64,000 bases of DNA from Candidatus Peregrinibacteria bacterium (GTDB lineage Bacteria; Patescibacteriota; Gracilibacteria; UBA1369; UM-FILTER-53-11), in the NCBI GenBank assembly GCA_016186205.1, contig JACPMA010000001.1, positions 62,001 through 126,000 on the forward strand. Direction: 5' to 3'. The notes under the pieces were generated by a model. The model was given only the letters and a program-made list of their open reading frames with translations, was not told where the DNA came from and did not search any database. The translations under genes and the position numbers were made by a program. Shown here piece by piece: positions 1-64,000 of this stretch; the first letter of the stretch is position 1, and every line of letters begins with the position of its first letter.

Positions 1-120
1 GCCATTCAGGGTCGCGCAAAAGGATTTGTGAAAAAGATTGAAGGGGATGTAACAAATGTTGTTGGGCTGCCTATTCTTACGCTCAAAAAAATCCTCCAGA
101 AATTGCATGCAGGGAAATAG
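1..120 (+). CDS. maf: Maf-like nucleotide pyrophosphatase, C-terminal 39 residues (partial)
   Basis: The window opens inside a plus-strand frame that ends at TAG 118-120. The tail reads AIQGRAKGFVKKIEGDVTNV followed by VGLPI, which matches the conserved C-terminus of Maf/YhdE proteins (family pattern: AIQG, then I-x-G-D, then NVVGLP). Maf proteins hydrolyse non-canonical or modified nucleoside triphosphates in the cytoplasm and are also linked to septum formation. The start and the catalytic N-terminal half lie outside the window. The next gene begins 20 bases later on the same strand. Confidence 0.8.
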   Translation, partial: AIQGRAKGFVKKIEGDVTNVVGLPILTLKKILQKLHAGK

Positions 121-140
121 TTTGATATGCTTATTTTACT

Positions 141-641
141 ATGGCGCGTGGAGGAAAATTCGGATGGTTTCTCGGCCTGATTTTCGGGACTCTTTTTGGC
201 GTGCTGTTTGCTCCGCGCAAAGGAAAAGAGCTTCGTGCAAAAATCAAAGATGATCGAAAGAAGGGGAGGCTCGGAATCGCGCCTCTGCAGGATGACTTAA
301 AACATCTCGGCCAGCAGCTTGCTTCGCTTGCGCGGCAGTTTTATGAATCGGATACGGTTCAAGACATTGTCGTTGCCGGACGCAAAAAAGTAAAAAGTTT
401 GTCCAAAGATTTTGTAGGCGAAGTGCATGATTTTCATTACAACCGCATTCATCCGCTTCAGGATGAGGTGAAAGCAAAGGTGCATTTTATTAAAGGAAAA
501 ATGGAAGGCGGAAAGCGGGCGATCAATAAAGCGCACCGGAAGCTGAATGAATTTGCAAAAAAAGCGAAAACCAGCGCGAGGATCGGGAAACGCGCTGCAA
601 AAGAAATAAAGCATGTGATGAAAAAGAAGCATGCGTCGTAA
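141..641 (+). CDS. YtxH-domain membrane-anchored protein
   Basis: This is a 166-residue protein. One hydrophobic, Gly/Phe-rich segment at about residues 6-24 is followed at once by APRKGKELR, the arrangement typical of YtxH (small Gram-positive and CPR envelope proteins of unclear function). The rest is highly basic and helical, probably a cytoplasmic coiled coil. ATG 141 is chosen because the membrane segment begins six residues later. The 3' end overlaps the next gene by 11 bases, so the two are probably translated together. The domain call is good; the function is unknown. Confidence 0.65.
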   Translation: MARGGKFGWFLGLIFGTLFGVLFAPRKGKELRAKIKDDRKKGRLGIAPLQDDLKHLGQQLASLARQFYESDTVQDIVVAGRKKVKSLSKDFVGEVHDFHYNRIHPLQDEVKAKVHFIKGKMEGGKRAINKAHRKLNEFAKKAKTSARIGKRAAKEIKHVMKKKHAS

Positions 642-1320
642 ATCTGGCAAAAAATTGATTTTGCTCGGGCCCGACGGAAGTTTTTCGAGCATGGCTGCCG
701 ATCGTTTGGGAAAGGAATATCAGCGTCGATATGTCGGTTCTTTTAGCGCGCTCTTTTATGAAGTGCGCGGAGATTCTTTTGGTCTTATTCCAATAATGAA
801 TAAAATCGTTGGTCCCATAAAGATGGCAGTGAAATTTTTGAAGAAAAAACGCTACCTAGCGGTGCGAAAATTTCGCATACCGATTCGGATGGCGCTTGTT
901 GTTAGACGAAGAGTTGCGTTGAATGAAATTCAGCGTGTTTATGCTCCATTAATCGTCAAAAAGCAGTGCAGAATTTTTATAAAGAAATACCTACCTGCCG
1001 CTGCTTTTTATACAGATTTCGCATCCAGCAGTTTAGCGTTCAAAAAAATTGTTCAGCTTAAACGAGAGAAGGCTTATTGTTCAGCTGCAATCGGTTCAGA
1101 AAAAGCCGCAAAAATCTTCAAATTACACGTCCTTGCGCGTAATATTCAGGATGATCCGCATGATTGGACGGAATTTGTTCTTTTTCAAAAACGTAGAATA
1201 TTTTTAGAGCAAGGTTTGCGAAAAGAGCCGAGGGGCGGGTCTCGTGGGTTCCCGCTCCGAGGCGGACTAAGGAAAAGGGGCGCGAGTCCCAGCCCTTCAC
1301 GAAGGGCTGGGCGAGCGTAA
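631..1320 (+). CDS. Prephenate dehydratase-like protein, degenerate and with a rearranged C-terminus
   Basis: The frame codes for 229 residues. LGPDGSFSSMA near the N-terminus, a stretch around AAIGSEKAAKIF and a motif DDPHDWTEFVLF line up with the prephenate dehydratase domain, which makes phenylpyruvate from prephenate. Key positions look changed. The usual PIEN-S/T motif is PIMNK here, and the catalytic TRF is TEF, so normal activity is doubtful. After the DWTEFVLF motif the last 40 or so residues are Arg/Gly/Ser-rich and are encoded by hairpin DNA. A second copy of the DWTEFVLF coding sequence lies in another frame just past the stop. I read this as a gene whose 3' end was interrupted by a repeat insertion. 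Related ACT-less regulatory proteins are an alternative. Confidence 0.55.
   Translation: MRRKSGKKLILLGPDGSFSSMAADRLGKEYQRRYVGSFSALFYEVRGDSFGLIPIMNKIVGPIKMAVKFLKKKRYLAVRKFRIPIRMALVVRRRVALNEIQRVYAPLIVKKQCRIFIKKYLPAAAFYTDFASSSLAFKKIVQLKREKAYCSAAIGSEKAAKIFKLHVLARNIQDDPHDWTEFVLFQKRRIFLEQGLRKEPRGGSRGFPLRGGLRKRGASPSPSRRAGRA
1288..1311. repeat. Perfect hairpin inside the broken 3' end of the prephenate dehydratase-like gene
   Basis: Two 11-base arms (CCCAGCCCTTC / GAAGGGCTGGG) with a 2-base centre form a strong inverted repeat. A second hairpin with arms GGAAAAC/GTTTTCC follows at about 1325-1342. Both lie between the two copies of the DWTEFVLF coding sequence, and neither has a T-run that would make a normal terminator. 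Confidence 0.7.
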
Positions 1321-1352
1321 GTGGGGGAAAACGTAGTTTTCCACCAGATAAA

Positions 1353-1377
1353 GACTGGACGGAGTTTGTTTTATTTA
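1353..1377 (+). pseudogene. Duplicated 3' fragment of the prephenate dehydratase-like gene
   Basis: The bases here repeat 1162-1185 with 20 of 24 identical by my count. In their own frame they code for DWTEFVLF again, followed by a short basic tail and a stop. The frame differs from that of the 631-1320 gene, so this piece is not translated from it. It may be the original gene end left behind after an insertion, or a remnant of a diverged paralog. Confidence 0.55.
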
Positions 1378-1887
1378 CAGCGAAAAGAAAAAGAGCGAAG
1401 CGGCGTTGAATGTATAAAAAAGAAAAATGATCACAGCGAGCAGCCCGATTATTTTTTGATATTTTTCTAAACCAAGATCAAACAAAATAGTTTTAATGCG
1501 ATAAAGGCCGTGATATAGAGCAGCGATTATCAGTATAAAGAAATATCCGCGCAGAAGGAGCGAATCCAGTTTTATTGAAGCGTTACTTAAAATAGCCCAA
1601 AAATGAATCGGCAAAATGAAAGCTGACATGAGCGGTATCGGAAAGATTTTTACAGTTACCCAAAACCAAGTGATGGTGTGAAAAATGGCGGCAATAAGAC
1701 CAATCATGCTCGCAATGCGAAAGGTTGCTGTTTTCAGAAAGGTGAGCGTTGGATCAAAAATTGCCGATGTTAAAAAATAAATCGTCCAGCCGGCGATAAA
1801 AACTCCTGTGAGTTCGCGTAGGAAGTAGACAATTGAGGCCGAATTTCTCGTCCACCAGAATGACGATTGTTTTTGTTCAAGATTCAT
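1375..1887 (-). CDS. Fumarate reductase membrane anchor, FrdC and FrdD joined in one polypeptide
   Basis: This hydrophobic 170-residue protein ends the frd operon. The first part has WW near the N-terminus, FLRE and a helix ending FHTITWF, resembling FrdC (E. coli: LLHTKTWF). The second part has LYHGLYRIKTILFDL, resembling FrdD (CGLHRMHHAMHDL). Four to five membrane helices are visible. FrdC and FrdD are normally separate subunits that hold FrdAB at the membrane and carry the quinone site. ATG 1887 is preferred over the upstream TTG at 1914 because it lies 7 bases after the frdB stop and needs no overlap. The assignment rests on motifs and operon position. Confidence 0.75.
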   Translation of the reverse strand: MNLEQKQSSFWWTRNSASIVYFLRELTGVFIAGWTIYFLTSAIFDPTLTFLKTATFRIASMIGLIAAIFHTITWFWVTVKIFPIPLMSAFILPIHFWAILSNASIKLDSLLLRGYFFILIIAALYHGLYRIKTILFDLGLEKYQKIIGLLAVIIFLFYTFNAASLFFFSL

Positions 1888-1894
1888 AATGTTG

Positions 1895-2608
1895 TCATTG
1901 CAATGACGTGACAAGGCGGAGACTCCCCATAAGTTTTAGTCGTTGGAGCGCAAGCGCAGGATCAACGCGTTTCGGGCATGCATTTGAACATTCTCCGACA
2001 AAACTGCAATTCCAAACTCCTTTTTCGCCGATCACTGTGTCAAGCCGTTCTTTTTTTGATTCATCGCGATTATCCGCGTTGTACCGATACGCCAGTGCGC
2101 CTGCGGCCGGCCCGATGAAGTTTTTATCAAATCCATATACCGGACAAGCCGAGTAACAAAGCATGCATTTTATGCATTGGCTCGTTTGTTTCAGTTTTTC
2201 AAGCTGCGCCGGCGTCTGTTCGTATTCGCCTTCTTCAAGCGCTTTTTTCTTCATATGTTCCATATAAGGATTCACGCTCCGCATTTTTTCAAACGCATCG
2301 TCAATCTCCACAACAAGATCTTTTATCACAGGAAAATTTCGCAGCGGTTCGATTTTCACAGGCTGTTTCAAATTACCCAAATATGTCTGGCACATGAGTA
2401 CAGGTTTGCCGTTGACGACCGCCGCGCAACTTCCGCAAATGCCCATGCGGCACGACCAGCGATAGGTGAGGGTCGGATCCTGCTCGGCCTTAATGCAATT
2501 GAGGGCATCGAGGACCGTGATATCTTCCTGAAAACGGATTTCGTAAGTTTGATAAAATGACTGAGAAAGATATCGTTTCACTAATATTTGCGTTCCTGCG
2601 GCTGCCAT
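1895..2608 (-). CDS. frdB: Fumarate reductase iron-sulfur subunit
   Basis: The protein has 237 residues, the normal FrdB/SdhB size. The [2Fe-2S] ligands are in CRMGICGSC plus a following MC. The [4Fe-4S] and [3Fe-4S] ligands are in CIKCMLCYSACP and CSFVGECSNACP. The subunit passes electrons between the flavin of FrdA and the membrane quinone. ATG 2608 lies inside the last codons of frdA (28-base overlap), which suggests translational coupling. The cysteine pattern alone cannot separate fumarate reductase from succinate dehydrogenase; the FrdC/D-like anchor favours fumarate reductase. Confidence 0.9.
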   Translation of the reverse strand: MAAAGTQILVKRYLSQSFYQTYEIRFQEDITVLDALNCIKAEQDPTLTYRWSCRMGICGSCAAVVNGKPVLMCQTYLGNLKQPVKIEPLRNFPVIKDLVVEIDDAFEKMRSVNPYMEHMKKKALEEGEYEQTPAQLEKLKQTSQCIKCMLCYSACPVYGFDKNFIGPAAGALAYRYNADNRDESKKERLDTVIGEKGVWNCSFVGECSNACPKRVDPALALQRLKLMGSLRLVTSLQ

Positions 2609-4305
2609 TTTGTGATGGTTACGGGATGTTCTGTTGTTACCATACTCGTATCACCCTGAGCTTGTCGAAGGGTGAGATGTTTAAGAAATCGTTCATCGTC
2701 ACGGTTTGGAAAATCGCTTCGCATATGACTGCCGCGCGATTCTTCACGATTCAAAGCGCTTCGCAAAACCGCTTCAGCCACCAAAAGCATATTTTTGAGT
2801 TCGAGCGCTGACACAAATTCCGTGTTAAAAATAGGGGAGTGATCCACAAGGCCGATATTTTCTGCACGTTTCCGTAATTCAATGATTTTTTCGAGACCGG
2901 CTTGGATAGAGGATTTTTCACGTTCAATTCCCGCATGTTCTTCCATAGTTTTCTGCATAGATTCCCGCAGAACCGCCACGCGCTCCGAGCCTTCATGCGA
3001 GAGGAATTTTTTGATGCGAGCTTCTTCTTGCGCGATTTCATCTTTCGATAGGTTAATGGCGACAGAATTATTTTCGGCATACTCCGCAACCATTTCGCCA
3101 GCGACCCTACCGAACACAAGACATTCTGCGAGAGAATTTGAGCCAAGTCGATTCGCGCCGTTTATCGTTACGCATGCGGTTTCTCCAGCTGCAAAAAGGC
3201 CGGAAAGCGAAGTTTCAGCTCGCAAATTCGTAGCTACACCGCCCATAAAGTAATGCGCGACCGGCCGCACAGGAATCGGTTCATGCACAGGATCAACGCC
3301 TTCAAAATCTTTCGCCACTTCGCGCACGAGCGGAAGTTTTTCATCAATCAATTTTTCTCCGAGATGTCGTATGTCGAGATGTACATAGGCTCCATGTGGT
3401 CCCTCAAAACCTCTGCCGGCTTTTATTTCACTCATAATGGCGCGTGAAATGATGTCGCGCGGTCCAAGTTCCATTTTTGTTGGCAGATAATTTTTCATGA
3501 ACCGCTCGCCATTTTTGTTGAGCAGATAGCCGCCTTCGCCGCGAGCGCCTTCGGTGATCAAAATGCCTGTGCGCGGCAAACCGGTCGGATGGAACTGCAC
3601 GAATTCCATGTCTTTTAAAGGCACGCCGATTTCGTACGCGAGCGCCATGCCATCACCGGTTTTAATATTGGCATTAGTAGTAAATGAATAGATTTTTCCA
3701 GCGCCGCCGGTTGCAAGCAGGACAGCTTTTGCCTTGAATGCCGCGATTATTCCGCGCCGCAAATCCATAGCGATGAGTCCTGTAACTCGTGCGTCATCAC
3801 GAAGTAATTTGAGCACAAACCATTCATCAAATCGTCGGATATTTGCATATTTCAACGTGCGTTCAAAAAGCGTATGGAGCATATAAAATCCTGTTTTATC
3901 AGCGGCAAAAACTGTGCGCTTCACGCTCATTCCGCCAAACGCTCGCACAGCAACTTTGCCATTTTCCTCGCGGCTCCACGGACATCCCCAGTGTTCCATT
4001 TGAATGATTTCCCGCGGAGCTTCTTTTACAAAAAATTCCACGGCGTCTTGGTCTGCCAAAAAATCACTTCCGCGAATTGTGTCAAAGGCGTGCTGTTCAA
4101 GGCTGTCGCCATCATTCGCCGAAGTTTCGTTTGGCAAAACCCCGGCAATCCCGCCTTCAGCCGAAACCGTGTGGCTCCGTACAGGATAAACTTTTGAAAC
4201 AATCGCTATTTTTAGTTTCGGGTTTTTTTCAGCTGCTGCGATGGCTGCGCGAAGTCCTGCTCCACCCCCGCCCACTATGAGAATATCTGATTCAATAATC
4301 TCCAC
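2581..4305 (-). CDS. frdA: Fumarate reductase flavoprotein subunit
   Basis: The 574-residue protein has an FAD dinucleotide-binding motif at its N-terminus (VGGGGAGLRAAIAA), then RSHTVSAEGG, the family His-containing stretch. HPTGLPRTGILITEGARGEGG and the Arg-containing RPVAHYFMGG form the dicarboxylate site. It reduces fumarate to succinate on the cytoplasmic face. The start is GTG 4305, with a possible minus-strand -10 (TATGAT, 4318-4323). The C-terminal tail carries LTLRQAQGD, encoded by a mobile palindromic repeat (2651-2675) rather than by family sequence. First gene of frdA-frdB-frdCD. Confidence 0.9.
   Translation of the reverse strand: MEIIESDILIVGGGGAGLRAAIAAAEKNPKLKIAIVSKVYPVRSHTVSAEGGIAGVLPNETSANDGDSLEQHAFDTIRGSDFLADQDAVEFFVKEAPREIIQMEHWGCPWSREENGKVAVRAFGGMSVKRTVFAADKTGFYMLHTLFERTLKYANIRRFDEWFVLKLLRDDARVTGLIAMDLRRGIIAAFKAKAVLLATGGAGKIYSFTTNANIKTGDGMALAYEIGVPLKDMEFVQFHPTGLPRTGILITEGARGEGGYLLNKNGERFMKNYLPTKMELGPRDIISRAIMSEIKAGRGFEGPHGAYVHLDIRHLGEKLIDEKLPLVREVAKDFEGVDPVHEPIPVRPVAHYFMGGVATNLRAETSLSGLFAAGETACVTINGANRLGSNSLAECLVFGRVAGEMVAEYAENNSVAINLSKDEIAQEEARIKKFLSHEGSERVAVLRESMQKTMEEHAGIEREKSSIQAGLEKIIELRKRAENIGLVDHSPIFNTEFVSALELKNMLLVAEAVLRSALNREESRGSHMRSDFPNRDDERFLKHLTLRQAQGDTSMVTTEHPVTITKWQPQERKY
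2651..2675. repeat. Palindromic repeat embedded in frame in frdA
   Basis: The 25-base element begins TCACCCT and ends AGGGTGA, around CTTGTCGAAG. The same type of element is dispersed in many bacterial genomes and, when translated, gives peptides such as LRQAQGD. Here it is read as part of the FrdA C-terminus without breaking the frame. Confidence 0.7.
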
Positions 4306-4335
4306 ATGCGTGAGCGTATCATAAAATAATTGCGC

Positions 4336-4363
4336 TTAACAAAAGCATAATTTTTGGTATAAT
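4336..4363 (+). promoter_or_regulatory. Promoter placing the transcript start at the ATG (leaderless)
   Basis: A -35-like TTAACA (4336-4341), a 16-base spacer and a perfect TATAAT (4358-4363) precede ATG 4370. The expected transcription start, about 7 bases after the -10, falls on the A of the start codon. No Shine-Dalgarno sequence would be present on the mRNA. Confidence 0.65.
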
Positions 4364-4369
4364 TAAGGT

Positions 4370-4759
4370 ATGGGATTAAGAGTTCCAGGCGGCGGAGATA
4401 GCGCGGATGAATTTATTCCTCCAGGAGGTATAACGCTTCCGGAGCATCTTACGCCAGATAATTTAAGTCTATTGGGTCATCTTTTTGGTAATGCGCTTAC
4501 GCCGCTGCATACTGCTGCTCAAATTCTTGAGAGAGGAGGAGATATAGGTGTAGAGCTTGGGAACGCCGTGAGAAGTGCGCGGAAAGAAATTACGAGAACT
4601 GTTGATTTTTTATTAGAGCGATACGGAAGTGACATTGATGCGATTAGCGGTCTGCGACAATTTCTTATACAGTTTCGCCAGGATGTTAAGGATTTTCGAT
4701 GGCAGCAGGCTGTAGATGATTATCGTGCTGCATCTGCAAGATTTCATTTCAGTTGTTAA
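4370..4759 (+). CDS. Hypothetical 129-residue soluble protein
   Basis: I do not recognise a family. The N-terminus is Gly/Pro-rich (about residues 1-25). The rest is predicted helical, with no membrane segment or signal peptide. The gene stands alone between the divergent frdA and a convergent surface-protein gene. It has its own strong promoter starting at the ATG and a terminator hairpin overlapping its stop codon, so it is a real monocistronic unit. The high proportion of helix and charged residues would suit a small structural or binding protein, but that is only a guess. Confidence 0.6.
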   Translation: MGLRVPGGGDSADEFIPPGGITLPEHLTPDNLSLLGHLFGNALTPLHTAAQILERGGDIGVELGNAVRSARKEITRTVDFLLERYGSDIDAISGLRQFLIQFRQDVKDFRWQQAVDDYRAASARFHFSC

Positions 4760-4792
4760 AAAGAGCCCGCTACGTTTTAGCGAGCCCTTTTT
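4758..4792. terminator. Bidirectional Rho-independent terminator
   Basis: A 15-base-pair stem with two mismatches has a short loop and A/T runs on both sides (AAAAA at the left, TTTTT at the right). It starts at the stop codon of the 4370-4759 gene and lies 13 bases past the end of the convergent gene 4805-6910, so it can serve both. Confidence 0.75.
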
Positions 4793-4804
4793 AGATTTAT
4801 TTGT

Positions 4805-6910
4805 TTATTTTTGTTTCTTGCGGCGTCTTCGAAGCATGTAATACAAGCCGTTTACGCCGGCGATTGCGAATGGATAAATCAGTATGCCAGGACCTGTACT
4901 GCCTTGGATGTAAGCGCCATGGGCTCGTCTTGTTGCTTCCGTGGCCGAACCGGCAGCAACTCCGCTTTTACCTGCTGTTCCAGCTGTAGCCGTTGATGCA
5001 CTTGCCCCTGTTGCGCCACCTGCTGGTTGTGTTTGTCCTTGAGATGCCGCGGAACCGCTTGTTGCCGGAAGCGCATAATCAATAGCAGAAACTGTTTGAC
5101 CGGCTGGTTTTGATTTTTTCTTTTGAGCTTCTTTTTCAGCTTCTTTTGGAGTTACTACTGCGACAACAGCAGGTTCTTGCGAAGCTGGCGCAGGTGCTGC
5201 AGGAGCAGGTGCTGCAGGAGCCGGAGCAGGAGTTGCCGGAGCCGCCGGCGCTGATACTGCAGCTACATTTTGTTGGTTGAGTGTAGTCGTAAGAGCTGCA
5301 ATTTGTTGGGTTAATGCGGCGATCTGAGCGTCATTATTATTGTTTGACTGATTATTTGCCTGCGCTGAAGAAAGTTGTTGCTGAAGAGCGGCAATTTGAT
5401 TTCTCATATTATTCAGATCTGCCTCTGCGCGCGCGCGTGCCTCTGCTTCCGCGCGAACACGAGCTTCCGATTCTGCGCGACCCCTTGCTTCAGCTTCTTC
5501 ACGGCCGCGTCGCTCATTTTCTTCGCGCTCCGCTTTTTTATCTTTGCATTTTTTATCGCCAGGAACCCATTCCCAATCGTTCTGATTTTCTTTTACTTTT
5601 GGCTCGCAGTCTTTTTTTGCATTGCGATATGTATTGAGTTCTTCTAAAGACCCGAATTCCAAATCATCATGCCTGCATCGTCCATTTTGAAGAGGTATGC
5701 CGCATTCGTTTTCAAATTCCGCATTCGGATCAGGAAGTTGCGGTTCGCTGCAGCGGGAGGTATTTTCTTCCCAAGTCCACTGTTTATTTTTGCAGACATC
5801 TTTTGCTTCCTTTTTAAGGGCGTCGAAACTGTTATATGATGCGCCATTAAATTCACAAACGGTTTCTCCATTTTCTTGCTTAATCGCAGCGTTCAGATTG
5901 GCTAATCCATTGCATAGATCTGTTAATTGTTGAGCAGCCCGACCTGCTGCCGCGTTTTGTCTATTGTTCCGTTCTGTAATTTGTGCAGGTAATGTTTCGC
6001 GATTAGCAAATTCTATAATAATATCGAATCCGAGATTGCACGTTTTGTTATTTGGGTCGTATCTTCCTGACGCAGCTCTACAAGCAGCGCTGAAGGCTGC
6101 TTCGTCCGCAGCGCGATTTCTTTCTGCTTCAATTCTTTCCCCTGTCACTCTTGCTTGTTCAGCTTCCGCTCTTCCTTGAGCTGCTACCGCTGCATTCCGG
6201 GCAGCCCCTGCTTCTGTAGCCGCTGCTTCTGCTTCTTCAGCGCTGCGCGCAATTGTTGCTCTTAAATTTGCCTGACTTGCAGTAGTCGCAGATTCTCTAG
6301 CAACTTGTGCAGCATTTCTTGCCTCTGGGGTATCAGCTATTTGAGCTGCGTCTTCTGCAGCTTTTGCTGCTTGATCAGCTTCGCGTGCAGCTGCTTTAGC
6401 ACGATTTTGAGCTGCTGTAATGGCCTGTTGATCTTGTTGACCGCCGCCACCACCTCCGCCACCACCTCCACCACCAGGTAGCATGCCACCTCCTCCGCCT
6501 GGCAGTTCTTCTACACCGCCACTGCCGGCAGATGCTTCGCATTGTCCTATATCGCTATTCCATCTACATAAACCATCAGGCGCTCTTCTACATAGTTTTT
6601 CATTATTTATTCGGGCGCAATTTGCTGCATTGCCGCCACCCACACCGCCTCCGCCACTGCGGCCCGGATAGAGTGTTGATTTTCCGTAAAATACAGCCGC
6701 GCCTATGCCAATGAGAATAACTCCGAGCGCAACAAACATCCACGGTTTAAGTTTTTTCGGCGCTTGAGGAGCAGGTGAATTTTCAGGCGTGCTTCCGCCA
6801 AGCAAAACCGGTTGCGAAGGCTGCGATGGCTGTGACGGCTGTGGAGGTTGCGAAGGCTGTGGTGCTTGCGGAGTAATTCCTTGACCAAGAGCTTGCGTAA
6901 TTTGATCCAT
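4805..6910 (-). CDS. Large membrane-anchored surface protein with Gly tract, Cys-rich modules and coiled coil
   Basis: The protein has 701 residues. In order: a Pro/Gln/Ser-rich cytoplasmic start (1-55), one membrane helix (about 57-77) followed by KSTLYPG, a Gly-rich linker and a first Cys cluster. Then come a run of Gly residues (about 145-158), an Ala-rich coiled coil (about 165-270), several further Cys pairs, a charged coiled coil rich in AEAEARARAE, an Ala/Pro stretch and a C-terminal STGPG motif. A membrane helix and a basic tail (RRRRKK) end the protein. Both ends are therefore membrane-associated. The KSTLYPG and TGP features recur in the 7780-10746 protein. A role in the cell envelope is inferred; no enzyme domain is visible. 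Confidence 0.65.
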   Translation of the reverse strand: MDQITQALGQGITPQAPQPSQPPQPSQPSQPSQPVLLGGSTPENSPAPQAPKKLKPWMFVALGVILIGIGAAVFYGKSTLYPGRSGGGGVGGGNAANCARINNEKLCRRAPDGLCRWNSDIGQCEASAGSGGVEELPGGGGGMLPGGGGGGGGGGGGQQDQQAITAAQNRAKAAAREADQAAKAAEDAAQIADTPEARNAAQVARESATTASQANLRATIARSAEEAEAAATEAGAARNAAVAAQGRAEAEQARVTGERIEAERNRAADEAAFSAACRAASGRYDPNNKTCNLGFDIIIEFANRETLPAQITERNNRQNAAAGRAAQQLTDLCNGLANLNAAIKQENGETVCEFNGASYNSFDALKKEAKDVCKNKQWTWEENTSRCSEPQLPDPNAEFENECGIPLQNGRCRHDDLEFGSLEELNTYRNAKKDCEPKVKENQNDWEWVPGDKKCKDKKAEREENERRGREEAEARGRAESEARVRAEAEARARAEADLNNMRNQIAALQQQLSSAQANNQSNNNNDAQIAALTQQIAALTTTLNQQNVAAVSAPAAPATPAPAPAAPAPAAPAPASQEPAVVAVVTPKEAEKEAQKKKSKPAGQTVSAIDYALPATSGSAASQGQTQPAGGATGASASTATAGTAGKSGVAAGSATEATRRAHGAYIQGSTGPGILIYPFAIAGVNGLYYMLRRRRKKQK

Positions 6911-6946
6911 ATTGTTTTAGTTATTTATATTAATTTTTATCTATCT

Positions 6947-6976
6947 ATTATAGCATATAAAATAAATATAAGTCAA
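6947..6976 (-). promoter_or_regulatory. Promoter of the 701-residue surface protein
   Basis: Reading the minus strand: TTGACT (6976-6971), an 18-base spacer and TATAAT (6952-6947). The start codon is at 6910, giving a leader of about 30 bases, longer than at most promoters in this window. Confidence 0.65.
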
Positions 6977-7026
6977 ATAGTTGGCATACTGTCAACTTTG
7001 GGATTAAATTATCAAATCTACTCTGT

Positions 7027-7050
7027 AAATTTCTCCCCAGGGAGAAATTT
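7027..7050. repeat. 24-base near-perfect palindrome upstream of the surface-protein promoter
   Basis: The 11-base arms AAATTTCTCCC and GGGAGAAATTT are separated by two bases. The loop is too tight for a stable RNA hairpin, so a protein-binding site or a DNA cruciform is more likely. It lies between the vapBC terminator and the promoter at 6947-6976. Confidence 0.5.
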
Positions 7051-7056
7051 AATCCG

Positions 7057-7084
7057 AAAAAGTGTGTACGTGCGGGCACACTTT
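7057..7084 (-). terminator. Terminator after vapBC
   Basis: Read on the minus strand, 8-base arms AAAGTGTG/CACACTTT enclose a 10-base loop and run into a T-stretch. The element lies 20 bases beyond the vapC stop codon. Confidence 0.6.
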
Positions 7085-7103
7085 AAACAGCCTTTGATGC
7101 TTT

Positions 7104-7481
7104 TCATCCAGATTTCGCAAAATATTTTACCCGCGGCAGTCCTTTAAAATCTGAATCCAGAGTCCATAGCGTAGCATCGTATTTTTGGGAGGTTGCCAAA
7201 ATGACGCTGTCTGCAAAAGGGAGTTTTGTATGCATGCTAACTGCGCCGGCGCTTAACGCGATGTCTAGATCGAGATCGATGATTTTTCCGAGCTTCATGT
7301 GGGCGACAATTTTGAGAGCTGTTTCTTCGTTTTTCTCGATGAGGATTTTTTTAAAAACTTCGTAGAGAATGACGGTTGGCACCATGAGCGATTTTGTATT
7401 TTCAATGATGCGGGAAAAACGTTCGCCGTGTTTTGTGCCGGCAAAAAATTCGAGCCACGCAGAAGAATCTACGATATTCAT
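7104..7481 (-). CDS. vapC: PIN-domain toxin (VapC-like RNase)
   Basis: This 125-residue PIN domain starts MNIVDSSAW (Asp5). It contains PTVILYEVF with a central Glu, FADSVILAT with the third acidic residue and LDSDFKG with the fourth. These acidic residues bind metal in the PIN ribonuclease site. VapC toxins cut specific RNAs, often tRNA, when not held by VapB. ATG 7481 overlaps the vapB stop by 4 bases (ATGA), the usual coupled toxin-antitoxin layout. The gene is intact, so the module may be active. Confidence 0.88.
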   Translation of the reverse strand: MNIVDSSAWLEFFAGTKHGERFSRIIENTKSLMVPTVILYEVFKKILIEKNEETALKIVAHMKLGKIIDLDLDIALSAGAVSMHTKLPFADSVILATSQKYDATLWTLDSDFKGLPRVKYFAKSG

Positions 7482-7684
7482 AAACGATCTTTTTCCCGTT
7501 TTACGGTCGTATCCATTCCTTTTAGACTTCCTTTTAGAGCCGAAAGCGATTGAAGGGGAATAAGTTGAATTCGCTCGGCATATGCCACGACCTCGAATTT
7601 CATGCCGGAGGAGAGATCCAGTTCTTCACGGATCTCTTTCGGAAGGACTATCTGGAATTTCGGAGAAAGCGTTACGGTTGTCAT
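7478..7684 (-). CDS. vapB: AbrB/SpoVT-type antitoxin (VapB-like)
   Basis: This 68-residue protein has an N-terminal swapped-hairpin AbrB domain (VTLSPKFQIVLPKEIREELDL) and a basic, less ordered C-terminal tail that would wrap the toxin. Such antitoxins neutralise the partner and bind their own promoter. Two identical 10-base boxes flank and enter the promoter just upstream, consistent with autoregulation. It is the first gene of the two-gene unit with vapC. Confidence 0.85.
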   Translation of the reverse strand: MTTVTLSPKFQIVLPKEIREELDLSSGMKFEVVAYAERIQLIPLQSLSALKGSLKGMDTTVKREKDRL

Positions 7685-7694
7685 ACGATTTTAT

Positions 7695-7744
7695 TATCGA
7701 TATATATCAAGTAAAATTATACCGCTATCGATATAATTTTGCAA
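7695..7744 (-). promoter_or_regulatory. vapBC promoter with paired operator boxes
   Basis: On the minus strand, TTGCAA (7744-7739), a 17-base spacer and TATAAT (7721-7716) form the promoter. The box TATCGATATA occurs twice on the plus strand, at 7695-7704 and 7726-7735, with starts 31 bases apart (about three helical turns). One copy is in the spacer and one is between the -10 and the start codon. This is a natural antitoxin-binding arrangement. Confidence 0.65.
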
Positions 7745-7779
7745 TGCCAATTTTACACTTATGCTGGGCAATAGCGATA

Positions 7780-10746
7780 TTATCGCTTCATTTTTCGCCT
7801 CAACCACAGCCCTGCGTGCACCACGCTCAAAATTCCTAAATATACAAGAGTTTCCGGCCCAGTGTTCGCCCGTTCAGGCGCGCGCACAAGGCGTTGGCTG
7901 GCTTGAAGATCAGGCGCAGAGCCGCGCTGGTCGCCTTGAGATTGCTGGGTAACAGCGCCGGCGTTTGCAGCTCCAGTAGCAGCTGCACCGCCTGCCGTTC
8001 CAGCTTGACCGCCGCCTGCCTGCGGCAATCCTCTATCCATATTTCCCACTTTTTTCTTTTTCTTAGCTTCGCAGGTTCCGCCATTGGCAATGTATTGTTC
8101 GGTTGTGCACGCAATGCACATGCCTGTTACGCGTTCGCCTGGTTTCGGCGGACCGGTGTATGTTTTGAGTCCTTGCTGTTCGCACGTTTGTCCGGGTGGA
8201 GGTAGTTGCGCTACCGTAATCGCCACAGTTCGTGTAACAGTTCCTTCGGCATTCGTGGCAGATAGGGTATACGTGGTATCGGTTGTTGGACTCACTGTTC
8301 TAGAGCCGGTGCCTTGAATATTCCCAATTCCTTGGTCAATGTTCATCGTTGTCGCACCAGTCACCGTCCATGTCAGTGTGGTTGATTGGCCTTTGTTGAT
8401 GGATGCAGGAGCTGCTTGAAATGTTACTTGTGGAGCAGCCGGCTGCGCTACCGCAATCGCCACTGTCCTTGTAATGGTTCCTCCGGCATTCGTGGCAGAG
8501 AGTATATATGTGGTATCAGTCGTTGGACTTACTGTTCGCGATCCGGTGCCTTGAATATTCCCGATTCCTTGGTCAATGTTCATGGTTGTCGCGCCGGTCA
8601 CAGTCCACGTCAGTGTGGTCGATTGGCCTTTGTTGATGGACGCGGGAGCTGCCTGAAAAGTTGCAGCCGGAGCATTCGGCGGATCTTCGTGCATTGTGAA
8701 TTCCGGCACGGCTATATTGAGATTCGTTTGATTCCCGTCGCCCGGTTCAAATTCCACACTCTTTACCACATATTTTATTTTCTTTCCGTTGTCGCCAGCA
8801 GAGCCGTTGATTTTTGCATAAAGTGTCAGGCTTTGGTTGCGCGTATCGCCGATGACGCTCACCGGAGTGACGGTTTGGAATACTGCTTCAATAGTTCCAT
8901 TTGTGCTGTTTTTGCTTAAAATGATGAGGTCTTTGCCTGTCGCGCCTAGCGTGAACTCGCTGGAATCGCCGCGGAAAAGATGCAGATCGCTAATTTTGCT
9001 TATTTCCAAAGGATTATCCGCAGTTTGATATTCAAGCACAATGCGCTTGAGTCTTGTGAGCATAGGCTCGCCGCCGCTCTGCGAAATATTTAGCGTTGCG
9101 AGTTTAACGGTTTGATTCGCCGCAGCTGGAATTTGTTCGCTTTGCCCTGCTGGCCGAGAGGCGGTGACTGTTACGCTCGGCGGAGGCGGAGTTGTAAAAT
9201 TGAAGTAGACCTTAGCGCCATCCGTACCGGTACATGAGATACTTGCGGCAGTTTGAGGGTTGCACCAAGAAGTTTCTTTGTTGCCATTATTCACATGTAC
9301 GAACCAGCGATAGCTCTGGCCGTATTGCAAAACGCCCGTTGGTATTTGGAGTTCAGTGCATGTCCAAGGATTATCAAGGCCTGGCACAATAGCATTTGTA
9401 GGGCATTTTCTCGGGAAATTTGGCGGTGCTGTATTGCCAGGACCTCCATCCACCCAGTTGTATTCTCTTCGAAGAATAGCAGCAGGCGGATTAATATTCA
9501 TATCGTCTATTTCCCAACGAAAATGAAATTGTTTTGAACCTACTTCAATCCCATTCGTATTCCATCGAAGCACCGGCGTGAGCGTGTTAATCGTGCTGTT
9601 ATCAGCAGGTTCTGTTTTATTTGCTTGCGGAAGATCATTTGAAGCAATGACAACGGCTGGCGCCGCTATAGTAAATTCATTTCCATAGATCGGAAATGAA
9701 CCGCTTACGGTCGAACCAGCTGCCGTGACATCGGCTACAGCAGCAATACCGAGTTTTACTTTATTGCCGACAGCGGCAGGTTGCGCAATATTTACTTTCA
9801 GCGTGAGTGTTTTTATAATTCCAGTATTCATATGTATTGGAAGATTCGTGAAGGTCGCGATATTATTTGAGAATGCAGCTGTCCCTATTGTATTGGCGCC
9901 TTCGTAGAGACTTGTTGAAGTAACATCGGTAGCTACCCCCATTCCACTGCGTGTTACTTTTATTTGAGTGATGTTTATATCACCGCCAGCTGCAACAAAT
10001 TTTAGCTTAGTTATATCTTGATCTATCGCTCCTTGTTCGACAGATCTGGTTTGTGGAGTCAAAGGATCAATAGATACAGTAAGAGTAGCGTTTGGCGGTG
10101 CAGGCGGTGCCGCCGCGACCTCAAAAGTTTTTTCATCGCAATTGTTATTTTCATTTGATTCGGTTACGCCAAACGTGGCATCGGCGCATATTTTAAATTT
10201 GCTAGGTCCAGGCACAGCTGTCCATTTATTTGAGAATGTTGCTGTAGCGAATGCTGAAGTCGCAATGGAACTTATTGGAATCGTCCAAATGTTCGATGAT
10301 TCATAACTGTTGTTGTTTCCTTGGTCAATTCGTAAACGCGCCATTGATCCGACTGCGTTAGCATTACCATTATTGAATATTCTTGCTGAAAAAGTAGGCT
10401 GACTTCCTGCAGCTGGATTTGCCGGAGAGACACTCATATCGGCCGAGTTTATTCTAAGATCCGGTTTTGGGGTAAGATCGGTCATTTCATACGCTCCGGC
10501 CACGCATTGAAAACCGACTACATGACATCTGTCTAAATGTAAAAGACATAGATTCTGTGTATAAGAACTGCACGCAGGCTGGTATTGAACCGCCCCTGCT
10601 AAATCATCTGCTATGTCTTGGTCGAGCATGACAATACCTTTAAACAGGGTTGTTTTTTTGTTTAGAAATACAGCCAGTCCGCCTGCTAAAGAGAGCGTGA
10701 TGAAAAAAATAATTATCCAGATTTTTGTTTTCTTTTTTGGGTCCAT
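7780..10746 (-). CDS. Large anchored surface protein with CARDB-like and tandem Ig-like modules
   Basis: The protein has 988 residues. An N-terminal membrane helix (about 8-30) is followed by KKTTLFKG. A CARDB-like stretch begins near PDLRINSADMSVSP and contains NNGNANAVG. Several beta-sandwich regions follow, then two 79-residue repeats (INKGQSTTLTWTVTGATT) that are almost identical. A Cys module (CEQQGLKTYTG, then GMCIAC) and a Gly/Ala linker precede a C-terminal ANTGPE motif, a membrane helix and a basic tail. The Cys module and the N-terminus match those of the 177-residue protein just upstream. Last gene of the pilin/PKD operon (23-base gap). An extracellular adhesion or structural role is inferred. 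Confidence 0.7.
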   Translation of the reverse strand: MDPKKKTKIWIIIFFITLSLAGGLAVFLNKKTTLFKGIVMLDQDIADDLAGAVQYQPACSSYTQNLCLLHLDRCHVVGFQCVAGAYEMTDLTPKPDLRINSADMSVSPANPAAGSQPTFSARIFNNGNANAVGSMARLRIDQGNNNSYESSNIWTIPISSIATSAFATATFSNKWTAVPGPSKFKICADATFGVTESNENNNCDEKTFEVAAAPPAPPNATLTVSIDPLTPQTRSVEQGAIDQDITKLKFVAAGGDINITQIKVTRSGMGVATDVTSTSLYEGANTIGTAAFSNNIATFTNLPIHMNTGIIKTLTLKVNIAQPAAVGNKVKLGIAAVADVTAAGSTVSGSFPIYGNEFTIAAPAVVIASNDLPQANKTEPADNSTINTLTPVLRWNTNGIEVGSKQFHFRWEIDDMNINPPAAILRREYNWVDGGPGNTAPPNFPRKCPTNAIVPGLDNPWTCTELQIPTGVLQYGQSYRWFVHVNNGNKETSWCNPQTAASISCTGTDGAKVYFNFTTPPPPSVTVTASRPAGQSEQIPAAANQTVKLATLNISQSGGEPMLTRLKRIVLEYQTADNPLEISKISDLHLFRGDSSEFTLGATGKDLIILSKNSTNGTIEAVFQTVTPVSVIGDTRNQSLTLYAKINGSAGDNGKKIKYVVKSVEFEPGDGNQTNLNIAVPEFTMHEDPPNAPAATFQAAPASINKGQSTTLTWTVTGATTMNIDQGIGNIQGTGSRTVSPTTDTTYILSATNAGGTITRTVAIAVAQPAAPQVTFQAAPASINKGQSTTLTWTVTGATTMNIDQGIGNIQGTGSRTVSPTTDTTYTLSATNAEGTVTRTVAITVAQLPPPGQTCEQQGLKTYTGPPKPGERVTGMCIACTTEQYIANGGTCEAKKKKKVGNMDRGLPQAGGGQAGTAGGAAATGAANAGAVTQQSQGDQRGSAPDLQASQRLVRAPERANTGPETLVYLGILSVVHAGLWLRRKMKR
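8208..8681 (-). repeat. Two tandem 237-base repeats inside the 988-residue protein gene
   Basis: Units 8208-8444 and 8445-8681 are in phase and encode 79 residues each. Their proteins differ at only a few positions, so the duplication is recent or kept uniform by recombination. Expansion or contraction would add or remove one Ig-like module without shifting the frame. Confidence 0.8.
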
Positions 10747-10747
10747 A

Positions 10748-10772
10748 AGCCGAGCAGCAGCGAGGCTGATTA
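10748..10772. repeat. Dispersed GCCGAGC...GCGAGGC repeat, copy 1
   Basis: AGCCGAGCAGCAGCGAGGCT fills almost the whole gap between the stop of the 177-residue gene and the start of the 988-residue gene. Related copies lie near 24371, 27617, 33737 and 41520. Confidence 0.5.
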
Positions 10773-11303
10773 ATTACATTTTTCCCCATTTGATGCGAAC
10801 TGCGTGGTGAGGCAGTCAATGCACATTCCGTATAAGAGTCCGGGCCGATCTTCGCCTGTATAAGTAAAGCGGCCTTGGGATTCGCATGAGGGTTGAGCGT
10901 CAAGGACTTTTATTTTTAGCGCAGGAATGTTGTTTTGGACGCTGACTACCGGCGTGTTTTCTTTTGAGCAGCCGGCGATTTGCGAATTTTTTATGATGGG
11001 TTTTTCGTTGGCGCCACATGGCGAAACAACTGGTTCAAAAGTTTGTTGCTCTTGAAGAGGCGCTTCGGCGGCTGGTTTTATTTCTGCCTGTACGGGGGGT
11101 AGAGCTATTTGTGCAGACGACAAAGCCGGCTGTGCCGACCATTCTTCAGCGGTCAGCACCGACGCTTTTGCAAAATTCCATTGAAGCGGTTCCAAGCCTT
11201 TATAGAGCGTTTTTTTCTGCGCAAAAAAAGAGGCTGCGCCGGATGCAACCATAAGCGTTCCTACAAATACGAAAAGCCAAGTTTTTATATTTTTGTCCCG
11301 CAT
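10770..11303 (-). CDS. Small membrane-anchored paralog of the 988-residue surface protein
   Basis: The protein has 177 residues: a membrane helix at about 8-28, then KKTLYKG, a low-complexity middle and a C-terminal Cys module (CESQGRFTYTG, then GMCIDC and EKC). The N-terminal tail and the Cys module are clearly related to those of the neighbouring 988-residue protein, without its long beta-sandwich region or its C-terminal anchor. It may be a minimal version made of the anchor and terminal module. It lies 11 bases after the 35-residue gene in the same operon. Function unknown. Confidence 0.65.
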   Translation of the reverse strand: MRDKNIKTWLFVFVGTLMVASGAASFFAQKKTLYKGLEPLQWNFAKASVLTAEEWSAQPALSSAQIALPPVQAEIKPAAEAPLQEQQTFEPVVSPCGANEKPIIKNSQIAGCSKENTPVVSVQNNIPALKIKVLDAQPSCESQGRFTYTGEDRPGLLYGMCIDCLTTQFASNGEKCN

Positions 11304-11314
11304 GTATTTTTATT

Positions 11315-11422
11315 TTAATAATTCAGCGTTGCGACGAACGGGAGGGCGATGCCAAGTAAGAGCCCGAGTATGAGGAGCACTGCAAGTCCAGTCATGATGC
11401 GTTTTTGGGTTTTTTGTGTCAT
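11315..11422 (-). CDS. 35-residue single-pass membrane peptide
   Basis: A short frame starts at ATG 11422 and stops at TAA 11317-11315. It reads MTQKTQKRIMTGL, then a continuous hydrophobic stretch (AVLLILGLLLGIALPFV) and a polar end. The basic start and single helix are what a real small membrane protein looks like. It fits neatly between the PKD gene (15-base gap) and the 177-residue gene (11-base gap), with no other coding in that space. Small accessory subunit or stabilising peptide; no family recognised. Confidence 0.6.
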   Translation of the reverse strand: MTQKTQKRIMTGLAVLLILGLLLGIALPFVATLNY

Positions 11423-11437
11423 ATAAATGTAAGTGTT

Positions 11438-13579
11438 TTATTTAGCTTCGACGGTGATTTTTCCAGTGAAAGTATCAACCACATTTTGCGTGTCCGCGAC
11501 TTCTAAACTAATGTCGTATGCGCCGGGATCCTTAAATTCAAATTTCGGTTTACGGTCTGTGCTTCGACCCAAATTTGCAAAATTCCATCGATATTTTACC
11601 ACTGTTCCGGTTGAGCACGTCGGGTCGAATTGAACTTCAAGCGGCGCTTTTCCGCTACTCACGCTCGGCTCAAAACAGGCTTTCACAGGCACTGGCCGCA
11701 CGTTGATAGAAACCTGCGCGGCTGCGCGTTTATTATCTTGCGTGATCGCCGTGACTTTTGCGGTAAAAGTTCCGACAGCAGTGTATTGATAAGAAACTTT
11801 CGAGGCGTCGGTCCGCGGAGGAGCGCCGTCTCCAAAATCCCATTCAAAATTTACAATCCTTCCCTCCGGATAACTTGAACCGGAAGCATCAAACTTCACC
11901 GTAAGCGGCACAACGCCGGAAACCGGTTCAGCCGCAATATCTGCACGCAGTCCGGCCGCATCCACTTTCACGACAACCTGCGCTTTTGCGAAAAGGTCAT
12001 CCGAATCCGTGACTGTGAGCGAAACATTAAAATTTCCAGCTGTTAAAAATTTGTGCGAAGTGACTGCATTTGCATCGTCGGTTTTTCCGTCGCCATCAAA
12101 ATCCCAAGCGTATTCCACGATGTCATCATTCGCATCTTGGCTTGCTGAAGCATCAAAAATTACATCGAACGGCGCTTGTCCGCTAACCACGCCATTCGCG
12201 GGCTGCGGAGTTGTTTTGAGCGAGGGGAGAGGAGCTTGCGCAGGCGCTTTCACCTTGAAGCGTTTCGTAACTTGGCCCTGTTTCTTGCTTGAATCAGTGA
12301 CTGTTAAAACAACATCATAGTCACCAGCCTCTTTATATATATGGGTCGCGCTGCGAGTGGCGGCTTTTCCATTGTCGCCGAAATCCCAGGTGTATTTTTC
12401 GATTTTTCCGGTCGGGCTTGTGGATGAAGCGCCGCTGAAAACATATGGTTTATTAAGCTCGAGTTCGTCGCCTTCCACACCTTCAACGGTGATGGCGGGA
12501 ACCGGCGTATCCGGCACAGTGACTTCAATTTCAATGGAATTTGTTGCAAGCGCGCCCGTGGAATCAGTTACACGCAAACTAACTTTATACGTCCCGACTT
12601 TTTCGTAGATATATGTCGCAGTCGCTTCATCGCCATCATCAAAAGTTCCGTCTTCATCCAAATCCCACGCGTACGCCGTAATTTCGCCATTCGGCGACTT
12701 GGAATCCGATCCGTCAAAATCAACTGCGAGCGGAGCCACTCCTTTTTGAGGATCTGCTTTTATAAGCACATCCGCTGTTTTATTTTGAATTGTGACGTCG
12801 CGCGTGAATTCCACGGTTTGCTCTTTTTGAGTTGTTTTTTCTTTGAGCGTGATCGTGAGTTTCACTTTGAAATTTCCGAGGTCCGTGAACGTGTGCGTTT
12901 GAGGATTTCCGCGCGCCGTTGCGCCATCGTCAAAATTCCAGTCGTAGCTCAAAATATCGAAAGTTTTTTTATTCACCGACGCTTTGCTGGCGTCGAATTT
13001 CACGGTGATTGGCGCAGTCAGGCCGGTGGTTTTCACAGGTTCAGTGATGATTGGAGTTTTTATCGCCGTCGTTCGTTTTGGCGCTAAGAAAAAGTAGGCG
13101 AAGATCCAAATAAATATGAGAAGTATCATGATTGCCAGTGCGCCGAATGTGAACATGGTGCCTTTGCGCCTGGCGTCTTTGTCGTCTTTTCTGGCAGTCG
13201 TGATTTTGAAAATGCCGATGACGACGAATATGAACGCGGCGAAAACCAGTACGAGGAAAATAAGGTTTACGATCGTAATTAGTACGTTGACCACTTCTCC
13301 TGGCGGCACGCCCAGAAATCCAAAAATCGGATTGTCTGTGGAGCCGAACGCAAGGAATGCGAAAAGCACGCCGACGAATAGCAAAAGCGAACAACCGAAT
13401 GCTGAAATGCAGCCGATGACCAGTTTTTTGTTGGATTTTGATTGGTCTTTTGGCAATGCGACGGCAACGCCGGCCGGTTTTTGCGGTTGCGCTGCAGCAG
13501 ATGGAGCTGGCGCAGGAGCAGGCGGCTGCGTTGGCGTCGGACTATTTGGTTTTGGTTGTTGTGGTATTTGGTTATCCAT
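11438..13579 (-). CDS. PKD-repeat surface rod with three N-terminal membrane helices
   Basis: The protein has 713 residues. A Pro/Ala/Gln-rich cytoplasmic start (1-45) is followed by three membrane helices (about 51-77, 90-118 and 135-162). Six PKD-type beta-sandwich domains follow, recognised by WNFDDG, WDLDEDG, WDFGDNG, WDFDGDG, WDFGDG and RWNFANLG at about 85-residue intervals. There is no C-terminal anchor. PKD domains are typical of extracellular stalks and adhesins, so the rod should project from the membrane. The gene begins 6 bases after the giant pilin-PKD gene and is clearly co-transcribed with it. Confidence 0.8.
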   Translation of the reverse strand: MDNQIPQQPKPNSPTPTQPPAPAPAPSAAAQPQKPAGVAVALPKDQSKSNKKLVIGCISAFGCSLLLFVGVLFAFLAFGSTDNPIFGFLGVPPGEVVNVLITIVNLIFLVLVFAAFIFVVIGIFKITTARKDDKDARRKGTMFTFGALAIMILLIFIWIFAYFFLAPKRTTAIKTPIITEPVKTTGLTAPITVKFDASKASVNKKTFDILSYDWNFDDGATARGNPQTHTFTDLGNFKVKLTITLKEKTTQKEQTVEFTRDVTIQNKTADVLIKADPQKGVAPLAVDFDGSDSKSPNGEITAYAWDLDEDGTFDDGDEATATYIYEKVGTYKVSLRVTDSTGALATNSIEIEVTVPDTPVPAITVEGVEGDELELNKPYVFSGASSTSPTGKIEKYTWDFGDNGKAATRSATHIYKEAGDYDVVLTVTDSSKKQGQVTKRFKVKAPAQAPLPSLKTTPQPANGVVSGQAPFDVIFDASASQDANDDIVEYAWDFDGDGKTDDANAVTSHKFLTAGNFNVSLTVTDSDDLFAKAQVVVKVDAAGLRADIAAEPVSGVVPLTVKFDASGSSYPEGRIVNFEWDFGDGAPPRTDASKVSYQYTAVGTFTAKVTAITQDNKRAAAQVSINVRPVPVKACFEPSVSSGKAPLEVQFDPTCSTGTVVKYRWNFANLGRSTDRKPKFEFKDPGAYDISLEVADTQNVVDTFTGKITVEAK

Positions 13580-13585
13580 AATTTT

Positions 13586-16500
13586 TTAATGAGTTCGACG
13601 TTTGCCGCGTCTGAAGTAACCGGCAGCTCCGGAACCTATTAATACTACTATAACGCCGGCAATGAGACTTAGTAAAATTGTGTTTTGTGTTCCGAGATTT
13701 TTGAAAAGTGAAGCCGAGCCTGTGGAAGACGGCGGATTGCCGTTGCAATCGTTGCCGGAAAGCACTTCGTCCGGTCTTGTAACCCCGTCAAAAACAACTT
13801 CAATATCTTTATTGCTATACTTATTTATAGGATCGTTCGCATCTTCCACGCGCAAACGAGACATAAAGTGCCCCGGACCGGACGGAGAGGCTGTAGTTTT
13901 CGCACGTCTTTTATATTGCGTTGTAAAACAGTTATCTGCCGGATTGCCGGTTGATGCGACCTTGCATCCTGTCGGCGTGTTGAGCTGTTTATCATAATCT
14001 GAAAGCGTATTCCATTTGTTATCCCAGTCGTTTGTGCGATCGCCGTCGCCGTCAGAATCACACCAGATGTTTTTATCAATTTTATACCCGCTGATATTTC
14101 CGGTTGATTCTCCGTAGAAAAAGGTGACGGTCTCCGCTTCAGGCGAAGTCGGCGGAGATCCAGCAACCGGAATATGAAGCGTGTCTGTTTTTACGCACGT
14201 TACAGAACTTGCAGGCCGGCAATTCGCCCTTTCCGCTTTCAAAACCGCATTCAAAATATCCGCGTTCGGACGTCTTGCTCCGCCTGTTCCTGCAACAGCG
14301 CCCGGCGTGAGCTCTACAAACGATTTCGCTTCAGCTGTATTTCCATCGCTGTCTTCCACGGTAAGTTGCACTTGCACCCGCCCGACTTCTCCCTGCGGAT
14401 ACGTGAAAGTCGGATTTTGGTCAGTGGAATCTATGTCATTGGTTTTTGATTCATCGCAATATGACGGTTTTTCGGTTCCAGCCGGCACATCGCAGCCGTA
14501 TTGCTTGGCGGTATTAAAGTCCCAGCTCCATTTTATTAGCTGTGCGTTGTTCGCGCTGTCTGGCCTTGATTGATCAAAACAATTCACTTTGAGCGGATTA
14601 TCCGGCGCAACTTGGCATGCGAATTGCACTGTCGGCGGATTGGAATTTGCAGAAACAACCACAGGAATCGCTTTGGAAAATCCTGCAGCGCCTTTGTCGT
14701 CAACCGCTTTTAGCTTCACGAGATAGCCCGCGCCTCTGCTCTGCCGCGCATACGCATGCTGAACCGTGGCTTCTTGCGTCGGTTGATCGTCCTGGAATCC
14801 GTTGCCGTCAAAATCCCATATATATTGCGCAATCGGTTTTCCTTCAGGATCCGTGACATTCGCCGTGAAAGTTACGGTTTCATTCATTCTCACTTGGTTT
14901 TTATCAATGGTGAAGTCCACAGTCGGCGGTTTGTTCGGTCCGTTTTTCACTTTTATTTTCGGAAGTTCTTCTTCTTGGAACAATTCGCGGCATTCAGAAG
15001 TCGTATTTTCATTGTCCGTGACAGTCACGCAGAAAATGTATTCGTGTTCTTCACCCTCTTCGCCTTTTGTTTCAATCGTGATGGCTGCAAAATTGTTTTC
15101 TTTGCCATATGTGGTGACCGGCGAAAGTTGGAGATCCGCCTCTGCCGGATCGTAATACCAGAATTGATAGCTCTGAATATTGCCGTCCTCATCAGACGCG
15201 CCTTCGGCTGTGACTTTTATTTCCACCGGTGTTTCATTTCCGGCGCTCGTTTTTTCAATCGCGAGCGTATTTACTTGCGGTTTTTTGCTGATTACATTTA
15301 CAAGCAGAGTCATTTGATTTGTTTTAGTCGCATCGTCTTTATCCGCAACCTTGAGCGTTACGCGATACGGCCCGGTTTCCGGCGAAACGTTTTCATAGCT
15401 GTGCTGTGTGTTTTTATCCGTGTTTTTGCTTCCGTCCCCGAAATCCCAACTGTATGTAAGCAAGGGTTGATTTTTTGCGCCGAAAGCTCGCCCTTTTGAA
15501 TCAAGCGAATTTGCCGCGCTGAATTTGATGGTTTTTCTACGGATAATTTCGAGCGCATCTGTCGTCGGATCCGTCAGCACGACCGGCATATTATCCACAG
15601 ACGCTTCAATAACCGCGAGCGGAGCATCACCGCCGCGCACATAGATTCTATGAGTGATTGTATTTTCTCCATTCCCGGACTCTGAAGACGCTGTGAAAGT
15701 GACGAGAAACGATTTTGCCTCTGCGTAATTATGCAAAGATTCAAATGATTTGTTTGTTGCAAGTTCTGGTTCATCGGTATTTCCGTCGCCAAAATCAATC
15801 AAAAGTCTGTCAGCATTCAGCGCTTTTCCTTTGAATGTAAATGTAGCTTCTGGAGTCGCTCCTTCGCTTTCCGCAACAAGGCTCGCTGTAACAGGCGGAT
15901 TTGCGTCAAGAGTTACAAAAACCGTGGAAGTGATATTCACTTCTTTTGTCCGAATATCGCTTTGCTGAATTTCCGGCGGTTCTTTGTCCACAGCCGTCAG
16001 CTGGATTTGATATTTTCCTGTTTTTGGAAATTCGATTTTAATGACTTTATCGTTGACCGTTTTGCTTTCGAGAATTTGATAGCTTTGTTCGGGAGTTAAT
16101 TCATTTCCCTTATCATCAAATACGGTCCATGTGTAATTCATGGCATCGGATTTTAAGCCGGGTTCATCCGGATCAAGGCTCGGGCTTGCGTCCAATTCAA
16201 CAATATTCGGAGCGCGAGTGCCGGGACAATTTTCCGGACACATGCGCATGAAGAAATTTGCGCGGGGTTTTCTTGATTTTACAAAGAATATTGCTTCGTC
16301 GTCTTTAGGTCCGGAGCCGTCGCTCACCGTAAGCGTGACTCTATAGCTCCCCGGCTTTTTGAACCGCGCCCGCAAAGTCGGACTCGTTTTATTTCCGATG
16401 AGATTTACGACAGCGGTATTATCGGTTACGAGCGTAGAGTTATTGTCTTTAAGCTGGGCAATCTTCCATTCGTAGGAAGAAATTGCTCCTTTGTCGCTTC

Positions 16501-18457
16501 TGGAAGTTGAACCGTCAAATTCCACAAGTTCTTCAGGTTCGCTTTCTTGTTTAGAGACTACGATGCGGGCTGCCAAAGAACCGACGGAAACATCGAGGAA
16601 TTTCCGATCCTTGCTGTTGCCGCTTGCCGTTACTTCCAGCTGAAGCCGATATTTTCCTTCATTTTTGTATTCATGTTTTACTACAGCGGTTTTATCCGTT
16701 CCGCTGCCGTCGCCGTATGTCCATTGATAGGCTTCAATTGATCCGCCTCCGCCGGATTCGCTTTTTGAAGCGTCGAATTCAATTCCGTCTCCCTGCACCG
16801 CTTCGGTTTTAGTCACTTGCAATGTGTTTTTATCAAGGTCGAGTTTCCATTTTTTTGTTTCAGGGTCCTGTACGTATTTTCGAATTTCATGAATTGTATC
16901 TCCCACTTTTGCCGTGAGAGCGATTCTGGCAACCGGCGGATGTATCGTGATCGGCAAGAAAGCCTGTCCTGTTGCCACGCGCGAAGGATCCTGGCTTGGA
17001 ATTTTGAGCCGCACAATATATGTGCCCGGCTGGTTGTATGTGCAGAAAATCGTCGGGCCTACTAAGCCCGGTTTGCATTCAGAAGTGTTTGCTTGGTTAT
17101 TTCCCAGCGGATCCCATGTATATTGATCATCGGCAATAGTGGCGCCTGTTGGATCGCGCGAACCCAAACCTTCCAATTTCACGATAAGCGGCGCATTGCC
17201 TTCACGCGGTGTGGCTTTTATTCTTACTTCAACGAATTCAATATTTTTTATGATGATAAAAAGCCGATCAAGCGCACGCACAACATTAACGACTTTTTGC
17301 GTGTCAGGCGTGTCTGCTGTCGCGAGTTCTTTTGCCGCTTTGAGGCTATCGTGTACTTCTTGAAAAATATCTTTCAGGGTTGCAGTCGGGCTGATGCCGG
17401 AAAATGCACGCTGAAGATCTTTTTCAGAAATCAGGCCGCGATTGATTAAATCACCAGCTTGTGTTGTAGCAATTTCGCCAAGAACGTCTTTGACGATCAT
17501 GAGTTTACCTTTTTGTTTTGCATCTTCGCTAATTAGTCCGTCAATAACGTCCGTAAAATCAGCTTTGTAAGCTGTTTTAATTCCAGATGCATCAAAGGCA
17601 TCCATAAAAATACCTTTCAGATATCCATTTTCGTACTTTTCATCGTTGAGGTCAGCATTCGAAAGTTCAGCAAGTTTTCCATTGAGTAATGCTTGAGCCG
17701 CCACATGCGTTTTACTCAAAGAATTCGTGCTGTTTTTTATTTGGTTGACCGTTTCCGTTACTGCGGAAAGGTATCTGCGGTTATTTGCTTCGCGAGGGTC
17801 ATCACCAGGTTTCGGAAGGCTTGTGATTTTGGAAATGAGTCCGTTCATGGTTACAAGATTTTTGTACGCTCCGATAAAATCATTAAGACTCCCGCTTAAA
17901 GCTTCTGCTGCCAAATTGTAAATGGTTTGCTGGCTGATATTTGTTCCTTCTTCGCTGCCGAGATTGGAATCCGCTGATCCGCGTCCACCGCGGTCTCCTT
18001 CTTTGCCTCCGCCAAATGTCAAAAGCGTGTTTACAAGGGCAAAAGAGCCGATGATAATCAAAATTCCGATCACAGCATATGTGATGGTTTTTTTGCCTTT
18101 TCCAGATTGTTCTTCATTTCCTGCGGCTGTGACATAGAGAAAACCTCCATACACGACAATCGCCATGGCGATGACGCCAAGAAACATGAGCGCGAAATTC
18201 ACTGTGTTTACGATAAATTCCCGAAGCGTTTTTGAGCGTTGCAGGCTTTCATCCAAGCCTTCTCCTGTTGGCGCTGAAAGTCCGCCTTCAAATCCGATGA
18301 AACTTACAACGTCATCGCCTTCGCCGCAATCAAGCTGCGCCCAGCTCGGCGACCAGTCATTTATGTCCTCGCATACTTCTGCAGCCGAGGCGACCGGTAC
18401 AGATACAAAAAGGCTGAAAAACAGAATACTTGCGGCTAGAATGGAGATTTTTTTCAT
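13586..18457 (-). CDS. Giant protein fusing a VirB2-like pilin module to a PKD rod
   Basis: The protein has 1623 residues. A signal peptide ends near ASAAEVC (about 1-27). A two-helix T4SS pilin-like module follows at about 85-150, recognised by VVYGGFLYVTAAGNEEQSGK and KKTITYAVIGI. A helical spacer comes next, then about nine to ten PKD or PKD-like domains (YTWDPLG, WTYGDG, WDFGDG, WDFDGNG and others). A membrane helix and a basic tail (RRGKRR) end the protein. The fusion places a pilin-type membrane module at the base of a very long extracellular rod anchored at both ends. The gene lies between the triple-pilin genes and the second PKD gene. A structural or adhesive role is inferred. Confidence 0.8.
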   Translation of the reverse strand: MKKISILAASILFFSLFVSVPVASAAEVCEDINDWSPSWAQLDCGEGDDVVSFIGFEGGLSAPTGEGLDESLQRSKTLREFIVNTVNFALMFLGVIAMAIVVYGGFLYVTAAGNEEQSGKGKKTITYAVIGILIIIGSFALVNTLLTFGGGKEGDRGGRGSADSNLGSEEGTNISQQTIYNLAAEALSGSLNDFIGAYKNLVTMNGLISKITSLPKPGDDPREANNRRYLSAVTETVNQIKNSTNSLSKTHVAAQALLNGKLAELSNADLNDEKYENGYLKGIFMDAFDASGIKTAYKADFTDVIDGLISEDAKQKGKLMIVKDVLGEIATTQAGDLINRGLISEKDLQRAFSGISPTATLKDIFQEVHDSLKAAKELATADTPDTQKVVNVVRALDRLFIIIKNIEFVEVRIKATPREGNAPLIVKLEGLGSRDPTGATIADDQYTWDPLGNNQANTSECKPGLVGPTIFCTYNQPGTYIVRLKIPSQDPSRVATGQAFLPITIHPPVARIALTAKVGDTIHEIRKYVQDPETKKWKLDLDKNTLQVTKTEAVQGDGIEFDASKSESGGGGSIEAYQWTYGDGSGTDKTAVVKHEYKNEGKYRLQLEVTASGNSKDRKFLDVSVGSLAARIVVSKQESEPEELVEFDGSTSRSDKGAISSYEWKIAQLKDNNSTLVTDNTAVVNLIGNKTSPTLRARFKKPGSYRVTLTVSDGSGPKDDEAIFFVKSRKPRANFFMRMCPENCPGTRAPNIVELDASPSLDPDEPGLKSDAMNYTWTVFDDKGNELTPEQSYQILESKTVNDKVIKIEFPKTGKYQIQLTAVDKEPPEIQQSDIRTKEVNITSTVFVTLDANPPVTASLVAESEGATPEATFTFKGKALNADRLLIDFGDGNTDEPELATNKSFESLHNYAEAKSFLVTFTASSESGNGENTITHRIYVRGGDAPLAVIEASVDNMPVVLTDPTTDALEIIRRKTIKFSAANSLDSKGRAFGAKNQPLLTYSWDFGDGSKNTDKNTQHSYENVSPETGPYRVTLKVADKDDATKTNQMTLLVNVISKKPQVNTLAIEKTSAGNETPVEIKVTAEGASDEDGNIQSYQFWYYDPAEADLQLSPVTTYGKENNFAAITIETKGEEGEEHEYIFCVTVTDNENTTSECRELFQEEELPKIKVKNGPNKPPTVDFTIDKNQVRMNETVTFTANVTDPEGKPIAQYIWDFDGNGFQDDQPTQEATVQHAYARQSRGAGYLVKLKAVDDKGAAGFSKAIPVVVSANSNPPTVQFACQVAPDNPLKVNCFDQSRPDSANNAQLIKWSWDFNTAKQYGCDVPAGTEKPSYCDESKTNDIDSTDQNPTFTYPQGEVGRVQVQLTVEDSDGNTAEAKSFVELTPGAVAGTGGARRPNADILNAVLKAERANCRPASSVTCVKTDTLHIPVAGSPPTSPEAETVTFFYGESTGNISGYKIDKNIWCDSDGDGDRTNDWDNKWNTLSDYDKQLNTPTGCKVASTGNPADNCFTTQYKRRAKTTASPSGPGHFMSRLRVEDANDPINKYSNKDIEVVFDGVTRPDEVLSGNDCNGNPPSSTGSASLFKNLGTQNTILLSLIAGVIVVLIGSGAAGYFRRGKRRTH

Positions 18458-18502
18458 ATTGGTTTTGATTTAGGTTCCTTAATTTAATCTATAAATTATA
18501 CG

Positions 18503-19498
18503 CTATTTTGCCCCTCCAGGCAAGCCGGGGACACGACCAGGGAGATTGATTTGTCGGCCGGCACCTGGGCTAAAGCTGGTTAAGGTCGTCACAATGCCGA
18601 ATGCCGCAAAGGCGATCAATATGCCGATTACGGCGCCAATTATGATTTTTTTCGCTTTGCCTGTTTGTTCTTCATTACCTGCGGAAACCACATAAAGATA
18701 TCCGCCGTAAAAAAGCATGGCAAAAGCGGCCGCGCCGATGAATGCCGAAATGAAATTCGTGAAGTTGTAAACGAGTTTTTGCGCGGCCGCGACGTCAATG
18801 CCTTTCAATCCGCCTTCCGGAAACACGATGCCTTTGACGACAAATTCGCCTACAGCGGCAAGAATTAATCCGATAATCGCCATGGTAATGCGTTTTTTCT
18901 GTTTATTTATGGATTCTTCTTCGCCGTACGAAGTTACGAGTCTGAAAGCGGAAAGCACGAGCACAAATATTGCCACAGTTGCGAGCACGGATAGAATGAG
19001 CGAGTAAATGCCTTTAATCAGGCTTCCGCCGACTTTCGCGCATTCGGCAGCGTTCGTTGCGCTTGCGATACATTCGCCGTAATCGCCGAAAAACACTTTG
19101 GTGACGAGTTCATCCGCGGTGATAATCATTATGAGCCCGTAGATGATAAATTTGAGATTTTCTTTTTCTTTTTCCGACACCTCGTCGATTTTCTTTCCGG
19201 CAGCTATGAGTTTTATGCCGCTGACGATGACGAAAATCACCGCAATGCCGCCGATGAGATATTTCGCAAAATCAAGCACATAAAAAATGACTGATGTAAT
19301 CACATCCGCGCCGGGATCAACAGCGGAAAGCTGATGATACGTGCCTTCGAATTTATTCAACCCGGTTTTGTCTCCGCCCACGATTTCATCAAGGATTGCG
19401 TTTGGATCCTGCGCAATGGTGATGTTCATCACGCCAAGCGCGCCGAGCATAAAGCTCGCCAGCATCATCACGGTCAAGAACGATAAAATATTTTTCAT
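18503..19498 (-). CDS. Triple VirB2/TrbC-like pilin-module membrane protein
   Basis: A 331-residue protein with an N-terminal signal-like helix. Three copies of a two-helix module follow at about 60-130, 155-225 and 245-318. Each has a helix ending in a short loop of the type (A/S)xGxEE or AAGKK, a Lys-rich turn, then a second helix starting near IIG. The third copy (SAGNEEQTGKAKK) is the most typical of T4SS pilins; the first two are more diverged. Single modules of this kind are common in CPR genomes, but triple fusions are unusual. ATG 19498 overlaps the preceding stop by 4 bases. No VirB4, VirB6 or VirD4 gene is present in the window. Confidence 0.78.
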   Translation of the reverse strand: MKNILSFLTVMMLASFMLGALGVMNITIAQDPNAILDEIVGGDKTGLNKFEGTYHQLSAVDPGADVITSVIFYVLDFAKYLIGGIAVIFVIVSGIKLIAAGKKIDEVSEKEKENLKFIIYGLIMIITADELVTKVFFGDYGECIASATNAAECAKVGGSLIKGIYSLILSVLATVAIFVLVLSAFRLVTSYGEEESINKQKKRITMAIIGLILAAVGEFVVKGIVFPEGGLKGIDVAAAQKLVYNFTNFISAFIGAAAFAMLFYGGYLYVVSAGNEEQTGKAKKIIIGAVIGILIAFAAFGIVTTLTSFSPGAGRQINLPGRVPGLPGGAK

Positions 19499-20457
19499 AA
19501 GCCTTCAAACTGACGCGACACAAACGTGCTCACGATCGCAAACGCGCCGTAAATAATAATAATTCCGATGGCAGACCACATGATGATTTTTTTTGCCTTG
19601 CCGATTTTTTCCTCTTCCCCTCCGGCAAGAATATACATAAGCCCTCCTGCCACAAGCGAAAGAAGCGCAAAAGGTCCGGCAATCGCAGCCACAATATTCG
19701 TTGCTCCTGCAATTTCTTGTGCGAGTCTTACGCGGTCAATGGCAGGGCGCACCGGATCTATGCCTGGATAATTGCCTGTGTTGATTTTGAAAAACACTTT
19801 GTTGATGATTGGATTTGACATGAGAATTACGACTAAACCGAGCAGTCCGTAGAAAATATTTTTTTTGTCTTTCGTGACTTCTTCTTCAACGCCGCCAAGG
19901 AGCACGAGCCGCAGTCCGCTGCGCACCACAAAAAGCACGGCCACAGAGCCGATGATGTATTTAATGAATGTGATTACAATTTCAACAGTGCGATTAAAGA
20001 GCCGGCTTTTTTGAATCGCAACATTCGGATCTTTCAAAAATCCTCCGCGATCGACTTCCAAGATTGTCGCGATTTCACCGGCAAGACCGACGAAAAACAA
20101 CCCAATGATCGCATAAACCAAAGTTTGGCTTTGCTTTGTAAAAACCTCTTCATTTCCTCCTGCAGTGACGAGTTTTAATCCTGCAACGACGATCATAACA
20201 ACCGCCACAGCGCCTATGATGACGCGCACGTTATTCACAATTTTCCCAGCAAGATTTTGAACTATTTGTTTGCTTGTATCTCCTTCCGGACACGGAAATC
20301 CGCCTACTCCGCAAATGCCTTCCGGAACCGGCAAATATGAGGCGCCGGCCTGCGCAAGCGTTCCTATAATGACCGATATCAGGAGAACCGGCAAAAAGAT
20401 CAGAAAATCTTTGAGAATCCCAAATTTGTAATTTGAGCTTTGGGTTTGATTGGTCAT
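19495..20457 (-). CDS. Triple VirB2/TrbC-like pilin-module membrane protein, first gene of the operon
   Basis: A 320-residue paralog of the next gene. After an N-terminal helix (about 15-37), three pilin-like modules occur at about 55-120, 150-222 and 245-315, marked by TAGGNEEVFTK, LGGVEEEVTKDKK and AGGEEEKIGKAKK. Again the last copy is the most canonical. The pattern suggests one ancestral triplication, then gene duplication. An extended -10 promoter lies 33 bases upstream, so this gene opens a transcription unit of about 12.7 kb that runs to 7780. Pore, scaffold or surface-filament base are all possible; the sequence does not decide. Confidence 0.78.
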   Translation of the reverse strand: MTNQTQSSNYKFGILKDFLIFLPVLLISVIIGTLAQAGASYLPVPEGICGVGGFPCPEGDTSKQIVQNLAGKIVNNVRVIIGAVAVVMIVVAGLKLVTAGGNEEVFTKQSQTLVYAIIGLFFVGLAGEIATILEVDRGGFLKDPNVAIQKSRLFNRTVEIVITFIKYIIGSVAVLFVVRSGLRLVLLGGVEEEVTKDKKNIFYGLLGLVVILMSNPIINKVFFKINTGNYPGIDPVRPAIDRVRLAQEIAGATNIVAAIAGPFALLSLVAGGLMYILAGGEEEKIGKAKKIIMWSAIGIIIIYGAFAIVSTFVSRQFEGL

Positions 20458-20489
20458 TTGGATTTTAGTATTGGTAATTTAATCTTATT

Positions 20490-20518
20490 AGTATACCAGA
20501 AAATTCTCTTGCGAGAAA
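20490..20518 (-). promoter_or_regulatory. Promoter of the pilin/PKD operon
   Basis: On the minus strand, TGGTATACT (20498-20490) is an extended -10, with a weak -35 (TTTCTC, 20518-20513) 17 bases upstream. A 14-base direct repeat, GGTAATTTAATCTT, lies on either side (20473-20486 and 20530-20543), 57 bases apart. It could bind a regulator acting on this operon, on the divergent secE, or on both. Confidence 0.5.
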
Positions 20519-20584
20519 GGGGAACATACGGTAATTTAATCTTTGGGTTGCCCGCCTTTTTAGGATAAAACTTTCATTCACTGT

Positions 20585-20785
20585 ATGGCTTTCAATAAAA
20601 TCAAACAATACTTCCTCGATAGCTTGCAAGAGCTCGGAAAAGTTACATGGCCAACCAAGCACCGTGCAGTAAATATTTGTATTCTTGTGGTGAGTTTTGT
20701 TGTTATTTCCGCCGCCGTGATCGCGGCCGTTGATTTTGTTTTGAATCGGGGTTACGCCTATCTCCTTACCCTCGCCGCCAATTGA
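20585..20785 (+). CDS. secE: Preprotein translocase subunit SecE
   Basis: The protein has 66 residues. The amphipathic N-terminal helix contains ELGKVTWPTK, the hallmark of bacterial SecE, and one membrane helix follows (about 29-52). SecE clamps SecY in the translocation channel. The position directly before nusG is the conserved bacterial order. It is short but of normal length for a single-helix SecE. Confidence 0.93.
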   Translation: MAFNKIKQYFLDSLQELGKVTWPTKHRAVNICILVVSFVVISAAVIAAVDFVLNRGYAYLLTLAAN

Positions 20786-20792
20786 GTGATAT

Positions 20793-20829
20793 AACCCTTT
20801 AACCCTCGCCCCTAAACCCTAAACCCTCA
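20793..20829 (+). repeat. Telomere-like CCCT(A/C)AA heptamer tract between secE and nusG
   Basis: The gap carries degenerate heptamers (AACCCTT, AACCCTC, CCTAAACCCTAAACCCTC) directly upstream of the nusG start. Related tracts are at 21612, 30425 and 41300. Confidence 0.65.
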
Positions 20830-20836
20830 TCTCTCC

Positions 20837-21382
20837 ATGCCAAAGCAGGCCCCAGGTACCGGTCGTCACTGGTACGTTATACACACCTATTCCGGATATG
20901 AAGATGCTGTTCGCGAAGCGCTTCTGCAGCGCATTGAATCCACAAGCATGCAGGATTTTATTTTCGACGTGGTTGTGCCGAAAGAAAGCCAGATTGTGAT
21001 TAAAAAAGGCCAGCCAAAGGAAGAGAAGAAAAAACTTTTTCCCGGCTATGTTTTGGTTGATATGATCGTGACGGATGATTCATGGTATGTGGTTCGAAAT
21101 ACGCCAAATGTGACCGGTTTTGTCGGCTCCGGAACGATTCCGGTTCCTGTTTCCGCAGAAGAATGGAAAGTGGTGAAAGGCAGAATGGGCGCTCTGGAAA
21201 CGAAATTCAAAGTTGATTTCCAAAAGGGCGATAATGTAATTGTGCTTGACGGTCCGTTTGTGAATTACGACGGCTTGGTGAGCAGCGTGGATGAAGAAAA
21301 AGGAAAAGTGAAAGTGATGATTACGATCTTTGGCCGCGAAACTCCCGTGGAGCTCGATTTCACACAAGTGAAGAAAAAATAA
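20837..21382 (+). CDS. nusG: Transcription termination/antitermination factor NusG
   Basis: The protein has 181 residues. The NGN domain starts with WYVIHTYSGYEDAVREAL, and KLFPGYVLVDM and NTPNVTGFVG follow. A C-terminal KOW domain contains FQKGDNVIVLDGPF and the linker DEEKGKVKVMI. NusG binds RNA polymerase and couples it with Rho or ribosomal protein S10. Length and motifs are complete. It lies between secE and an inserted unknown gene, ahead of rplK and rplA. Confidence 0.95.
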   Translation: MPKQAPGTGRHWYVIHTYSGYEDAVREALLQRIESTSMQDFIFDVVVPKESQIVIKKGQPKEEKKKLFPGYVLVDMIVTDDSWYVVRNTPNVTGFVGSGTIPVPVSAEEWKVVKGRMGALETKFKVDFQKGDNVIVLDGPFVNYDGLVSSVDEEKGKVKVMITIFGRETPVELDFTQVKKK

Positions 21383-21392
21383 AAGGCCTTTT

Positions 21393-22094
21393 ATGAATAA
21401 GTTCACGATCTTCACCGTGATCCTTGCGGTTTCCGTCATCACCGTGACGGTGGATTTGGGTCTGCGTGATTATTTTGATAAAAACAGCGAAGCGAGCGTG
21501 CTGATGGAGGATGATACAGAGGATAGCGAGCAGAAAAATGAACGGGAAGCGAATAGCAGCAATTCGGCTTCAATTTCGGATTCCGTTGTGATGTCCGATT
21601 CTTCAGGCGAATCAACCCTCAACCCTCAACCCTCAATCCTCAATCCTCAAGTTTACACCCCTCCTCCGCCAGCTTCTTCCATAGTCCAAGCAAAAATTTC
21701 CGAAGCCGGTTTTACAGGCCAGCTTGCGGAAAAACAGTTTAACGGAAGGGTTTTTCAGCTACTTGATATTACGAAAAATCCGGTAGATGCCATGAGTTTT
21801 TATGAGATTACGGAAAATGGCGCGCCGGCCGTCTCCATAACAGAAATAGTGCTTCGAGATGAGATTCGTGCATTGCAACTCTATGTTCTCTTGCAAAATA
21901 AGACAAAACCGTATATAGATTTAACGCTCAACGAAACAAATGCGTACGGAGATCGGTCGTTCTATATTAACCACGCTAAAAAAACAGACGAAGCGTTTCT
22001 CACGGTGAAGATAGGGAATCGTTTATACGCGTTTGCCTACGTGAAGGCATATCACTCCTCGATCAAGAAATTCATACAGCTACTTACTTCTTAA
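21393..22094 (+). CDS. Hypothetical membrane-anchored protein inserted between nusG and rplK
   Basis: The protein has 233 residues. One membrane helix at about 5-25 is followed by an acidic, Ser/Asn-rich spacer. A repeat-derived peptide ([13 protein letters not shown]) is encoded by CAACCCT heptamers at 21612-21650. The C-terminal globular domain (about 100-233) resembles nothing I can name. Its start lies 10 bases after the nusG stop, and rplK follows 25 bases after its end, so it is probably co-transcribed with the translation genes. The heptamer tract codes for a flexible linker without breaking the frame. Confidence 0.6.
21612..21650 (+). repeat. CAACCCT heptamer tract inside the 233-residue gene
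   Basis: Five heptamers (ATCAACC, CTCAACC, CTCAATC and similar) are read in frame as a Leu-Asn-Pro-Gln-rich linker. The same units are found at 20793, 30425 and 41300. Confidence 0.7.
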
Positions 22095-22119
22095 TAAAAC
22101 GCTCACTGCGTTCGCGTGG

Positions 22120-22545
22120 ATGGCAAAAAAAATTCTCACTGTCGTAAAACTGCAAATCCCAGCCGGGAAAGCAAATCCTGCGCCGCCAATCGGTCCGGCG
22201 CTCGGCCAGCACGGCGTTCAAATTCAGGATTTCTGCAAAAAGTTTAATGATAGGACCGCCAAAATGGGCGATACTATCGTGCCTGTTGAAATTTCGATTT
22301 TTGAGGATCGGTCATTTTCATTCATAACAAAAACTCCTCCTGCTTCGTTTCTTATAAGAAAAGCGCTTGGAATTGAAAAAGGTTCAGGCGTGCCGAATAA
22401 AGAAAAAGTGGGAAAGTTGAAGAAAGAACAAATTCGGCAAATTGCAGAAACTAAAATGCCGGACTTGAATGCAAACGACATCGAAGCGGCAATGAAGATT
22501 GTTGCCGGAACCGCTCGGTCTATGGGGGTTGATGTGGAAATGTAA
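22120..22545 (+). CDS. rplK: 50S ribosomal protein L11
   Basis: The protein has 141 residues with the L11 N-terminal signature [20 protein letters not shown] and a C-terminal RNA-binding domain ending in the family motif [10 protein letters not shown]11 binds the GTPase-associated region of 23S rRNA. The start has no Shine-Dalgarno sequence; it is preceded by a TTAATAAAACGC... near-palindrome shared with purF. rplA follows after 9 bases. Confidence 0.96.
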
Positions 22546-22554
22546 AAGTTTTTT

Positions 22555-23268
22555 ATGAAAAGACACGGAAAGAAATATAGGGAAGTTAAAAAGCTGGTAG
22601 AAAAGCCATTATATGAACTTGGCGAGGCAGTGGCGCTTCTCAAAAAAACTTCGCCGACAAAATTCGACGCTTCTTGCGAAGTGCACATGAAGCTCGGGCT
22701 TGATCCTAAACAGGCTGATCAGCTGCTCCGCGGAACCGTGGCTATGCCGAACGGCACAGGCAAAAAAGTGCGCGTGATCGCTTTTGTTCCGGAAGCGCTT
22801 CAAAAAACAGCAAAGGCTGCAGGAGCAGTCGAAGCCGGCGCAGATGAACTCATAGAAAAGATTGTCAAAGGCTGGCTTGATTTTGACGTGGCTGTGGCAA
22901 CGCCGGATATAATGAAGAGTCTTGGAAAAGTCGCCAAGACGCTCGGCCAAAAAGGTTTGATGCCTAATCCAAAAGCAGGAACCGTTGCGCAGGCGGCGGA
23001 CATAGCGAAAACCATAGGCGAAATCATGAAAGGTAAAGTTGAATTCCGCATGGATAAGCTTGCAAATGTGCATAATATTTTTGGAAAGGTTTCATTTCCA
23101 GAGGCGCATCTGGAAGAGAATTTGAAGGCGTTTCTGAAAGCGATCGTGGCCGCCAAGCCGGCAGGCGCAAAAGGAATTTTCGTTCAATCAATGACGGTTA
23201 CAACGACCATGGGGCCGGGCATCAGTTTGGATGTGAATAAGACGCTGGCCGGATTGGGCAGTGCGTAG
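22555..23268 (+). CDS. rplA: 50S ribosomal protein L1
   Basis: The protein has 237 residues with the typical FDASCEVHMKLG, AMPNGTGKKVRVIAF and MPNPKAGT motifs of bacterial L1. L1 binds 23S rRNA at the stalk near the E site and in many bacteria represses its own operon. Length is normal. The usual next genes (rplJ, rplL) are not here; an HNH gene follows instead, so the classic L11-L1-L10-L7/L12 cluster is broken. Confidence 0.96.
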   Translation: MKRHGKKYREVKKLVEKPLYELGEAVALLKKTSPTKFDASCEVHMKLGLDPKQADQLLRGTVAMPNGTGKKVRVIAFVPEALQKTAKAAGAVEAGADELIEKIVKGWLDFDVAVATPDIMKSLGKVAKTLGQKGLMPNPKAGTVAQAADIAKTIGEIMKGKVEFRMDKLANVHNIFGKVSFPEAHLEENLKAFLKAIVAAKPAGAKGIFVQSMTVTTTMGPGISLDVNKTLAGLGSA

Positions 23269-23269
23269 T

Positions 23270-23365
23270 ATGGAAAAAACAAAAGGTATAAATTACGAAG
23301 TTGGACTCAAATTTCATCCTGAACACAAGACCCATTTTGGCTGCAAACTTTTTTTTGTGATTTAA
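23270..23365 (+). CDS. Possible 31-residue ORF after rplA
   Basis: A short frame opens at ATG one base after the rplA stop and ends at TAA 23363-23365. It contains FHPEHKTHFGCKL. There is no ribosome-binding site, no membrane segment and no recognisable family. It may be noise; I list it only because it abuts rplA and because the stretch to the next gene holds nothing else. Confidence 0.15.
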   Translation: MEKTKGINYEVGLKFHPEHKTHFGCKLFFVI

Positions 23366-23454
23366 CAATATTTGTACGTTTAATTCCACTCCATTTTGTG
23401 GACTTTATTTCTGCTGGCTATTATTATATGAGTGTATACTTATAATATAATTCT

Positions 23455-24339
23455 ATGAAATTAAATGATAGGCAGCTCTATAATCTCTGTAAAAAATATG
23501 GTCATCGAGCGCGGTTCTGGCGGCAAAAATTCGCCGGTTTATTGCCGGAGGTATATAAAAGACGGCTTTTTGAAAAGAAAGGTTACGGTTCGATTTTTGA
23601 GTTTGCGGCGAAATTGGCCGGCATGAGTGAGAGGCAAGTGGATGTTGTTTTGAATTTGGAGAAAAAATTTGAGACTACGCCGATTTTGAGAAGTATGCTG
23701 GAAAACGGAGAAATCAGCGTTAATAAGCTGGCAAGAATTGCATCAGTGGCAACCGCAGAAAATGAAACATTTTGGGCAACCCAGGCGAAATTATTGTCCA
23801 AGGGAGCGCTGGAGACTTTAATACGGGACGAAAAATACGCCAAATTTTCCGGAGAGGCCAATGAGATCCAAAATGCCTTACTGGAGCCAAAAATTGACCA
23901 AAAATTTCTGCCCGGGCATCACGCAAACGGCAAAATAACAATGCTGCAAGAGGTTAATCTTTCCGCCGAGGTTGAGCAAAAACTTCTCGAGCTGCAACAA
24001 AAAGGCATTGACATTAACGCTTTGCTGCTGGAATTTCTCGCAAAACGGGAACTTGAAATTGCGCAGGAAAAAGAGCGTTTAGCGCGCAAAAGCGAGTCTC
24101 CGGCTAAGCCGCCATCGCGGCATATTCCAGCAGAAATCAAAAATATCCTCAAGCAAGAATTTGGCGAAAAATGCTCTTTGCCTCATTGCATGCGCTTGGC
24201 AGAAACCATTCATCACACACGGCGTTTTGCTTTAAGTAACAGCCATAATCCATACTTTTTGGCTCCGCTTTGTGAAGAACATCATGCTATAGCACATTCT
24301 ATTGATGTGAATATTCACAGTTTCCGTGCGCCGCCATAG
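23455..24339 (+). CDS. HNH endonuclease-type protein
   Basis: The protein has 294 residues: a helical N-terminal two thirds and a C-terminal HNH-like zinc/metal site (about 240-285). That site contains CSLPHCMRLAETIHHTRRF, then NPYFLAPLCEEHH. Two Cys residues at the start of the module and the HH/CEEHH ending fit an HNH nuclease fold. In CPR genomes such proteins are often stand-alone and of unknown target. A TATAAT (23441-23446) only 9 bases before the ATG suggests a very short leader. No methylase or phage gene is adjacent. Confidence 0.7.
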   Translation: MKLNDRQLYNLCKKYGHRARFWRQKFAGLLPEVYKRRLFEKKGYGSIFEFAAKLAGMSERQVDVVLNLEKKFETTPILRSMLENGEISVNKLARIASVATAENETFWATQAKLLSKGALETLIRDEKYAKFSGEANEIQNALLEPKIDQKFLPGHHANGKITMLQEVNLSAEVEQKLLELQQKGIDINALLLEFLAKRELEIAQEKERLARKSESPAKPPSRHIPAEIKNILKQEFGEKCSLPHCMRLAETIHHTRRFALSNSHNPYFLAPLCEEHHAIAHSIDVNIHSFRAPP

Positions 24340-24370
24340 GGAATTTAGTTTACGTTACATCAAGTCGGCG

Positions 24371-24398
24371 CCAGCTAGGCAGCAGCGAAGCGAGCCAA
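24371..24398. repeat. Dispersed GCGAGC-type repeat, copy 2
   Basis: AGCTAGGCAGCAGCGAAGCG, followed by AGCC, lies between the HNH gene and the convergent DUF1385 gene, where a terminator might otherwise be expected. It is related to the repeats at 10748, 27617, 33737 and 41520. Confidence 0.4.
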
Positions 24399-24404
24399 TG
24401 CGAT

Positions 24405-25418
24405 TTATGTCACATTGTCGGATTCTTTTTGTTGTTGCCTATCGTGTTCCAACTCAAGGGCTTTTTTCAGCGCAGCCACTGCAACTTCGATCTGTTTTTC
24501 GTCAGGTTCTTTTGTCGTGATGTATTGCGTGAGAATTCCAGGGTAGGTGAATAATCCAACAAGCCAATTATGCCGATGTTTGGCAGTCCATTTTAGAACT
24601 TCATAAGCTGCGCCTGCAATGAACGGAATAATAGCCAGACGCCGCAAAAAGTGAATGTAGAACACCGGATGTTTCGGCACTAGTGAAAGGAGCAATATGC
24701 TGATGACAAGTACGATGACGATAAAACTTGTTCCGCATCGCGGGTGGCGCGGGCACTCTGGCCGAATTTCCGCAGGCGTGAGCGTGTGCCCTTTTTCATA
24801 AGCAAAAATGCTTTTGTGTTCGGCTCCGTGATATTCAAAAATCCGCCTAAAACTTTTAAAAATAGATAGCACAAAAATATAGAGTAGAAATATAGAGATG
24901 CGGATGAGGCCGTCAATAAGATTGAATAGGAGAGTGTATTTTGCGATAGCCGGGAAGATTTTTTGGAGCCATGTCGTGAGCGCGAGCGGAATAAATTTAA
25001 ATAGGAAAATCGCCAGCGCGAATGAAACAATGAGTGAGAACGTGAAAGTGGCGATTGTAAACCAGCGTGGTTTGGTTTGATGAGGCGCGGCTTGATGGAG
25101 CTTAGTTTGATTGCTGTGAGTTTTATCCGATCGGGCCGATGTTGTTTCGTCTTCGTCCTGGTCTTCCGTATATTCCTCGGCCGAAAAATTGAGCGCTTTC
25201 ATGCCAAATATCATCATTTCAAAAAGATTTATAATTCCGCGGATTATCGGGATAGCAAGAAGCCTGAATTTTTTTGTGAGCGATCGGAAAGGATCTTCTT
25301 TTATTTTTATGGAGCCGTCTTTTTTTCGCACCGCAACCGTTACGAAGTTCGGCGATCGGATCATAACCCCCTCAATCACCGCCTGTCCTCCAACCGCAAA
25401 ATCGATTTTTTGACTCAC
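24405..25418 (-). CDS. DUF1385 (YqhQ-like) membrane protein
   Basis: A 337-residue protein opening with AVGGQAVIEGVMIRSP, the DUF1385 signature. It has a hydrophilic insert rich in Thr/His/Gln (about 90-115), then four membrane helices and conserved motifs EYHGAEHKSIFAYEKG and ECPRHPRCGTSF, which look metal-binding (His, Glu, Cys). Its biochemical role is not established; it is widespread in Gram-positives and CPR. The start is GTG 25418, with TATAAT ending exactly 7 bases before it, so the mRNA is probably leaderless. Confidence 0.85.
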   Translation of the reverse strand: MSQKIDFAVGGQAVIEGVMIRSPNFVTVAVRKKDGSIKIKEDPFRSLTKKFRLLAIPIIRGIINLFEMMIFGMKALNFSAEEYTEDQDEDETTSARSDKTHSNQTKLHQAAPHQTKPRWFTIATFTFSLIVSFALAIFLFKFIPLALTTWLQKIFPAIAKYTLLFNLIDGLIRISIFLLYIFVLSIFKSFRRIFEYHGAEHKSIFAYEKGHTLTPAEIRPECPRHPRCGTSFIVIVLVISILLLSLVPKHPVFYIHFLRRLAIIPFIAGAAYEVLKWTAKHRHNWLVGLFTYPGILTQYITTKEPDEKQIEVAVAALKKALELEHDRQQQKESDNVT

Positions 25419-25424
25419 CGCGGC

Positions 25425-25465
25425 ATTATATCATGCATGACAGAGTCTGGTTCCTTTGTTAGGAT
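25425..25465. promoter_or_regulatory. Divergent promoters for DUF1385 gene and dut
   Basis: Minus strand: extended -10 TGATATAAT (TATAAT at 25430-25425) with its start codon 7 bases downstream. Plus strand: ATGACA (25437-25442), a 17-base spacer and TAGGAT (25460-25465), 10 bases before the dut ATG. The two promoters overlap, so transcription of the two genes may compete. Confidence 0.6.
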
Positions 25466-25474
25466 AGGGGCGCT

Positions 25475-25906
25475 ATGAAGGTAAGAATTCAGCGCGTTGA
25501 TAAAAATTTGCCTCTTCCGAAATATGAAACAGACGGCTCTGTCGGTTTTGATTTTTTGGCACGCGAGGACACGGTGATTCCGGCAAAAGGCGTCGCGCTT
25601 ATTCCCGGAAACGCGATAGTGGAAGTTCCGCGCAATTTTGTGCTTTTCGTGACGCTGCGTTCATCCACGCCGCGCAAAAAGGGCTTGCTCATGCCGCATG
25701 GTGTGGGCGTGATTGATCATGATTACTGCGGACCGCAGGATGAAATAAAAATCCAGGTTTATAATTTCACGGACAAAGCCGTTACTATCTCACGCGGTGA
25801 AAAAATCGCGCAAGGTATTTTTGTGCACATCGATAAGGCGGAGTGGGAAGATGTCGAGCGCATACGTGAAGAAAGCAGGGGAGGATTTGGTTCCACGGAT
25901 TTATAA
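25475..25906 (+). CDS. dut: dUTP diphosphatase (dUTPase)
   Basis: The protein has 143 residues. The five dUTPase motifs are visible in order: GSVGFDF, TLRSST near RSSTPRKKG, GVIDHDYCGP, RGEKIAQGIF and RGGFGSTD at the C-terminus. The enzyme converts dUTP to dUMP and pyrophosphate, keeping uracil out of DNA and feeding dTMP synthesis. It is a trimer in its family. The next gene is a thymidylate-kinase-like protein, a sensible functional pair. Confidence 0.9.
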   Translation: MKVRIQRVDKNLPLPKYETDGSVGFDFLAREDTVIPAKGVALIPGNAIVEVPRNFVLFVTLRSSTPRKKGLLMPHGVGVIDHDYCGPQDEIKIQVYNFTDKAVTISRGEKIAQGIFVHIDKAEWEDVERIREESRGGFGSTDL

Positions 25907-25967
25907 GTCCTAGTTTATATTGCACAATTCATTCATCATTAGTAATTAGTAATTCGTCATTTCGTCC

Positions 25968-26546
25968 ATGTTCATTACTCTTTACGGCATCAATAATATC
26001 GGCAAAACATATCACGCCAAACGATTGGTTGCCCGATTAAAAAAGCTCGGCAAAAAAGCCGTATATATAAAGTATCCTGTTTATGAGCAAAAACCGACCG
26101 GTCCGTTTTTGAATAAAACGCTTCGTTCCCACAGCCAAAAAATGTCGGAGGAACAGCTTCAGCTTTGGTTTGTTTTGAATCGATATCAATTTCAGCCGCA
26201 GCTTAAACAGTTGCTTAAAAAGGGAACAATTGTTATTGCTGAAGATTACATCGGCACAGGCATTGCATGGGGCATGGCCAAGGGCGTAAAGCAAAAAACG
26301 CTCGAAAATATGAACAAATTTTTAGTTCAGCCGGATATGGCGATTTTTATGGATGGAAAACGGGTTTTAATAGCCCGCGAACAGAAGCATATCCATGAGC
26401 GTGATGATATCCTCGTGCAAAAATGCCAGAGGATTTTTCAAAAATTGGCGCAGAAATATCATTGGAAAACCGTCCAGGTCGATCAAGATCCGGATGTAAC
26501 TGCAGCCCGAATTTGGGCCCTTGTGCTGCGGAAGATTTTCAATTAA
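25968..26546 (+). CDS. Thymidylate kinase-like P-loop nucleotide kinase
   Basis: The protein has 192 residues. A Walker A motif GINNIGKT is at about 8-15, where most Tmk enzymes have GxDGxGKST/S. A DR(Y/H)-like region is replaced by AEDYIGTGIAWG, and a lid segment contains ERDD. The fold and length match dTMP kinase, which makes dTDP from dTMP. The changed P-loop and DRY motif leave the exact substrate uncertain, though the neighbour dut supports dTMP. Upstream is an A/T-rich 60-base gap with a doubled TAGTAATT. Confidence 0.7.
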   Translation: MFITLYGINNIGKTYHAKRLVARLKKLGKKAVYIKYPVYEQKPTGPFLNKTLRSHSQKMSEEQLQLWFVLNRYQFQPQLKQLLKKGTIVIAEDYIGTGIAWGMAKGVKQKTLENMNKFLVQPDMAIFMDGKRVLIAREQKHIHERDDILVQKCQRIFQKLAQKYHWKTVQVDQDPDVTAARIWALVLRKIFN

Positions 26547-26581
26547 GATTATTCCCTGTATTCTATAACTTTTTGAATTAT

Positions 26582-26860
26582 ATGCCTCCAACATCACAAC
26601 CTTTTGAAGCCGGTGAAGAAATTCTGGTAGATGGCAGATCGGATGTTAGACTTGAGGCTGGCGATCATCTGCTTTTTACACTCCAAGGGATAACGCTTCG
26701 GGTTCGAAGAGGTTGCGTACTCGTAGGAGTTGAAGAAGGGTTTGATTTGATTAAGGGTTTCCCGTTTCATGCAAGCGTGCAATTGAATCCGGGCGGCGTT
26801 GGGCGGTTTCGTGTTCAGCCTGGCCAGCATGTTGTTTTTGATGTTAAGGCGGCAGCATGA
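26582..26860 (+). CDS. Hypothetical 92-residue beta-rich protein
   Basis: No family recognised. The start ATG 26582 is chosen because the longer frame upstream overlaps tmk and looks random. The sequence alternates Val, Leu and charged residues with GD and GG turns (VRLEAGDHLLF, VRRGCVLVGVEEG, FRVQPGQHVVFDV), which suggests a small beta barrel or jelly-roll domain. Its stop TGA is at 26858-26860 and doubles as the TGn of the folD extended -10. Confidence 0.5.
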   Translation: MPPTSQPFEAGEEILVDGRSDVRLEAGDHLLFTLQGITLRVRRGCVLVGVEEGFDLIKGFPFHASVQLNPGGVGRFRVQPGQHVVFDVKAAA

Positions 26861-26877
26861 TATAGTAGGATCTCTTC

Positions 26878-27798
26878 ATGTCAGCGCGGATTCATAAAAA
26901 GCGGCAGAGCCGCTTACTCGACGGCCGGCTCGTTTCTGATTTTTTGCTCACAAGGGTGAGCCATGAGGTAAAAAAACTCCACAAAAAGAAAATTTTCCCA
27001 AAACTCGTCATTATTCTTGTCGGAAAAAATCCAGCGAGTCTTTCCTATATCCGGCAAAAAGAAAAAGCCACGCAACGCACGCATATTCAATATGAACATT
27101 TGAATTTGCGAGAAACCATAGCTACGAAAAAGCTCATAGCAATTATTGAAAAGCTGAACCGCGACAAAACAGTTCATGGCATTTTGGTGCAATTGCCGCT
27201 TCCTGCGCATATTGAAGCGCCGCTTGTGCTACGCGCCATTGAGCCTGCGAAAGACGTTGACGGTTTCGGCGCTTATAATCTCGGCAAAATGTTTCTTTCT
27301 ATGGATTTTGAGAACCTTGCTCCATGCACGCCGCGCGGCATTATCCGGCTTTTGGAGTATTACAAAATTTCGCCTGTTGGAAAGCGCGTAACGATAATCG
27401 GCAGGAGTAATATTGTCGGAAAGCCGCTCGCGGTTATGCTGATAAACCGTGATGCAACCGTGACAGTTTGCCATTCAAAAACTAAGAATCTTGCTTCGCA
27501 TACGCGGACTGCGGATATACTCGTCGCTGCGGTCGGTCGTCCGAAAATGGTAAAAGCCGATATGGTTAAGAAAGGAGCGATCGTCATTGACGTCGGGACT
27601 ACAAAAGTAAATAATAGGCCGAGCCGAAGCGAGGCTAAGCAAATAGTGCATCTCAATAGCTTGGTCGGAGACGTGGATTTCGAAAACGTGAAACGAAAAG
27701 CGTCATGGATTACGCCGGTGCCCGGTGGCGTAGGTCCGATGACAGTGGCGTGTTTAATGGAGAATGTCGTGCGCGCGGCCAGAAGAATGAATATGTAG
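26878..27798 (+). CDS. folD: Methylenetetrahydrofolate dehydrogenase/cyclohydrolase FolD
   Basis: The protein has 306 residues. FolD signatures are present: YIRQKEKA with the catalytic Lys, GILVQLPLP, KDVDGF, PCTPRG, GRSNIVGKP and TPVPGGVGPMT. It interconverts methylene-, methenyl- and formyl-THF with NADP and supplies formyl-THF for purine synthesis, fitting purF and purD next door. Near residues 247-258 an in-frame insert (NRPSRSEAKQ) is encoded by a dispersed repeat (27617-27640), in a loop before GDVDF. The TATAGT at 26861-26866 gives a leader of about 5 bases. Confidence 0.93.
   Translation: MSARIHKKRQSRLLDGRLVSDFLLTRVSHEVKKLHKKKIFPKLVIILVGKNPASLSYIRQKEKATQRTHIQYEHLNLRETIATKKLIAIIEKLNRDKTVHGILVQLPLPAHIEAPLVLRAIEPAKDVDGFGAYNLGKMFLSMDFENLAPCTPRGIIRLLEYYKISPVGKRVTIIGRSNIVGKPLAVMLINRDATVTVCHSKTKNLASHTRTADILVAAVGRPKMVKADMVKKGAIVIDVGTTKVNNRPSRSEAKQIVHLNSLVGDVDFENVKRKASWITPVPGGVGPMTVACLMENVVRAARRMNM
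27617..27640 (+). repeat. Dispersed GCCGAGCC...GCGAGGC repeat inside folD, copy 3
   Basis: GGCCGAGCCGAAGCGAGGCT followed by AAGC is read as RPSRSEAK within FolD. Very similar sequence lies outside genes at 33737-33770 and 41520-41549, so this is a repeat that landed in, or was tolerated by, a coding loop. Confidence 0.55.
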
Positions 27799-27843
27799 CC
27801 CTTTCTATTTTTTAATAAAGCGCACTCGCTGCGCTCGTGCGTT

Positions 27844-29343
27844 ATGTGCGGAATCATCGGCATTTCATCGGCATCACCGGTAGTTCAGGATCTATATGAC
27901 GGCCTCGTAGTGCTCCAGCATCGCGGCCAGGACGCAGCCGGAATCATGACTTATGACGGTCGTTTTCAGCTTAAAAAAGGCAACGGCCTTGCGCATGACG
28001 TGTTCCAGGCCAAGCACATGGTAAGGCTCACAGGCAACATCGGTATCGGGCATGTGAGATACACAACAGCCGGTTCATTTGATTCTGCTTCGGAGGCGCA
28101 ACCGTTTTATGTTAACGCGCCTTTCGGGCTTTCCCTCATTCATAACGGCAATCTCACCAATTACACGGATCTGAAACAGCAAGTGACTAAAGACAACAGC
28201 CGCTACCTTAATACGAATTCCGATTCAGAGGTTTTACTGAATGTTCTGGCTGACGAAATTACGAAATTGCGGGTGAAAAATCTTACGCCGGCCCACATCT
28301 TCCGCGCGCTTAGAAAAGTTTATAAGCGTATCAAAGGGAGCTATTCGGTTATTTGTCTTATTGCCGGGCACGGCATGCTTGCATTCCGTGATCCATACGG
28401 TATCCGGCCTCTTGTTTTTGGAAAACGGGATTCTGCGCTTGGGGCTGAATATATATTTGCTTCCGAGACAGTTGCGCTCGACGCGCTCGGTTTTCAGTTG
28501 ATGCGGAATGTGGTTCCGGGCGAAGCGATTTTTATTGATGAGCAGCGCCAGGTTTTCGACAAGCAGATTGATAAAACAAAGTGGGCGCCGTGCATTTTTG
28601 AATGGGTTTATCTTGCCCGTCCGGATTCCGTACTCGACGATGTCAGTGTGTATAAATCGAGACTCCGCATGGGTAAGTTTCTTTCCGAGCAAATTAAAAA
28701 AGCCATGAAGGCCGGATTGAAAATCGACGTGGTTGTGCCTGTGCCGGATACAGCTCGCAGTGCGGCTTTTGAAATCGCTTCGGAGATCGGCGTGCCGTGC
28801 CGCGAAGGGCTCATCAAAAATCGGTATATCGGCCGGACGTTCATTATGCCAGGGCAGGGGATCCGCAAGCGTTCGATTAAATATAAACTCAATCCGATTC
28901 CGCTTGAGCTGGAAGATAAAAATGTACTCTTGGTGGATGATTCGATTGTTAGGGGAAATACTTCACGCAAAATTATTGAAATGGTGCGCGGCGCCGGCGC
29001 TAAAAAAGTTTATTTTGCTTCATCTTGCCCGCCGCTTCGAAATCCATGCGTATACGGCGTTGATATGCCGAGCCGAAAAGATTTTATCGCTCATAATTTA
29101 AGCATTGAGGAAGTCGGAAAAGCGATCGGCGCAGACGCCATTTTTTATCAGTCCTTGAAAGACCTTGTAGCGGCCGTTAAAGCCGGCAATCCAAAAATAA
29201 AAAATTTCTGCACAGCCTGCCTTTCCGGAAAATATCCGACGCCTGATGTTACCGAAGAAGTGCTTCAGCGCGCAGAACAATCGCGCGGCGGCATTGCAGC
29301 AGAAGAAGGGCTGGATGGAGAAGGGCAGTTGGTGCTGCTGTAA
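27844..29343 (+). CDS. purF: Amidophosphoribosyltransferase PurF
   Basis: The protein has 499 residues. MCGIIGIS at the start gives the catalytic Cys after Met removal (class II glutamine amidotransferase). The PRPP-binding loop is VLLVDDSIVRGNTS, and FCTACLSGKYP near the end is typical of the Fe-S-containing PurF type. The enzyme makes 5-phosphoribosylamine, the first step of purine synthesis. The short prodomain found in some PurF enzymes is absent: Cys follows Met directly. The start codon lies directly after a TTAATAAAGCGC near-palindrome. purD follows. Confidence 0.95.
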   Translation: MCGIIGISSASPVVQDLYDGLVVLQHRGQDAAGIMTYDGRFQLKKGNGLAHDVFQAKHMVRLTGNIGIGHVRYTTAGSFDSASEAQPFYVNAPFGLSLIHNGNLTNYTDLKQQVTKDNSRYLNTNSDSEVLLNVLADEITKLRVKNLTPAHIFRALRKVYKRIKGSYSVICLIAGHGMLAFRDPYGIRPLVFGKRDSALGAEYIFASETVALDALGFQLMRNVVPGEAIFIDEQRQVFDKQIDKTKWAPCIFEWVYLARPDSVLDDVSVYKSRLRMGKFLSEQIKKAMKAGLKIDVVVPVPDTARSAAFEIASEIGVPCREGLIKNRYIGRTFIMPGQGIRKRSIKYKLNPIPLELEDKNVLLVDDSIVRGNTSRKIIEMVRGAGAKKVYFASSCPPLRNPCVYGVDMPSRKDFIAHNLSIEEVGKAIGADAIFYQSLKDLVAAVKAGNPKIKNFCTACLSGKYPTPDVTEEVLQRAEQSRGGIAAEEGLDGEGQLVLL

Positions 29344-29359
29344 AATAGGCCTCAAAATT

Positions 29360-30682
29360 ATGAAAGTTTTATTGATCGGCAATGGAGCGCGGGAGCATTG
29401 CATTGCGGAAGCGCTTACGCGATCGGGTCGTGTGAAATTGGCGACTTATGCAAAAGCGAAAAATCCTGGAATTTTTGCGTTGTCTGAAGAATATCAGCTC
29501 GGTTCATATACCGATTTCCGCAGCATTTTGAATTTTGCAAAAAAAGTTAAGCCGGATTTTGCGTTTATCGGTCCGGATGATCCAATTGCCGACGGCGTTG
29601 CGGATTTGTTGTTGGAACTGGAAATTCATTCAGTGGCGCCTTTGAAGACTGTGGCGCGTTTGGAATCCTCAAAATCTTTTACTCGCGATTTAGTTCAGAA
29701 ATACAAAATTCCCGGCAATCCGCGTTTTAAGGTTTTCTTTGATCCCGTGGGTATTAAGGAATTTTTACAAGAACTTGGCGGAAATTATGTGGTAAAAGCG
29801 GACGGGCTTATGGGAGGCAAAGGCGTGCAGATTTCCGGAGAGCATTTGGCGACTTTGGAAGACGGCGAGGCATATGCGAAAAAATGCATTGAAAAGTTTG
29901 GCCGTGTGGTGGTGGAAGAAAAGTTGATTGGTCAAGAATTCAGTTTGATGAGTTTTGTAGACGGCAAGCACGTTGTAGATATGCCGCCGGTGCAGGATCA
30001 CAAGCGCGCGTTTGTCGGCGATAAAGGCGCAAATACAGGGGGAATGGGAAGTTACAGCGATGCGAATCATTTGCTGCCATTTTTAGAGAAGAGAGACTTG
30101 GAAGAGGCGCATTTGATTACGGAGAAAGTCGCGGATGCGCTTTTCCGCGAGACAGGAATTTTATTTAAGGGGATTATGTACGGCGGATTTATGGTTACTG
30201 CCAATGGCGTGCGTTTGATCGAATATAATGCGCGTTTCGGCGATCCGGAAGTCATGAATGTTTTACCGATTTTAAAAACGGATTTTGTAGAAGTGTGCGA
30301 GGCGATTTTAGGCGGGAATTTGAACCGAGTGAAAATTGAATTTGAAAATAAAGCCACGGTATGCAAGTATATCGTGCCGGAAGGATATCCGGAAAATCCG
30401 AGGGCAGGCGAAAAAATTGAGATTGAACCCTCAACCCTAAATCCTCAACCCTCCACCCTCCGTATGTATTACGCTTCCGTTGACCAACGCGATGACGGAC
30501 TCTATTTAAGTTCTTCGCGCGCCATTGCATTTGTAGGAATCGCCGATACGCTGGATATTGCGGAAAAAATCGCAGAACAAGCATGCGGTAACGTGAAAGG
30601 GCTGGTGTTTCATCGCGAGGATATTGGTACAGCCGCGCTCATCGAAAAACGCGTCCGGATGATGCGGGAGTTCCGACGCTAA
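29360..30682 (+). CDS. purD: Phosphoribosylamine-glycine ligase PurD, with a repeat-encoded insert
   Basis: The protein has 440 residues from ATG 29360 (MKVLLIGNGAREH, the normal PurD start); the longer upstream frame runs inside purF. ATP-grasp motifs include KADGLMGGKGV, the NTGGMGSY loop and EYNARFGDPE. PurD joins glycine to phosphoribosylamine and follows purF in the pathway. Around residue 357 the peptide [12 protein letters not shown] is encoded by telomere-like heptamers (30425-30460) in a surface loop after NPRAGEKIE. A TAAAAT (29341-29346) overlapping the purF stop could give an internal promoter. Confidence 0.93.
   Translation: MKVLLIGNGAREHCIAEALTRSGRVKLATYAKAKNPGIFALSEEYQLGSYTDFRSILNFAKKVKPDFAFIGPDDPIADGVADLLLELEIHSVAPLKTVARLESSKSFTRDLVQKYKIPGNPRFKVFFDPVGIKEFLQELGGNYVVKADGLMGGKGVQISGEHLATLEDGEAYAKKCIEKFGRVVVEEKLIGQEFSLMSFVDGKHVVDMPPVQDHKRAFVGDKGANTGGMGSYSDANHLLPFLEKRDLEEAHLITEKVADALFRETGILFKGIMYGGFMVTANGVRLIEYNARFGDPEVMNVLPILKTDFVEVCEAILGGNLNRVKIEFENKATVCKYIVPEGYPENPRAGEKIEIEPSTLNPQPSTLRMYYASVDQRDDGLYLSSSRAIAFVGIADTLDIAEKIAEQACGNVKGLVFHREDIGTAALIEKRVRMMREFRR
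30425..30460 (+). repeat. CAACCCT heptamer tract inside purD
   Basis: Heptamers (GAACCCT, CAACCCT, AAATCCT, CAACCCT, CCACCCT) are translated in frame as a Ser-Thr-Leu-Asn-Pro linker in PurD. This is the same repeat type as at 20793, 21612 and 41300. Confidence 0.7.
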
Positions 30683-30687
30683 AGTTA

Positions 30688-32730
30688 CTACGGCGCCTGG
30701 ACAGGTTCGCCTTCGTCGTCCGGAGTCGGTATTGTTGGCGGTGTAGCCGGTGGTGCAGGCCTTGGCGCTGGTCCCGGTGCTGGTCCAGATGTTGGCGGCG
30801 CTGGTCTTGGTGCAGCCGGTGGAGCCGTACCTGGTGTCGGAGCCTGTGCAGGCCCCGGAGCTGATGCCGGAGGTGGCACTGGACGCGGTGCAGCTGGTGG
30901 AGCAGTCCCTGGTGTCGGTGCCGGAGCAGGCCCTGGTCCTGGTCTTGGTGCTGGTCCCGGTGCAGGCCCTGGTCCTGGTCTTGGCGCTGGTCCAGGTGCT
31001 GGCCCAGGCCCAGGTCTTGGCGCTGGTCCAGGTGCTGGCCCCGGAGCTGATGCCGGAGGTGGTGTTGGACGTGGTGCAGCCGGTGGAGTAGTCCCTGGTG
31101 CCGGTGCTGGCCCAGGCCCAGGTCTTGGCGCTGGCCCAGGCGCAGGTCCAGGCGCAGGCCCAGGAGTTGGCCCTGGTCTTGGTGCTGGTCCCGGTGCTGG
31201 CCCAGGCCCAGGTCTTGGCGCTGGCTCAGGCGCAGGTCCAGGAGCTGGACCCGGTGCAGGACCTGGTCTTGGTGCTGGTCCCGGTGCTGGCCCAGGCCCA
31301 GGCGCAGGCCCAGGAGCTGGACCCGGTGCAGGACCTGGTCTTGGTGCTGGTCCTGGTGCTGGCCCAGGCCCAGGTCTTGGCGCTGGCCCAGGCGCAGGCC
31401 CAGGAGCTGGACCCGGTGCAGGCCCTGGTCCTGGTCCCGGCGGCGGTCCTGCTGGTGGTTCCGGCGCAGGCGCTGCGCCTTTTTCGATTATTACCAAATT
31501 CCCCATGCATCCATTTTCCATTTGTGCGTAAATTCTATTTTCGCTTTTTACAAAAACTGCATGTTTATATTTGAAATTGAATGCTTGATAACCTGAAATA
31601 GACATAAAATCGCCACCGACTACAACCTTGATTGTTTCCACGGTTTCTCCGACTTGCAAAAATTTTAATTGAGTCAGAATTTCTGGCATATCTCCGTGCG
31701 TGTCCGACGCCGCCATTTTTTTCGCGAGTTCCTGCCGAGCCCCCCGATTCTTAATTTTCGGATCAAGGAACATGGATTTATTCAGAGCCTCTGCAGGTTC
31801 ATCTTCCGAGTCAGTAACTCTCATAACGCCCATTATTTTTTCCATCACAGTTGGCGTATCTGTGCGCGTAATCCCCTCGAGTTTTTGCGAAATATACGAA
31901 ACCATTTCCGTGCGCCAAAGCTGCCTTGCATATTTTTTGATGGACGGCGAAATTTCTTCGTCGGAATCAAAAATGAATTTTTGAAGATCCTTGCGAAGTT
32001 CTAAATTTTCCGGTCCTTTTAAAAAGCCATCACGGGTCCATGCTCGCCATGCATTTGTGCTGTTTGCAAGTTCGTCCGGAGTTGCGGTTGTTATCATCGC
32101 ATCGATTTTTTTCTTGCCCACATTTAAGCCTTCCTCCACTTTTTCTAAAACTTCGCCGAGCTTTTTCTTTTCTTTTGATTTTTCGCTTACACGCTCGACG
32201 AATCGCGTAGCTGCTTCGCCGAGTTCGCCGCTATGCGCCGATGTGACAGCACCTGCGCCGGCTTCCGTCTTTTTTCGTAAATAAGCTCCATCCACAATTT
32301 TGCCGCCTTTTTGATCATAGATAAAAAGCTGACCCGCTTTAATCTCTATTTTCCATTTTACATTGAGATAATCTACATTGATCGACCGGCCTTTAGCGTC
32401 CTTTTGACGCGTGAGTGAATAAAGACTTAAAGCCACTTCCCGGCCGCGCGTTTTTGCATCCGCGACGCCGATATTTTCAAAATATGAATGGAGCGCTTTT
32501 GATAGAGTTGATCCATCTTTCACGTCTACTGAAAATTCAGAAGCCTTTTTAAGATCTTCATGGGTTTTTAAGCCTGATTTTGATGGATCGCCGAGCACTG
32601 TTTCCGGATTAGTTTCTATGCCAAGTTTTAGCTTTGCGAGTTTTTCATAAAACTCGTTTCTGATTGTTTCACGCTTAAAGCTGCGGTCTCTGACTTCGGC
32701 ATTCCAATTTTTTCCTTCAATTTTAGGCAT
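30688..32730 (-). CDS. Large protein with a long Gly-Pro-Ala-Pro C-terminal repeat
   Basis: The protein has 680 residues. The N-terminal 420 or so residues are ordinary, charged and mixed helix/beta, with no signal peptide and no family I recognise. From about residue 425 to 665 the sequence is almost only P, G and A with regular R (GPAPGPAPRPGPGPAPG), then a short acidic tail (DDEGEPVQAP). Such a stretch would form an extended polyproline-like arm. It converges on purD (5-base gap). The repetitive DNA makes it prone to length change and to assembly error. Confidence 0.6.
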   Translation of the reverse strand: MPKIEGKNWNAEVRDRSFKRETIRNEFYEKLAKLKLGIETNPETVLGDPSKSGLKTHEDLKKASEFSVDVKDGSTLSKALHSYFENIGVADAKTRGREVALSLYSLTRQKDAKGRSINVDYLNVKWKIEIKAGQLFIYDQKGGKIVDGAYLRKKTEAGAGAVTSAHSGELGEAATRFVERVSEKSKEKKKLGEVLEKVEEGLNVGKKKIDAMITTATPDELANSTNAWRAWTRDGFLKGPENLELRKDLQKFIFDSDEEISPSIKKYARQLWRTEMVSYISQKLEGITRTDTPTVMEKIMGVMRVTDSEDEPAEALNKSMFLDPKIKNRGARQELAKKMAASDTHGDMPEILTQLKFLQVGETVETIKVVVGGDFMSISGYQAFNFKYKHAVFVKSENRIYAQMENGCMGNLVIIEKGAAPAPEPPAGPPPGPGPGPAPGPAPGPAPGPAPRPGPGPAPGPAPRPGPAPGPAPGPAPGPGPAPGPAPRPGPAPGPAPGPAPEPAPRPGPGPAPGPAPRPGPTPGPAPGPAPGPAPRPGPGPAPAPGTTPPAAPRPTPPPASAPGPAPGPAPRPGPGPAPGPAPRPGPGPAPGPAPRPGPGPAPAPTPGTAPPAAPRPVPPPASAPGPAQAPTPGTAPPAAPRPAPPTSGPAPGPAPRPAPPATPPTIPTPDDEGEPVQAP
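30750..31450. repeat. GC-rich imperfect tandem repeat coding for (GPAP)n
   Basis: Units of the type GGTGCTGGTCC, GGCCCAGGCCCA and GGTCTTGGCGCT alternate over about 700 bases. They are in frame with the 680-residue gene and explain the long open frames on the other strand, which are shadows. Confidence 0.8.
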
Positions 32731-32845
32731 GATTGTTTATTTTTTTATCTTTTTATTATACAGGAAAATTTGGATTTGGGGAAGAGGGGATCATACTTCT
32801 GTAGATCCCCCCTGAATGTTCACCTCCTTGGTGTTCCCCGGAGTT

Positions 32846-33572
32846 AGTTGTTGGTTGGTCCGTGGCGAGCGGACCGAGTCTCGCTGCTACTCCTTGAGCA
32901 GCGTGACTTTTTGCGGCCTGGCGAGCCGCTACCGCGCGGCGAGGGCGAACTTCACCTTGCCGAGCGTGCCCTCGGTTCCCTCCGCGATCGCGACGATTCC
33001 GGCGGACTTGTACGTCTTGCCGTCGCTCGTCCTGATCGAGAGGTTCGCCCTGGCCGGCGCGGGCAGCGCCGGCTGCTTGTCCCCGGGCAGCCACTCCACG
33101 ACCTCGTTGAGCGGCTCGGGGAGGACCCCCGTGCACGTGACCGCGGCGTTCGCCGCGTACGTGCAGTCGAGGACGACCTCCGCCGGGGCCGTGGCCGTCG
33201 CGACCGCCGGGGTCTTGGCCGACTTGCCGCCGACGAGCTTGAGGCCGCCGGCCACGAGGCCGGTGACCGCGAGCGCCGCCGCGATCAGCAGCATCGTGCG
33301 CTTGGCGCTGCGGCCGCTGCCGCCCGTGATGGACGGCAGGTCCTCGTCCGACGGGGCGCCGCCGCTGCCGGTGGCGGGGCCCATCGAGTTCGGGCAGTTC
33401 GTCGCCTCGTGATCCGTATCGCCGCACTTCGAGCAGAGCATGGCTATCTCCGTATCTCGGAGGAAATCCCGACTTGCGTCTGGGGGTTCCGAGAAAGCAG
33501 CTTGGCATCACTAGATGGATTTAGGATGACATTCTGTTTCCTCGGAACTTCCCAGATTATTAACCAACAACT
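32846..33572. repeat. Imperfect inverted repeats flanking the GC-rich gene
   Basis: AGTTGTTGGTT (32846-32856) and its exact complement AACCAACAACT (33562-33572) face each other 727 bases apart end to end. Outside the 11 bases both ends begin with GTTCC, giving imperfect arms of about 22-24 bases. The interval contains the whole zinc-knuckle gene. They could be termini of a small cassette. Confidence 0.4.
32929..33441 (-). CDS. Zinc-knuckle membrane protein of foreign, very GC-rich composition
   Basis: The protein has 170 residues. A CCHC zinc knuckle is at residues 3-16 (CSKCGDTDHEATNC, spacing C-x2-C-x4-H-x4-C). A Gly/Ser/Asp linker and a membrane helix (about 50-70) follow, then a small external domain with two Cys. 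Reading the codons one by one, all but four (GAT twice, GGA twice) end in G or C, unlike every neighbour. A real Shine-Dalgarno GGAG lies 6 bases before the ATG and is paired in a CTCCG/CGGAG hairpin. A recent arrival from a high-GC organism, or an assembly chimera, is likely. Confidence 0.6.
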   Translation of the reverse strand: MLCSKCGDTDHEATNCPNSMGPATGSGGAPSDEDLPSITGGSGRSAKRTMLLIAAALAVTGLVAGGLKLVGGKSAKTPAVATATAPAEVVLDCTYAANAAVTCTGVLPEPLNEVVEWLPGDKQPALPAPARANLSIRTSDGKTYKSAGIVAIAEGTEGTLGKVKFALAAR

Positions 33573-33937
33573 TGTTAAGGAACAGAAGCGAGCGCACAGC
33601 GCGAGCGCGAACGAGTGGGTCTCGTGGGCCCCACGAAGTGAGCTTACAAATAGAGAGTGAACCTGCCGCAATGGCCTGTTTCATCGCCTTTTCAGGAGAG
33701 AAATGAGCCAAATTGAAGCAGATGAAGCCCTATTTCAGGCCGAGCCACACGCAGCGAGGCTAAGCCATTAGCGCGCCCGAAGGGCGCAACCTTATCTTAT
33801 TTTCCTACATATCTTAACGTCTGATATTATCGTGAAAATGCCAGTTTGTCAAGACCTAATGGAGCCTTAAAATGAATAAGTTAATTTCAGGTTAAATTCC
33901 ATAGTCAATGTGACATAAAGGTGATATAATATAATGA
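33442..33937. other. 496-base region without a convincing gene
   Basis: The left part (to about 33600) is the tail of the GC-rich fragment plus its right inverted repeat. It is followed by a short palindrome TCGTGGGCCCCACGA (33622-33636). Positions 33737-33770 hold a copy of the dispersed GCCGAGCC/GCGAGGC repeat, followed by a GCGCCC/GGGCGC hairpin. The last 130 bases are A/T-rich and end in the promoter of the next gene. Short frames here have no recognisable product. Confidence 0.6.
33902..33930 (+). promoter_or_regulatory. Near-leaderless promoter of the peptide-binding protein gene
   Basis: TAGTCA (33902-33907), a 17-base spacer and TATAAT (33925-33930) stand 8 bases before ATG 33938. 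A second TATAAT overlaps (33930-33935). Transcription should begin at or next to the start codon. Confidence 0.6.
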
Positions 33938-35473
33938 ATGTTTTCTTTAAACAAAAGCCTAAAAATCGTCAGTTTTGCGGTCTATTTTATCCTTCTGGTC
34001 GGCATTTCCGGCAAGCTTTTTTTTGAAAAACAATTTGATGCATTTATCGAAACCATTTCATCGCTTAAAACTGAAAAATCCCACAGTCTAACAATCGCTT
34101 ATGCAGATTCTTTTGCAGCGCTTAATCCTTTGTTAAACGACACTGGTTCGCGCAGCCGTCTTCTCCATATTTATGACGGCTTGGTAAAGATCGGTACGGA
34201 TCTGCAGATAAAACCGGGCCTCGCTCTTTCGTACGGATCTATTGATGATTTTACGTGGGAATTTCGACTACGGCCCAGTGTGAAATTTCACAACGGTAAG
34301 CCGCTCACCGCGGATGATGTGATTTTTTCGCTTGCGCAGGCAAAAGAAAATCCAGCTTCCGGCGTGAAAGATCTGGCGTCCACAATTCAAGCCGTTAATA
34401 AAATTGATGACGAACGGATTCAGCTAATCACTGATTCGCCGGATCCTTTGCTGCTTCAAAAACTTTCGTCTTTTCTTATTTTTCAAAAGGATTCAAATCC
34501 CGCGGATCAGTCTCTTTCGATCGGCACGGGTCCGTATAAAGCTGAAAAGAATTCGCAAGGTACGGTTGAGTTGGCGCGGTTTGAGGATTATTGGGGCGAA
34601 AAGCCTGTGTTTGAAAGAGTTGTTTTGCAGACTCTCGCAAAAAGAGATGAAAAAATCAGCGCTTTGAAAAATCGTTCGGTTGATATTCTTGCAAATTTGC
34701 CGGCAGACATCGCGAATAATTTTCAGTATCGGGGGTATCAGCTTGCTTCAGCCGCAAGTCTGGAAGTGAATTTTTTGATGTTTAATTTTGATCGAGTTTT
34801 TCGCAGTCGCGATTTACGGCAGGCAGTAAAGTTGATGCTGAATACCGCACAGCTCGGCCGTCTTGCGCAAGGCTTTTCCGTTCCGGCCACGCAATTTGTT
34901 GGAGATGGAATTTTCGGATACAATCCACAAATTACTTTGCCCAGTCGCGATCCTGTGAAGGCCTCCGAGCTCGTGAAAAAAGTTTCCGGAGTTCAGCCTG
35001 TGCGCGTGAATCTCGACCTTCCGCGCGGCCTCGAAGTGTTCGGAGAAAATGTGAGCGAGCAACTTAAAAAAATCAATATGGAAGTAACGCCGCAATTTTA
35101 TCCACCGGATCAGCTTGGACAACGCATTACAAACAGAAGCAGCGAGTTTTTCTTTTTTGGATGGCGGTCGGAACTCGGCGACGCTTCGGATTTTTTAACC
35201 GCCGTGGTCCACAGTCCGAGCGGGAATTTCGGCCAGTTTAACGGCGGGAATTACCGCAATGGCGAGGCAGATCGGCTGATTGAATTGTCCCAGGAAACGC
35301 TTGTTGTCGATGTCCGTCTTGAAAAACTCCGCACTGTAATGAAAAAAATAACCGAAGATGATGTCATCGGCATTCCGCTTTTTTCTCCGGAAATTCTTTC
35401 CGCGGTTTCCAAGAAACTTGATTTTAGTCCGCGCGTAGACGGCTATGTGCTGGCTCAAGAGGTAAAATTATGA
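33938..35473 (+). CDS. Family 5 extracellular solute-binding protein (oligopeptide type)
   Basis: The protein has 511 residues. A membrane helix (about 9-27) is followed by a SBP_bac_5 domain: LTIAYADSFAALNPLL, HIYDGLVKI, the family WEFRLRPSVKFHNGKPLTADDV signature in parts, and IGTGPYK. Family members bind peptides, nickel or other solutes for ABC importers. There is no lipobox, so it is held by an uncleaved helix. No permease or ATPase gene is adjacent; a SpoIIE-type phosphatase follows instead. It may act as a sensor or with a distant transporter. Confidence 0.85.
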   Translation: MFSLNKSLKIVSFAVYFILLVGISGKLFFEKQFDAFIETISSLKTEKSHSLTIAYADSFAALNPLLNDTGSRSRLLHIYDGLVKIGTDLQIKPGLALSYGSIDDFTWEFRLRPSVKFHNGKPLTADDVIFSLAQAKENPASGVKDLASTIQAVNKIDDERIQLITDSPDPLLLQKLSSFLIFQKDSNPADQSLSIGTGPYKAEKNSQGTVELARFEDYWGEKPVFERVVLQTLAKRDEKISALKNRSVDILANLPADIANNFQYRGYQLASAASLEVNFLMFNFDRVFRSRDLRQAVKLMLNTAQLGRLAQGFSVPATQFVGDGIFGYNPQITLPSRDPVKASELVKKVSGVQPVRVNLDLPRGLEVFGENVSEQLKKINMEVTPQFYPPDQLGQRITNRSSEFFFFGWRSELGDASDFLTAVVHSPSGNFGQFNGGNYRNGEADRLIELSQETLVVDVRLEKLRTVMKKITEDDVIGIPLFSPEILSAVSKKLDFSPRVDGYVLAQEVKL

Positions 35474-35485
35474 TAAAATAAATAG

Positions 35486-35506
35486 ATTCCCGATCAAGTC
35501 GGGAAT
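35486..35506 (+). repeat. 21-base hairpin at the expected 5' end of the phosphatase mRNA
   Basis: ATTCCCGA and TCGGGAAT pair around a TCAAG loop. An extended -10 TGATAAAAT (35471-35479), whose TGA is the stop of the previous gene, would start transcription at about the first base of this hairpin, 28 bases before ATG 35514. It could act as a weak terminator for the upstream gene or protect the mRNA 5' end. Confidence 0.5.
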
Positions 35507-35513
35507 TGTCAAA

Positions 35514-37079
35514 ATGCATAGCATAAAAACAAAACTCATTCTCGGTCTTTCGGTTCTCGTGATTTTCTTGTTTTCCGTCACGGCGTTTTTGCTTATTGAT
35601 GAAAAGAAAAAAGAGCTTTCGCGCGATATTTATTTAAAAGCCCGCAGCTTCAGCGAGCTCACGGCGCCGAAAATCGTTGACCTTGCAACATCGCTTTTGG
35701 CGCAGAACAGCTTTGTGATTTTCAACCGCGAGATGAAAGATATTTTCCGGAAGAACGAGGATATTTCCGCAATCCGCATCACTACATATTCCGGAGAAAT
35801 TACTTATGACTCTGCGCAGGAACAGGACCGTGCATATGCCGGACCGCCGCGATCTATTGTGGATCCCGACGTTGCAGCGCGAGTGCAAGCCACGCGGCCA
35901 AGCTATATTCTCGAGAGCGGCCGCACCGTCTATTTGCAGAAAACCGACGAAGGCGAGTATAAAACCGTGAATGAAAATGATAAAGAAATTGCGCTTATTG
36001 CAGATACAGATGCGATTAAAAATATCGTTTTTCCAATGCCGCCGCGGTTCGCCGTTATTTTTGATGTAACTTATGAAAATCTGCGAAGCCGCGTGGTGCG
36101 GACCACCGAGCGCATCGTGCTTCTTTTAGTATTTGGTATTTTGCTCGGGCTTGGATTCGGATGGTATTTTTCCGGCCGCATAACAAATCCGATTGCGAAA
36201 CTTACTGAAGGCGCGCTCATACTTGGAAAGGGGGATTTTCAAGCGCGCGTGAATGTTAAAACGCGCGATGAAGTCGGGCTCCTTGCTGACACGTTTAATA
36301 AAATGGCGCAGGATCTTGAAGTTTCCATGAAGGCGATGGTTTACAAAGAGCGCGTCGCGAAAGAACTTGAAGTTGCGGCTCGAATCCAAAAACAAATTCT
36401 TCCGGACAAATTGCCGCAAATTGCCGGTCTCGACATTGCGGCGAGCGTCATTCCTGCTGCGGAAATCGGCGGCGACTGCTATGACTTTATTCAAGTGAAT
36501 CCGGAAACGCATCTTTTTTACATTTCAGACGTGACCGGACATGGAATTCCTTCCGGCATCGTTGTTTCAATCGCAAACGCGCTTATTTATTCATATGCGA
36601 ACAGCAATAATCTCCGCGACATTCTTATTCAAGCCAACCGCGTGCTCCGCGAAAAAACCGCGCAGAATATGTTTATGACGCTTTTGATGCTCCGTTACAG
36701 CAATGGCAATCTTGATTATGTGAGCGCCGGGCATCCGGAAATGCTGCACTATTTTGCGGCTGACAAAAAAGTTTCTGCGGAAAAAGGCGGGGGAATCGCG
36801 CTCGGAATGGTGCCGGATATTTCCAAAATGCTCATTGAGTCGAGCGTTACATTTCAGAAAGGCGATTGCGTTGTGCTTTATTCCGACGGCATTCCAGAGG
36901 CCGTGGATCCGCGCGGCGAGATGTACGGACTGCAGAGATTGAAGCGCGCTTTGAATGATCAAGGCGAGCTCAATAGCGCCGAGGCAATCAAAAATTCCCT
37001 GCTGGCTGACGTGAAGCAATTTATGGGAGATGCCACGCAGATGGATGATATTACTATTGTGGTTGTCCGCCGCACGTAA
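35514..37079 (+). CDS. Membrane HAMP-SpoIIE serine phosphatase
   Basis: The protein has 521 residues. Membrane helix 1 is at about 8-27, an extracytoplasmic sensor region at about 28-190 and helix 2 at about 203-223. A HAMP domain follows (ITNPIAKLTEGALILGKGDF), then a coiled linker with AARIQKQILP and a SpoIIE/PP2C catalytic domain. GGDCYDF, SDVTGHGIPSG, YSDGIPEA and DDITIVVV carry the metal-binding Asp residues. Such RsbU-like enzymes dephosphorylate anti-sigma antagonists in response to signals. No anti-sigma partner is nearby. It follows the solute-binding protein, which could deliver the signal. Confidence 0.88.
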   Translation: MHSIKTKLILGLSVLVIFLFSVTAFLLIDEKKKELSRDIYLKARSFSELTAPKIVDLATSLLAQNSFVIFNREMKDIFRKNEDISAIRITTYSGEITYDSAQEQDRAYAGPPRSIVDPDVAARVQATRPSYILESGRTVYLQKTDEGEYKTVNENDKEIALIADTDAIKNIVFPMPPRFAVIFDVTYENLRSRVVRTTERIVLLLVFGILLGLGFGWYFSGRITNPIAKLTEGALILGKGDFQARVNVKTRDEVGLLADTFNKMAQDLEVSMKAMVYKERVAKELEVAARIQKQILPDKLPQIAGLDIAASVIPAAEIGGDCYDFIQVNPETHLFYISDVTGHGIPSGIVVSIANALIYSYANSNNLRDILIQANRVLREKTAQNMFMTLLMLRYSNGNLDYVSAGHPEMLHYFAADKKVSAEKGGGIALGMVPDISKMLIESSVTFQKGDCVVLYSDGIPEAVDPRGEMYGLQRLKRALNDQGELNSAEAIKNSLLADVKQFMGDATQMDDITIVVVRRT

Positions 37080-38388
37080 ACGTTTGGGCAACCGCTGGCA
37101 TTGTCTGTCCGCGGATTACTGTTACCGGGTCGTCGGTTTTGCAACGTTTTCCGTTTCGATCAAAAGCAATACTTGCGCGGAGAACAGGCGCTCCTTTTTG
37201 CTGACCCGGAGCCCACGCTAACCTTGGTTTTGATGCGCCCGGGCATTTTGCGCGGTATCCGCGTTCATCAAACAGCACACTGCAGGAAACTGTTTCTGAA
37301 GTCGGTTTTCGTACAAGAGGAACAAGAGGCAACATCTCCATTGGTTCTTTTGGCGGCGTTGCGGCAAGATATATTCCTGCGCCTGCGACAACCAGGAATA
37401 CGCCAGCTGCAACCGCTCCTAAAGTTCGTCCAATGCGGCGTCGAGTTCCTGTTGCTATCCTCGGGAGCGCATCGGCATCAGCGCCGGCATCCAGAGCTTC
37501 TTCAAGCTGTTCATCCGCAATTTCCGGTCCGGCAGCATTAGGTCCAGCAGTAGCATCGATTCGAGCTTCCATAGGAGGTTCACGCAGAGAAATCCTGTAC
37601 TGCGCAAGCCTTTCGCGATCATCGTCACTCATGTTTTGAAATTGAATTCGTATGGTTGCTCCGCCGCGGTTGTTGCAACTCGCGCTTGTGACTTCACCTT
37701 TTACAAGCAGCGGCGGTTGGTTCGGAATATCGAATGCTAATTGGCATATATGGTCGAGCGGAAATGGCCGGAGGTTTCTTGGCAATTCAGCGTGTAAAAA
37801 ACAGCCGTCTTCTCCAAGAGCTTCAAGGCAAAAATCCGCTTCCCACTTACCGATTTGCACAAGAACAGTCGCATTATGGCCGGGATCAATTGCTTCCCAT
37901 TCTCGCGGAAAAGCTCGAGCACGAACAACTTGTGTCGGTTCGCCAATCGGTTCTGCATCGGTAAATTCAGGAGGCTCTCCGAATTCTGTCGGTCCATCAT
38001 CGCTGGCTGCTGTTTCTTGATATGCAGGCGGTAAAGGAATTCTAAATGTATTACAAACGTAACGAATATTGTCAGCCAAAGATTGGCTCACAGAATATAT
38101 GAATGTTCTGCTTGTAAATAAAACGCCCATATTTTGTCCGATGGAGATAGTAGTAATTTCTCTGCTCAAATTTTCCGCTCCGACTTCGCAAATCAAAGCA
38201 TCAATCAATGCAGCAAAACGATCAGCTGCGCTTTTATCAGCGAGAAGTTCATTTTCAAAGGTAAATTGATGTCCCCATTTTGCTCGAAGACTGGCAAGAT
38301 CTACGACATCAATATTGATCTCTAATCCAAGACCGCCGTCTGCGCCGTTTCCATTTCCACCGGATCCAGGTTGTTCAGCTGCTTGCAT
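37054..38388 (-). CDS. Single-pass envelope protein with a possible PilZ-like domain
   Basis: The protein has 444 residues. An N-terminal domain (about 20-120), an acidic linker and a beta-rich stretch (about 172-267) come first. The stretch contains LVKGEVTSAS, GGATIRIQF and MSDDDRERLAQY, which resembles the end of PilZ domains, although the RxxxR motif is only partly visible. One membrane helix (about 321-343) and an external Cys-containing tail follow. Its 3' end overlaps the convergent phosphatase gene by 26 bases. It follows the 504-residue gene by 5 bases and is surely co-transcribed. A link to c-di-GMP would be speculative. Confidence 0.5.
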   Translation of the reverse strand: MQAAEQPGSGGNGNGADGGLGLEINIDVVDLASLRAKWGHQFTFENELLADKSAADRFAALIDALICEVGAENLSREITTISIGQNMGVLFTSRTFIYSVSQSLADNIRYVCNTFRIPLPPAYQETAASDDGPTEFGEPPEFTDAEPIGEPTQVVRARAFPREWEAIDPGHNATVLVQIGKWEADFCLEALGEDGCFLHAELPRNLRPFPLDHICQLAFDIPNQPPLLVKGEVTSASCNNRGGATIRIQFQNMSDDDRERLAQYRISLREPPMEARIDATAGPNAAGPEIADEQLEEALDAGADADALPRIATGTRRRIGRTLGAVAAGVFLVVAGAGIYLAATPPKEPMEMLPLVPLVRKPTSETVSCSVLFDERGYRAKCPGASKPRLAWAPGQQKGAPVLRASIAFDRNGKRCKTDDPVTVIRGQTMPAVAQTFTCGGQPQ

Positions 38389-38393
38389 AGTTT

Positions 38394-39908
38394 TTAGTAT
38401 TTACGGAATATATGGCGCCGTCCTTTTCCTGCAGGAGTTGTATCACGGCTATAAACTCGCGCGCGATAAGCGCGCATACGCGACTCAACATCTGTTTCCC
38501 AGCACATAACCGCTGCTGCCTTGCTGTATATGGCACATTGCATGGTACCCGGTTTTTGCAAGCCTGTTACGGCTGTATCAATTACAGTTCCGTCCGGTTT
38601 AAGGAGCAGAGCAATTTCTGAAGGCCCGCTTGGATCAGTTGAGCGAGTTGGCGGTTCTGTGCGTTCGAATTCACACATGTGGCCACTGCCTTGTTCAAGA
38701 GGCCGCGTTAAGCCGTATTCTGCGTAATCGTTTTTGCCTTTATCGCCGCGGCTAAGTTTTACTTGTGCGCGCGTGTCGTCATGAAAGCGCTGAACTGTTG
38801 CTGCGAGTCCATTTGGCGTTGCAGCAGATTTAAGCGGAATCGGGCTCTTCGTAACTTCTTGAAGCATAAGTTCTCCAGGAGCTCCTGCAACTGAATCAAG
38901 TTTACACGCGAATCTGAAACGCAGGGGCATGCTTGGATCTTCTTCAAAAGGTCTTTCAATGGCCGGATCTATATCCGATTTGCTTGTTTCCTGCGGTCCA
39001 ACAGGCATTACGCGAAAACCGTATCTTCCGGATGTTACGGTTACTTCATGCGTTCCAGGCGGAATATCGATAGGCGGCAGTACAAGAGGTTTATCCCAAA
39101 GAGCAATATCATCCGGTCCGCTTTTGACAGTTGTTCCTTTAAAAATTTTTCCCGCTCCAAGCGTTTGTGGAGGAATTTCACGCTTATCATTTTCATCAAT
39201 CGTTACTGCTGCTTGCATCTGACCGGAACCTTTCCGTTTTGCTTCATCTGTATGCACCCACGGAAAAAGCTGGAATTGAATTCTTGCAGGTCCTGTGACA
39301 AAAAATTTCAGAGGCGATGACGGCCCCATATCAAAACCGCGCGGATTTCCTTCGCCCATGCTTTTTCCGGCATCTGGGTTTTCCGGATAAAATGTATTTG
39401 GATCAAACGGTTTTACAAATTTGAGCGGAGCGGGTCCAGGTGAAGCTGGTTCCGGCGTTACGCTTCGTCTGCTTTTTGTGGCAGATCGTGCACTTCCGGA
39501 CGGCGCAGCACCAGCGCATGGAAATGTAAGAGGGACATCAAATGAAAGAGGAGTATCGGTTCGGAGTCTGCCTGTAAAAACACCGCCCTTAATTTCTCCC
39601 TCCACTTCTGCAGAAAATTCTGCTCCTTCCAGTTTTGCCAATGCTTCTGGAGGAATTACGCCGGCAAGTGCTTTGCGTATGGTTATTTCAGTTCCAGTAA
39701 ACCAACCTCCAAAATCGATGGTACCGACAAAAACGCCGCGTTCAACTTTTCCTTCCAGTTCAAGATCGACAGTGCCGGATTCAATGGTTGCAGCTTCTTC
39801 GGCATGCGCAGTTTCTGCATCGGTTAAGGCAGCTGCTCCCGCAACTACTGCTGTCCCGAGAATAAAAGCTCTGGCAACTTGCGGAACTTCCAAATTACTT
39901 CTCATCAT
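38394..39908 (-). CDS. Secreted hypothetical protein, 504 residues
   Basis: The N-terminus carries a signal peptide (about 10-36, ending HAEEA). The mature part opens with an acidic stretch containing two related blocks (ESGTVDLELEGKVERGVFVG and EFSAEVEGEIKGGVFTGRL in parts), like beta-strand repeats. Long Pro-rich and mixed regions follow, with no family I can name. First gene of a two-gene unit with the 444-residue membrane protein, driven by a good promoter at 39935-39962. Probably an extracytoplasmic partner of that protein. Confidence 0.55.
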   Translation of the reverse strand: MMRSNLEVPQVARAFILGTAVVAGAAALTDAETAHAEEAATIESGTVDLELEGKVERGVFVGTIDFGGWFTGTEITIRKALAGVIPPEALAKLEGAEFSAEVEGEIKGGVFTGRLRTDTPLSFDVPLTFPCAGAAPSGSARSATKSRRSVTPEPASPGPAPLKFVKPFDPNTFYPENPDAGKSMGEGNPRGFDMGPSSPLKFFVTGPARIQFQLFPWVHTDEAKRKGSGQMQAAVTIDENDKREIPPQTLGAGKIFKGTTVKSGPDDIALWDKPLVLPPIDIPPGTHEVTVTSGRYGFRVMPVGPQETSKSDIDPAIERPFEEDPSMPLRFRFACKLDSVAGAPGELMLQEVTKSPIPLKSAATPNGLAATVQRFHDDTRAQVKLSRGDKGKNDYAEYGLTRPLEQGSGHMCEFERTEPPTRSTDPSGPSEIALLLKPDGTVIDTAVTGLQKPGTMQCAIYSKAAAVMCWETDVESRMRAYRARVYSRDTTPAGKGRRHIFRKY

Positions 39909-39934
39909 ATATAGATAAAATTAAGAGGAAGTTA

Positions 39935-39962
39935 ATTGTACCTAAAAATCCCAATTAGTCAA
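39935..39962 (-). promoter_or_regulatory. Promoter of the two-gene envelope unit
   Basis: On the minus strand: TTGACT (39962-39957), a 16-base spacer and TACAAT (39940-39935). The leader to ATG 39908 is about 20 bases. Confidence 0.65.
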
Positions 39963-39992
39963 GTATAAATTTTCTAATCTGTTGTCAGCCTG

Positions 39993-41294
39993 TTATTTTT
40001 CCTCTTTTCTTTCATCAAGCGTCACAATTACTTCAAAAGTCGAGCCAGCACGCCAAACCTTCAATTTAAGCTTATCTCCAGGCGCGTGTTTTTGAACCAT
40101 GCTCTGGAGTGTATTTGCCTCTGTCACTTTTTCGCCATCTACTTCCAAAATAACGTCGTCGAGTTTTAATCCGGCTTTTTCCGCAGGACTGCCAGGAATT
40201 ACTCCAAATTCTTTCTTTGCGCGATCGCCCGTAATGAGCGCGCCATACTCAAGGCCTTCAAGTTTGAGTTCTTTCGCCTTTTCTTTATTAAGTATGGTGT
40301 GGATAACTCCGAGCACGGGCCGAACGATTTTTCCAAATTTTTTCACGCTTTCAAGCACGGGCTTGACTTGGCTGACCGGAATGGCAAAACCGATGCCGGT
40401 TGCTTGCGTGTCCACTGCGGTATTCACGCCGATTACTTCGCCGTCGAGATTAATAAGCGGTCCGCCGGAATTTCCGAAATTGATGGCCGCATCGGTTTGA
40501 ATAAGGCCAGAGAGCGTTTCGTTCATAGAGCCCGCTTGATCCGACGCTTGAATTTCTCGGTTAACAGCACTGACGATGCCGGCCGTTACGGAATTTTCAT
40601 ATTCGCCGCGCGCATTGCCGATTGCAAGGACTTTTTGCCCGACTTTCAATTTTGTAGAATCGCCGAGTTCGGCTACAGGCATATTTTCCGGTTTTGATCC
40701 AAAATCTTTTTTCTCGCCGGTTTTGCGGTCTGACTTATCTTCGGTTTTTTCGTGGAGTTGAATTACAGCAAGATCATTCACTGGATCGTGGCTCACGACT
40801 TCGACATCGTATTCTTTTCCGTCTTTTGTAAGAGCGGAATAGTCGGCGCCCGTGTCAGCCACAACGTGTTTATTCGTGAGCGCAAGCCCGTCTTTTTGTA
40901 TGATAAATCCGGTGCCGCCGGCAATTTTTTGGCGTTTTGTTTCCGGTTCTTGCTGCTGCGGTTGCTGCTGTTGCCGTCGCGGCTGAATCGGAAATCCAAA
41001 ATCTCTGAAAAACGGATCTTGTTCAAAAAAGAAAAACGGATCTAGCGGCTGCTGTTTGAAAATCTGCAGATCTTTTGTTGCCACGATGCTTACAACGGCC
41101 GGCACCACTTTTTGTATGGCATTAACGGAATCGGATTCTTCTACAAAGTAACGTTCCTGAACTACTTCCGTATCAATGATTTTCCCGGGCTTCGAGTCTT
41201 GTATTCTTCCGAAAATAGCGCCGCCTACAAGCCCGCCGACAAGAGCGATGAGAACGATTTGATACACGAGTTTTTTTGGAAGCGTTTCTTGCAT
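39993..41294 (-). CDS. HtrA/DegP-type serine protease with PDZ domain
   Basis: The protein has 433 residues from ATG 41294. A membrane helix (about 9-28) is followed by a Gln/Arg-rich linker and a trypsin-like domain with His in LTNKHVVAD, Asp in NDLAVIQL and Ser in NFGNSGGPL. A PDZ domain with GVIPGSPAEKAGL and LDDVILEVDG follows. It degrades or refolds damaged envelope proteins. The longer frame starting at TTG 41348 would translate the telomere-like repeat, so I reject that start. The gene stands alone on the minus strand. Confidence 0.92.
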   Translation of the reverse strand: MQETLPKKLVYQIVLIALVGGLVGGAIFGRIQDSKPGKIIDTEVVQERYFVEESDSVNAIQKVVPAVVSIVATKDLQIFKQQPLDPFFFFEQDPFFRDFGFPIQPRRQQQQPQQQEPETKRQKIAGGTGFIIQKDGLALTNKHVVADTGADYSALTKDGKEYDVEVVSHDPVNDLAVIQLHEKTEDKSDRKTGEKKDFGSKPENMPVAELGDSTKLKVGQKVLAIGNARGEYENSVTAGIVSAVNREIQASDQAGSMNETLSGLIQTDAAINFGNSGGPLINLDGEVIGVNTAVDTQATGIGFAIPVSQVKPVLESVKKFGKIVRPVLGVIHTILNKEKAKELKLEGLEYGALITGDRAKKEFGVIPGSPAEKAGLKLDDVILEVDGEKVTEANTLQSMVQKHAPGDKLKLKVWRAGSTFEVIVTLDERKEEK

Positions 41295-41299
41295 ATGGA

Positions 41300-41337
41300 A
41301 TTGAGGGTAGAGGGTAGAGGATTTAGGGTTGAGGATT
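41300..41337 (-). repeat. CCCTAAA/CCCTCAA heptamer tract upstream of htrA
   Basis: On the plus strand the units read TTGAGGG, TAGAGGG, TAGAGGA, TTTAGGG and TTGAGGA. They sit just 5' of the htrA start codon, so they would be in its mRNA leader. Same repeat type as at 20793, 21612 and 30425. Confidence 0.7.
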
Positions 41338-41359
41338 TTTAATAGCAAAAAAATTCTAC

Positions 41360-41513
41360 GCCTCTTTGCAGCAATTTCAAGAGTCTGTGAGCTTTTGACT
41401 GCCGTGGTTGCCTTGCGAGGACGTTGAGCGGCAGTTGCAGCAAGTTGAGTAACGGCTGATCAACTGCCGCGAATCGAGGCAAGGTATATGGGAATAATTG
41501 CTGGGAGTATTGC
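41360..41513 (+). ncRNA. Structured RNA, candidate 6S RNA, upstream of 5-FCL
   Basis: The 285-base gap holds a long rod-like inverted structure. CAGCAATT (41369-41376) pairs with AATTGCTG (41496-41503). Inside lies a large asymmetric bubble, then CCTTGC (41411-41416) pairs with GCAAGG (41479-41484). GCGGCAGTTG (41428-41437) pairs with CAACTGCCGC (41461-41470), and CAGC pairs with GCTG near the tip. A closing stem, a central open bubble and a long terminal arm are the 6S RNA plan. In many bacteria 6S RNA lies directly before the gene for 5-formyl-THF cyclo-ligase, as here. 6S RNA mimics an open promoter and traps RNA polymerase. The pairing is seen; the 6S identity is inferred. Confidence 0.5.
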
Positions 41514-41519
41514 ACGCGG

Positions 41520-41549
41520 CAGGCCGAGCCGGTCCGAGCGAGGCAATCC
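41520..41549. repeat. Dispersed GCCGAGCC...GCGAGGC repeat, copy 5
   Basis: CAGGCCGAGCCGGTCCGAGC followed by GAGGCAATCC lies between the RNA candidate and the 5-FCL promoter. Related to copies at 10748, 24371, 27617 and 33737. Confidence 0.5.
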
Positions 41550-41567
41550 GGCAGCCAAAAGCTATGC

Positions 41568-41573
41568 TAAAAT
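41568..41573 (+). promoter_or_regulatory. Extended -10 of the 5-FCL gene, leaderless
   Basis: TGCTAAAAT is an extended -10 whose TAAAAT ends 7 bases before GTG 41580, so the transcript should begin at the start codon. Confidence 0.55.
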
Positions 41574-41579
41574 ATTATT

Positions 41580-42146
41580 GTGAAAAAGGAGGAAATCAGG
41601 AAGAAGATTTTGCAATTGCGCGAAGGGCAATCTTTGTCATTAAAGAGGAGAAAGGACGCGAAAATTCTGAATCGTTTACTTCGATTTCCGGCTTTTGCGC
41701 GCTCGAAAGAATTCTTTACTTATTTGTCGCATCGCGGCGAAGTTTCCACAGACAGCCTCCTCAAAAAACTTTTCAAAAAAAAGAAAATCATCGTTCCAAA
41801 ATTGAAATCTAAAGGAATATGCCTCTATGAGCTGAAAGATGCCGGACGCTTCAAAAAAGGCAAATTCGGCATTCGCGAGCCGGCCGTATGCATTCCTAAA
41901 AAAGCATGGCACGAAATTGATGTCGCGCTCATTCCAGGAGTCGCGTTTGATGTTTCCGGTCATCGCATCGGTTTCGGCGGCGGGCATTTTGATCGGTTTC
42001 TCAAAAAATTAGACTGCACCACAATCGGCTTGGCGTATGAACTACAAATCATTGATAAAGTTCCTACGCACCAATATGATGTGCCTGTCGATTTCATTAT
42101 TACAGAGAAACGTACTATAAATTGTTGCGCCCTGCGGGCGCATTAA
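41580..42146 (+). CDS. 5-formyltetrahydrofolate cyclo-ligase
   Basis: The protein has 188 residues with a basic N-terminus (KKEEIRKKILQLRE), VALIPGVAFD, RIGFGGGHFDRFL (the ATP/folate signature of the family) and a C-terminal PTHQYDVPVD. The enzyme converts 5-formyl-THF to 5,10-methenyl-THF using ATP, feeding FolD and GlyA chemistry; glyA follows after 30 bases. Start GTG 41580 is favoured by the -10 exactly 7 bases upstream. The last residues (CCALRAH) are encoded by a GCGCCC/GGGCGC hairpin. Confidence 0.88.
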   Translation: MKKEEIRKKILQLREGQSLSLKRRKDAKILNRLLRFPAFARSKEFFTYLSHRGEVSTDSLLKKLFKKKKIIVPKLKSKGICLYELKDAGRFKKGKFGIREPAVCIPKKAWHEIDVALIPGVAFDVSGHRIGFGGGHFDRFLKKLDCTTIGLAYELQIIDKVPTHQYDVPVDFIITEKRTINCCALRAH

Positions 42147-42176
42147 TTACTTAGCACTCGCTTCGCTTCCTGCCTC

Positions 42177-43421
42177 ATGTCAGCCATTCAAAAACAGGAT
42201 TCGGCAGTCTACAAAATCCTTGATAGCGAAATAAAACGTCAGTCCGAGGGGATTGAGCTTATTCCGTCTGAAAATTATGTGAGCCCGGCAATTCTTGAAG
42301 CCATGGGCTCGATTTTCACGAATAAATATTCTGAAGGATACCCGGGAAAACGCTATTACGGCGGCCAGCAATTTGTTGATCAAATAGAGAACCTTGCCAT
42401 AGAGCGTGCAAAAAAATTGTTCAACGCCGAGCATGCCAATGTTCAGCCGTATTCCGGAAGTCCGGCGAACTGCGCTGTGTACTTTGCGCTCTTGGAATAT
42501 AAAGATACCGTGATGGGACTTAAGCTCGATCAAGGCGGCCATATTACCCACGGTTTGCCGATCAGTTTTTCCGGGAAGTTTTATAATTTTGTTCCATACT
42601 ATGTTGATCCGAAGACGCATCTGCTTGACTATGAAGCTATTCGAAAAATCGCGCTTGAATGTAAGCCGAAATTAATTGTCGCCGGTTACACCGCTTATCC
42701 GCGCGATATCGATTGGACCGCGTTCAAAAAAATTGCAGATGAAGTCAACGCGATTACGATGGCGGATATTTCACATATTGCAGGGCTGATTGCAGGCAAG
42801 CAGCTCAAAAATCCTTTTGATGCGGGATTTGATGTTGTGACAACTACTACGCACAAAACGCTCCGCGGCCCGAGGAGCGCGATCATCATGTGCCGGAGCA
42901 AATATGCAAAACCCATTGATAAAGCCGTTTTTCCAGGCCTTCAAGGAGGTCCGCATGATCATATTACCGCAGCGAAGGCGGTGTGTTTTGGTGAAGCGCT
43001 GCGGCCTGAATTTCAAATATATGCGGCACAGATTATTAAAAATGCAAAAGCGCTCGCGGATGCGCTTGCAAAATTCGGATGGAAGCTTATTACCGGCGGC
43101 ACAGACAATCATCTTCTACTTGCTGATTTGACCGTTTTTGGATTACGCGGCATGGAAGCAGAGGAAGCCCTTGATAAAGCCGGTATTACATTAAACAAAA
43201 ACACCGTGCCATACGATCCGCGCGGCCCGTTTGATCCGAGCGGCATTCGATTTGGAACGCCCGCGGTAACCACGCGCGGCATGAAAGAGCCGGAAATGAA
43301 GCAGATCGCGAAGTGGATGGATGAGGTTGTTAAACATTACAGCGACAATTCATGCTTGGAGCGAGTTAAAATAGAAGTGAAGGAGTTATGCGAAAAATTC
43401 CCTGTTCCAGGGATTGAATGA
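42177..43421 (+). CDS. glyA: Serine hydroxymethyltransferase GlyA
   Basis: The protein has 414 residues. Family motifs include ELIPSENYVSPAILEAMGS, EGYPGKRYYGG, the PLP-lysine motif TTTTHKTLRGPR and GTPAVTTRG. It converts serine and THF to glycine and methylene-THF, giving both glycine for PurD and one-carbon units for FolD. Length is normal. ATG 42177 is preceded by a TAGCACTCGCTTCGCTTCC near-palindrome rather than a Shine-Dalgarno sequence. tRNA-Leu on the opposite strand begins 6 bases after its stop. Confidence 0.96.
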   Translation: MSAIQKQDSAVYKILDSEIKRQSEGIELIPSENYVSPAILEAMGSIFTNKYSEGYPGKRYYGGQQFVDQIENLAIERAKKLFNAEHANVQPYSGSPANCAVYFALLEYKDTVMGLKLDQGGHITHGLPISFSGKFYNFVPYYVDPKTHLLDYEAIRKIALECKPKLIVAGYTAYPRDIDWTAFKKIADEVNAITMADISHIAGLIAGKQLKNPFDAGFDVVTTTTHKTLRGPRSAIIMCRSKYAKPIDKAVFPGLQGGPHDHITAAKAVCFGEALRPEFQIYAAQIIKNAKALADALAKFGWKLITGGTDNHLLLADLTVFGLRGMEAEEALDKAGITLNKNTVPYDPRGPFDPSGIRFGTPAVTTRGMKEPEMKQIAKWMDEVVKHYSDNSCLERVKIEVKELCEKFPVPGIE

Positions 43422-43426
43422 TAATT

Positions 43427-43513
43427 TGGTGCGCGGGAGAGGACTCGAACCTCCACGCCCTAACGGGCACAAGGCCCTCAACCTTGCTTGGCTACCAATT
43501 ACAACACCCGCGC
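43427..43513 (-). tRNA. tRNA-Leu(GAG)
   Basis: 87 bases with the CCA end encoded. The acceptor stem is GCGCGGG/CCCGCGC, the discriminator is A, and the anticodon stem CAAGG/CCTTG encloses the loop TTGAGGG (anticodon GAG). A long variable arm is typical of class II tRNA-Leu, and the T-loop is TTCGAGT. The homing endonuclease 43532-44191 lies 18 bases upstream on the same strand. Confidence 0.93.
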
Positions 43514-43531
43514 ATAAGCTGTCAAAAATTC

Positions 43532-44191
43532 TTACTCATTATACATTAAAGCTTTTTTAATTTTTAAGTATTTTCGGCCAAGGCAGATAAAATTATTCAT
43601 TGGATATAACTTTTGAAGCAATTTTATAGAGTCCATTTTTGCATATTTTAAGTGATAAACTTTCTTTCTACCATCTTGAGTGATATGGCCCTGAATTTTG
43701 AGATATCGGAAAATGCATTTTCTAATCCATATAATATGAGAATAACTTGCGGAAATAAATACCAAATAGAACATAAAACTTGATTTCCATCGTGGATCCC
43801 AATAAGAATAAAAAGTACCGTCTCCATCAAAATGACCCCTCAAAAAATCAAAGAAAAACCCTTCAGGTATTTTTATGTCTTTAAGCGTACGAGATTTTCT
43901 CGGATGTAAACCGATCTCAAGAAGAAATTTATAAAAATTTACATCACCGAGTTGAACCCTGTAGGCTTCACCATTTTTATATCCTGATTTTTTAGTGGAA
44001 ATTTTTGAATTTATATTCAAACATCGTAAAAAATTTAAAATCTGTTCCTCATCCTTAGATGTAAAGTCAATATGTCTTCTATCTTTTGAAAGACATCCAT
44101 CTGTAGTGAGTAAACCAATAGCATAGGCAAAATCCGGCGACCATTGAATTTTCACCTTTGATTTTGGTTTTGGGCCTGGTTTATTCCTCAT
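43532..44191 (-). CDS. LAGLIDADG homing endonuclease paired with tRNA-Leu(GAG)
   Basis: The protein has 219 residues. Two dodecapeptide motifs, YAIGLLTTDG (about 23-32) and FLRGHFDGDG (about 116-125), give the two helices and catalytic Asp residues of a monomeric LAGLIDADG enzyme. It cuts long, specific DNA sites and normally spreads its own gene, an intron or an intein. No intron splits the neighbouring tRNA. The gene stops 18 bases before the 5' end of tRNA-Leu(GAG). Sequence resembling a tRNA-Leu D-arm and anticodon lies over its own start (44186-44213). It is a close paralog of 52788-53573, which has the same position relative to another tRNA-Leu. Confidence 0.88.
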   Translation of the reverse strand: MRNKPGPKPKSKVKIQWSPDFAYAIGLLTTDGCLSKDRRHIDFTSKDEEQILNFLRCLNINSKISTKKSGYKNGEAYRVQLGDVNFYKFLLEIGLHPRKSRTLKDIKIPEGFFFDFLRGHFDGDGTFYSYWDPRWKSSFMFYLVFISASYSHIIWIRKCIFRYLKIQGHITQDGRKKVYHLKYAKMDSIKLLQKLYPMNNFICLGRKYLKIKKALMYNE

Positions 44192-44213
44192 AGTTAAGCG
44201 TCTACCATAATAA
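44186..44213 (-). other. tRNA-Leu-like fragment overlapping the endonuclease start
   Basis: On the minus strand the stretch reads TATGGTAGACGCTTAACTAT followed by GAGG. GGTAGAC is the D-loop/D-stem hallmark of tRNA-Leu, and TGAGG at the end is where a GAG anticodon would be. The ATG of the endonuclease overlaps that position. This could be the 5' remnant of a tRNA interrupted in its anticodon loop. Only about 25 bases support it. Confidence 0.35.
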
Positions 44214-44218
44214 CATAG

Positions 44219-45490
44219 TTAATCATTTCCAACAAAAACATTCGTGTCGTGGATCCATTTTTTGAGCGCGTGCCAAAAGGGGAGAATGCTCAAGGCATAG
44301 CGGAGATCAATGAGCCGCCGGAGTATCCATATAAGACGGCCTTTAAAAACGAAATTTCCTTTTTTTAAGAGCGCATACTTTCCGCCAAGCGGAGTGATGA
44401 GGCCTTTGAATTGCGCGCAATACGGTTTCAGTTTTTTTCCTTCAATCGCTGCCAAAATGTTTTTTGCGACGATTTTTCCTTGATCAAAAGCAAGCTGCGC
44501 GAGCATAGGAGCCACAGAAGCGTTATCTCCTGCAGCGAAAATATTCGGAAACGCCTGGGATTGAAGGTATTTATTCACAGGCAGCGTGCCATTTTCACGA
44601 ATGAGCGGATGCGGCTTTACGCCGCCGGTCCAAACAAGGAGGTCTGCCGCAAGCACAGACTTTGTTTTTGTCATGGTTTCGATATGCACGCCCGCTTCAT
44701 CAACCTTTTTTATGTAGGTATTCAAAAGCGATTGTATGCCGAGTTTCTGAAATCGTTTAAGAATTACTTGCGTGACTTTTGCGCCCTGGCCTGCAAATTC
44801 GCCCGAAGCTTCTATAACCGTTACTTTCACGCGCTCTCTGGGATAATGATATTTTTTGCAAAGTTTATCGATGCAGCCGGGCAGTTCGCATGAAAACTCG
44901 ACTCCAGTCGCTCCGCCGCCGCCCACCACGATGGATACTTCTTTTTTCAGTTCTTTTTTCCAGAGGTTATGAAAATGCATATCGAGATGGCAGTTCATGG
45001 CAAGGCCGTCTAGCAGCGTTTTTAAAGGCGAAGAGTATTCTTCCAGGCCTGGAATTCCGTAATAATTCACCACGCTTCCGAGGGCGATTACGAGGAAATT
45101 AAATGTAAGCGGGCCGCGCTGCTTTAATTCAATGGAATTTTTTTCAGGCAAAATTTTCACGACTCGATCGCGTATAAATTCGATATGCTTTCCGCTGATT
45201 ATTTTCGGAAAAGGAATAGCCACTGCGTCTTTTAATTTCGTGAGGCACGCTTCGGTGATTTCATCATGATAGGCGGTTGCGATTTCATAGAGGTCCGGCG
45301 TGTAAAGATGGACCGGCCGTTCATCCACCAGCAAAATGCGATAGCCTGAATTTTTAGGCAGTTTTTTTGACAAAAGAAGAGCTGTGCGCAGTCCGGCAAA
45401 TCCGCCCCCCAAAATGACGATGGTTTTCACGTCTTCATTGTCCTGTATTTCTATGCTTTCTTCAAATGACTTTTTATGGTAAAATAACAA
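44219..45490 (-). CDS. Type II NADH dehydrogenase (NDH-2)
   Basis: The protein has 423 residues. FAD-binding GGGFAGLRTALLL near the N-terminus, a second dinucleotide fold IVVGGGGATGVEFSCEL for NADH, and FAAGDNASV are the NDH-2 pattern. The C-terminus has a hydrophobic, amphipathic region (about 375-410) that would sit on the membrane. NDH-2 passes electrons from NADH to quinone without pumping protons. With the frd operon at 1.4-4.3 kb it could complete an NADH-fumarate chain. Start TTG 45490 is used because no in-frame ATG precedes the FAD motif. Confidence 0.85.
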   Translation of the reverse strand: MLFYHKKSFEESIEIQDNEDVKTIVILGGGFAGLRTALLLSKKLPKNSGYRILLVDERPVHLYTPDLYEIATAYHDEITEACLTKLKDAVAIPFPKIISGKHIEFIRDRVVKILPEKNSIELKQRGPLTFNFLVIALGSVVNYYGIPGLEEYSSPLKTLLDGLAMNCHLDMHFHNLWKKELKKEVSIVVGGGGATGVEFSCELPGCIDKLCKKYHYPRERVKVTVIEASGEFAGQGAKVTQVILKRFQKLGIQSLLNTYIKKVDEAGVHIETMTKTKSVLAADLLVWTGGVKPHPLIRENGTLPVNKYLQSQAFPNIFAAGDNASVAPMLAQLAFDQGKIVAKNILAAIEGKKLKPYCAQFKGLITPLGGKYALLKKGNFVFKGRLIWILRRLIDLRYALSILPFWHALKKWIHDTNVFVGND

Positions 45491-45503
45491 GAAAATAAGT
45501 TAT

Positions 45504-46172
45504 ATGCTTAAAGGAGTTATTTTTGATATGGATGGAACTATTACTCTCACGGAGGGGCTTCATCACAAAGCCTTTGCAGAAATATTTCGCGAACACGGAA
45601 TTGAATATCCGCTTGATGATCATCTTGCTCGGTTTGCAGGTGTCGGTTCAAAAGTTATTTTTTCGAAGATTTTTGAGGAGCACGGGCGGAAATTGAATGA
45701 TGCGGAAGTCGAAGATTTTGTAGCGCAAAAACGAAACTTGTACACAAAATTTGTTCAAGAATCGAATTTGGAAGCAGTTCCAGGCGTTCAAGAGTTTGTG
45801 AAAAGAATTCACGCAAAAGGCCTGAAGAAAATTATCGCCACCGGCAACAGCAATCTTGATATCGTTCGGTTTATTTTGAGAAAAATCGGGCTCAATGATT
45901 ATTTTCCAGATATCGTTTCCATTACCGAAGTCGGCCGCGGAAAACCGTTTCCCGATGTTTTTTTAGAGGCTGCAAAGCGCATAGAGTGTTTGCCGCGAGA
46001 ATGCGTTGTGCTTGAAGATGCGGTAAATGGCGTGGAATCAGCGAAGGCTGCAGGAATGCGATGCATTGCTTTTGAAACAACGACAAAGCAAGACGATTTG
46101 CTGAAAGCAGGAGCAGCAGCAGTTTTTAAAGATTATACACAGCTCACTGACGAAATTCTTTATGGCCAATAA
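45504..46172 (+). CDS. HAD-family phosphatase (beta-phosphoglucomutase-like)
   Basis: The protein has 222 residues. HAD motif I is DMDGTIT (Asp nucleophile), motif II ATGNSN, and the conserved Lys is in GRGKPFPDVFLEAA. Motif III/IV is LEDAVNGVESAKAAGM. A helical cap lies between motifs I and II (C1 type). Substrates of such enzymes are sugar phosphates. It overlaps the phosphoketolase start by 11 bases, which suggests a link to the same sugar-phosphate pathway. A TAAAAT at 45480-45485 serves as -10. Confidence 0.85.
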   Translation: MLKGVIFDMDGTITLTEGLHHKAFAEIFREHGIEYPLDDHLARFAGVGSKVIFSKIFEEHGRKLNDAEVEDFVAQKRNLYTKFVQESNLEAVPGVQEFVKRIHAKGLKKIIATGNSNLDIVRFILRKIGLNDYFPDIVSITEVGRGKPFPDVFLEAAKRIECLPRECVVLEDAVNGVESAKAAGMRCIAFETTTKQDDLLKAGAAAVFKDYTQLTDEILYGQ

Positions 46173-48528
46173 AATACAAAATCTAAAATCCAAGGCCGTT
46201 TCTTGGTTTGAAAAATATCTCCGCTATGTGGATTATCTTGCGGCAGCGCAGCTTTACCTCAAAGACAATTTTTTTCTTAAAAAACCGCTTGAACTTGGAA
46301 ATATCAAGGATCGAATTCTCGGCCACTGGGGAACGGTTCCTGGCCAGAATTTTATCTACGCGCACTGCAATTATCTTATTGCAAAGCATCAGCCAAGCAT
46401 GCTTTTTATTTCCGGACCGGGGCATGGCGCGCCTGCGGTTTTCTCAAATATTTTCGCCGAAGGCACGTTTGGAGATTTTTATGAAGAATTTCCGCGCAAC
46501 GCAAAAGGCACAGCGCATCTCATCAAAAATTTCTCCTGGCCCGGCGGTTTGCCGAGCCACGTTACGCCGATCACTCCGGGAAGTATTTTGGAAGGAGGGG
46601 AATTAGGATACAGCCTTGCAACGGCTTACGGAGCTGCATTTGATAACCCCGATCTAATCGTCGCCTGCGTAGTTGGCGATGGAGAAGCGGAAACCGGTCC
46701 GCTTGCAGCTGCGTGGCACAGCAATAAATTTTTGAATCCGGCCGAGTCAGGCGCAGTTTTGCCGATTCTTCATGACAACGGTTACAAAATTTCCGGTCCG
46801 ACGATTTTCGGCGCAATGCGCGATAGCGAAATTATGAATTTTTTCAGCGGGCTTGGATATGAGCCGCGCATCGTGAAAGGCAGCAAGCTCCATGAAAAAA
46901 TGATGGATGCAATGGAATGGGCGTATCAAACTATCCGCCGCATTCAAAAACGCGCTCGCGCGAGCGCAAAGTCTCTTCTTGCACCTCGTTGGCCTGTCAT
47001 TATTCTCCGCTCGCCAAAAGGTTGGCACGGAATTAAGGCGGCAGACGGTAAGAAAATCGAGGGGAATTTCCGCTCGCATGGAATTCCGCTCGGCGACGTA
47101 AAATCGAATCCTGGTCATTTCAAACTTTTGGAAGCGTGGCTCAAAAGTTATCGCGTTGAAGAGCTTGTTGATAAAAAAGGCTGTCCGCTGCCGGAAGTTC
47201 TTGAATTTGTTCCTCAAGGCAATTTGCGCATGGGACACAATAAACATGCGTTCGGCGGGAATGCGAGAAAGCCGCTGAAATTTCCGGATCTTCGAAAATA
47301 TGAAGTTTTGCTCAAAAAGAAGGGTGAAATAGAGGCAATGAATACGGCAGTCGGCGCCAACTTCATCCGCGATATTTTTGCAGAAAATAAAGATGCTAAA
47401 AATTTCAGATTTTTCTGTCCGGACGAGACCGATTCGAACAAAATGGCAGCGTTATTTCAGGCGACCGGGCGGGCTTTTCAATGGCCTTTGAAATCTTATG
47501 ATGAATTTATGGCAGTTGACGGCCGCGTGATGGAAGTTTTGAGCGAGCATAATTTGCAAGGATGGCTGCAGGGTTATCTTTTGACAGGCCGGCACGGTAT
47601 GTTTGCGACGTATGAAGCGTTTGCCATGATCGTGGCGAGCATGGTGGATCAGTACGCAAAATTTATCAAACAAGCGCTCAAAGTTGCTTGGCGCAAGCCG
47701 ATTGCGTCGCTCAATTATTTGCTGACGAGTTTGGGGTGGAGGCAGGAACATAATGGCTATTCCCATCAAAACCCCGGTTTTGTGAGCAGTGTTTTGGAAA
47801 AACATGGAGAGTTCGCGAGCGTATATTTTCCGCCGGATGCAAACAGTCTTCTTGTCACTCTCGAAGATTGTTTTAAGCGCAAAAACGCAATTAACGTTAT
47901 TGTGTCCGGAAAAAATCCCATGCCGCAATGGTTGACTTTAGATGAGGCGCGCAAACAATTGAAAGTAGGAGTTGGCGTGTGGGAGTGGGTGCATCTAGGT
48001 TCAAAAAATCCCGACGTTGTAATTGCGTCTGCAGGCGATCACGTCACCGTAGAAGCCATGGCCGCGGTTTCTCTCCTCAAAAAATTACTCCCGAAATTAA
48101 ACGTGCGATATGTGAATGTTTCAGAGCTCACGAGTCTCGGCATTGGCGATGAAAGGCATCCGCTGCGTCTCACCGACCGGCAGTTCGAAAAATATTTCAC
48201 TGCGGACAAGCCGATCATTTTCAATTTTCACGGTTATCCAGACGCGATTAAAAAACTTGTGTTCGGCCACAAGAGTGCGCAGCGTTTTTCCATTCATGGA
48301 TATTGCGAAGAAGGCACCACCACTACGCCGTTCGATATGCATGTTCGGAATCAAACGAGCCGTTTTCATCTTGTCATGGATGCCATTGCGCATGTTTCAA
48401 AATTCCGCAGCGACGTAGCGAAAGCCGCGCCGAAAATCTTCAAACAGCTTCAAAAAAAGCTTACAGCGCATCAAAAATACATCCTCAAAAACGGCAAGGA
48501 TATGCCGGATATTGAGAGTTGGAAATAA
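46162..48528 (+). CDS. Xylulose-5-phosphate/fructose-6-phosphate phosphoketolase
   Basis: The protein has 788 residues, the full length of Xfp enzymes. TPP-dependent motifs include GHWGTVPGQNF, SGPGHGAP, GDGEAETGPLAAAWHSNKF, RSPKGWHGIK and a C-terminal domain ending SFRFH-like TSRFHLVMDA. It splits xylulose-5-P (or fructose-6-P) with phosphate to acetyl-P and glyceraldehyde-3-P (or erythrose-4-P). In CPR bacteria this route replaces missing parts of glycolysis. It is coupled to the HAD gene upstream. No acetate kinase gene is in the window. Confidence 0.95.
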   Translation: MANKIQNLKSKAVSWFEKYLRYVDYLAAAQLYLKDNFFLKKPLELGNIKDRILGHWGTVPGQNFIYAHCNYLIAKHQPSMLFISGPGHGAPAVFSNIFAEGTFGDFYEEFPRNAKGTAHLIKNFSWPGGLPSHVTPITPGSILEGGELGYSLATAYGAAFDNPDLIVACVVGDGEAETGPLAAAWHSNKFLNPAESGAVLPILHDNGYKISGPTIFGAMRDSEIMNFFSGLGYEPRIVKGSKLHEKMMDAMEWAYQTIRRIQKRARASAKSLLAPRWPVIILRSPKGWHGIKAADGKKIEGNFRSHGIPLGDVKSNPGHFKLLEAWLKSYRVEELVDKKGCPLPEVLEFVPQGNLRMGHNKHAFGGNARKPLKFPDLRKYEVLLKKKGEIEAMNTAVGANFIRDIFAENKDAKNFRFFCPDETDSNKMAALFQATGRAFQWPLKSYDEFMAVDGRVMEVLSEHNLQGWLQGYLLTGRHGMFATYEAFAMIVASMVDQYAKFIKQALKVAWRKPIASLNYLLTSLGWRQEHNGYSHQNPGFVSSVLEKHGEFASVYFPPDANSLLVTLEDCFKRKNAINVIVSGKNPMPQWLTLDEARKQLKVGVGVWEWVHLGSKNPDVVIASAGDHVTVEAMAAVSLLKKLLPKLNVRYVNVSELTSLGIGDERHPLRLTDRQFEKYFTADKPIIFNFHGYPDAIKKLVFGHKSAQRFSIHGYCEEGTTTTPFDMHVRNQTSRFHLVMDAIAHVSKFRSDVAKAAPKIFKQLQKKLTAHQKYILKNGKDMPDIESWK

Positions 48529-48538
48529 ATAATTTTTT

Positions 48539-49318
48539 ATGACCAATTCGCCAGAAACACCAAAGAAAAAGAAGAGGAATAAGAATAGGATTATTGCAGG
48601 TTTGGCTGCCGCCGGCGCTCTTGCGGTCGGGTTGTCTCAAGTCGGCGAGCACAAAGATTCTCATGGGCCTGAAAAACCAAAAGCCAGCGAAAAAGCCGAT
48701 GCGGGTGTGAAAGATTTGAGAACAGCATTTGGTGAAGCGGCGACGACAGCCGCGGAGACTTCAAAACCGAACGGATCTTTACTGGATGGTGGGCAGGTGG
48801 ATGATGAGATTATTCGTTCATTGTTAAATGATGTTTTGAGGTATATAAGCGAAGCTTTACCATGGAACTTTGATTATGAACGCGATACGGAGAGAATCCT
48901 CAACGATGAATCAGTCAACACCAAGCATGCATTAAATGAATATTTTTTTAAAACGAACTCACTTTGGCATGCAAAAAGCGGAAATGATGATGGAAAGTAT
49001 CTAGCAATCTATCACAGAAATCGTGCTGCCTATATAGTTCGTGCCAATCCCGGTAATGGAACTGTGAATGTGTTTTTCAATAAAATGGAGATGGTAAGAG
49101 ATAATGAGATCGAAGTGTCAGGGGTGGAACCTTATCTTGTGCCGAGTCTTCTAAAGGAAGTTGACGATCTTTGGACAAATTATGATTTCTACGGCGATAG
49201 AGATTTTGATCCTTCGAGAAATGAGGACGATAATAGACAGCACTATCAAGAAACCGTAAGAAAACACGACGTCTCTTTATTAGAGATAGTTAGCAAATAT
49301 AGTAAAATGAAAAAATAA
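48539..49318 (+). CDS. Membrane-anchored hypothetical protein, first of a tandem pair
   Basis: The protein has 259 residues. A Lys/Arg-rich start is followed by a short hydrophobic segment (about 18-36), then a charged spacer with EKADAGVKDL and the motif PNGSLLDGG. The C-terminal domain (about 80-259) is acidic and probably folded. The first 100 residues are clearly related to those of the next gene, while the C-terminal domains have diverged. No family recognised. It lies 10 bases after phosphoketolase. Confidence 0.6.
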   Translation: MTNSPETPKKKKRNKNRIIAGLAAAGALAVGLSQVGEHKDSHGPEKPKASEKADAGVKDLRTAFGEAATTAAETSKPNGSLLDGGQVDDEIIRSLLNDVLRYISEALPWNFDYERDTERILNDESVNTKHALNEYFFKTNSLWHAKSGNDDGKYLAIYHRNRAAYIVRANPGNGTVNVFFNKMEMVRDNEIEVSGVEPYLVPSLLKEVDDLWTNYDFYGDRDFDPSRNEDDNRQHYQETVRKHDVSLLEIVSKYSKMKK

Positions 49319-49328
49319 ATAAAAATAT

Positions 49329-50048
49329 ATGAAAAGCAGTCCAGACAAATATCGACGAACAAAAAAGGTAGCTGGCATCGCTGCAGTTGCGGCTCTTGCG
49401 GCAAGCGCACTTTTGCAAAGTGGTGAGCAGAAAAAATCTCATGAGTCAGAAAAGCCAAAAGTAACTGAAAAAGCTGATGCCGGTGTAAAAAAACTACAAG
49501 AAGCTTTTGGCGAGGCTGCTGCTTTGGCTGCGAAGCCACCGCAGCCTGAAAAACCCGATGGATCTTTGTTGGATGGAGGGCCTCCGGACGAAGAAATTGA
49601 AACTTCTCTCATGAACGACGTTATTCGCGAACTCGAGAGTCAACTACCAGTATCATCCCATTCTCGCGATCAGGAATTTAACGCGGATAGATACGACTTA
49701 ACGCATTACACTATTACTCCTCAACACTTAAGTGTTCGCTCTTCGTTTGGAGCCCACTATGAAATATTTCCAAATGTAGATTCGGGGAATTTTCGTATTG
49801 AAATAAGTGCTGTGGGCCTTGCGGTTGAAAGACATTACATCGTTGATGGCGTAGTGACATACAAGATTTCTTTTCTCATTAAAGAATTGGATAGTTTTCG
49901 TGAGTTACATAATGACCTTAAGGATTATGAGTTTTTTGCGGAAGGCTATCGGAAAAGACTAGATGCGTATAAGAATTGGCAAAAATATATTGATGAAAAA
50001 GTTACGGAACTGCTTTCCCGTTACGGAACCATACAGAAAAGTAATTGA
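49329..50048 (+). CDS. Membrane-anchored hypothetical protein, second of a tandem pair
   Basis: The protein has 239 residues and is a paralog of the preceding gene. It shares the basic start, hydrophobic segment, EKADAGVKKLQEAFGEAAAL and the PDGSLLDGGPPDEEI motif. The C-terminal part differs. Gene duplication followed by divergence of the outer domain is the simplest reading. The spacing of 10 bases suggests one transcript. Its 3' end faces the AAA ATPase gene (24 bases apart) with no clear terminator. Confidence 0.6.
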   Translation: MKSSPDKYRRTKKVAGIAAVAALAASALLQSGEQKKSHESEKPKVTEKADAGVKKLQEAFGEAAALAAKPPQPEKPDGSLLDGGPPDEEIETSLMNDVIRELESQLPVSSHSRDQEFNADRYDLTHYTITPQHLSVRSSFGAHYEIFPNVDSGNFRIEISAVGLAVERHYIVDGVVTYKISFLIKELDSFRELHNDLKDYEFFAEGYRKRLDAYKNWQKYIDEKVTELLSRYGTIQKSN

Positions 50049-50072
50049 AATTGAGAATAAGCGTTTTGGGCT

Positions 50073-51242
50073 TTAGAGCATAAATCCATACGTCACGTCC
50101 GTGTGCTCAAAATATTTTTTTGATATGACAGAACATTTTTTTAATTTGAGGTTTGCGCTTAATTTTTTCAAGTTTTTAATCTCGCTTATGGATGGAAAAA
50201 GCTTTACCTCAAACGCTTCTTTTTTATTGAGTATAAAATCAATTTCGCCTCTGTTGCCTTTTTGATAATAGTGGAGCGTTCCATGCGGGCGCAGCAATTG
50301 AAAGATATTGTTTTCAAATAGAGCTCCTTCGCTCACGCGCGCCGAATTGTTCAGTAGACCAGAATCGCACAGATACACTTTTTCACCGCCGCGCACTTCG
50401 ATATCGGCGCCTTTCCCGAATTGTTTTATTCGTTTGATGAAATAGGTTTGTTCTAGGAAACTTATATACTCATAAATGGTCGGCCGGGAAACCCCCAACT
50501 CGGACGAAAGTTTTTGAATATCCAATTTAGAGCCTGCCCTCTGCATAAGCAGCAAAATCAAATCCCTAACCACTGTGCTTTTTCTAAAATCGCTCATCTG
50601 CAGGATTTCCAGTTGAAAATATGATGAAAAAATATCTTCCAAAGCTTTTTTCTTTTCCTGCACGCTTGTTTTTTTCACTACCCCAGGGAAGCCACCAAAA
50701 GTGATATATTCTTCATAGAGACCTGAAAAGGTGGCAAAAGTCGTTTGAGAAATTGCCTTAGCGCCATGCGGAAGAACGAGTTTCTCGCCTTTCATGCGGA
50801 GAAATTCCGTAAAGTTGAGTGGAAACAGCTCAAAGACAAACTTTCTGCCGGCCATTGATTCAGAAAACAAATTCTTCATGTAAAAACTGCTTGAACCGCT
50901 CATGAAAAATTTCACCGAATAGTGATCGTGGAAATATTTGGCGATGTGCGGAATATTTTTCACCAACTGAATCTCGTCAAGAAAAACGTACGCCTTTTCG
51001 CCGAAATTCAATCCCTTTTGTTCGAGATTGAATTTTATTTTTTCATAATCTTCCTCTCCAAAGTATTTTTGATTCAAAGGATTCTCGAGATCGAGAAAGA
51101 GTTTGTTGGGCGATGTAATCTCACCGTAGATAGAATTTAATAGAGTCGTTTTGCCCGTGCGCCGCATGCCAGTAACGATAATTGCTTCCGGGCTATCGAG
51201 ATATGGACGAATATCTTTTAAAATTTCTCTTTCAATTATCAT
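50073..51242 (-). CDS. AAA ATPase with DUF4143 domain
   Basis: The protein has 389 residues. Walker A is VTGMRRTGKTTLL (about 24-36) and Walker B is AYVFLDEIQLV. A sensor follows (FMSGSSS), then a winged-helix region (LSSELGVSRPTIYEYISFLE) and a C-terminal nuclease-like DUF4143 part (GEIDFILNKKEAFEVKLF). This AAA_14/DUF4143 family is widespread; its role is unknown. ATG 51242 lies 7 bases after TAAAAT, so it is probably leaderless. A perfect palindrome (51271-51291) covers the -35 position. Confidence 0.88.
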   Translation of the reverse strand: MIIEREILKDIRPYLDSPEAIIVTGMRRTGKTTLLNSIYGEITSPNKLFLDLENPLNQKYFGEEDYEKIKFNLEQKGLNFGEKAYVFLDEIQLVKNIPHIAKYFHDHYSVKFFMSGSSSFYMKNLFSESMAGRKFVFELFPLNFTEFLRMKGEKLVLPHGAKAISQTTFATFSGLYEEYITFGGFPGVVKKTSVQEKKKALEDIFSSYFQLEILQMSDFRKSTVVRDLILLLMQRAGSKLDIQKLSSELGVSRPTIYEYISFLEQTYFIKRIKQFGKGADIEVRGGEKVYLCDSGLLNNSARVSEGALFENNIFQLLRPHGTLHYYQKGNRGEIDFILNKKEAFEVKLFPSISEIKNLKKLSANLKLKKCSVISKKYFEHTDVTYGFML

Positions 51243-51248
51243 ACCGTC

Positions 51249-51291
51249 ATTTTACACCGGCATGTATATTTTGTAAAGTACTACTTTACAA
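51249..51291 (-). promoter_or_regulatory. Leaderless promoter with a perfect operator-like palindrome
   Basis: On the minus strand TAAAAT (51254-51249) ends 7 bases before the ATPase ATG. TTGTAAAGTA/TACTTTACAA (51271-51291) is a perfect 10-base inverted repeat with one central base. It covers the -35 position and the last codon and stop of the gene upstream. A dimeric repressor bound here would block the ATPase promoter. Confidence 0.55.
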
Positions 51292-51712
51292 AGAAGAGCG
51301 AGTATGCGTTGAATCGATAGAGAACCCATGCTGTGAGCGCGATGGAACATATTACTCCAAAAATTAGTCTGTAAACCAAGCCTCCGCCTGTATCACCCTT
51401 AAGAACTTTTTCACGAACCGCTGCTAATTTTTCCGGCGAGTTTTGCAAGCCCTGGATTTTTCCGAGCATTTTTGGCCGGCTACCCATACTACTCATAGCC
51501 CAAAATCCGATAAGCCCGAAAGGCCCGACAAATGCAAAGAAAATTGCTGCTGACGCCCCAAACCATTTGAACCAAAAATCAGCTTCAAATGTTGCATCGC
51601 GCTGTGCAATGCGAAATCCTATATATGCAATAGCGGCAAAGAGCAGCAATACTGCACCGCATACAACAATAAGTTGTTTTGTAATAAGAGGATGTTTGCT
51701 ATGCTGATCCAT
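51281..51712 (-). CDS. Small three-helix membrane protein
   Basis: The protein has 143 residues with hydrophobic segments at about 12-32, 45-73 and 118-138. A polar linker between the second and third contains MGSRPKMLGKIQG. No family recognised. A TATAAT on the minus strand (51732-51727) gives a leader of about 8 bases. The AAA ATPase gene follows downstream (38-base gap) but has its own promoter. The TMEM43-like gene is divergent. Confidence 0.55.
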   Translation of the reverse strand: MDQHSKHPLITKQLIVVCGAVLLLFAAIAYIGFRIAQRDATFEADFWFKWFGASAAIFFAFVGPFGLIGFWAMSSMGSRPKMLGKIQGLQNSPEKLAAVREKVLKGDTGGGLVYRLIFGVICSIALTAWVLYRFNAYSLFFVK

Positions 51713-51747
51713 AGAATATTTATTTCATTATACCTTAATTTTTTTCT

Positions 51748-52716
51748 ATGAATGTTACTTTACCGCAAGGCAATGTCGGATCATCTTCAGCATCCAATTT
51801 ATTAAAAAACCCAATTGTCGGAGTTCTGCTTCTTCTGGCCGGGTTGGCTCTTTTGATTTGGAATGAAGGAAGGGCTGATTATTCGCAGATTGCGGCGACG
51901 TCCACGGAAATAGATTCAGAAACGCCACCGACTGACAATTCCCTTGAAGGGAAACTTGTTTCCGTATCCGGTTTATTGACTACGGTCGATCTTATAAGCG
52001 ACGGACAATATTTAAAGCCGGGTCAATATGTTGCGTTAGAGCGCACTGTTGAGATGTATGCTTGGATTGAGCATAAGAATGAAAATAAATATGATTATGA
52101 TAAAGCTTGGCTTCGAGGGCCGGCTGATGCGCGTACATTTGCTAATCCGCAAGGTCATGAAAATCCCGTTATGGCTGTCAGAGAATTTACAACAAAGGCT
52201 AATAATGGAAAAGTCGGCGCTTTTTCGGTGGATATGGCGAGCGTGACGATTCCCGGCCTTTCTCCGTTGCAGCTTACAGCCGATAAAGTCATTCCATATC
52301 CGGGCGTTCAAATTGCCGGAGATGATTATCTTTTTGTAGGCCGTGGGACTTCTTATGCGCCGCAGGTCGGAGATCTTAGAATCAAATATTCCGTTCTTGA
52401 ATCAAATATTCCTGTCACAGTATTCGGGGCGCTTCGCGGAAAATCCGTCGCAACCTTCACAGACGAACAGAATAATTCGTTGCATCAAATAGTTCGCGGA
52501 AATCGTGCGCAGGCGCTCTCGGCTTTAAAAAGCCAGCAAGAGACAATGACATGGGTGGCGCGCGCCATTGGTTTGCTGGTTATGTGGGGAGGTTTGATGC
52601 CGATTTTCAGGAAGGTTTCGCCAAACATGGCTATGGGGAAATTGCGCCTTGTGACATTTGTTATTGCGCTGGTGCTGGCAGTAGTTGGTGTATTTGCGGG
52701 AATTTCGATTGCTTAG
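51748..52716 (+). CDS. TMEM43-family membrane protein
   Basis: The protein has 322 residues. It has one N-terminal helix (about 20-38, ending in LIWNEGRA, the TMEM43 hallmark), a long extracytoplasmic domain and three C-terminal helices (about 248-265, 277-290 and 298-320). The eukaryotic relative is an inner nuclear membrane protein; bacterial members are of unknown function. Its stop is followed 6 bases later by the tRNA-Leu-like fragment and then the second homing endonuclease. Confidence 0.75.
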   Translation: MNVTLPQGNVGSSSASNLLKNPIVGVLLLLAGLALLIWNEGRADYSQIAATSTEIDSETPPTDNSLEGKLVSVSGLLTTVDLISDGQYLKPGQYVALERTVEMYAWIEHKNENKYDYDKAWLRGPADARTFANPQGHENPVMAVREFTTKANNGKVGAFSVDMASVTIPGLSPLQLTADKVIPYPGVQIAGDDYLFVGRGTSYAPQVGDLRIKYSVLESNIPVTVFGALRGKSVATFTDEQNNSLHQIVRGNRAQALSALKSQQETMTWVARAIGLLVMWGGLMPIFRKVSPNMAMGKLRLVTFVIALVLAVVGVFAGISIA

Positions 52717-52722
52717 GTATTT

Positions 52723-52740
52723 GCCGTAGTGGAGGAATTG
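52723..52740 (+). other. 5' fragment of a tRNA-Leu, upstream of the second endonuclease
   Basis: GCCGTAGTGGAGGAATTG matches the first 18 bases of the tRNA-Leu(CAG) that lies 737 bases downstream at 14 of 18 positions, and has the tRNA-Leu acceptor and D-arm pattern. The match stops there. It has the same orientation as the full tRNA, so the endonuclease gene sits between a partial and a complete tRNA-Leu. Confidence 0.4.
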
Positions 52741-52770
52741 CATTTAGGTTTTCAATGTGTCCAGTCTTGG

Positions 52771-52776
52771 TATAGT
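52771..52776 (+). promoter_or_regulatory. Extended -10 of the second endonuclease gene
   Basis: TGGTATAGT is an extended -10 whose TATAGT ends 12 bases before ATG 52788, giving a leader of about 5 bases. Confidence 0.45.
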
Positions 52777-52787
52777 ATTGGTTTATT

Positions 52788-53573
52788 ATGGCTTACCCAA
52801 AGGAAAAAATAGTCATTCGATGGAGTAAAAAATTTGCCTATTGCATAGGTCTTTTGGCTTCAGATGGCTGTTTGTCAAAAGATGGACGACATATAGATTT
52901 TACCTCTAAGGACCGAGACCAAGTTGAATTATTTAAGAGTTGTTTAGGCCTTGAAGTAAAGATCGGAAAAAAGGGAAGAGGCGGTTACCCAAAAAAAATA
53001 TATTACAGAGTTCAGTTTGGTGATGTGATGTTTTATAGATGGTTGCTTTCTATTGGTTTCAGTTCAAAGAAATCAAGGATTATTGGTGTTTTAAAGGTTC
53101 CTAAAAAATATTTCTTTGATTTTTTACGCGGTGAATTTGACGGAGATGGTTGTATTTATTCGCTTTGGGATCCATATTGGCCAAAAAGTTTCCGATATTA
53201 CACTTCATTCTTTTCGGGGAGTAGGTTGTTCATTAATTGGCTGAGAAAGAGCATAATGATTTATGCTGGGATAAAAGGATTTATAGAAGTAAGGGGCAAT
53301 AATTATGCATTGAAATTCGGGAAGGCAGAGACAAACGTGCTCTTTAACAAAATATATCCTACTTCTTCCATTCCTTGTTTGGAGCGTAAATCCTGTAAAG
53401 CTAAACATATTTTTAAGCAGGAACAATACAATAGAATTAAAAACGGTCTTCGGCCTCATGCCGCGGTGGTGAAATTGGCAAACACGCTGCGTTCAGGGCG
53501 CAGTGGGCGTAAGCCCTTGGAGGTTCAAGTCCTCTCCGCGGCACCACGAACAACGAAGCCGTTTTATAAATAA
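52788..53573 (+). CDS. LAGLIDADG homing endonuclease whose frame runs through tRNA-Leu(CAG)
   Basis: The frame has 261 codons, but only the first 224 are protein-like. The motifs YCIGLLASDG (about 18-27) and FLRGEFDGDG (about 112-121) mark a LAGLIDADG enzyme closely related to 43532-44191; both share HIDFTSKD and FFFDFLRG-like stretches. Homology to that paralog ends before residue 224. From codon 225 the frame is exactly the tRNA-Leu gene and beyond, giving a nonsense tail. Either the gene lost its stop codon when it joined the tRNA, or it is translated from RNA cut at the tRNA 5' end. Confidence 0.82.
   Translation: MAYPKEKIVIRWSKKFAYCIGLLASDGCLSKDGRHIDFTSKDRDQVELFKSCLGLEVKIGKKGRGGYPKKIYYRVQFGDVMFYRWLLSIGFSSKKSRIIGVLKVPKKYFFDFLRGEFDGDGCIYSLWDPYWPKSFRYYTSFFSGSRLFINWLRKSIMIYAGIKGFIEVRGNNYALKFGKAETNVLFNKIYPTSSIPCLERKSCKAKHIFKQEQYNRIKNGLRPHAAVVKLANTLRSGRSGRKPLEVQVLSAAPRTTKPFYK
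53460..53546 (+). tRNA. tRNA-Leu(CAG)
   Basis: 87 bases with encoded CCA. The acceptor stem is GCCGCGG/CCGCGGC, the discriminator is A, and the anticodon stem CTGCG/CGCAG encloses the loop TTCAGGG (anticodon CAG). It has a class II long variable arm. Its first base is the first base of codon 225 of the endonuclease frame. Confidence 0.94.
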
Positions 53574-53597
53574 AGGTCGACATTCAGGCAAATTTTG

Positions 53598-53699
53598 CTA
53601 TTTATACTTCAGTGTCTTGACTACTTGAGGCACAAAAGAGACGGTTGTGAGTGCGCCAGCCAGAAAGCCGAGAATAATAGTAAATTTATAGAAAATCAT
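53598..53699 (-). pseudogene. Truncated SemiSWEET-type sugar transporter, 33 residues left
   Basis: A frame from ATG 53699 to TAG 53598 codes for one membrane helix with GFLAGALTTVSFVPQVVKTL, the PQ-loop signature of the first helix of SemiSWEET/MtN3 proteins. Full family members have about 85-95 residues and three helices; here the frame ends after helix 1. The ATG overlaps the redoxin stop (ATGA), so it was once co-translated with the redoxin. The missing part lies where tRNA-Leu(CAG) now begins, 52 bases away. Confidence 0.6.
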
Positions 53700-54244
53700 A
53701 TCCACTTAATTGAGCAGCCCATGGATGGTTTTTGGTCCTGTGATGGTTTTTCGCCGCGGAGTAGAGACTCGAGCGCCTCGGCAAGTTCGTGCTTTTTAAC
53801 TTTTGCAGGTTCCTGCCAGTTATCGTCAATGCGGCCGTGATAAGCCATGCCGCGCGAGCCGTCATAAATGAAAATATCCGGCGTGCAAACGGCGCCGTAG
53901 GCTTTGGCAGTTGCTTGTGATGTATCGCATAAATATGGGAAATTATGCCCGCGTTTTTCCGCATACTCTTTCATTTTTTCAAAACTGTCTTCCGGATAAT
54001 TTCCCGAGTCGTTTGAATTTATGCCGATGAGCTGAACGCCTCGCGATCCAAATTTGTTTTGAAGCGCAATAAGGCGGTCCCAGCATGCCTGCACATAAGG
54101 ACAGTGGTTGCACATAAAAATAATGACGAGAATTTTTTTGTCCGTGAAAGATGCGAGACTGTATGTTCTTCCATCAATCCCTGGAAGTGAAAAATCAGGC
54201 GCCGGCTTTCCGAATGGAATAGTTTGAGAGTACGTAAGTGCCAT
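53696..54244 (-). CDS. Thioredoxin-fold protein (AhpC/TSA-Redoxin type)
   Basis: The protein has 182 residues. The N-terminus is PDFSLPGIDGRTYSLASF, and the active site ILVIIFMCNHCPYVQACWDR has Cys-x2-Cys (CNHC). PDIFIYDG carries the cis-Pro-like region and the end is PSMGCSIKW. This subgroup is common and annotated as thioredoxin family or redoxin; it probably acts as a thiol oxidoreductase or peroxidase in the cytoplasm (no signal peptide). It is followed by the truncated SemiSWEET gene. Confidence 0.85.
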   Translation of the reverse strand: MALTYSQTIPFGKPAPDFSLPGIDGRTYSLASFTDKKILVIIFMCNHCPYVQACWDRLIALQNKFGSRGVQLIGINSNDSGNYPEDSFEKMKEYAEKRGHNFPYLCDTSQATAKAYGAVCTPDIFIYDGSRGMAYHGRIDDNWQEPAKVKKHELAEALESLLRGEKPSQDQKPSMGCSIKWI

Positions 54245-54261
54245 GGGAAAAGTATAATGCT

Positions 54262-54480
54262 TTAAGCAGCATTGGCAAATTCACAGTCATTTCGGACGAA
54301 TTTTAGCGTGGAAACCCACCTATGCATTACTGTTTGTTCTACGGGTTTTCCATTTTCTGCTGGGCGCCATACAATTTTTTCGTCAGGGTTTCCCTTTCCT
54401 ATAACTAATTCTGCTGGAATAGAGATGCAATCGGAAGAATCAAGATTCCAATATCTTCCAAGCGTAGGAAAGTTTCTCAT
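54262..54480 (-). CDS. Hypothetical 72-residue protein
   Basis: No family recognised. It is a soluble, mixed-composition protein with NFPTLGRYWNLDSSDC near the start, then IPAELVIGKGNPDEKIVWRP. It begins 12 bases after the methyltransferase stop and is almost certainly co-transcribed with it. It may be an accessory subunit, or the split C-terminal part of that gene; I see no frameshift that would join them cleanly. Confidence 0.45.
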   Translation of the reverse strand: MRNFPTLGRYWNLDSSDCISIPAELVIGKGNPDEKIVWRPAENGKPVEQTVMHRWVSTLKFVRNDCEFANAA

Positions 54481-54492
54481 GAGAGCCGCTGC

Positions 54493-55218
54493 TTACGCCT
54501 GCGGTACATCGAGATCAGGATCTGTCTGTAGTATTCTTTCGACTAAAATAAGCCTTCCGTTTGTTTTTGTTAATTGTGCGAGAGCCTCGAAAACCGTGCG
54601 TCTCGTTTCATTCATAGCTTGCATAAGACGGTTCGTTTCGCCAGCACGATCAAGCAAAGCAATTTCAAAAGGAGCCTCATATACATCCGAGCCAGAAGTG
54701 CCCGGAAATACAAAAGAGGCAGAGTCTATTTTTCTAGGGCCTAAAATGAAATTTAAAACACGATGGCTCCGAATATCATCAAGAATTAAAAATATGCTGT
54801 TAGTATTTGGCGCTAAAATATCTATGCCTTGCGCACGTTCTGCGTCAACATCGAATTGACGTCCAACGATTATTTTTTGCCCTTGTTGTTCTGCGCGAAA
54901 TGCAAGACTGCCGTGTGCAACAACAATATGGCCTTTACTGCCTAAAATGCGCGCGGCTCCCTGCATCATACATGGATTCCTGTCCATGCCAATAATTGCT
55001 GCTTCCGGGCGTTTTTGTTTTAAACGAAAAAGAAGATTTCCAAGTCCGCAGCCGACATCGAGATGAATTTTTCCAGAATCAAGCTGTATATGTTCCGCAA
55101 GACGTTCATATATACCAAATTCTTCCCATACCAGGGCTTCATCTGACCATTTTTCAGCGTATCTTTTATCGCTTGCCTCGAGGGTCGCGACGAATCTTTC
55201 TAAACCTTCTCTATTCAT
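54493..55218 (-). CDS. SAM-dependent methyltransferase (class I)
   Basis: The protein has 241 residues from ATG 55218. Motif I is LDVGCGLGNLLFRLK (about 56-70) and the acidic residue after strand 2 is in GMDRNPCMM. Later strands are visible near FLILDDIR and GRLILVERIL. The substrate is not clear. The start at ATG 55218 is decided by a TTGACA/TAAACT promoter that overlaps the alternative TTG start at 55257. Confidence 0.75.
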   Translation of the reverse strand: MNREGLERFVATLEASDKRYAEKWSDEALVWEEFGIYERLAEHIQLDSGKIHLDVGCGLGNLLFRLKQKRPEAAIIGMDRNPCMMQGAARILGSKGHIVVAHGSLAFRAEQQGQKIIVGRQFDVDAERAQGIDILAPNTNSIFLILDDIRSHRVLNFILGPRKIDSASFVFPGTSGSDVYEAPFEIALLDRAGETNRLMQAMNETRRTVFEALAQLTKTNGRLILVERILQTDPDLDVPQA

Positions 55219-55228
55219 AGAGAAAATT

Positions 55229-55257
55229 AGTTTATGAGAAATACCCTGTTTTGTCAA
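55229..55257 (-). promoter_or_regulatory. Near-consensus promoter of the methyltransferase gene
   Basis: On the minus strand: TTGACA (55257-55252), a 17-base spacer and TAAACT (55234-55229). The leader to ATG 55218 is about 4 bases. The -35 begins 8 bases from the duplicated tRNA-Val end. Confidence 0.7.
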
Positions 55258-55264
55258 TAGTGGC

Positions 55265-55287
55265 TTTGGTGGGCGCTGAGGGATTCG
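55265..55287 (-). repeat. Duplicated 3' end of tRNA-Val
   Basis: The 23 bases are identical to 55428-55450, the 3' end of the tRNA-Val gene (CCA, acceptor and part of the T arm). The two copies are direct repeats 163 bases apart, like the end of an element integrated at a tRNA gene. Confidence 0.75.
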
Positions 55288-55377
55288 CCGTCGTCGTCCT
55301 CGCGCTCCTCGCGCTCGGCGCGCCGGCTTGCCTCCCGCGCGACCCTTCGCTTCGCTCGGGTGCCCGCGCGGTCCGGC
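55288..55377. mobile_element. 90-base GC-rich insertion with 5-base flanking duplication
   Basis: A very G/C-rich block is flanked by ATTCG on both sides (55283-55287 and 55378-55382). Without it, the tRNA-Val duplicate would continue as GGATTCGAATCTC, like the T-loop of the true tRNA. This looks like a short sequence inserted with a 5-base target duplication. It has no coding capacity. Confidence 0.4.
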
Positions 55378-55429
55378 ATTCGAATCTCATTTGTACAAAT
55401 TTTATTGAATACGTTGATTATTTTGATTT

Positions 55430-55506
55430 TGGTGGGCGCTGAGGGATTCGAACCCCCGGCCTTCTGCGTGTAAAGCAGACGCTCTAACCAACTGAGCTAA
55501 GCGCCC
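55430..55506 (-). tRNA. tRNA-Val(UAC)
   Basis: 77 bases with encoded CCA. The acceptor stem is GGGCGCT/AGCGCCC and the anticodon stem TCTGC/GCAGA encloses the loop TTTACAC (anticodon TAC). The D arm is AGCTCAGTTGGTTAGAGC and the T-loop is TTCGAAT. Confidence 0.95.
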
Positions 55507-55520
55507 GAGAGCGAAGCGGA

Positions 55521-55566
55521 GGGCGGTTAGCTTGCGCTAACCGTCCCCAAAATGTGCACGTGCACA
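55521..55566. repeat. Strong hairpin and a perfect 14-base palindrome
   Basis: GGGCGGTTAGC and GCTAACCGTCCC (55521-55547) form an 11-pair stem with a TTGC loop. TGTGCACGTGCACA (55553-55566) is a perfect palindrome. They lie between the sigma-like gene and tRNA-Val, and may end transcription or bind a protein; no T-run follows the hairpin. Confidence 0.6.
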
Positions 55567-55634
55567 CCAAACTAACAGCTAAGCTCCAAAAGTAAATGCA
55601 TTATAAGCTTTTTATTCTTGAATTGCACTTGTCT

Positions 55635-56693
55635 TTAACCCTTCAGTCCGTATGCGTCGCGGCCGACCCTTTCGAAAATCGGTTTATTCTTAAGGTTCAA
55701 AAGAATGGTGATGCGTTTTACTTGACGTTTTTTCAGAACCTCTGTGATGATTTGTTCGCGTGCAAGAGGCCCTTTTTCTTTGAGTATTTCTGCGATGACT
55801 TCTGCGACGGTTCCATCTTCATAACCCCATTTTCTAAGCGCATAAATGCCGCGTCCGATGAGCACAAAATCCTGATCGCGGATGAGCTCGTTGTGAACCG
55901 CCTGCACGTTGATCGACTTGCGGTCAAAATGCGCTTCAGAAATGCGGTTGGCGATTTCCACATAGTGGAGCGGTTTTTGGATTTCGTTGAGAATGTAATG
56001 GATTTTGTCGCGCAGCGTCCGCGGATTGATATGCCGCCAGCTCGAAAGACCAATTCCTTTCTTAACAACTTTTATACGACGGTCGAGTTCAAGACACGAA
56101 AGGACGAATTGTTTATTCCATTTTCTTCCGGTTGTTTTTTCAAGCATTTGGAGTAGCGCTTCGATGTTTTCGGTGTCGCTCTTGCCTCCAAGGAAACGAA
56201 TGGTTCGTTCGCATGCATCTGAAATTTCCTTCCGCTCCACCGTCTTGAGCTTGAAATATGGATGACAGTTGATTGTATTCGGAACTTTTTCAAGATTCGC
56301 ATCGAGTTCGAGCGAGAGCTTGAGTGCAAAAGCATCTACAGTTTTCGGGTCGCTCATGAGCGTGAGAATGTCGCTCAAGAGTTTTTCTTCAAGCACAACT
56401 CCTTCATACTTCTGGATAACGGTTTTTCCGAATTGATTGAATTGGTGAAGCGATGTATTTACAACATTCCGGCTTAGTTTTTTGAGCGCGTTTTTCTCAA
56501 TTTGACGGATGCGCTCGCGCGTTACGCCGAATTCACGCCCTATTTTTTCCAGGGTTGCATGCGGTCTTTCGTTTAAACTGTAGCGATTTTCAATAATATG
56601 TTTTTCTTTTGGCGAGAGGAGAACGAGGAGATTGTTTACGAGTTCCTTTGCGGCCGGCAGTGTTGCCACAACCGGAGAAAGATCTTGAGTCAT
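55635..56693 (-). CDS. Regulator with sigma-70 region 4 and HARE-HTH domains
   Basis: The protein has 352 residues. The first 80 or so have LSPKEKHIIENRYSL and TLEKIGREFGVTRERIRQIE, the region 4 helix-turn-helix that recognises -35 boxes. No region 2 is present, so it cannot be a complete sigma factor. Residues about 225-350 contain two winged-helix units (LHYVEIANRISE with VQAVHNELIRD, and LAREQIITEVL), like the HARE-HTH of RNA polymerase delta subunit. The pairing suggests a polymerase-binding accessory factor. A TTGACT/TACCAT promoter lies upstream. Confidence 0.8.
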   Translation of the reverse strand: MTQDLSPVVATLPAAKELVNNLLVLLSPKEKHIIENRYSLNERPHATLEKIGREFGVTRERIRQIEKNALKKLSRNVVNTSLHQFNQFGKTVIQKYEGVVLEEKLLSDILTLMSDPKTVDAFALKLSLELDANLEKVPNTINCHPYFKLKTVERKEISDACERTIRFLGGKSDTENIEALLQMLEKTTGRKWNKQFVLSCLELDRRIKVVKKGIGLSSWRHINPRTLRDKIHYILNEIQKPLHYVEIANRISEAHFDRKSINVQAVHNELIRDQDFVLIGRGIYALRKWGYEDGTVAEVIAEILKEKGPLAREQIITEVLKKRQVKRITILLNLKNKPIFERVGRDAYGLKG

Positions 56694-56724
56694 AAAATTT
56701 TGTTGTCAAAGACTATTTAATTTC

Positions 56725-56752
56725 ATGGTACCAGTTCTTGTTACATAGTCAA
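56725..56752 (-). promoter_or_regulatory. Promoter of the sigma-like regulator
   Basis: Minus strand: TTGACT (56752-56747), a 16-base spacer and TACCAT (56730-56725). The leader to ATG 56693 is about 25 bases. Confidence 0.5.
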
Positions 56753-56858
56753 ATTCCAGTGAGCGTTTTCAAGACGATTATACAGATGGCTTCACAAAAA
56801 GGAAAACAATTGTTGTTGTTTATGACTAACAACACAAAATCATCACTATTCAACCATA

Positions 56859-57989
56859 TTATAGTAACGTTTTAGTGATGCGCTTGCTCAACTCTACGGC
56901 CGGTTGATTCTCGTAGTTCACGTTAAAAAGCGCGCCGAGGAATGCAATTTCGAGTTCAAAAAAGAAAAAGAGTTCGCCGAGCGCGGATTCGGAAATCGAC
57001 GGAAAAGAAATTTCAAGAAACGGTTTTTTTTGTTTTTCAAAAGCGCCTTTCATTCCAAGATATTCGGCATCAAAAAGTTTTTGCAGACTGAAGCGTTGGC
57101 CGGCAATTTTAAGGTTATGATGCGATTTTTCCGGCTTCAGGAAAATATAAAATTTATCATCCGGTCCGTCTAAAAAAAGCTGGAGTTGAGAATGTTGATC
57201 TTTTACGCCGATTGCTTTTAGAGGAGTTATGCCAACGCTTTTTGTTTTGCCGATGCTTTCCGCAAGAAGCTGGATGTACCAATCAACAAATGGAGACAGG
57301 GCTTCGCAATAAGCAAAAACCGGTGTGATGTTTTTTTTATTTTTGAAGTGGAGATATTGATGCGCTGCGAGGGTATAGGCTGCATTCCACGATGTTTGCC
57401 TTGCGCCTTCAAGAATTTTTTTGACTTGTACGCCGAGGAGCGCCGGCGGAAGCAATCCAACGAGAGAGAGCGCGGAAAATCTTCCAGGAATATTTTTAAG
57501 GGATGTAAGCACTGGAATTTTTTCTCGCATCGCTAATTTTCCGAGAGAGCTTTTCGGATTATCCGTGATGGCAAGAAAATTTTTACGAGACCGTATTTTT
57601 GATAAAAACAATTTTGCGAGCGAGAGAATCTCAATCGTTTCGCCGGATTTGCTGATGAGGAGAAAAAGCGTTTTCTTAGGATTAAGAAGGTCGAGTTGGC
57701 TATGCACGAAATCCGGATCGATGTTGTTCAAGTACACGATTGAATGTTTTTCGAGCGCATTCGTGATGCTTTTGGCGCCGAGGCTTGAACCGCCGATCCC
57801 GCAGACCGCAAGCGTTGTTATTCCATGCGGCAAGCGTACTGAATCCGGCAGGTCGGTATTCCATGGAAGATTTGCAAAAGGAGCATGGAGGATTTTTTTG
57901 CGATGTTCGGAAAATCCAGAAAGAATTTTTTTGAGCTTCGAGCGAAATGCGCTATTGTGTGCTGAATATCGGCAGCGGAGGGAATTCAT
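56859..57989 (-). CDS. pgi: Glucose-6-phosphate isomerase
   Basis: The protein has 376 residues, shorter than the E. coli enzyme but within the short bacterial type. Motifs are CGIGGSSLGAK, LISKSGETIE, the catalytic Glu in LLAESIGK and the C-terminal QPAVELSKRI (family: QPGVExGK). It interconverts glucose-6-P and fructose-6-P in the cytoplasm, feeding phosphoketolase. ruvA lies upstream on the same strand, 20 bases from its start. Confidence 0.9.
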   Translation of the reverse strand: MNSLRCRYSAHNSAFRSKLKKILSGFSEHRKKILHAPFANLPWNTDLPDSVRLPHGITTLAVCGIGGSSLGAKSITNALEKHSIVYLNNIDPDFVHSQLDLLNPKKTLFLLISKSGETIEILSLAKLFLSKIRSRKNFLAITDNPKSSLGKLAMREKIPVLTSLKNIPGRFSALSLVGLLPPALLGVQVKKILEGARQTSWNAAYTLAAHQYLHFKNKKNITPVFAYCEALSPFVDWYIQLLAESIGKTKSVGITPLKAIGVKDQHSQLQLFLDGPDDKFYIFLKPEKSHHNLKIAGQRFSLQKLFDAEYLGMKGAFEKQKKPFLEISFPSISESALGELFFFFELEIAFLGALFNVNYENQPAVELSKRITKTLL

Positions 57990-58009
57990 GTGAAGGAACT
58001 TAGGGAACC

Positions 58010-58579
58010 TTAAATATTTTGGAGAAAGTATTTTATAATGGCTTCTTCGTCGACGATTTCCGTCGGGACTTTTTTGAGGCCCGAAAGAACTTGATGGCGG
58101 TGATATCCGAGGGACACAAGGGCTTGGATGATATCTTCATTCGCCGCTTTTTCATCCGGGAACGCTTCTTCTTCCATGAGCTGTTCTTTCACTTTTCCTT
58201 GCAGATCGACAATTATTCTTTCAGCGGTTTTCTTGCCGATGCCGGGGATGAGCGTGAGCGCGGCAACGTCTTTTTTTGCAATGGCTTGCTGTACTTTGGC
58301 GATCGGACTGGAAAGAATCTCCAGCGCCGATTTAGGACCTACGCCGGACACAGTTAAAAGAAGTCGGAAAAATCGCCATTCCTCTTTTGTTAAAAAGCCG
58401 TAGAGGGAAATGTCGTCTTCGCGAACGTTGGTGTGAATTGAAAGTTGGATTAATTGGCCTTCTTCGATTTTTTCTAGCACCGGCCGCGGCACTGCAACAA
58501 GGTATCCGACGCCGTTGACATTAACGACGATGTTTTTTTCCTGTTTGCTTTCGACCTTTCCGTTTAGTGATGCGATCAT
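58010..58579 (-). CDS. ruvA: Holliday junction DNA helicase subunit RuvA
   Basis: The protein has 189 residues from ATG 58579 (MIASLNGKVES, the usual RuvA start). An OB-fold domain is followed by two helix-hairpin-helix motifs, TVSGVGPKSALEIL and IPGIGKKTAERIIVDL. The C-terminal domain (about 140-189, EDIIQALVSLGYH) contacts RuvB. It binds four-way junctions. The longer frame to 58612 lacks a good start. It is followed by pgi; ruvB and ruvC are not in the window. Confidence 0.93.
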   Translation of the reverse strand: MIASLNGKVESKQEKNIVVNVNGVGYLVAVPRPVLEKIEEGQLIQLSIHTNVREDDISLYGFLTKEEWRFFRLLLTVSGVGPKSALEILSSPIAKVQQAIAKKDVAALTLIPGIGKKTAERIIVDLQGKVKEQLMEEEAFPDEKAANEDIIQALVSLGYHRHQVLSGLKKVPTEIVDEEAIIKYFLQNI

Positions 58580-58712
58580 GTGGATTTTGATCAATGAGCC
58601 GCTGGAGCGCAAAAACGCTTTTTCCGGAAACTTTCATACGCTTGCGCTTTCGGCGATCTTTTTCACGAAGACGCCGCTCGAGTTCGTGCTCTATTGTATC
58701 ATGATGTTTCAT
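58521..58712 (-). CDS. Small very basic protein between the HD gene and ruvA
   Basis: The frame has 63 residues, mostly Arg, Lys and His, with MKVSGKSVFALQRLI in the middle. The ATG at 58712 overlaps the HD-gene stop as ATGA, which supports translation. The 3' end overlaps the first 59 bases of ruvA in another frame, which argues for caution. An RNA- or ribosome-binding role would suit the charge but is not shown. Confidence 0.4.
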   Translation of the reverse strand: MKHHDTIEHELERRLREKDRRKRKRMKVSGKSVFALQRLIDQNPHDRITKRKGRKQTGKKHRR

Positions 58713-59284
58713 GCCTTATTAAGGTGATCCCACCAGTCGGTGAATTGTGTTTTTTCGATCAATCGGAAAAGTTTTTTCGCAGTTTGCGTTTTGAGATATT
58801 TTGAGCCGTTATCGAGCCAACGCTTGGCGGCTTTTGCGCCGAGATCGAGATATTCTTTTGCTTGGAGAATGGTTTCGAGCAGATCTGCGTCGCGCGCCAC
58901 CAATGCCTCCGGCGTTTTTAAATCATGAAATTCATTCCACAAGGTTCGGATTCTATTTTGAAGCGGCATCGGAAGTTTTTCCGTCTGTTCTTCCATGGCG
59001 CGTTTTTCTGCTGGAAATGTTTTGAGATACCGCTGTGCAATGCGATGTGCGTCGCCGATGCGGATTTCGCCGATATCGTGCATTAGACACATGATCGCGA
59101 CTTTTTCCGGATTCGCTTTTTCCGCAATGGCAAGCGCATAACCGATTTGCGCGGCGCGGCAGGAATGTTCACCGAGCGTATCCGGATGTTTCACGCCTGC
59201 AAATTTCGTGCCGCAGTGCTCTATTTTTTTGAGCATGCCGAGCTCAAACAAGAAATGGATAAGATGTTTATCGTTCTTTGGCAT
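58709..59284 (-). CDS. HD-domain phosphohydrolase (YfbR-like 5'-nucleotidase type)
   Basis: The protein has 191 residues. Metal ligands are in GEHSCRAAQ (His), LMHDIGEI (His-Asp) and LVARDADLLE (Asp), giving the H...HD...D pattern. This family removes the 5' phosphate from deoxynucleotides or related substrates. It overlaps tgt by 17 bases at its start and the small basic ORF by 4 bases at its end. Confidence 0.8.
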   Translation of the reverse strand: MPKNDKHLIHFLFELGMLKKIEHCGTKFAGVKHPDTLGEHSCRAAQIGYALAIAEKANPEKVAIMCLMHDIGEIRIGDAHRIAQRYLKTFPAEKRAMEEQTEKLPMPLQNRIRTLWNEFHDLKTPEALVARDADLLETILQAKEYLDLGAKAAKRWLDNGSKYLKTQTAKKLFRLIEKTQFTDWWDHLNKA

Positions 59285-60383
59285 AAAATTCAGAAAGAAA
59301 TTTTTTGGAAAAAGTTTGGAAGGTTTTTGCTTCTATGGCTTTGCGGCTCTGCCGAAGCAAATCTATCAAGAAATGAAGATTGTGGATAGTGAGAAGCCTG
59401 GCCCCAAGAATTTCTTTTTCTATTATAAGATGCCGTAAATAGCTCGTTGAAAAGCGGCTGCACGCATAACATTCGCAGTCGCTTTGAATGGGTTGATCCG
59501 AAACTGAAAATTCCTTCTTCGTAATATCATGCCTGCCGTGGTTGTTCCAGAAACTTCCATGACGCGCAAGGCGCGTGGGTGCAACGCAGTCAAACATATC
59601 AACGCCGCAGGCAATGGCCGCGAGCATGTCATCCGGTTCGCCGATTCCCATAAGGTAACGCGGTTTTTCTTTAGGCAAAAGAGGACAAACCGTTTCCATA
59701 ACTTCACGCATTTGTTCCTTGGTTTCTCCGACTGCAACGCCGCCTATCGCATATCCCGGCGCGTCGAGTCCGGTGATATATCGCACTGATTCTTTTCGTA
59801 AATCCGGATAGATGGCGCCTTGTATAATCGGGAAAAGCGCCTGATCTTTTCTTTGTTTCGCTTTCAGGCTTTTGAGCGCCCATGCGTGAGTTCGTTCCAT
59901 GGCCTTTTTTGCAGCGCTTTTTTCCGCATCAGCAGGCGGACATTCATCAAAAGCCATAATAATGTCTGCACCCAGCTGTTCCTGAATCGCGATTGATTTT
60001 TCCGGCGTGAGGAGGTGGGTAGCGCCATCTAAAGGCGATTGAAATGTAACCCCTTCATCATTAATTTTACGCAGTTTGCTTAACGAAAATACCTGAAACC
60101 CGCCGCTGTCAGTGAGCATCGGGCCATCCCAGCCGATCCAGCGCTGAAGCCCTCCCATTTTTTCAACAATTTCTCCACCAGGACGGAGCATTAAATGAAA
60201 TGTATTCGCAAGGATAATTTCGCAACCGAGATTTTTGAGTTCGTCCGGCGTGAGCGTTTTTACCGAACCTTTGGTGCCGCACGGCATGAATGCAGGAGTT
60301 TCGAATGAGCCGTGAGGAGTTTGAAAAGCGCCTGTGCGGGCGGAACAATTTAGATCCGCTGCGATGATATTGAATTCAAACAT
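59268..60383 (-). CDS. tgt: tRNA-guanine transglycosylase (queuine type)
   Basis: The protein has 371 residues from ATG 60383. MPCGTKGSVKTL, the catalytic region TDSGGFQVFSL, FDECPPADA, MGIGEPDDML and the zinc ligands CECYACSRF followed by a His are the bacterial Tgt set. The enzyme swaps guanine 34 for preQ1 in tRNAs with GUN anticodons. No other queuosine genes are visible, so the base may be salvaged. The longer GTG start at 60407 lies deeper in the ABC ATPase gene and is rejected. Confidence 0.94.
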   Translation of the reverse strand: MFEFNIIAADLNCSARTGAFQTPHGSFETPAFMPCGTKGSVKTLTPDELKNLGCEIILANTFHLMLRPGGEIVEKMGGLQRWIGWDGPMLTDSGGFQVFSLSKLRKINDEGVTFQSPLDGATHLLTPEKSIAIQEQLGADIIMAFDECPPADAEKSAAKKAMERTHAWALKSLKAKQRKDQALFPIIQGAIYPDLRKESVRYITGLDAPGYAIGGVAVGETKEQMREVMETVCPLLPKEKPRYLMGIGEPDDMLAAIACGVDMFDCVAPTRLARHGSFWNNHGRHDITKKEFSVSDQPIQSDCECYACSRFSTSYLRHLIIEKEILGARLLTIHNLHFLIDLLRQSRKAIEAKTFQTFSKKFLSEFYAKER

Positions 60384-61359
60384 TTCTATTATTCTCAAAT
60401 ATTTCACTTACAATTTCTTCCATGCTCTCTTCATGAATTGAAATGTCGTCAATCGGCAGTTCTTTGAGGAGCCGAGAAGTGATTTCCGCGATTCGATCGC
60501 GCGGCACGGTGAGTTTACATGAAGTTTCGCGAAAATCGGTTACGGCGCCAAATTCTTCAATTTTCCGGCGCTCAACATTTTCATTAAAAATCATCTCAAT
60601 AGTTTTTGTGTCTGCGTACTGCGAAACGAGTTTTTGATAATCGCCGTCGTAAATGAGGCGGCCGTGGTCAATAATCATCACGCGATCGCAAAGGCGCCGA
60701 ATGTCTTCCATGTAATGAGACGTGAGAATTATGGTCGCTTTTTCAGCGCGGTTATACTCTCTTAAAAAATCCCTGATATTTTTTTGCGAAATGACATCAA
60801 GCCCGATTGTCGGTTCGTCGAGAAAGAGCACAGCCGGCTTATGCAGGAGCGCGGTCGCCAACTCGCATTTCATGCGTTCACCTAGGGATAGTTTGCGTAC
60901 AGGCGCATCAAGCAGGTTTTCGATATCAAGCAATTCCACAAGTTTATTTTTCTGTTCGTCATAAATATGATCCGGAATTTCATACACCGCCTTGTTGAAG
61001 AGGAAACTTTCTATGACAGGCAAATCCCACCACATTTGATTTTTTTGCCCCATGACAAGCGAAAACTTTTTTTGAAACTCCGGCCGTCTTTCCCACGGCG
61101 TAAATCCAAGCACGGACGCTTTTCCTTCGGTTGGATAAAGAATCCCGGAAAGCATTTTCAGAGTCGTTGTTTTGCCTGCTCCGTTTGGACCAACAAAGCC
61201 AACGAATTCTCCTTCAGCGATTGTAAACGAAATATCGTCCACTGCCGGAATCGCGACTTTCTCATCATGAAATAGGTGTTTTACTGCCGACCAAACGCCG
61301 GCAGGACGTACGCTTTTATAAAAGATTTTTTTCAAATTTTGTACGTGTATGGCGGCCAT
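60376..61359 (-). CDS. ABC-2 exporter ATP-binding protein
   Basis: The protein has 327 residues. Walker A is GPNGAGKTTT, the Q-loop is in LVMGQKNQMWWDLPV, the signature is LSLGERMK and Walker B is VLFLDEPTIGLD, with switch His in TSHYMEDI. The long C-terminal extension (about 240-327) fits the NatA/COG4586 group. It powers the two permeases encoded next upstream (4-base gap). The substrate is unknown; such systems export drugs, lipids or polysaccharides. Confidence 0.92.
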   Translation of the reverse strand: MAAIHVQNLKKIFYKSVRPAGVWSAVKHLFHDEKVAIPAVDDISFTIAEGEFVGFVGPNGAGKTTTLKMLSGILYPTEGKASVLGFTPWERRPEFQKKFSLVMGQKNQMWWDLPVIESFLFNKAVYEIPDHIYDEQKNKLVELLDIENLLDAPVRKLSLGERMKCELATALLHKPAVLFLDEPTIGLDVISQKNIRDFLREYNRAEKATIILTSHYMEDIRRLCDRVMIIDHGRLIYDGDYQKLVSQYADTKTIEMIFNENVERRKIEEFGAVTDFRETSCKLTVPRDRIAEITSRLLKELPIDDISIHEESMEEIVSEIFENNRNV

Positions 61360-61363
61360 AATG

Positions 61364-62146
61364 TTAATTTGCGGATGAATATTTTTTCAAACCGGCGTGC
61401 CAGAAAAATCGGCTGATAATGGAAAAAACCAGCGTCATAGTGAGAAGAAGGAGCGCAAGATGCTGGTTATCAAATTGAAGCGCAACTTCAGCAGGCACTG
61501 AAGCGATGAGCGCGAGCGGAATCCCAAATGTAAGAATTTTTCCAATAAGATGGCGGTAAATTTGCCGAGGATAGCGGGAAAGCTGTGAGACATTAAAGAT
61601 TAGGACGTTGAAGGTTTCGTTGCGTTCAATCCAAAATGTCAGCGTGGCTATGATACAGAGAATATTGAAATAGAGCACGATCGAAGCGGCAGTTAAAGCG
61701 AGCCCGGCTAAAAAAAATGTTGCAGAGAGAGGTTCATTAAGGTTGTGGACGGCATAGATTATCATGGCAATGGTCGGCAGAAAGCTTGCAGCATGATCAA
61801 AGCGAATTTCCCAAAAAAACGATAGGAGCCGGAGAGGCGCCGGTTTCACGATTTTGAAATCGAGCTCGCCCTGACGGACAGTAAGCCCGAAATCCTCAAA
61901 ATTATCTTTAAAGAAAATGTCGCTTGCGTTTTGAACGAGGTAATAAAAACTCATAACGAGCATAACTTGGCCTTTATTCCATCCTGCAAGCGTTGAGGTG
62001 TGGTAGAAAATTACTTCAATAAGAGTGAAATAGGCGAGCACCCACATGCTCATCAAAATGAGCGAAATAAAAAAACTCGCACGATAGACGAGCAATTTTT
62101 TTAGATTCAGTTCGCAGAGCTTGAGGAAAATTTTGAGTGTTTTCAT
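61364..62146 (-). CDS. ABC-2 type permease subunit 2
   Basis: The protein has 260 residues with six membrane helices, starting LKIFLKLCELNLKKLLVYRA. VKPAPLRLL before the third helix and the general layout match the COG3694/ABC2_membrane_6 family, which pairs with a second permease and a NatA-like ATPase. The neighbours on both sides complete such a three-gene exporter. Two short palindromes (AGGCTATAGCCT and a GGCC...GGCC one) lie in the 28-base gap before it. Confidence 0.85.
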   Translation of the reverse strand: MKTLKIFLKLCELNLKKLLVYRASFFISLILMSMWVLAYFTLIEVIFYHTSTLAGWNKGQVMLVMSFYYLVQNASDIFFKDNFEDFGLTVRQGELDFKIVKPAPLRLLSFFWEIRFDHAASFLPTIAMIIYAVHNLNEPLSATFFLAGLALTAASIVLYFNILCIIATLTFWIERNETFNVLIFNVSQLSRYPRQIYRHLIGKILTFGIPLALIASVPAEVALQFDNQHLALLLLTMTLVFSIISRFFWHAGLKKYSSAN

Positions 62147-62174
62147 GGAGGCTTCGACAGGCTATAGCCTGACA

Positions 62175-62966
62175 TTATCGGCCTATGGCCTCAAATTTTT
62201 TCACGCCGCGCCGATATATGAACCAGACAAATGCTAGCAAAATGATTACCGATCCCCACTGATGGAAAAATCCTTTGAGGAGCGATCCGGTGAGCTCTGG
62301 GCTTTGAAAAATCTTCGCTGGGAAATAAAAGACGTATGGAAATGGAAGCCAAAGAAAAATACGAAGAATTTTTTCAGGGAAGAGATCGACTGGAAAAATC
62401 ATTCCCGAAAAAATCGTGAGGATGCCGAAATAAATGAACATGAATCTTGTTGAGCTTGTAACCCAGAAGGCCGAGAGTGCGAGAATTGCAACCGCGCCGA
62501 AATTGATGAGATAAGCGCCGATCATAGCTATGACTCCGAAGAAAAGTTTGCCAAAAGTCACTTGTATTCCGCCGGAAACAAAAAAGAGGAGACTTCCAAA
62601 AATGGCGATGCCGATGATGGTTCGGAAGAGATTTTTGCTCATTTCGTGCACGAGCCGAAAAAAGAGATAATTGACCGGCTTCAAAAGAAAATTTGCAAAA
62701 TTTCCGCGATAGATATCATGGGCGATGTCGAATCCGACGCGGGAAAAAATAAAGCTCGAAATGATTTGTACAAGAAAAAGATAAACGAGCATGCTTTGAA
62801 AATTATAGGCGCCGATGGTGCCGCCGCGTGATTCGGTCACCGCAAGCCAAAGGAAAATGGCGATGAAGAGCCGGATGCCCCAGCTCAATATGCTCACGAA
62901 GAATTCGGTGCGATAAGCGATGGCATCGAGCCAGCCGAGGCGGAGGATTGAGAGGTATTTTCGCAT
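62175..62966 (-). CDS. ABC-2 type permease subunit 1
   Basis: The protein has 263 residues and six membrane helices. The N-terminus reads YLSILRLGWLDAIAYRTEF, with the motif FLLKPVNYLFFRLVHE in the middle. It is homologous in layout to the next permease (COG4587-like). It starts 4 bases after the gshB stop, so gshB, the exporter genes and tgt appear to be in one long unit. Confidence 0.85.
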   Translation of the reverse strand: MRKYLSILRLGWLDAIAYRTEFFVSILSWGIRLFIAIFLWLAVTESRGGTIGAYNFQSMLVYLFLVQIISSFIFSRVGFDIAHDIYRGNFANFLLKPVNYLFFRLVHEMSKNLFRTIIGIAIFGSLLFFVSGGIQVTFGKLFFGVIAMIGAYLINFGAVAILALSAFWVTSSTRFMFIYFGILTIFSGMIFPVDLFPEKILRIFLWLPFPYVFYFPAKIFQSPELTGSLLKGFFHQWGSVIILLAFVWFIYRRGVKKFEAIGR

Positions 62967-62970
62967 GGGT

Positions 62971-63879
62971 TTATTGAGACTTTTTTTCTAAAAAATCTAA
63001 CACTTTTTTCTCTAAATGGGCTTTTTCGTGTTCGTTGATCTTTACCAGCCCCGTCGGGCTCGTGACATTGATTTCAGTTACAAAACCGCCGATCAAATCA
63101 ATGCCTGCAAAGTAAATGCCTTGAGCAAGAAGTGTTTTAGCCACCGTTTCGCAAATGCGGCGTTCTTTTGTGGTAAGTCTTGTTCTGTGTGAACTGCCTC
63201 CAGCAGAAATATTGCTTCTGTGATCGCTCGGATGCGCCACTCGATTTTGCTGTCCGAGAATTTTTCCATTCAATATAAGCACGCGTTTGTCTCCAAGCCG
63301 CACTGCCGGCAAATACCGCTGCGCCATAAGATAGCGGGTTTCTTTACGTGTGAGCATTTCGAGTAAAGCATTGCGGTTTTTGTCGCCTTGCTCCAGGATA
63401 ATGATTTCTTCGCCTGCAAAACCTTCAAGCGGTTTGAGCACGATTTTTTTATGTTTTTTAAGGAATGCGATGAAATCTTCATATCGTTTGCTCACGATTG
63501 AAGGCGGAATGAGATCTGGAAATTGAAGAATGCCCAGCTTTTCATTGAAATTCCGGAGCGCGGCCGGATGATTGAGAATAAAGGTTTTTTTCGGATCCAC
63601 AAGCGAGAGCATGGAAGTTGCGGCAATATAATCAATGGAGAACGGCGGGTCTTTTCGCATGAAGATGATTTGGAAATTTGCAAGCTGCCATTCGCGCGTT
63701 TGAGCGCCCGAGAATTTTTCGGCTTTGCAAAACGGAACATGATGTTTCAAAAAGAGATCTTTTAGCGTAGCTGTCCAAACACCATAACCTCGCCGTTTAG
63801 CCTCGGCCATAATAATAAAAGTCGTGTCTGTTTCGAGGTGGAGTGTTTCGAGCGGATCGATAATGAAGAGAATATTCAT
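62971..63879 (-). CDS. gshB: Prokaryotic glutathione synthetase-like ATP-grasp enzyme
   Basis: The protein has 302 residues from ATG 63879. The N-terminus MNILFIIDPLETLHLETDTT matches GshB (family: MKIAFIMDPLE). RKDPPF, the ATP-grasp KPLEGFAGEEI, a Gly/Ser-rich loop SAGGSSHRT and TEINVTSPTG follow. GshB joins gamma-glutamylcysteine and glycine. The first glutathione enzyme (GshA) is not recognised in the window; a different Glu/Cys-type substrate is possible. Glutathione genes are rare in CPR. Confidence 0.85.
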   Translation of the reverse strand: MNILFIIDPLETLHLETDTTFIIMAEAKRRGYGVWTATLKDLFLKHHVPFCKAEKFSGAQTREWQLANFQIIFMRKDPPFSIDYIAATSMLSLVDPKKTFILNHPAALRNFNEKLGILQFPDLIPPSIVSKRYEDFIAFLKKHKKIVLKPLEGFAGEEIIILEQGDKNRNALLEMLTRKETRYLMAQRYLPAVRLGDKRVLILNGKILGQQNRVAHPSDHRSNISAGGSSHRTRLTTKERRICETVAKTLLAQGIYFAGIDLIGGFVTEINVTSPTGLVKINEHEKAHLEKKVLDFLEKKSQ

Positions 63880-63891
63880 AGAAAACAAAAT

Positions 63892-64000
63892 TTAAAGGCC
63901 TTCTTTGATTTTTTGCATTTTAATTTCAAAGCCGGAGGCGAGAGAAGCTATGCGGGCTATATTTTTATAAATCATCGCAAGACATTCAAGATCGCACTGG
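63892..64000 (-). CDS. C-terminal end of an unidentified gene (partial)
   Basis: The minus-strand frame enters from the right edge and ends at TAA 63894-63892. The visible 35 residues include CLAMIYKNIARIASLASG and end KIKEGL. It lies 12 bases upstream of gshB on the same strand, so it is probably in the same operon. Too little is present to name it; a gamma-glutamylcysteine-forming enzyme would fit the context but is not shown. Confidence 0.55.
   Translation of the reverse strand, partial: QCDLECLAMIYKNIARIASLASGFEIKMQKIKEGL

Follow-up and report, generated by a model that had tools for sequence, protein, structure and literature searches.

The window analysed here, 64,000 nucleotides of a Candidatus Peregrinibacteria genome, contains seven open reading frames, A to G, which all lie on the minus strand and span positions 7780-20457. 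A and B overlap by 4 bases, and the remaining gaps along the order from A to G are 45, 6, 15, 11 and 23 bases, none exceeding 45. This arrangement and a CPR host had both been proposed in a preliminary description, and both agree with the data. The genes and their parts are as follows.

19495..20457, minus strand: gene A, 320 aa, three pilin-type hairpins behind an N-terminal hydrophobic segment that is probably a signal peptide
20062..20268, minus strand: A hairpin 1, residues 64-132, module HMM 2.3e-24
19786..20001, minus strand: A hairpin 2, residues 153-224, module HMM 5.2e-29
19516..19725, minus strand: A hairpin 3, residues 245-314, module HMM 1.6e-27, clusters with ordinary pilins in the tree
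18503..19498, minus strand: gene B, 331 aa, three hairpins behind a probable signal peptide, overlapping A
19085..19309, minus strand: B hairpin 1, residues 64-138, module HMM 4.8e-23
18818..19030, minus strand: B hairpin 2, residues 157-227, module HMM 1.4e-23
18578..18793, minus strand: B hairpin 3, residues 236-307, module HMM 2.5e-27, clusters with ordinary pilins in the tree
13586..18457, minus strand: gene C, 1623 aa, a probable signal peptide followed by a single hairpin, a helical domain, roughly ten PKD domains and, at the C-terminus, a membrane helix
18020..18232, minus strand: C hairpin, residues 76-146, T4SS_pilin 1.3e-6, module HMM 1.3e-27
17243..17932, minus strand: C helical domain, residues 176-405, the interval from the hairpin to the first PKD domain, AF2 block pLDDT up to 96
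14309..17221, minus strand: C PKD rod, residues 413-1383, Pfam PKD_4 1e-53 and PKD 2.5e-40, ten HMM matches, some weak
11438..13579, minus strand: gene D, 713 aa, with a proline-rich N-terminus and a single membrane helix, a probable hairpin of diverged sequence and six PKD domains, Pfam PKD_4 1e-82
13118..13294, minus strand: D probable eighth hairpin, residues 96-154, module HMM 4.8e-4, hhalign up to 78%
11447..13033, minus strand: D six-PKD rod, residues 183-711, six HMM matches, all <1e-22
11315..11422, minus strand: gene E, membrane peptide of 35 aa with a single helix, of patchy occurrence yet real
10770..11303, minus strand: gene F, 177 aa, anchored protein with the cysteine motif also seen in G, accessory
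7780..10746, minus strand: gene G, 988 aa, anchored, CARDB 1.9e-13, TGP-type C-terminal tail, accessory

Three hairpin modules in A, three in B and one in C all matched Pfam T4SS_pilin/VirB2 and each other. T4SS_pilin was matched over three stretches in both A (E 7.8e-25, with TrbC/VirB2 at E 2.8e-8) and B (E 5.8e-23), and the scores of A, B and C (87.2, 81.2 and 28.8 bits) were all above the curated Pfam cut-off of 26.6. In profile-profile comparison the seven modules aligned mutually at 94-99.8% probability, against at most 9% for column-shuffled and reversed controls made from the D hairpin alignment; the module HMM was built from the A, B and C modules of the window together with orthologous modules. 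Judged by sequence, the modules of A, B and C are relatives of pilins, and the several T4SS_pilin stretches within the single proteins A and B bear out the earlier proposal of covalently joined VirB2-like modules that match pilin profiles and one another. The seven modules counted before as 3+3+1 were recovered, but D carries a probable, diverged eighth. The small, secreted one-module form of the VirB2 polymer subunit was not found among these proteins: A and B have three modules each, and the single module of C sits on 1623 aa.

As shown by AF2 models, two long helices and a short charged turn are present in both A and the N-terminus of C. The A model, of moderate confidence (pLDDT 77.5, pTM 0.57), contained three helix pairs (residues 62-98/103-133, 144-186/191-222 and 242-277/282-318); Foldseek comparison with the PDB returned nothing at E <=0.001, and a profile search of A against the PDB gave no match. 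An AxA-like site was seen by eye behind the first helix, the hydrophobic N-terminus, in most A orthologues. Hairpins 1 and 2 of A and B formed their own clade in the tree, separate from ordinary pilins (support 0.995), so these hairpins are not mutually exchangeable copies of a pilin. Hairpin counts were 3+3 in 61 of 63 A/B gene pairs and equal in 62, including one 4+4 pair, and these equal numbers suggest that A and B pack against each other. Four further complete A/B pairs of the same outlying family also had 4+4 hairpins; this co-expansion represents one evolutionary event in one family only.

Two PKD rods had been described before, and Pfam and HMM searches found six PKD domains in D and about ten in C. 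The number ranged from five to twelve in C orthologues, while exactly six were present in 37 of 38 D orthologues, whose ectodomain measured 535 residues (sd 14) and was preceded by three or four membrane helices. Pfam recognised no adhesive tip domain in D or its orthologues, D ending no more than 2 residues past the last PKD match, and no wall-binding domain in C or D. The C model had no fold match in the PDB at E <=0.001 (Foldseek), and weak PDB profile matches of the C N-terminus to coiled coils and helical bundles were put down to composition. The hairpin of D in the window was under the Pfam T4SS_pilin cut-off (26.6 bits) and its counterparts were under firm significance in most orthologues; in hhalign the reversed control stayed at or below 6%, and D probably carries an eighth, diverged hairpin.

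Several other matches were examined and set aside. Kinship of D with Mycoplasma F1-like or conjugation systems was rejected: MMCAP2_0566 was matched by 1 of 15 members and MSC_0624 by 7 of 15 (best 1.5e-7), the latter match probably reflecting membrane-helix composition. The "Polycystin" match (TIGR00864) on D covered PKD repeats only and was far under the cut-off. NF058578, the CPR pilus protein PamR, scored 23.4 bits on C and 28.8 bits on D over short PKD stretches, well short of its equivalog cut-off of 300.

Downstream of D, a peptide comparable to E was found immediately behind D in nine relatives, with a remnant in one more (L054), so the membrane peptide noted earlier is upheld, although its distribution is patchy. 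F and G, previously called related anchored proteins, have similar N-termini and a common cysteine motif (51% across 39 residues, 1e-9); both are family-specific, and in G Pfam found CARDB and no PKD match. A pattern search of the genome found the TGP tail on G and H only, so the tail is no sorting signal of general use there.

The single promoter formerly placed at the front of the genes was not supported, as the promoter scan found no sigma-70-type site upstream of A. One promoter-like site lay at the junction of B and C, overlapping both the end of B and the gap that follows; the scan as a whole performed no better than on shuffles, so it carries no weight for or against a single transcript. 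No RNA families were found across 4500-23500.

Peregrinibacteria are very small, uncultured bacteria. Almost every genome of the order had the gene set, and the gene order A-B-C-D, adjoining divergent secE-nusG, was kept in essentially every relative with a long enough contig. The genes thus remain together in relatives, as predicted, and all seven are contiguous here, but the conserved core comprises A-D only, with E, F and G outside it. Mean identity within the order was 39.7% for A, 38.8% for B and 36.3% for D, compared with 42.7% for SecE. The near-constant length of D and its conservation, little below that of SecE, speak against a plain adhesin that evolves rapidly. Two genomes from outside the order had A-B apart from C-D, suggesting that the pairs may be two complexes. 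A mobile-element origin was rejected: relatives of A were absent from plasmids, and none was confirmed in viral contigs. The gene set probably encodes a core part of the Peregrinibacteria cell surface.

It had also been noted that no VirB4/6/8/D4 was near. Indeed no T4SS cluster lies beside the operon, but T4SS components occur elsewhere in the genome: the contig of the window also carries a VirB4-like ATPase match, some 57 kb away from A and outside the window, and PrgI/VirB3 is on contig 8, unlinked to the operon. VirB4-like matches were present in nine of the ten genomes of the order that were examined, and in five other genomes read the gene stood alone by gyrA. One genome with the operon (G001) gave no VirB4-like match. 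PrgI/VirB3 was also found in five of six other genomes. TrbL/VirB6 had no Pfam match in five genomes, with a model whose reach may not extend to the VirB6 of CPR bacteria. An ordinary pilus could be served by eight further pilin modules, encoded separately at other sites of the genome.

No published description of the gene set was found. T4SS pilin arrays of Patescibacteria consist of 2-11 separate one-module genes and were near virB4 in 1135 assemblies (PMC12102498). These VirB2-like arrays, including Saccharibacteria SEML1_0006-0019 (PMC10633639), resemble the operon in their T4SS_pilin and TrbC/VirB2 families, side-by-side divergent pilin units and CPR hosts, whereas the modules here are fused as 3+3+1(+1), joined to PKD rods and away from virB4; the survey text (PMC12102498) mentions neither PKD nor fused pilin modules. 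PKD/Ig fibrillar adhesins (PMC9210967) likewise have long surface stalks of repeated domains, but D has no tip domain, a probable pilin-hairpin anchor, a fixed repeat number and no fast divergence. Hairpin-anchored giant Ig-like proteins of other CPR classes (loci L149-L152) share an N-terminal T4SS_pilin hairpin, a long ectodomain and paired genes; no multi-hairpin A/B partners were seen at these loci, and Big_5, TIG and laminin-G occur where the operon has PKD. The Mycoplasma ICE pilin-like family NF045849 (Mbov_0395/MMCAP2_0565) was matched by B at 47 bits (cut-off 40), with A and C under the cut-off; the family comprises a single module and its profile has 80 positions, and mycoplasma ICEs are conjugative, whereas the operon here is chromosomal and vertically placed. 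In V-type ATPase proteolipids, oligomer hairpins are covalently fused in some lineages; the likeness would be a works-like analogy only, the operon having no ATPase.

We give roughly an even chance to the reading that A-D form a permanent pilin-hairpin membrane platform holding a fixed and a variable rod, a core contact machine that may work with the dispersed T4SS. A-D would be one cytoplasmic-membrane complex derived from VirB2-type (T4SS) pilins, a platform and no filament. A and B would be Sec-targeted, with the termini of their three long hairpins predicted outside and the short charged turns inside. Fused modules with outside termini might in principle still join a filament. C and D would each dock by one hairpin, the diverged one in D, with their PKD rods, perhaps paired, pointing outward. 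If a PKD domain adds 3.5-4 nm (textbook figure), the fixed six-domain rod of D would reach about 20-25 nm, the C rod being longer and variable. The platform would hold the rods in place where they cross the wall or S-layer, and contact with other cells would be the most likely role of such a core envelope machine, possibly including adhesion or transport. VirB4 and PrgI, encoded at dispersed sites, may be its partners. Lineage-specific additions would be E, F and G and, in relatives, the tailed proteins encoded downstream. More tentatively, A-D may constitute a novel machine that crosses the envelope, central to Peregrinibacteria and for the most part common to their class, in which fused T4SS pilin hairpins make up a matched A-B heteromer that serves as membrane hub or channel, and the six-PKD rod serves as an envelope length ruler.

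Other readings place the proteins within a T4SS. A, B and C might co-polymerise into a composite pilus, perhaps with single pilins, the covalent linkage setting subunit order, the dispersed VirB4 driving it and the PKD rods acting as decoration or tip. True VirB2 kinship, the wide occurrence of VirB4-like and PrgI genes, the AxA-like site in most A orthologues and the essential pilin arrays of Saccharibacteria (PMC10633639) would all fit. Such a pilus nevertheless appears unlikely, given that the operon has no adjoining T4SS gene, the VirB4-like gene stands alone by gyrA in the five genomes read, TrbL/VirB6 was unmatched by Pfam in five genomes, hairpins 1-2 have diverged from pilins, and rods as big as those on C and D could hardly be fitted in at each subunit. 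The dispersed T4SS parts and the unmatched TrbL/VirB6 could instead mean that A and B replace VirB6 as channel or platform, with the rods guiding contact. We regard this as distinctly improbable: the VirB6 of CPR bacteria may escape Pfam TrbL, other profiles having been used in the T4SS survey (PMC12102498), A/B have no known physical link to VirB4, and G001 has the operon with no VirB4-like match.

The near-constant six-PKD D and the near-universal gene set beside secE-nusG would also suit a structural anchor between the membrane and the wall or S-layer, in which D is the ruler that sets their distance and which has no direct role in cell contact; yet a pure spacer needs neither a variable C rod nor surface proteins like F and G that are confined to certain lineages, and with no wall-binding domain recognised by Pfam in C or D this reading is not a likely one. 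That hairpins merely anchor C and D as simple surface adhesins, A and B being separate membrane proteins, is very improbable. Other CPR classes do have one-hairpin proteins in pairs, the ectodomains being Ig-like, TIG, laminin-G or VWA, and PKD and T4SS-pilin proteins are among the highly expressed surface genes of other Patescibacteria (PMC10936435), but two hairpin-only proteins with matched numbers, the tight linkage to C and D and the constant six PKD domains of D would be left unexplained.

The gene set yields the sharp predictions that A and B have equal hairpin numbers and that the D rod has constant length. A pilin hairpin, usually a polymer subunit, can become part of membrane proteins of fixed size, and the hairpin-anchored giant proteins of other CPR classes suggest that this principle may be general across this bacterial diversity. 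The gene set, near-universal in Peregrinibacteria and always at one chromosomal site, makes a strong candidate for the core machinery of their surface.

Seven ORFs, A first and G last, were all found on the minus strand at the coordinates put forward in the preliminary description, and they were as closely spaced as it had proposed: the A and B reading frames share 4 bases, and no other gap exceeds 45 bases.

19495-20457, minus strand: A, 320 aa, three hairpins
18503-19498, minus strand: B, 331 aa, three hairpins
13586-18457, minus strand: C, 1623 aa, one hairpin and PKD rod
11438-13579, minus strand: D, 713 aa, PKD rod
11315-11422, minus strand: E, 35 aa, membrane peptide
10770-11303, minus strand: F, 177 aa, anchored accessory protein
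7780-10746, minus strand: G, 988 aa, anchored accessory protein

The Pfam search showed T4SS_pilin matches in A (three stretches, E 7.8e-25), B (three stretches, E 5.8e-23) and C (one stretch, E 1.3e-6), with TrbC/VirB2 as a further match in A. The seven modules were then compared by profile-profile comparison, using one alignment of 16-20 orthologues per module, and every pair reached 94-99.8% probability, while controls with reversed or shuffled columns of the D hairpin gave at most 9%. Given the Pfam matches and this difference from the controls, the central observation of seven pilin-like modules arranged 3+3+1 is not due to chance. Near the distal end of C (residues ~1458-1480, window 14018-14086), a conserved IDKNI(Y/W)xDxDGDGxxxND stretch looks like a calcium-binding loop.

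D had been described as a rod, and its PKD domains were borne out, but residues ~88-172, immediately before them, were found to contain a hairpin with a charged turn. This hairpin matched the C module with up to 78% probability when 36 orthologues were aligned (reversed alignment, at most 6%), and the module HMM detected it in both the window protein (4.8e-4) and the L065 orthologue (1.2e-6). NCBIfam pilin-like NF045849 and Pfam T4SS_pilin weakly matched 7 and 3 of 15 D orthologues, respectively. It is probably an eighth pilin-type module, which would bring the count to 3+3+1+1. Of 38 D orthologues, 37 carried six PKD domains and one carried five, and the ectodomain had a median length of 535 residues (sd 14); the PKD domains of C ranged from five to twelve. 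The window D ends at most 2 residues past its last PKD match, and no tip domain was found there.

Each of the 59 genomes searched, all belonging to the same order as the window, gave a protein match to A; the best match was weaker than 1e-35 in five genomes, partly owing to contig breaks or single modules. Gene linkage in relatives, a check proposed in the preliminary description, was confirmed for A-D in two partly overlapping surveys. All 20 loci of the first survey showed the order A-B-C-D, divergent from secE-nusG(-rplK), as far as contigs reach, with one or two genes inserted in a few. The named relatives belong mostly to Ca. Peregrinibacteria, among them Peribacteria and some entries under the label Gracilibacteria. 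Among 34 named loci, A-B-C was retained in 33 (locus L134 differs, and A is broken in L135), D was found in 25, the remaining loci except L134 stopping short of it, and a divergent upstream secE, nusG or rplK was present in 29, the rest being L134 and four short contigs. Mean identity to the window within the order was 39.7% for A, 38.8% for B, 36.3% for D and 30.8% for C, compared with 42.7% for SecE and 78.7% for NusG. An E-like peptide directly followed D in nine relatives, with a remnant in L054, and F and G were limited to the window's family, except for one short F match. A genome labelled Nitrospirota also has the operon on two contigs (L113 and L117; JAUVQE010000008 and JAUVQE010000050); both contigs resemble those of Peregrinibacteria, as if the bin were mixed or its label wrong.

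Hairpin numbers in A and B were matched. Of 63 adjacent multi-hairpin gene pairs, 61 were 3+3, one was 4+4, and one was 2+3, the last being the broken A. Complete 4+4 pairs of the same family were found in four more genomes, and in a fifth the pair was interrupted by a contig end. The 4+4 state is a single evolutionary event, yet A and B expanded together in it. D of this family retains six PKD domains; no PKD-bearing C was seen, and proteins with one hairpin each occur instead. In these loci (L138, L192-L195), two one-hairpin proteins without a PKD match take the place of C, preceded by a gene of ~390-420 aa, membrane or soluble.

In a tree of 164 modules, A1, A2, B1 and B2 formed one group (support 0.995), and A3, B3, C and single pilins formed the other, in which A3 and B3 were sisters (support 0.98); deeper branching inside the groups is uncertain because the sequences are only ~70 residues long. 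Single pilins across the phylum mostly matched module 3. Beyond the order, several of the class's lineages had A-B triple pairs, some of which lie near tuf, and two genomes outside the order (G102, G291) carried A-B apart from C-D. Multi-hairpin proteins beyond the class seemed rare in a 380-genome phylum sample in which only the best loci were opened. Other CPR classes (L149-L152) had paired one-hairpin proteins, one of them giant (~1800-3300 aa), with Ig-like (Big_5), TIG, laminin-G or VWA ectodomains.

The AF2 model of A (44 sequences; pLDDT 77.5, pTM 0.57) showed an N-terminal helix followed by three helix pairs, with helices of 31-43 residues and turns of about four; Foldseek found no solved relative. 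An AxA-like site, judged by eye, lies behind the first helix in most A orthologues. The C N-terminus was modelled, confidently in parts, as a hairpin plus a helical domain at 176-405, for which no PDB match was found.

The earlier statement that no VirB4/6/8/D4 is near fits the window, but T4SS parts are dispersed in the genome. Away from the operon lie a VirB4-like gene (same contig, ~57 kb from A), a PrgI (VirB3) gene (contig 8) and, on contigs other than that of the operon, eight more pilin modules, of which contig 9 holds a cluster of five. VirB4-like matches were obtained in 9 of 10 genomes tested; in the five other genomes whose surroundings were read, the gene adjoins gyrA and no pilin module was found near it. 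Examples of this placement in the order are L160 (13642-15816) and L163-L167, with PrgI encoded elsewhere and no other recognisable T4SS genes beside the VirB4-like gene. The Pfam model for TrbL/VirB6, which may miss CPR VirB6, gave nothing in five genomes.

Several other features were observed in the window. G ends in a TGPxxLIY-type motif, a membrane helix and a basic tail, and the same tail is present on the next downstream protein (701 aa, 4805-6910); a DNA pattern search of the whole genome found none beyond these two. In several relatives (L052, L053, L060, L063, L132), proteins encoded downstream of D carry such tails as well. The operon and the 701-aa gene are separated by a toxin-antitoxin pair (7104-7684), made up of a VapC-like PIN toxin and an antitoxin of AbrB/MazE type. 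Related proteins starting (Y)xxGLL(T/A/V)(T/S)DGxLSKDxRHI (43532-44191, 52788-53573; L048 7621-7998) look like LAGLIDADG-type homing endonucleases, and the ends of some seem, by eye, to run into tRNA genes. Judged from sequence, 1895-4305 encodes a flavoprotein and an iron-sulphur subunit of succinate dehydrogenase or fumarate reductase; this enzyme is unusual in a CPR genome. A 680-aa protein with a long terminal proline-glycine-alanine repeat (PGPAPGPAP) is encoded at 30688-32730.

A search of openly licensed full text gave no account of PKD rods combined with fused VirB2 modules. T4SS pilins and PKD proteins are reported among the highly expressed signal-peptide genes of other, methanogen-dwelling Patescibacteria (PMC10936435), pilin subunits are reported to be essential in a Saccharibacteria T4SS (PMC10633639), and large extracellular proteins have been noted in Peribacteria (PMC4736985).

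Being hairpin-only and matched in number, A and B resemble free pilins less than partners in a fixed membrane assembly. To this assembly C and D would attach via one hairpin each, with their rods placed outside. A core machine that bridges a fixed distance would account for the constant D rod and for conservation close to that of SecE better than a host-specific adhesin. Contact with partners could fall to the variable rod of C and to F and G, which are family-specific.
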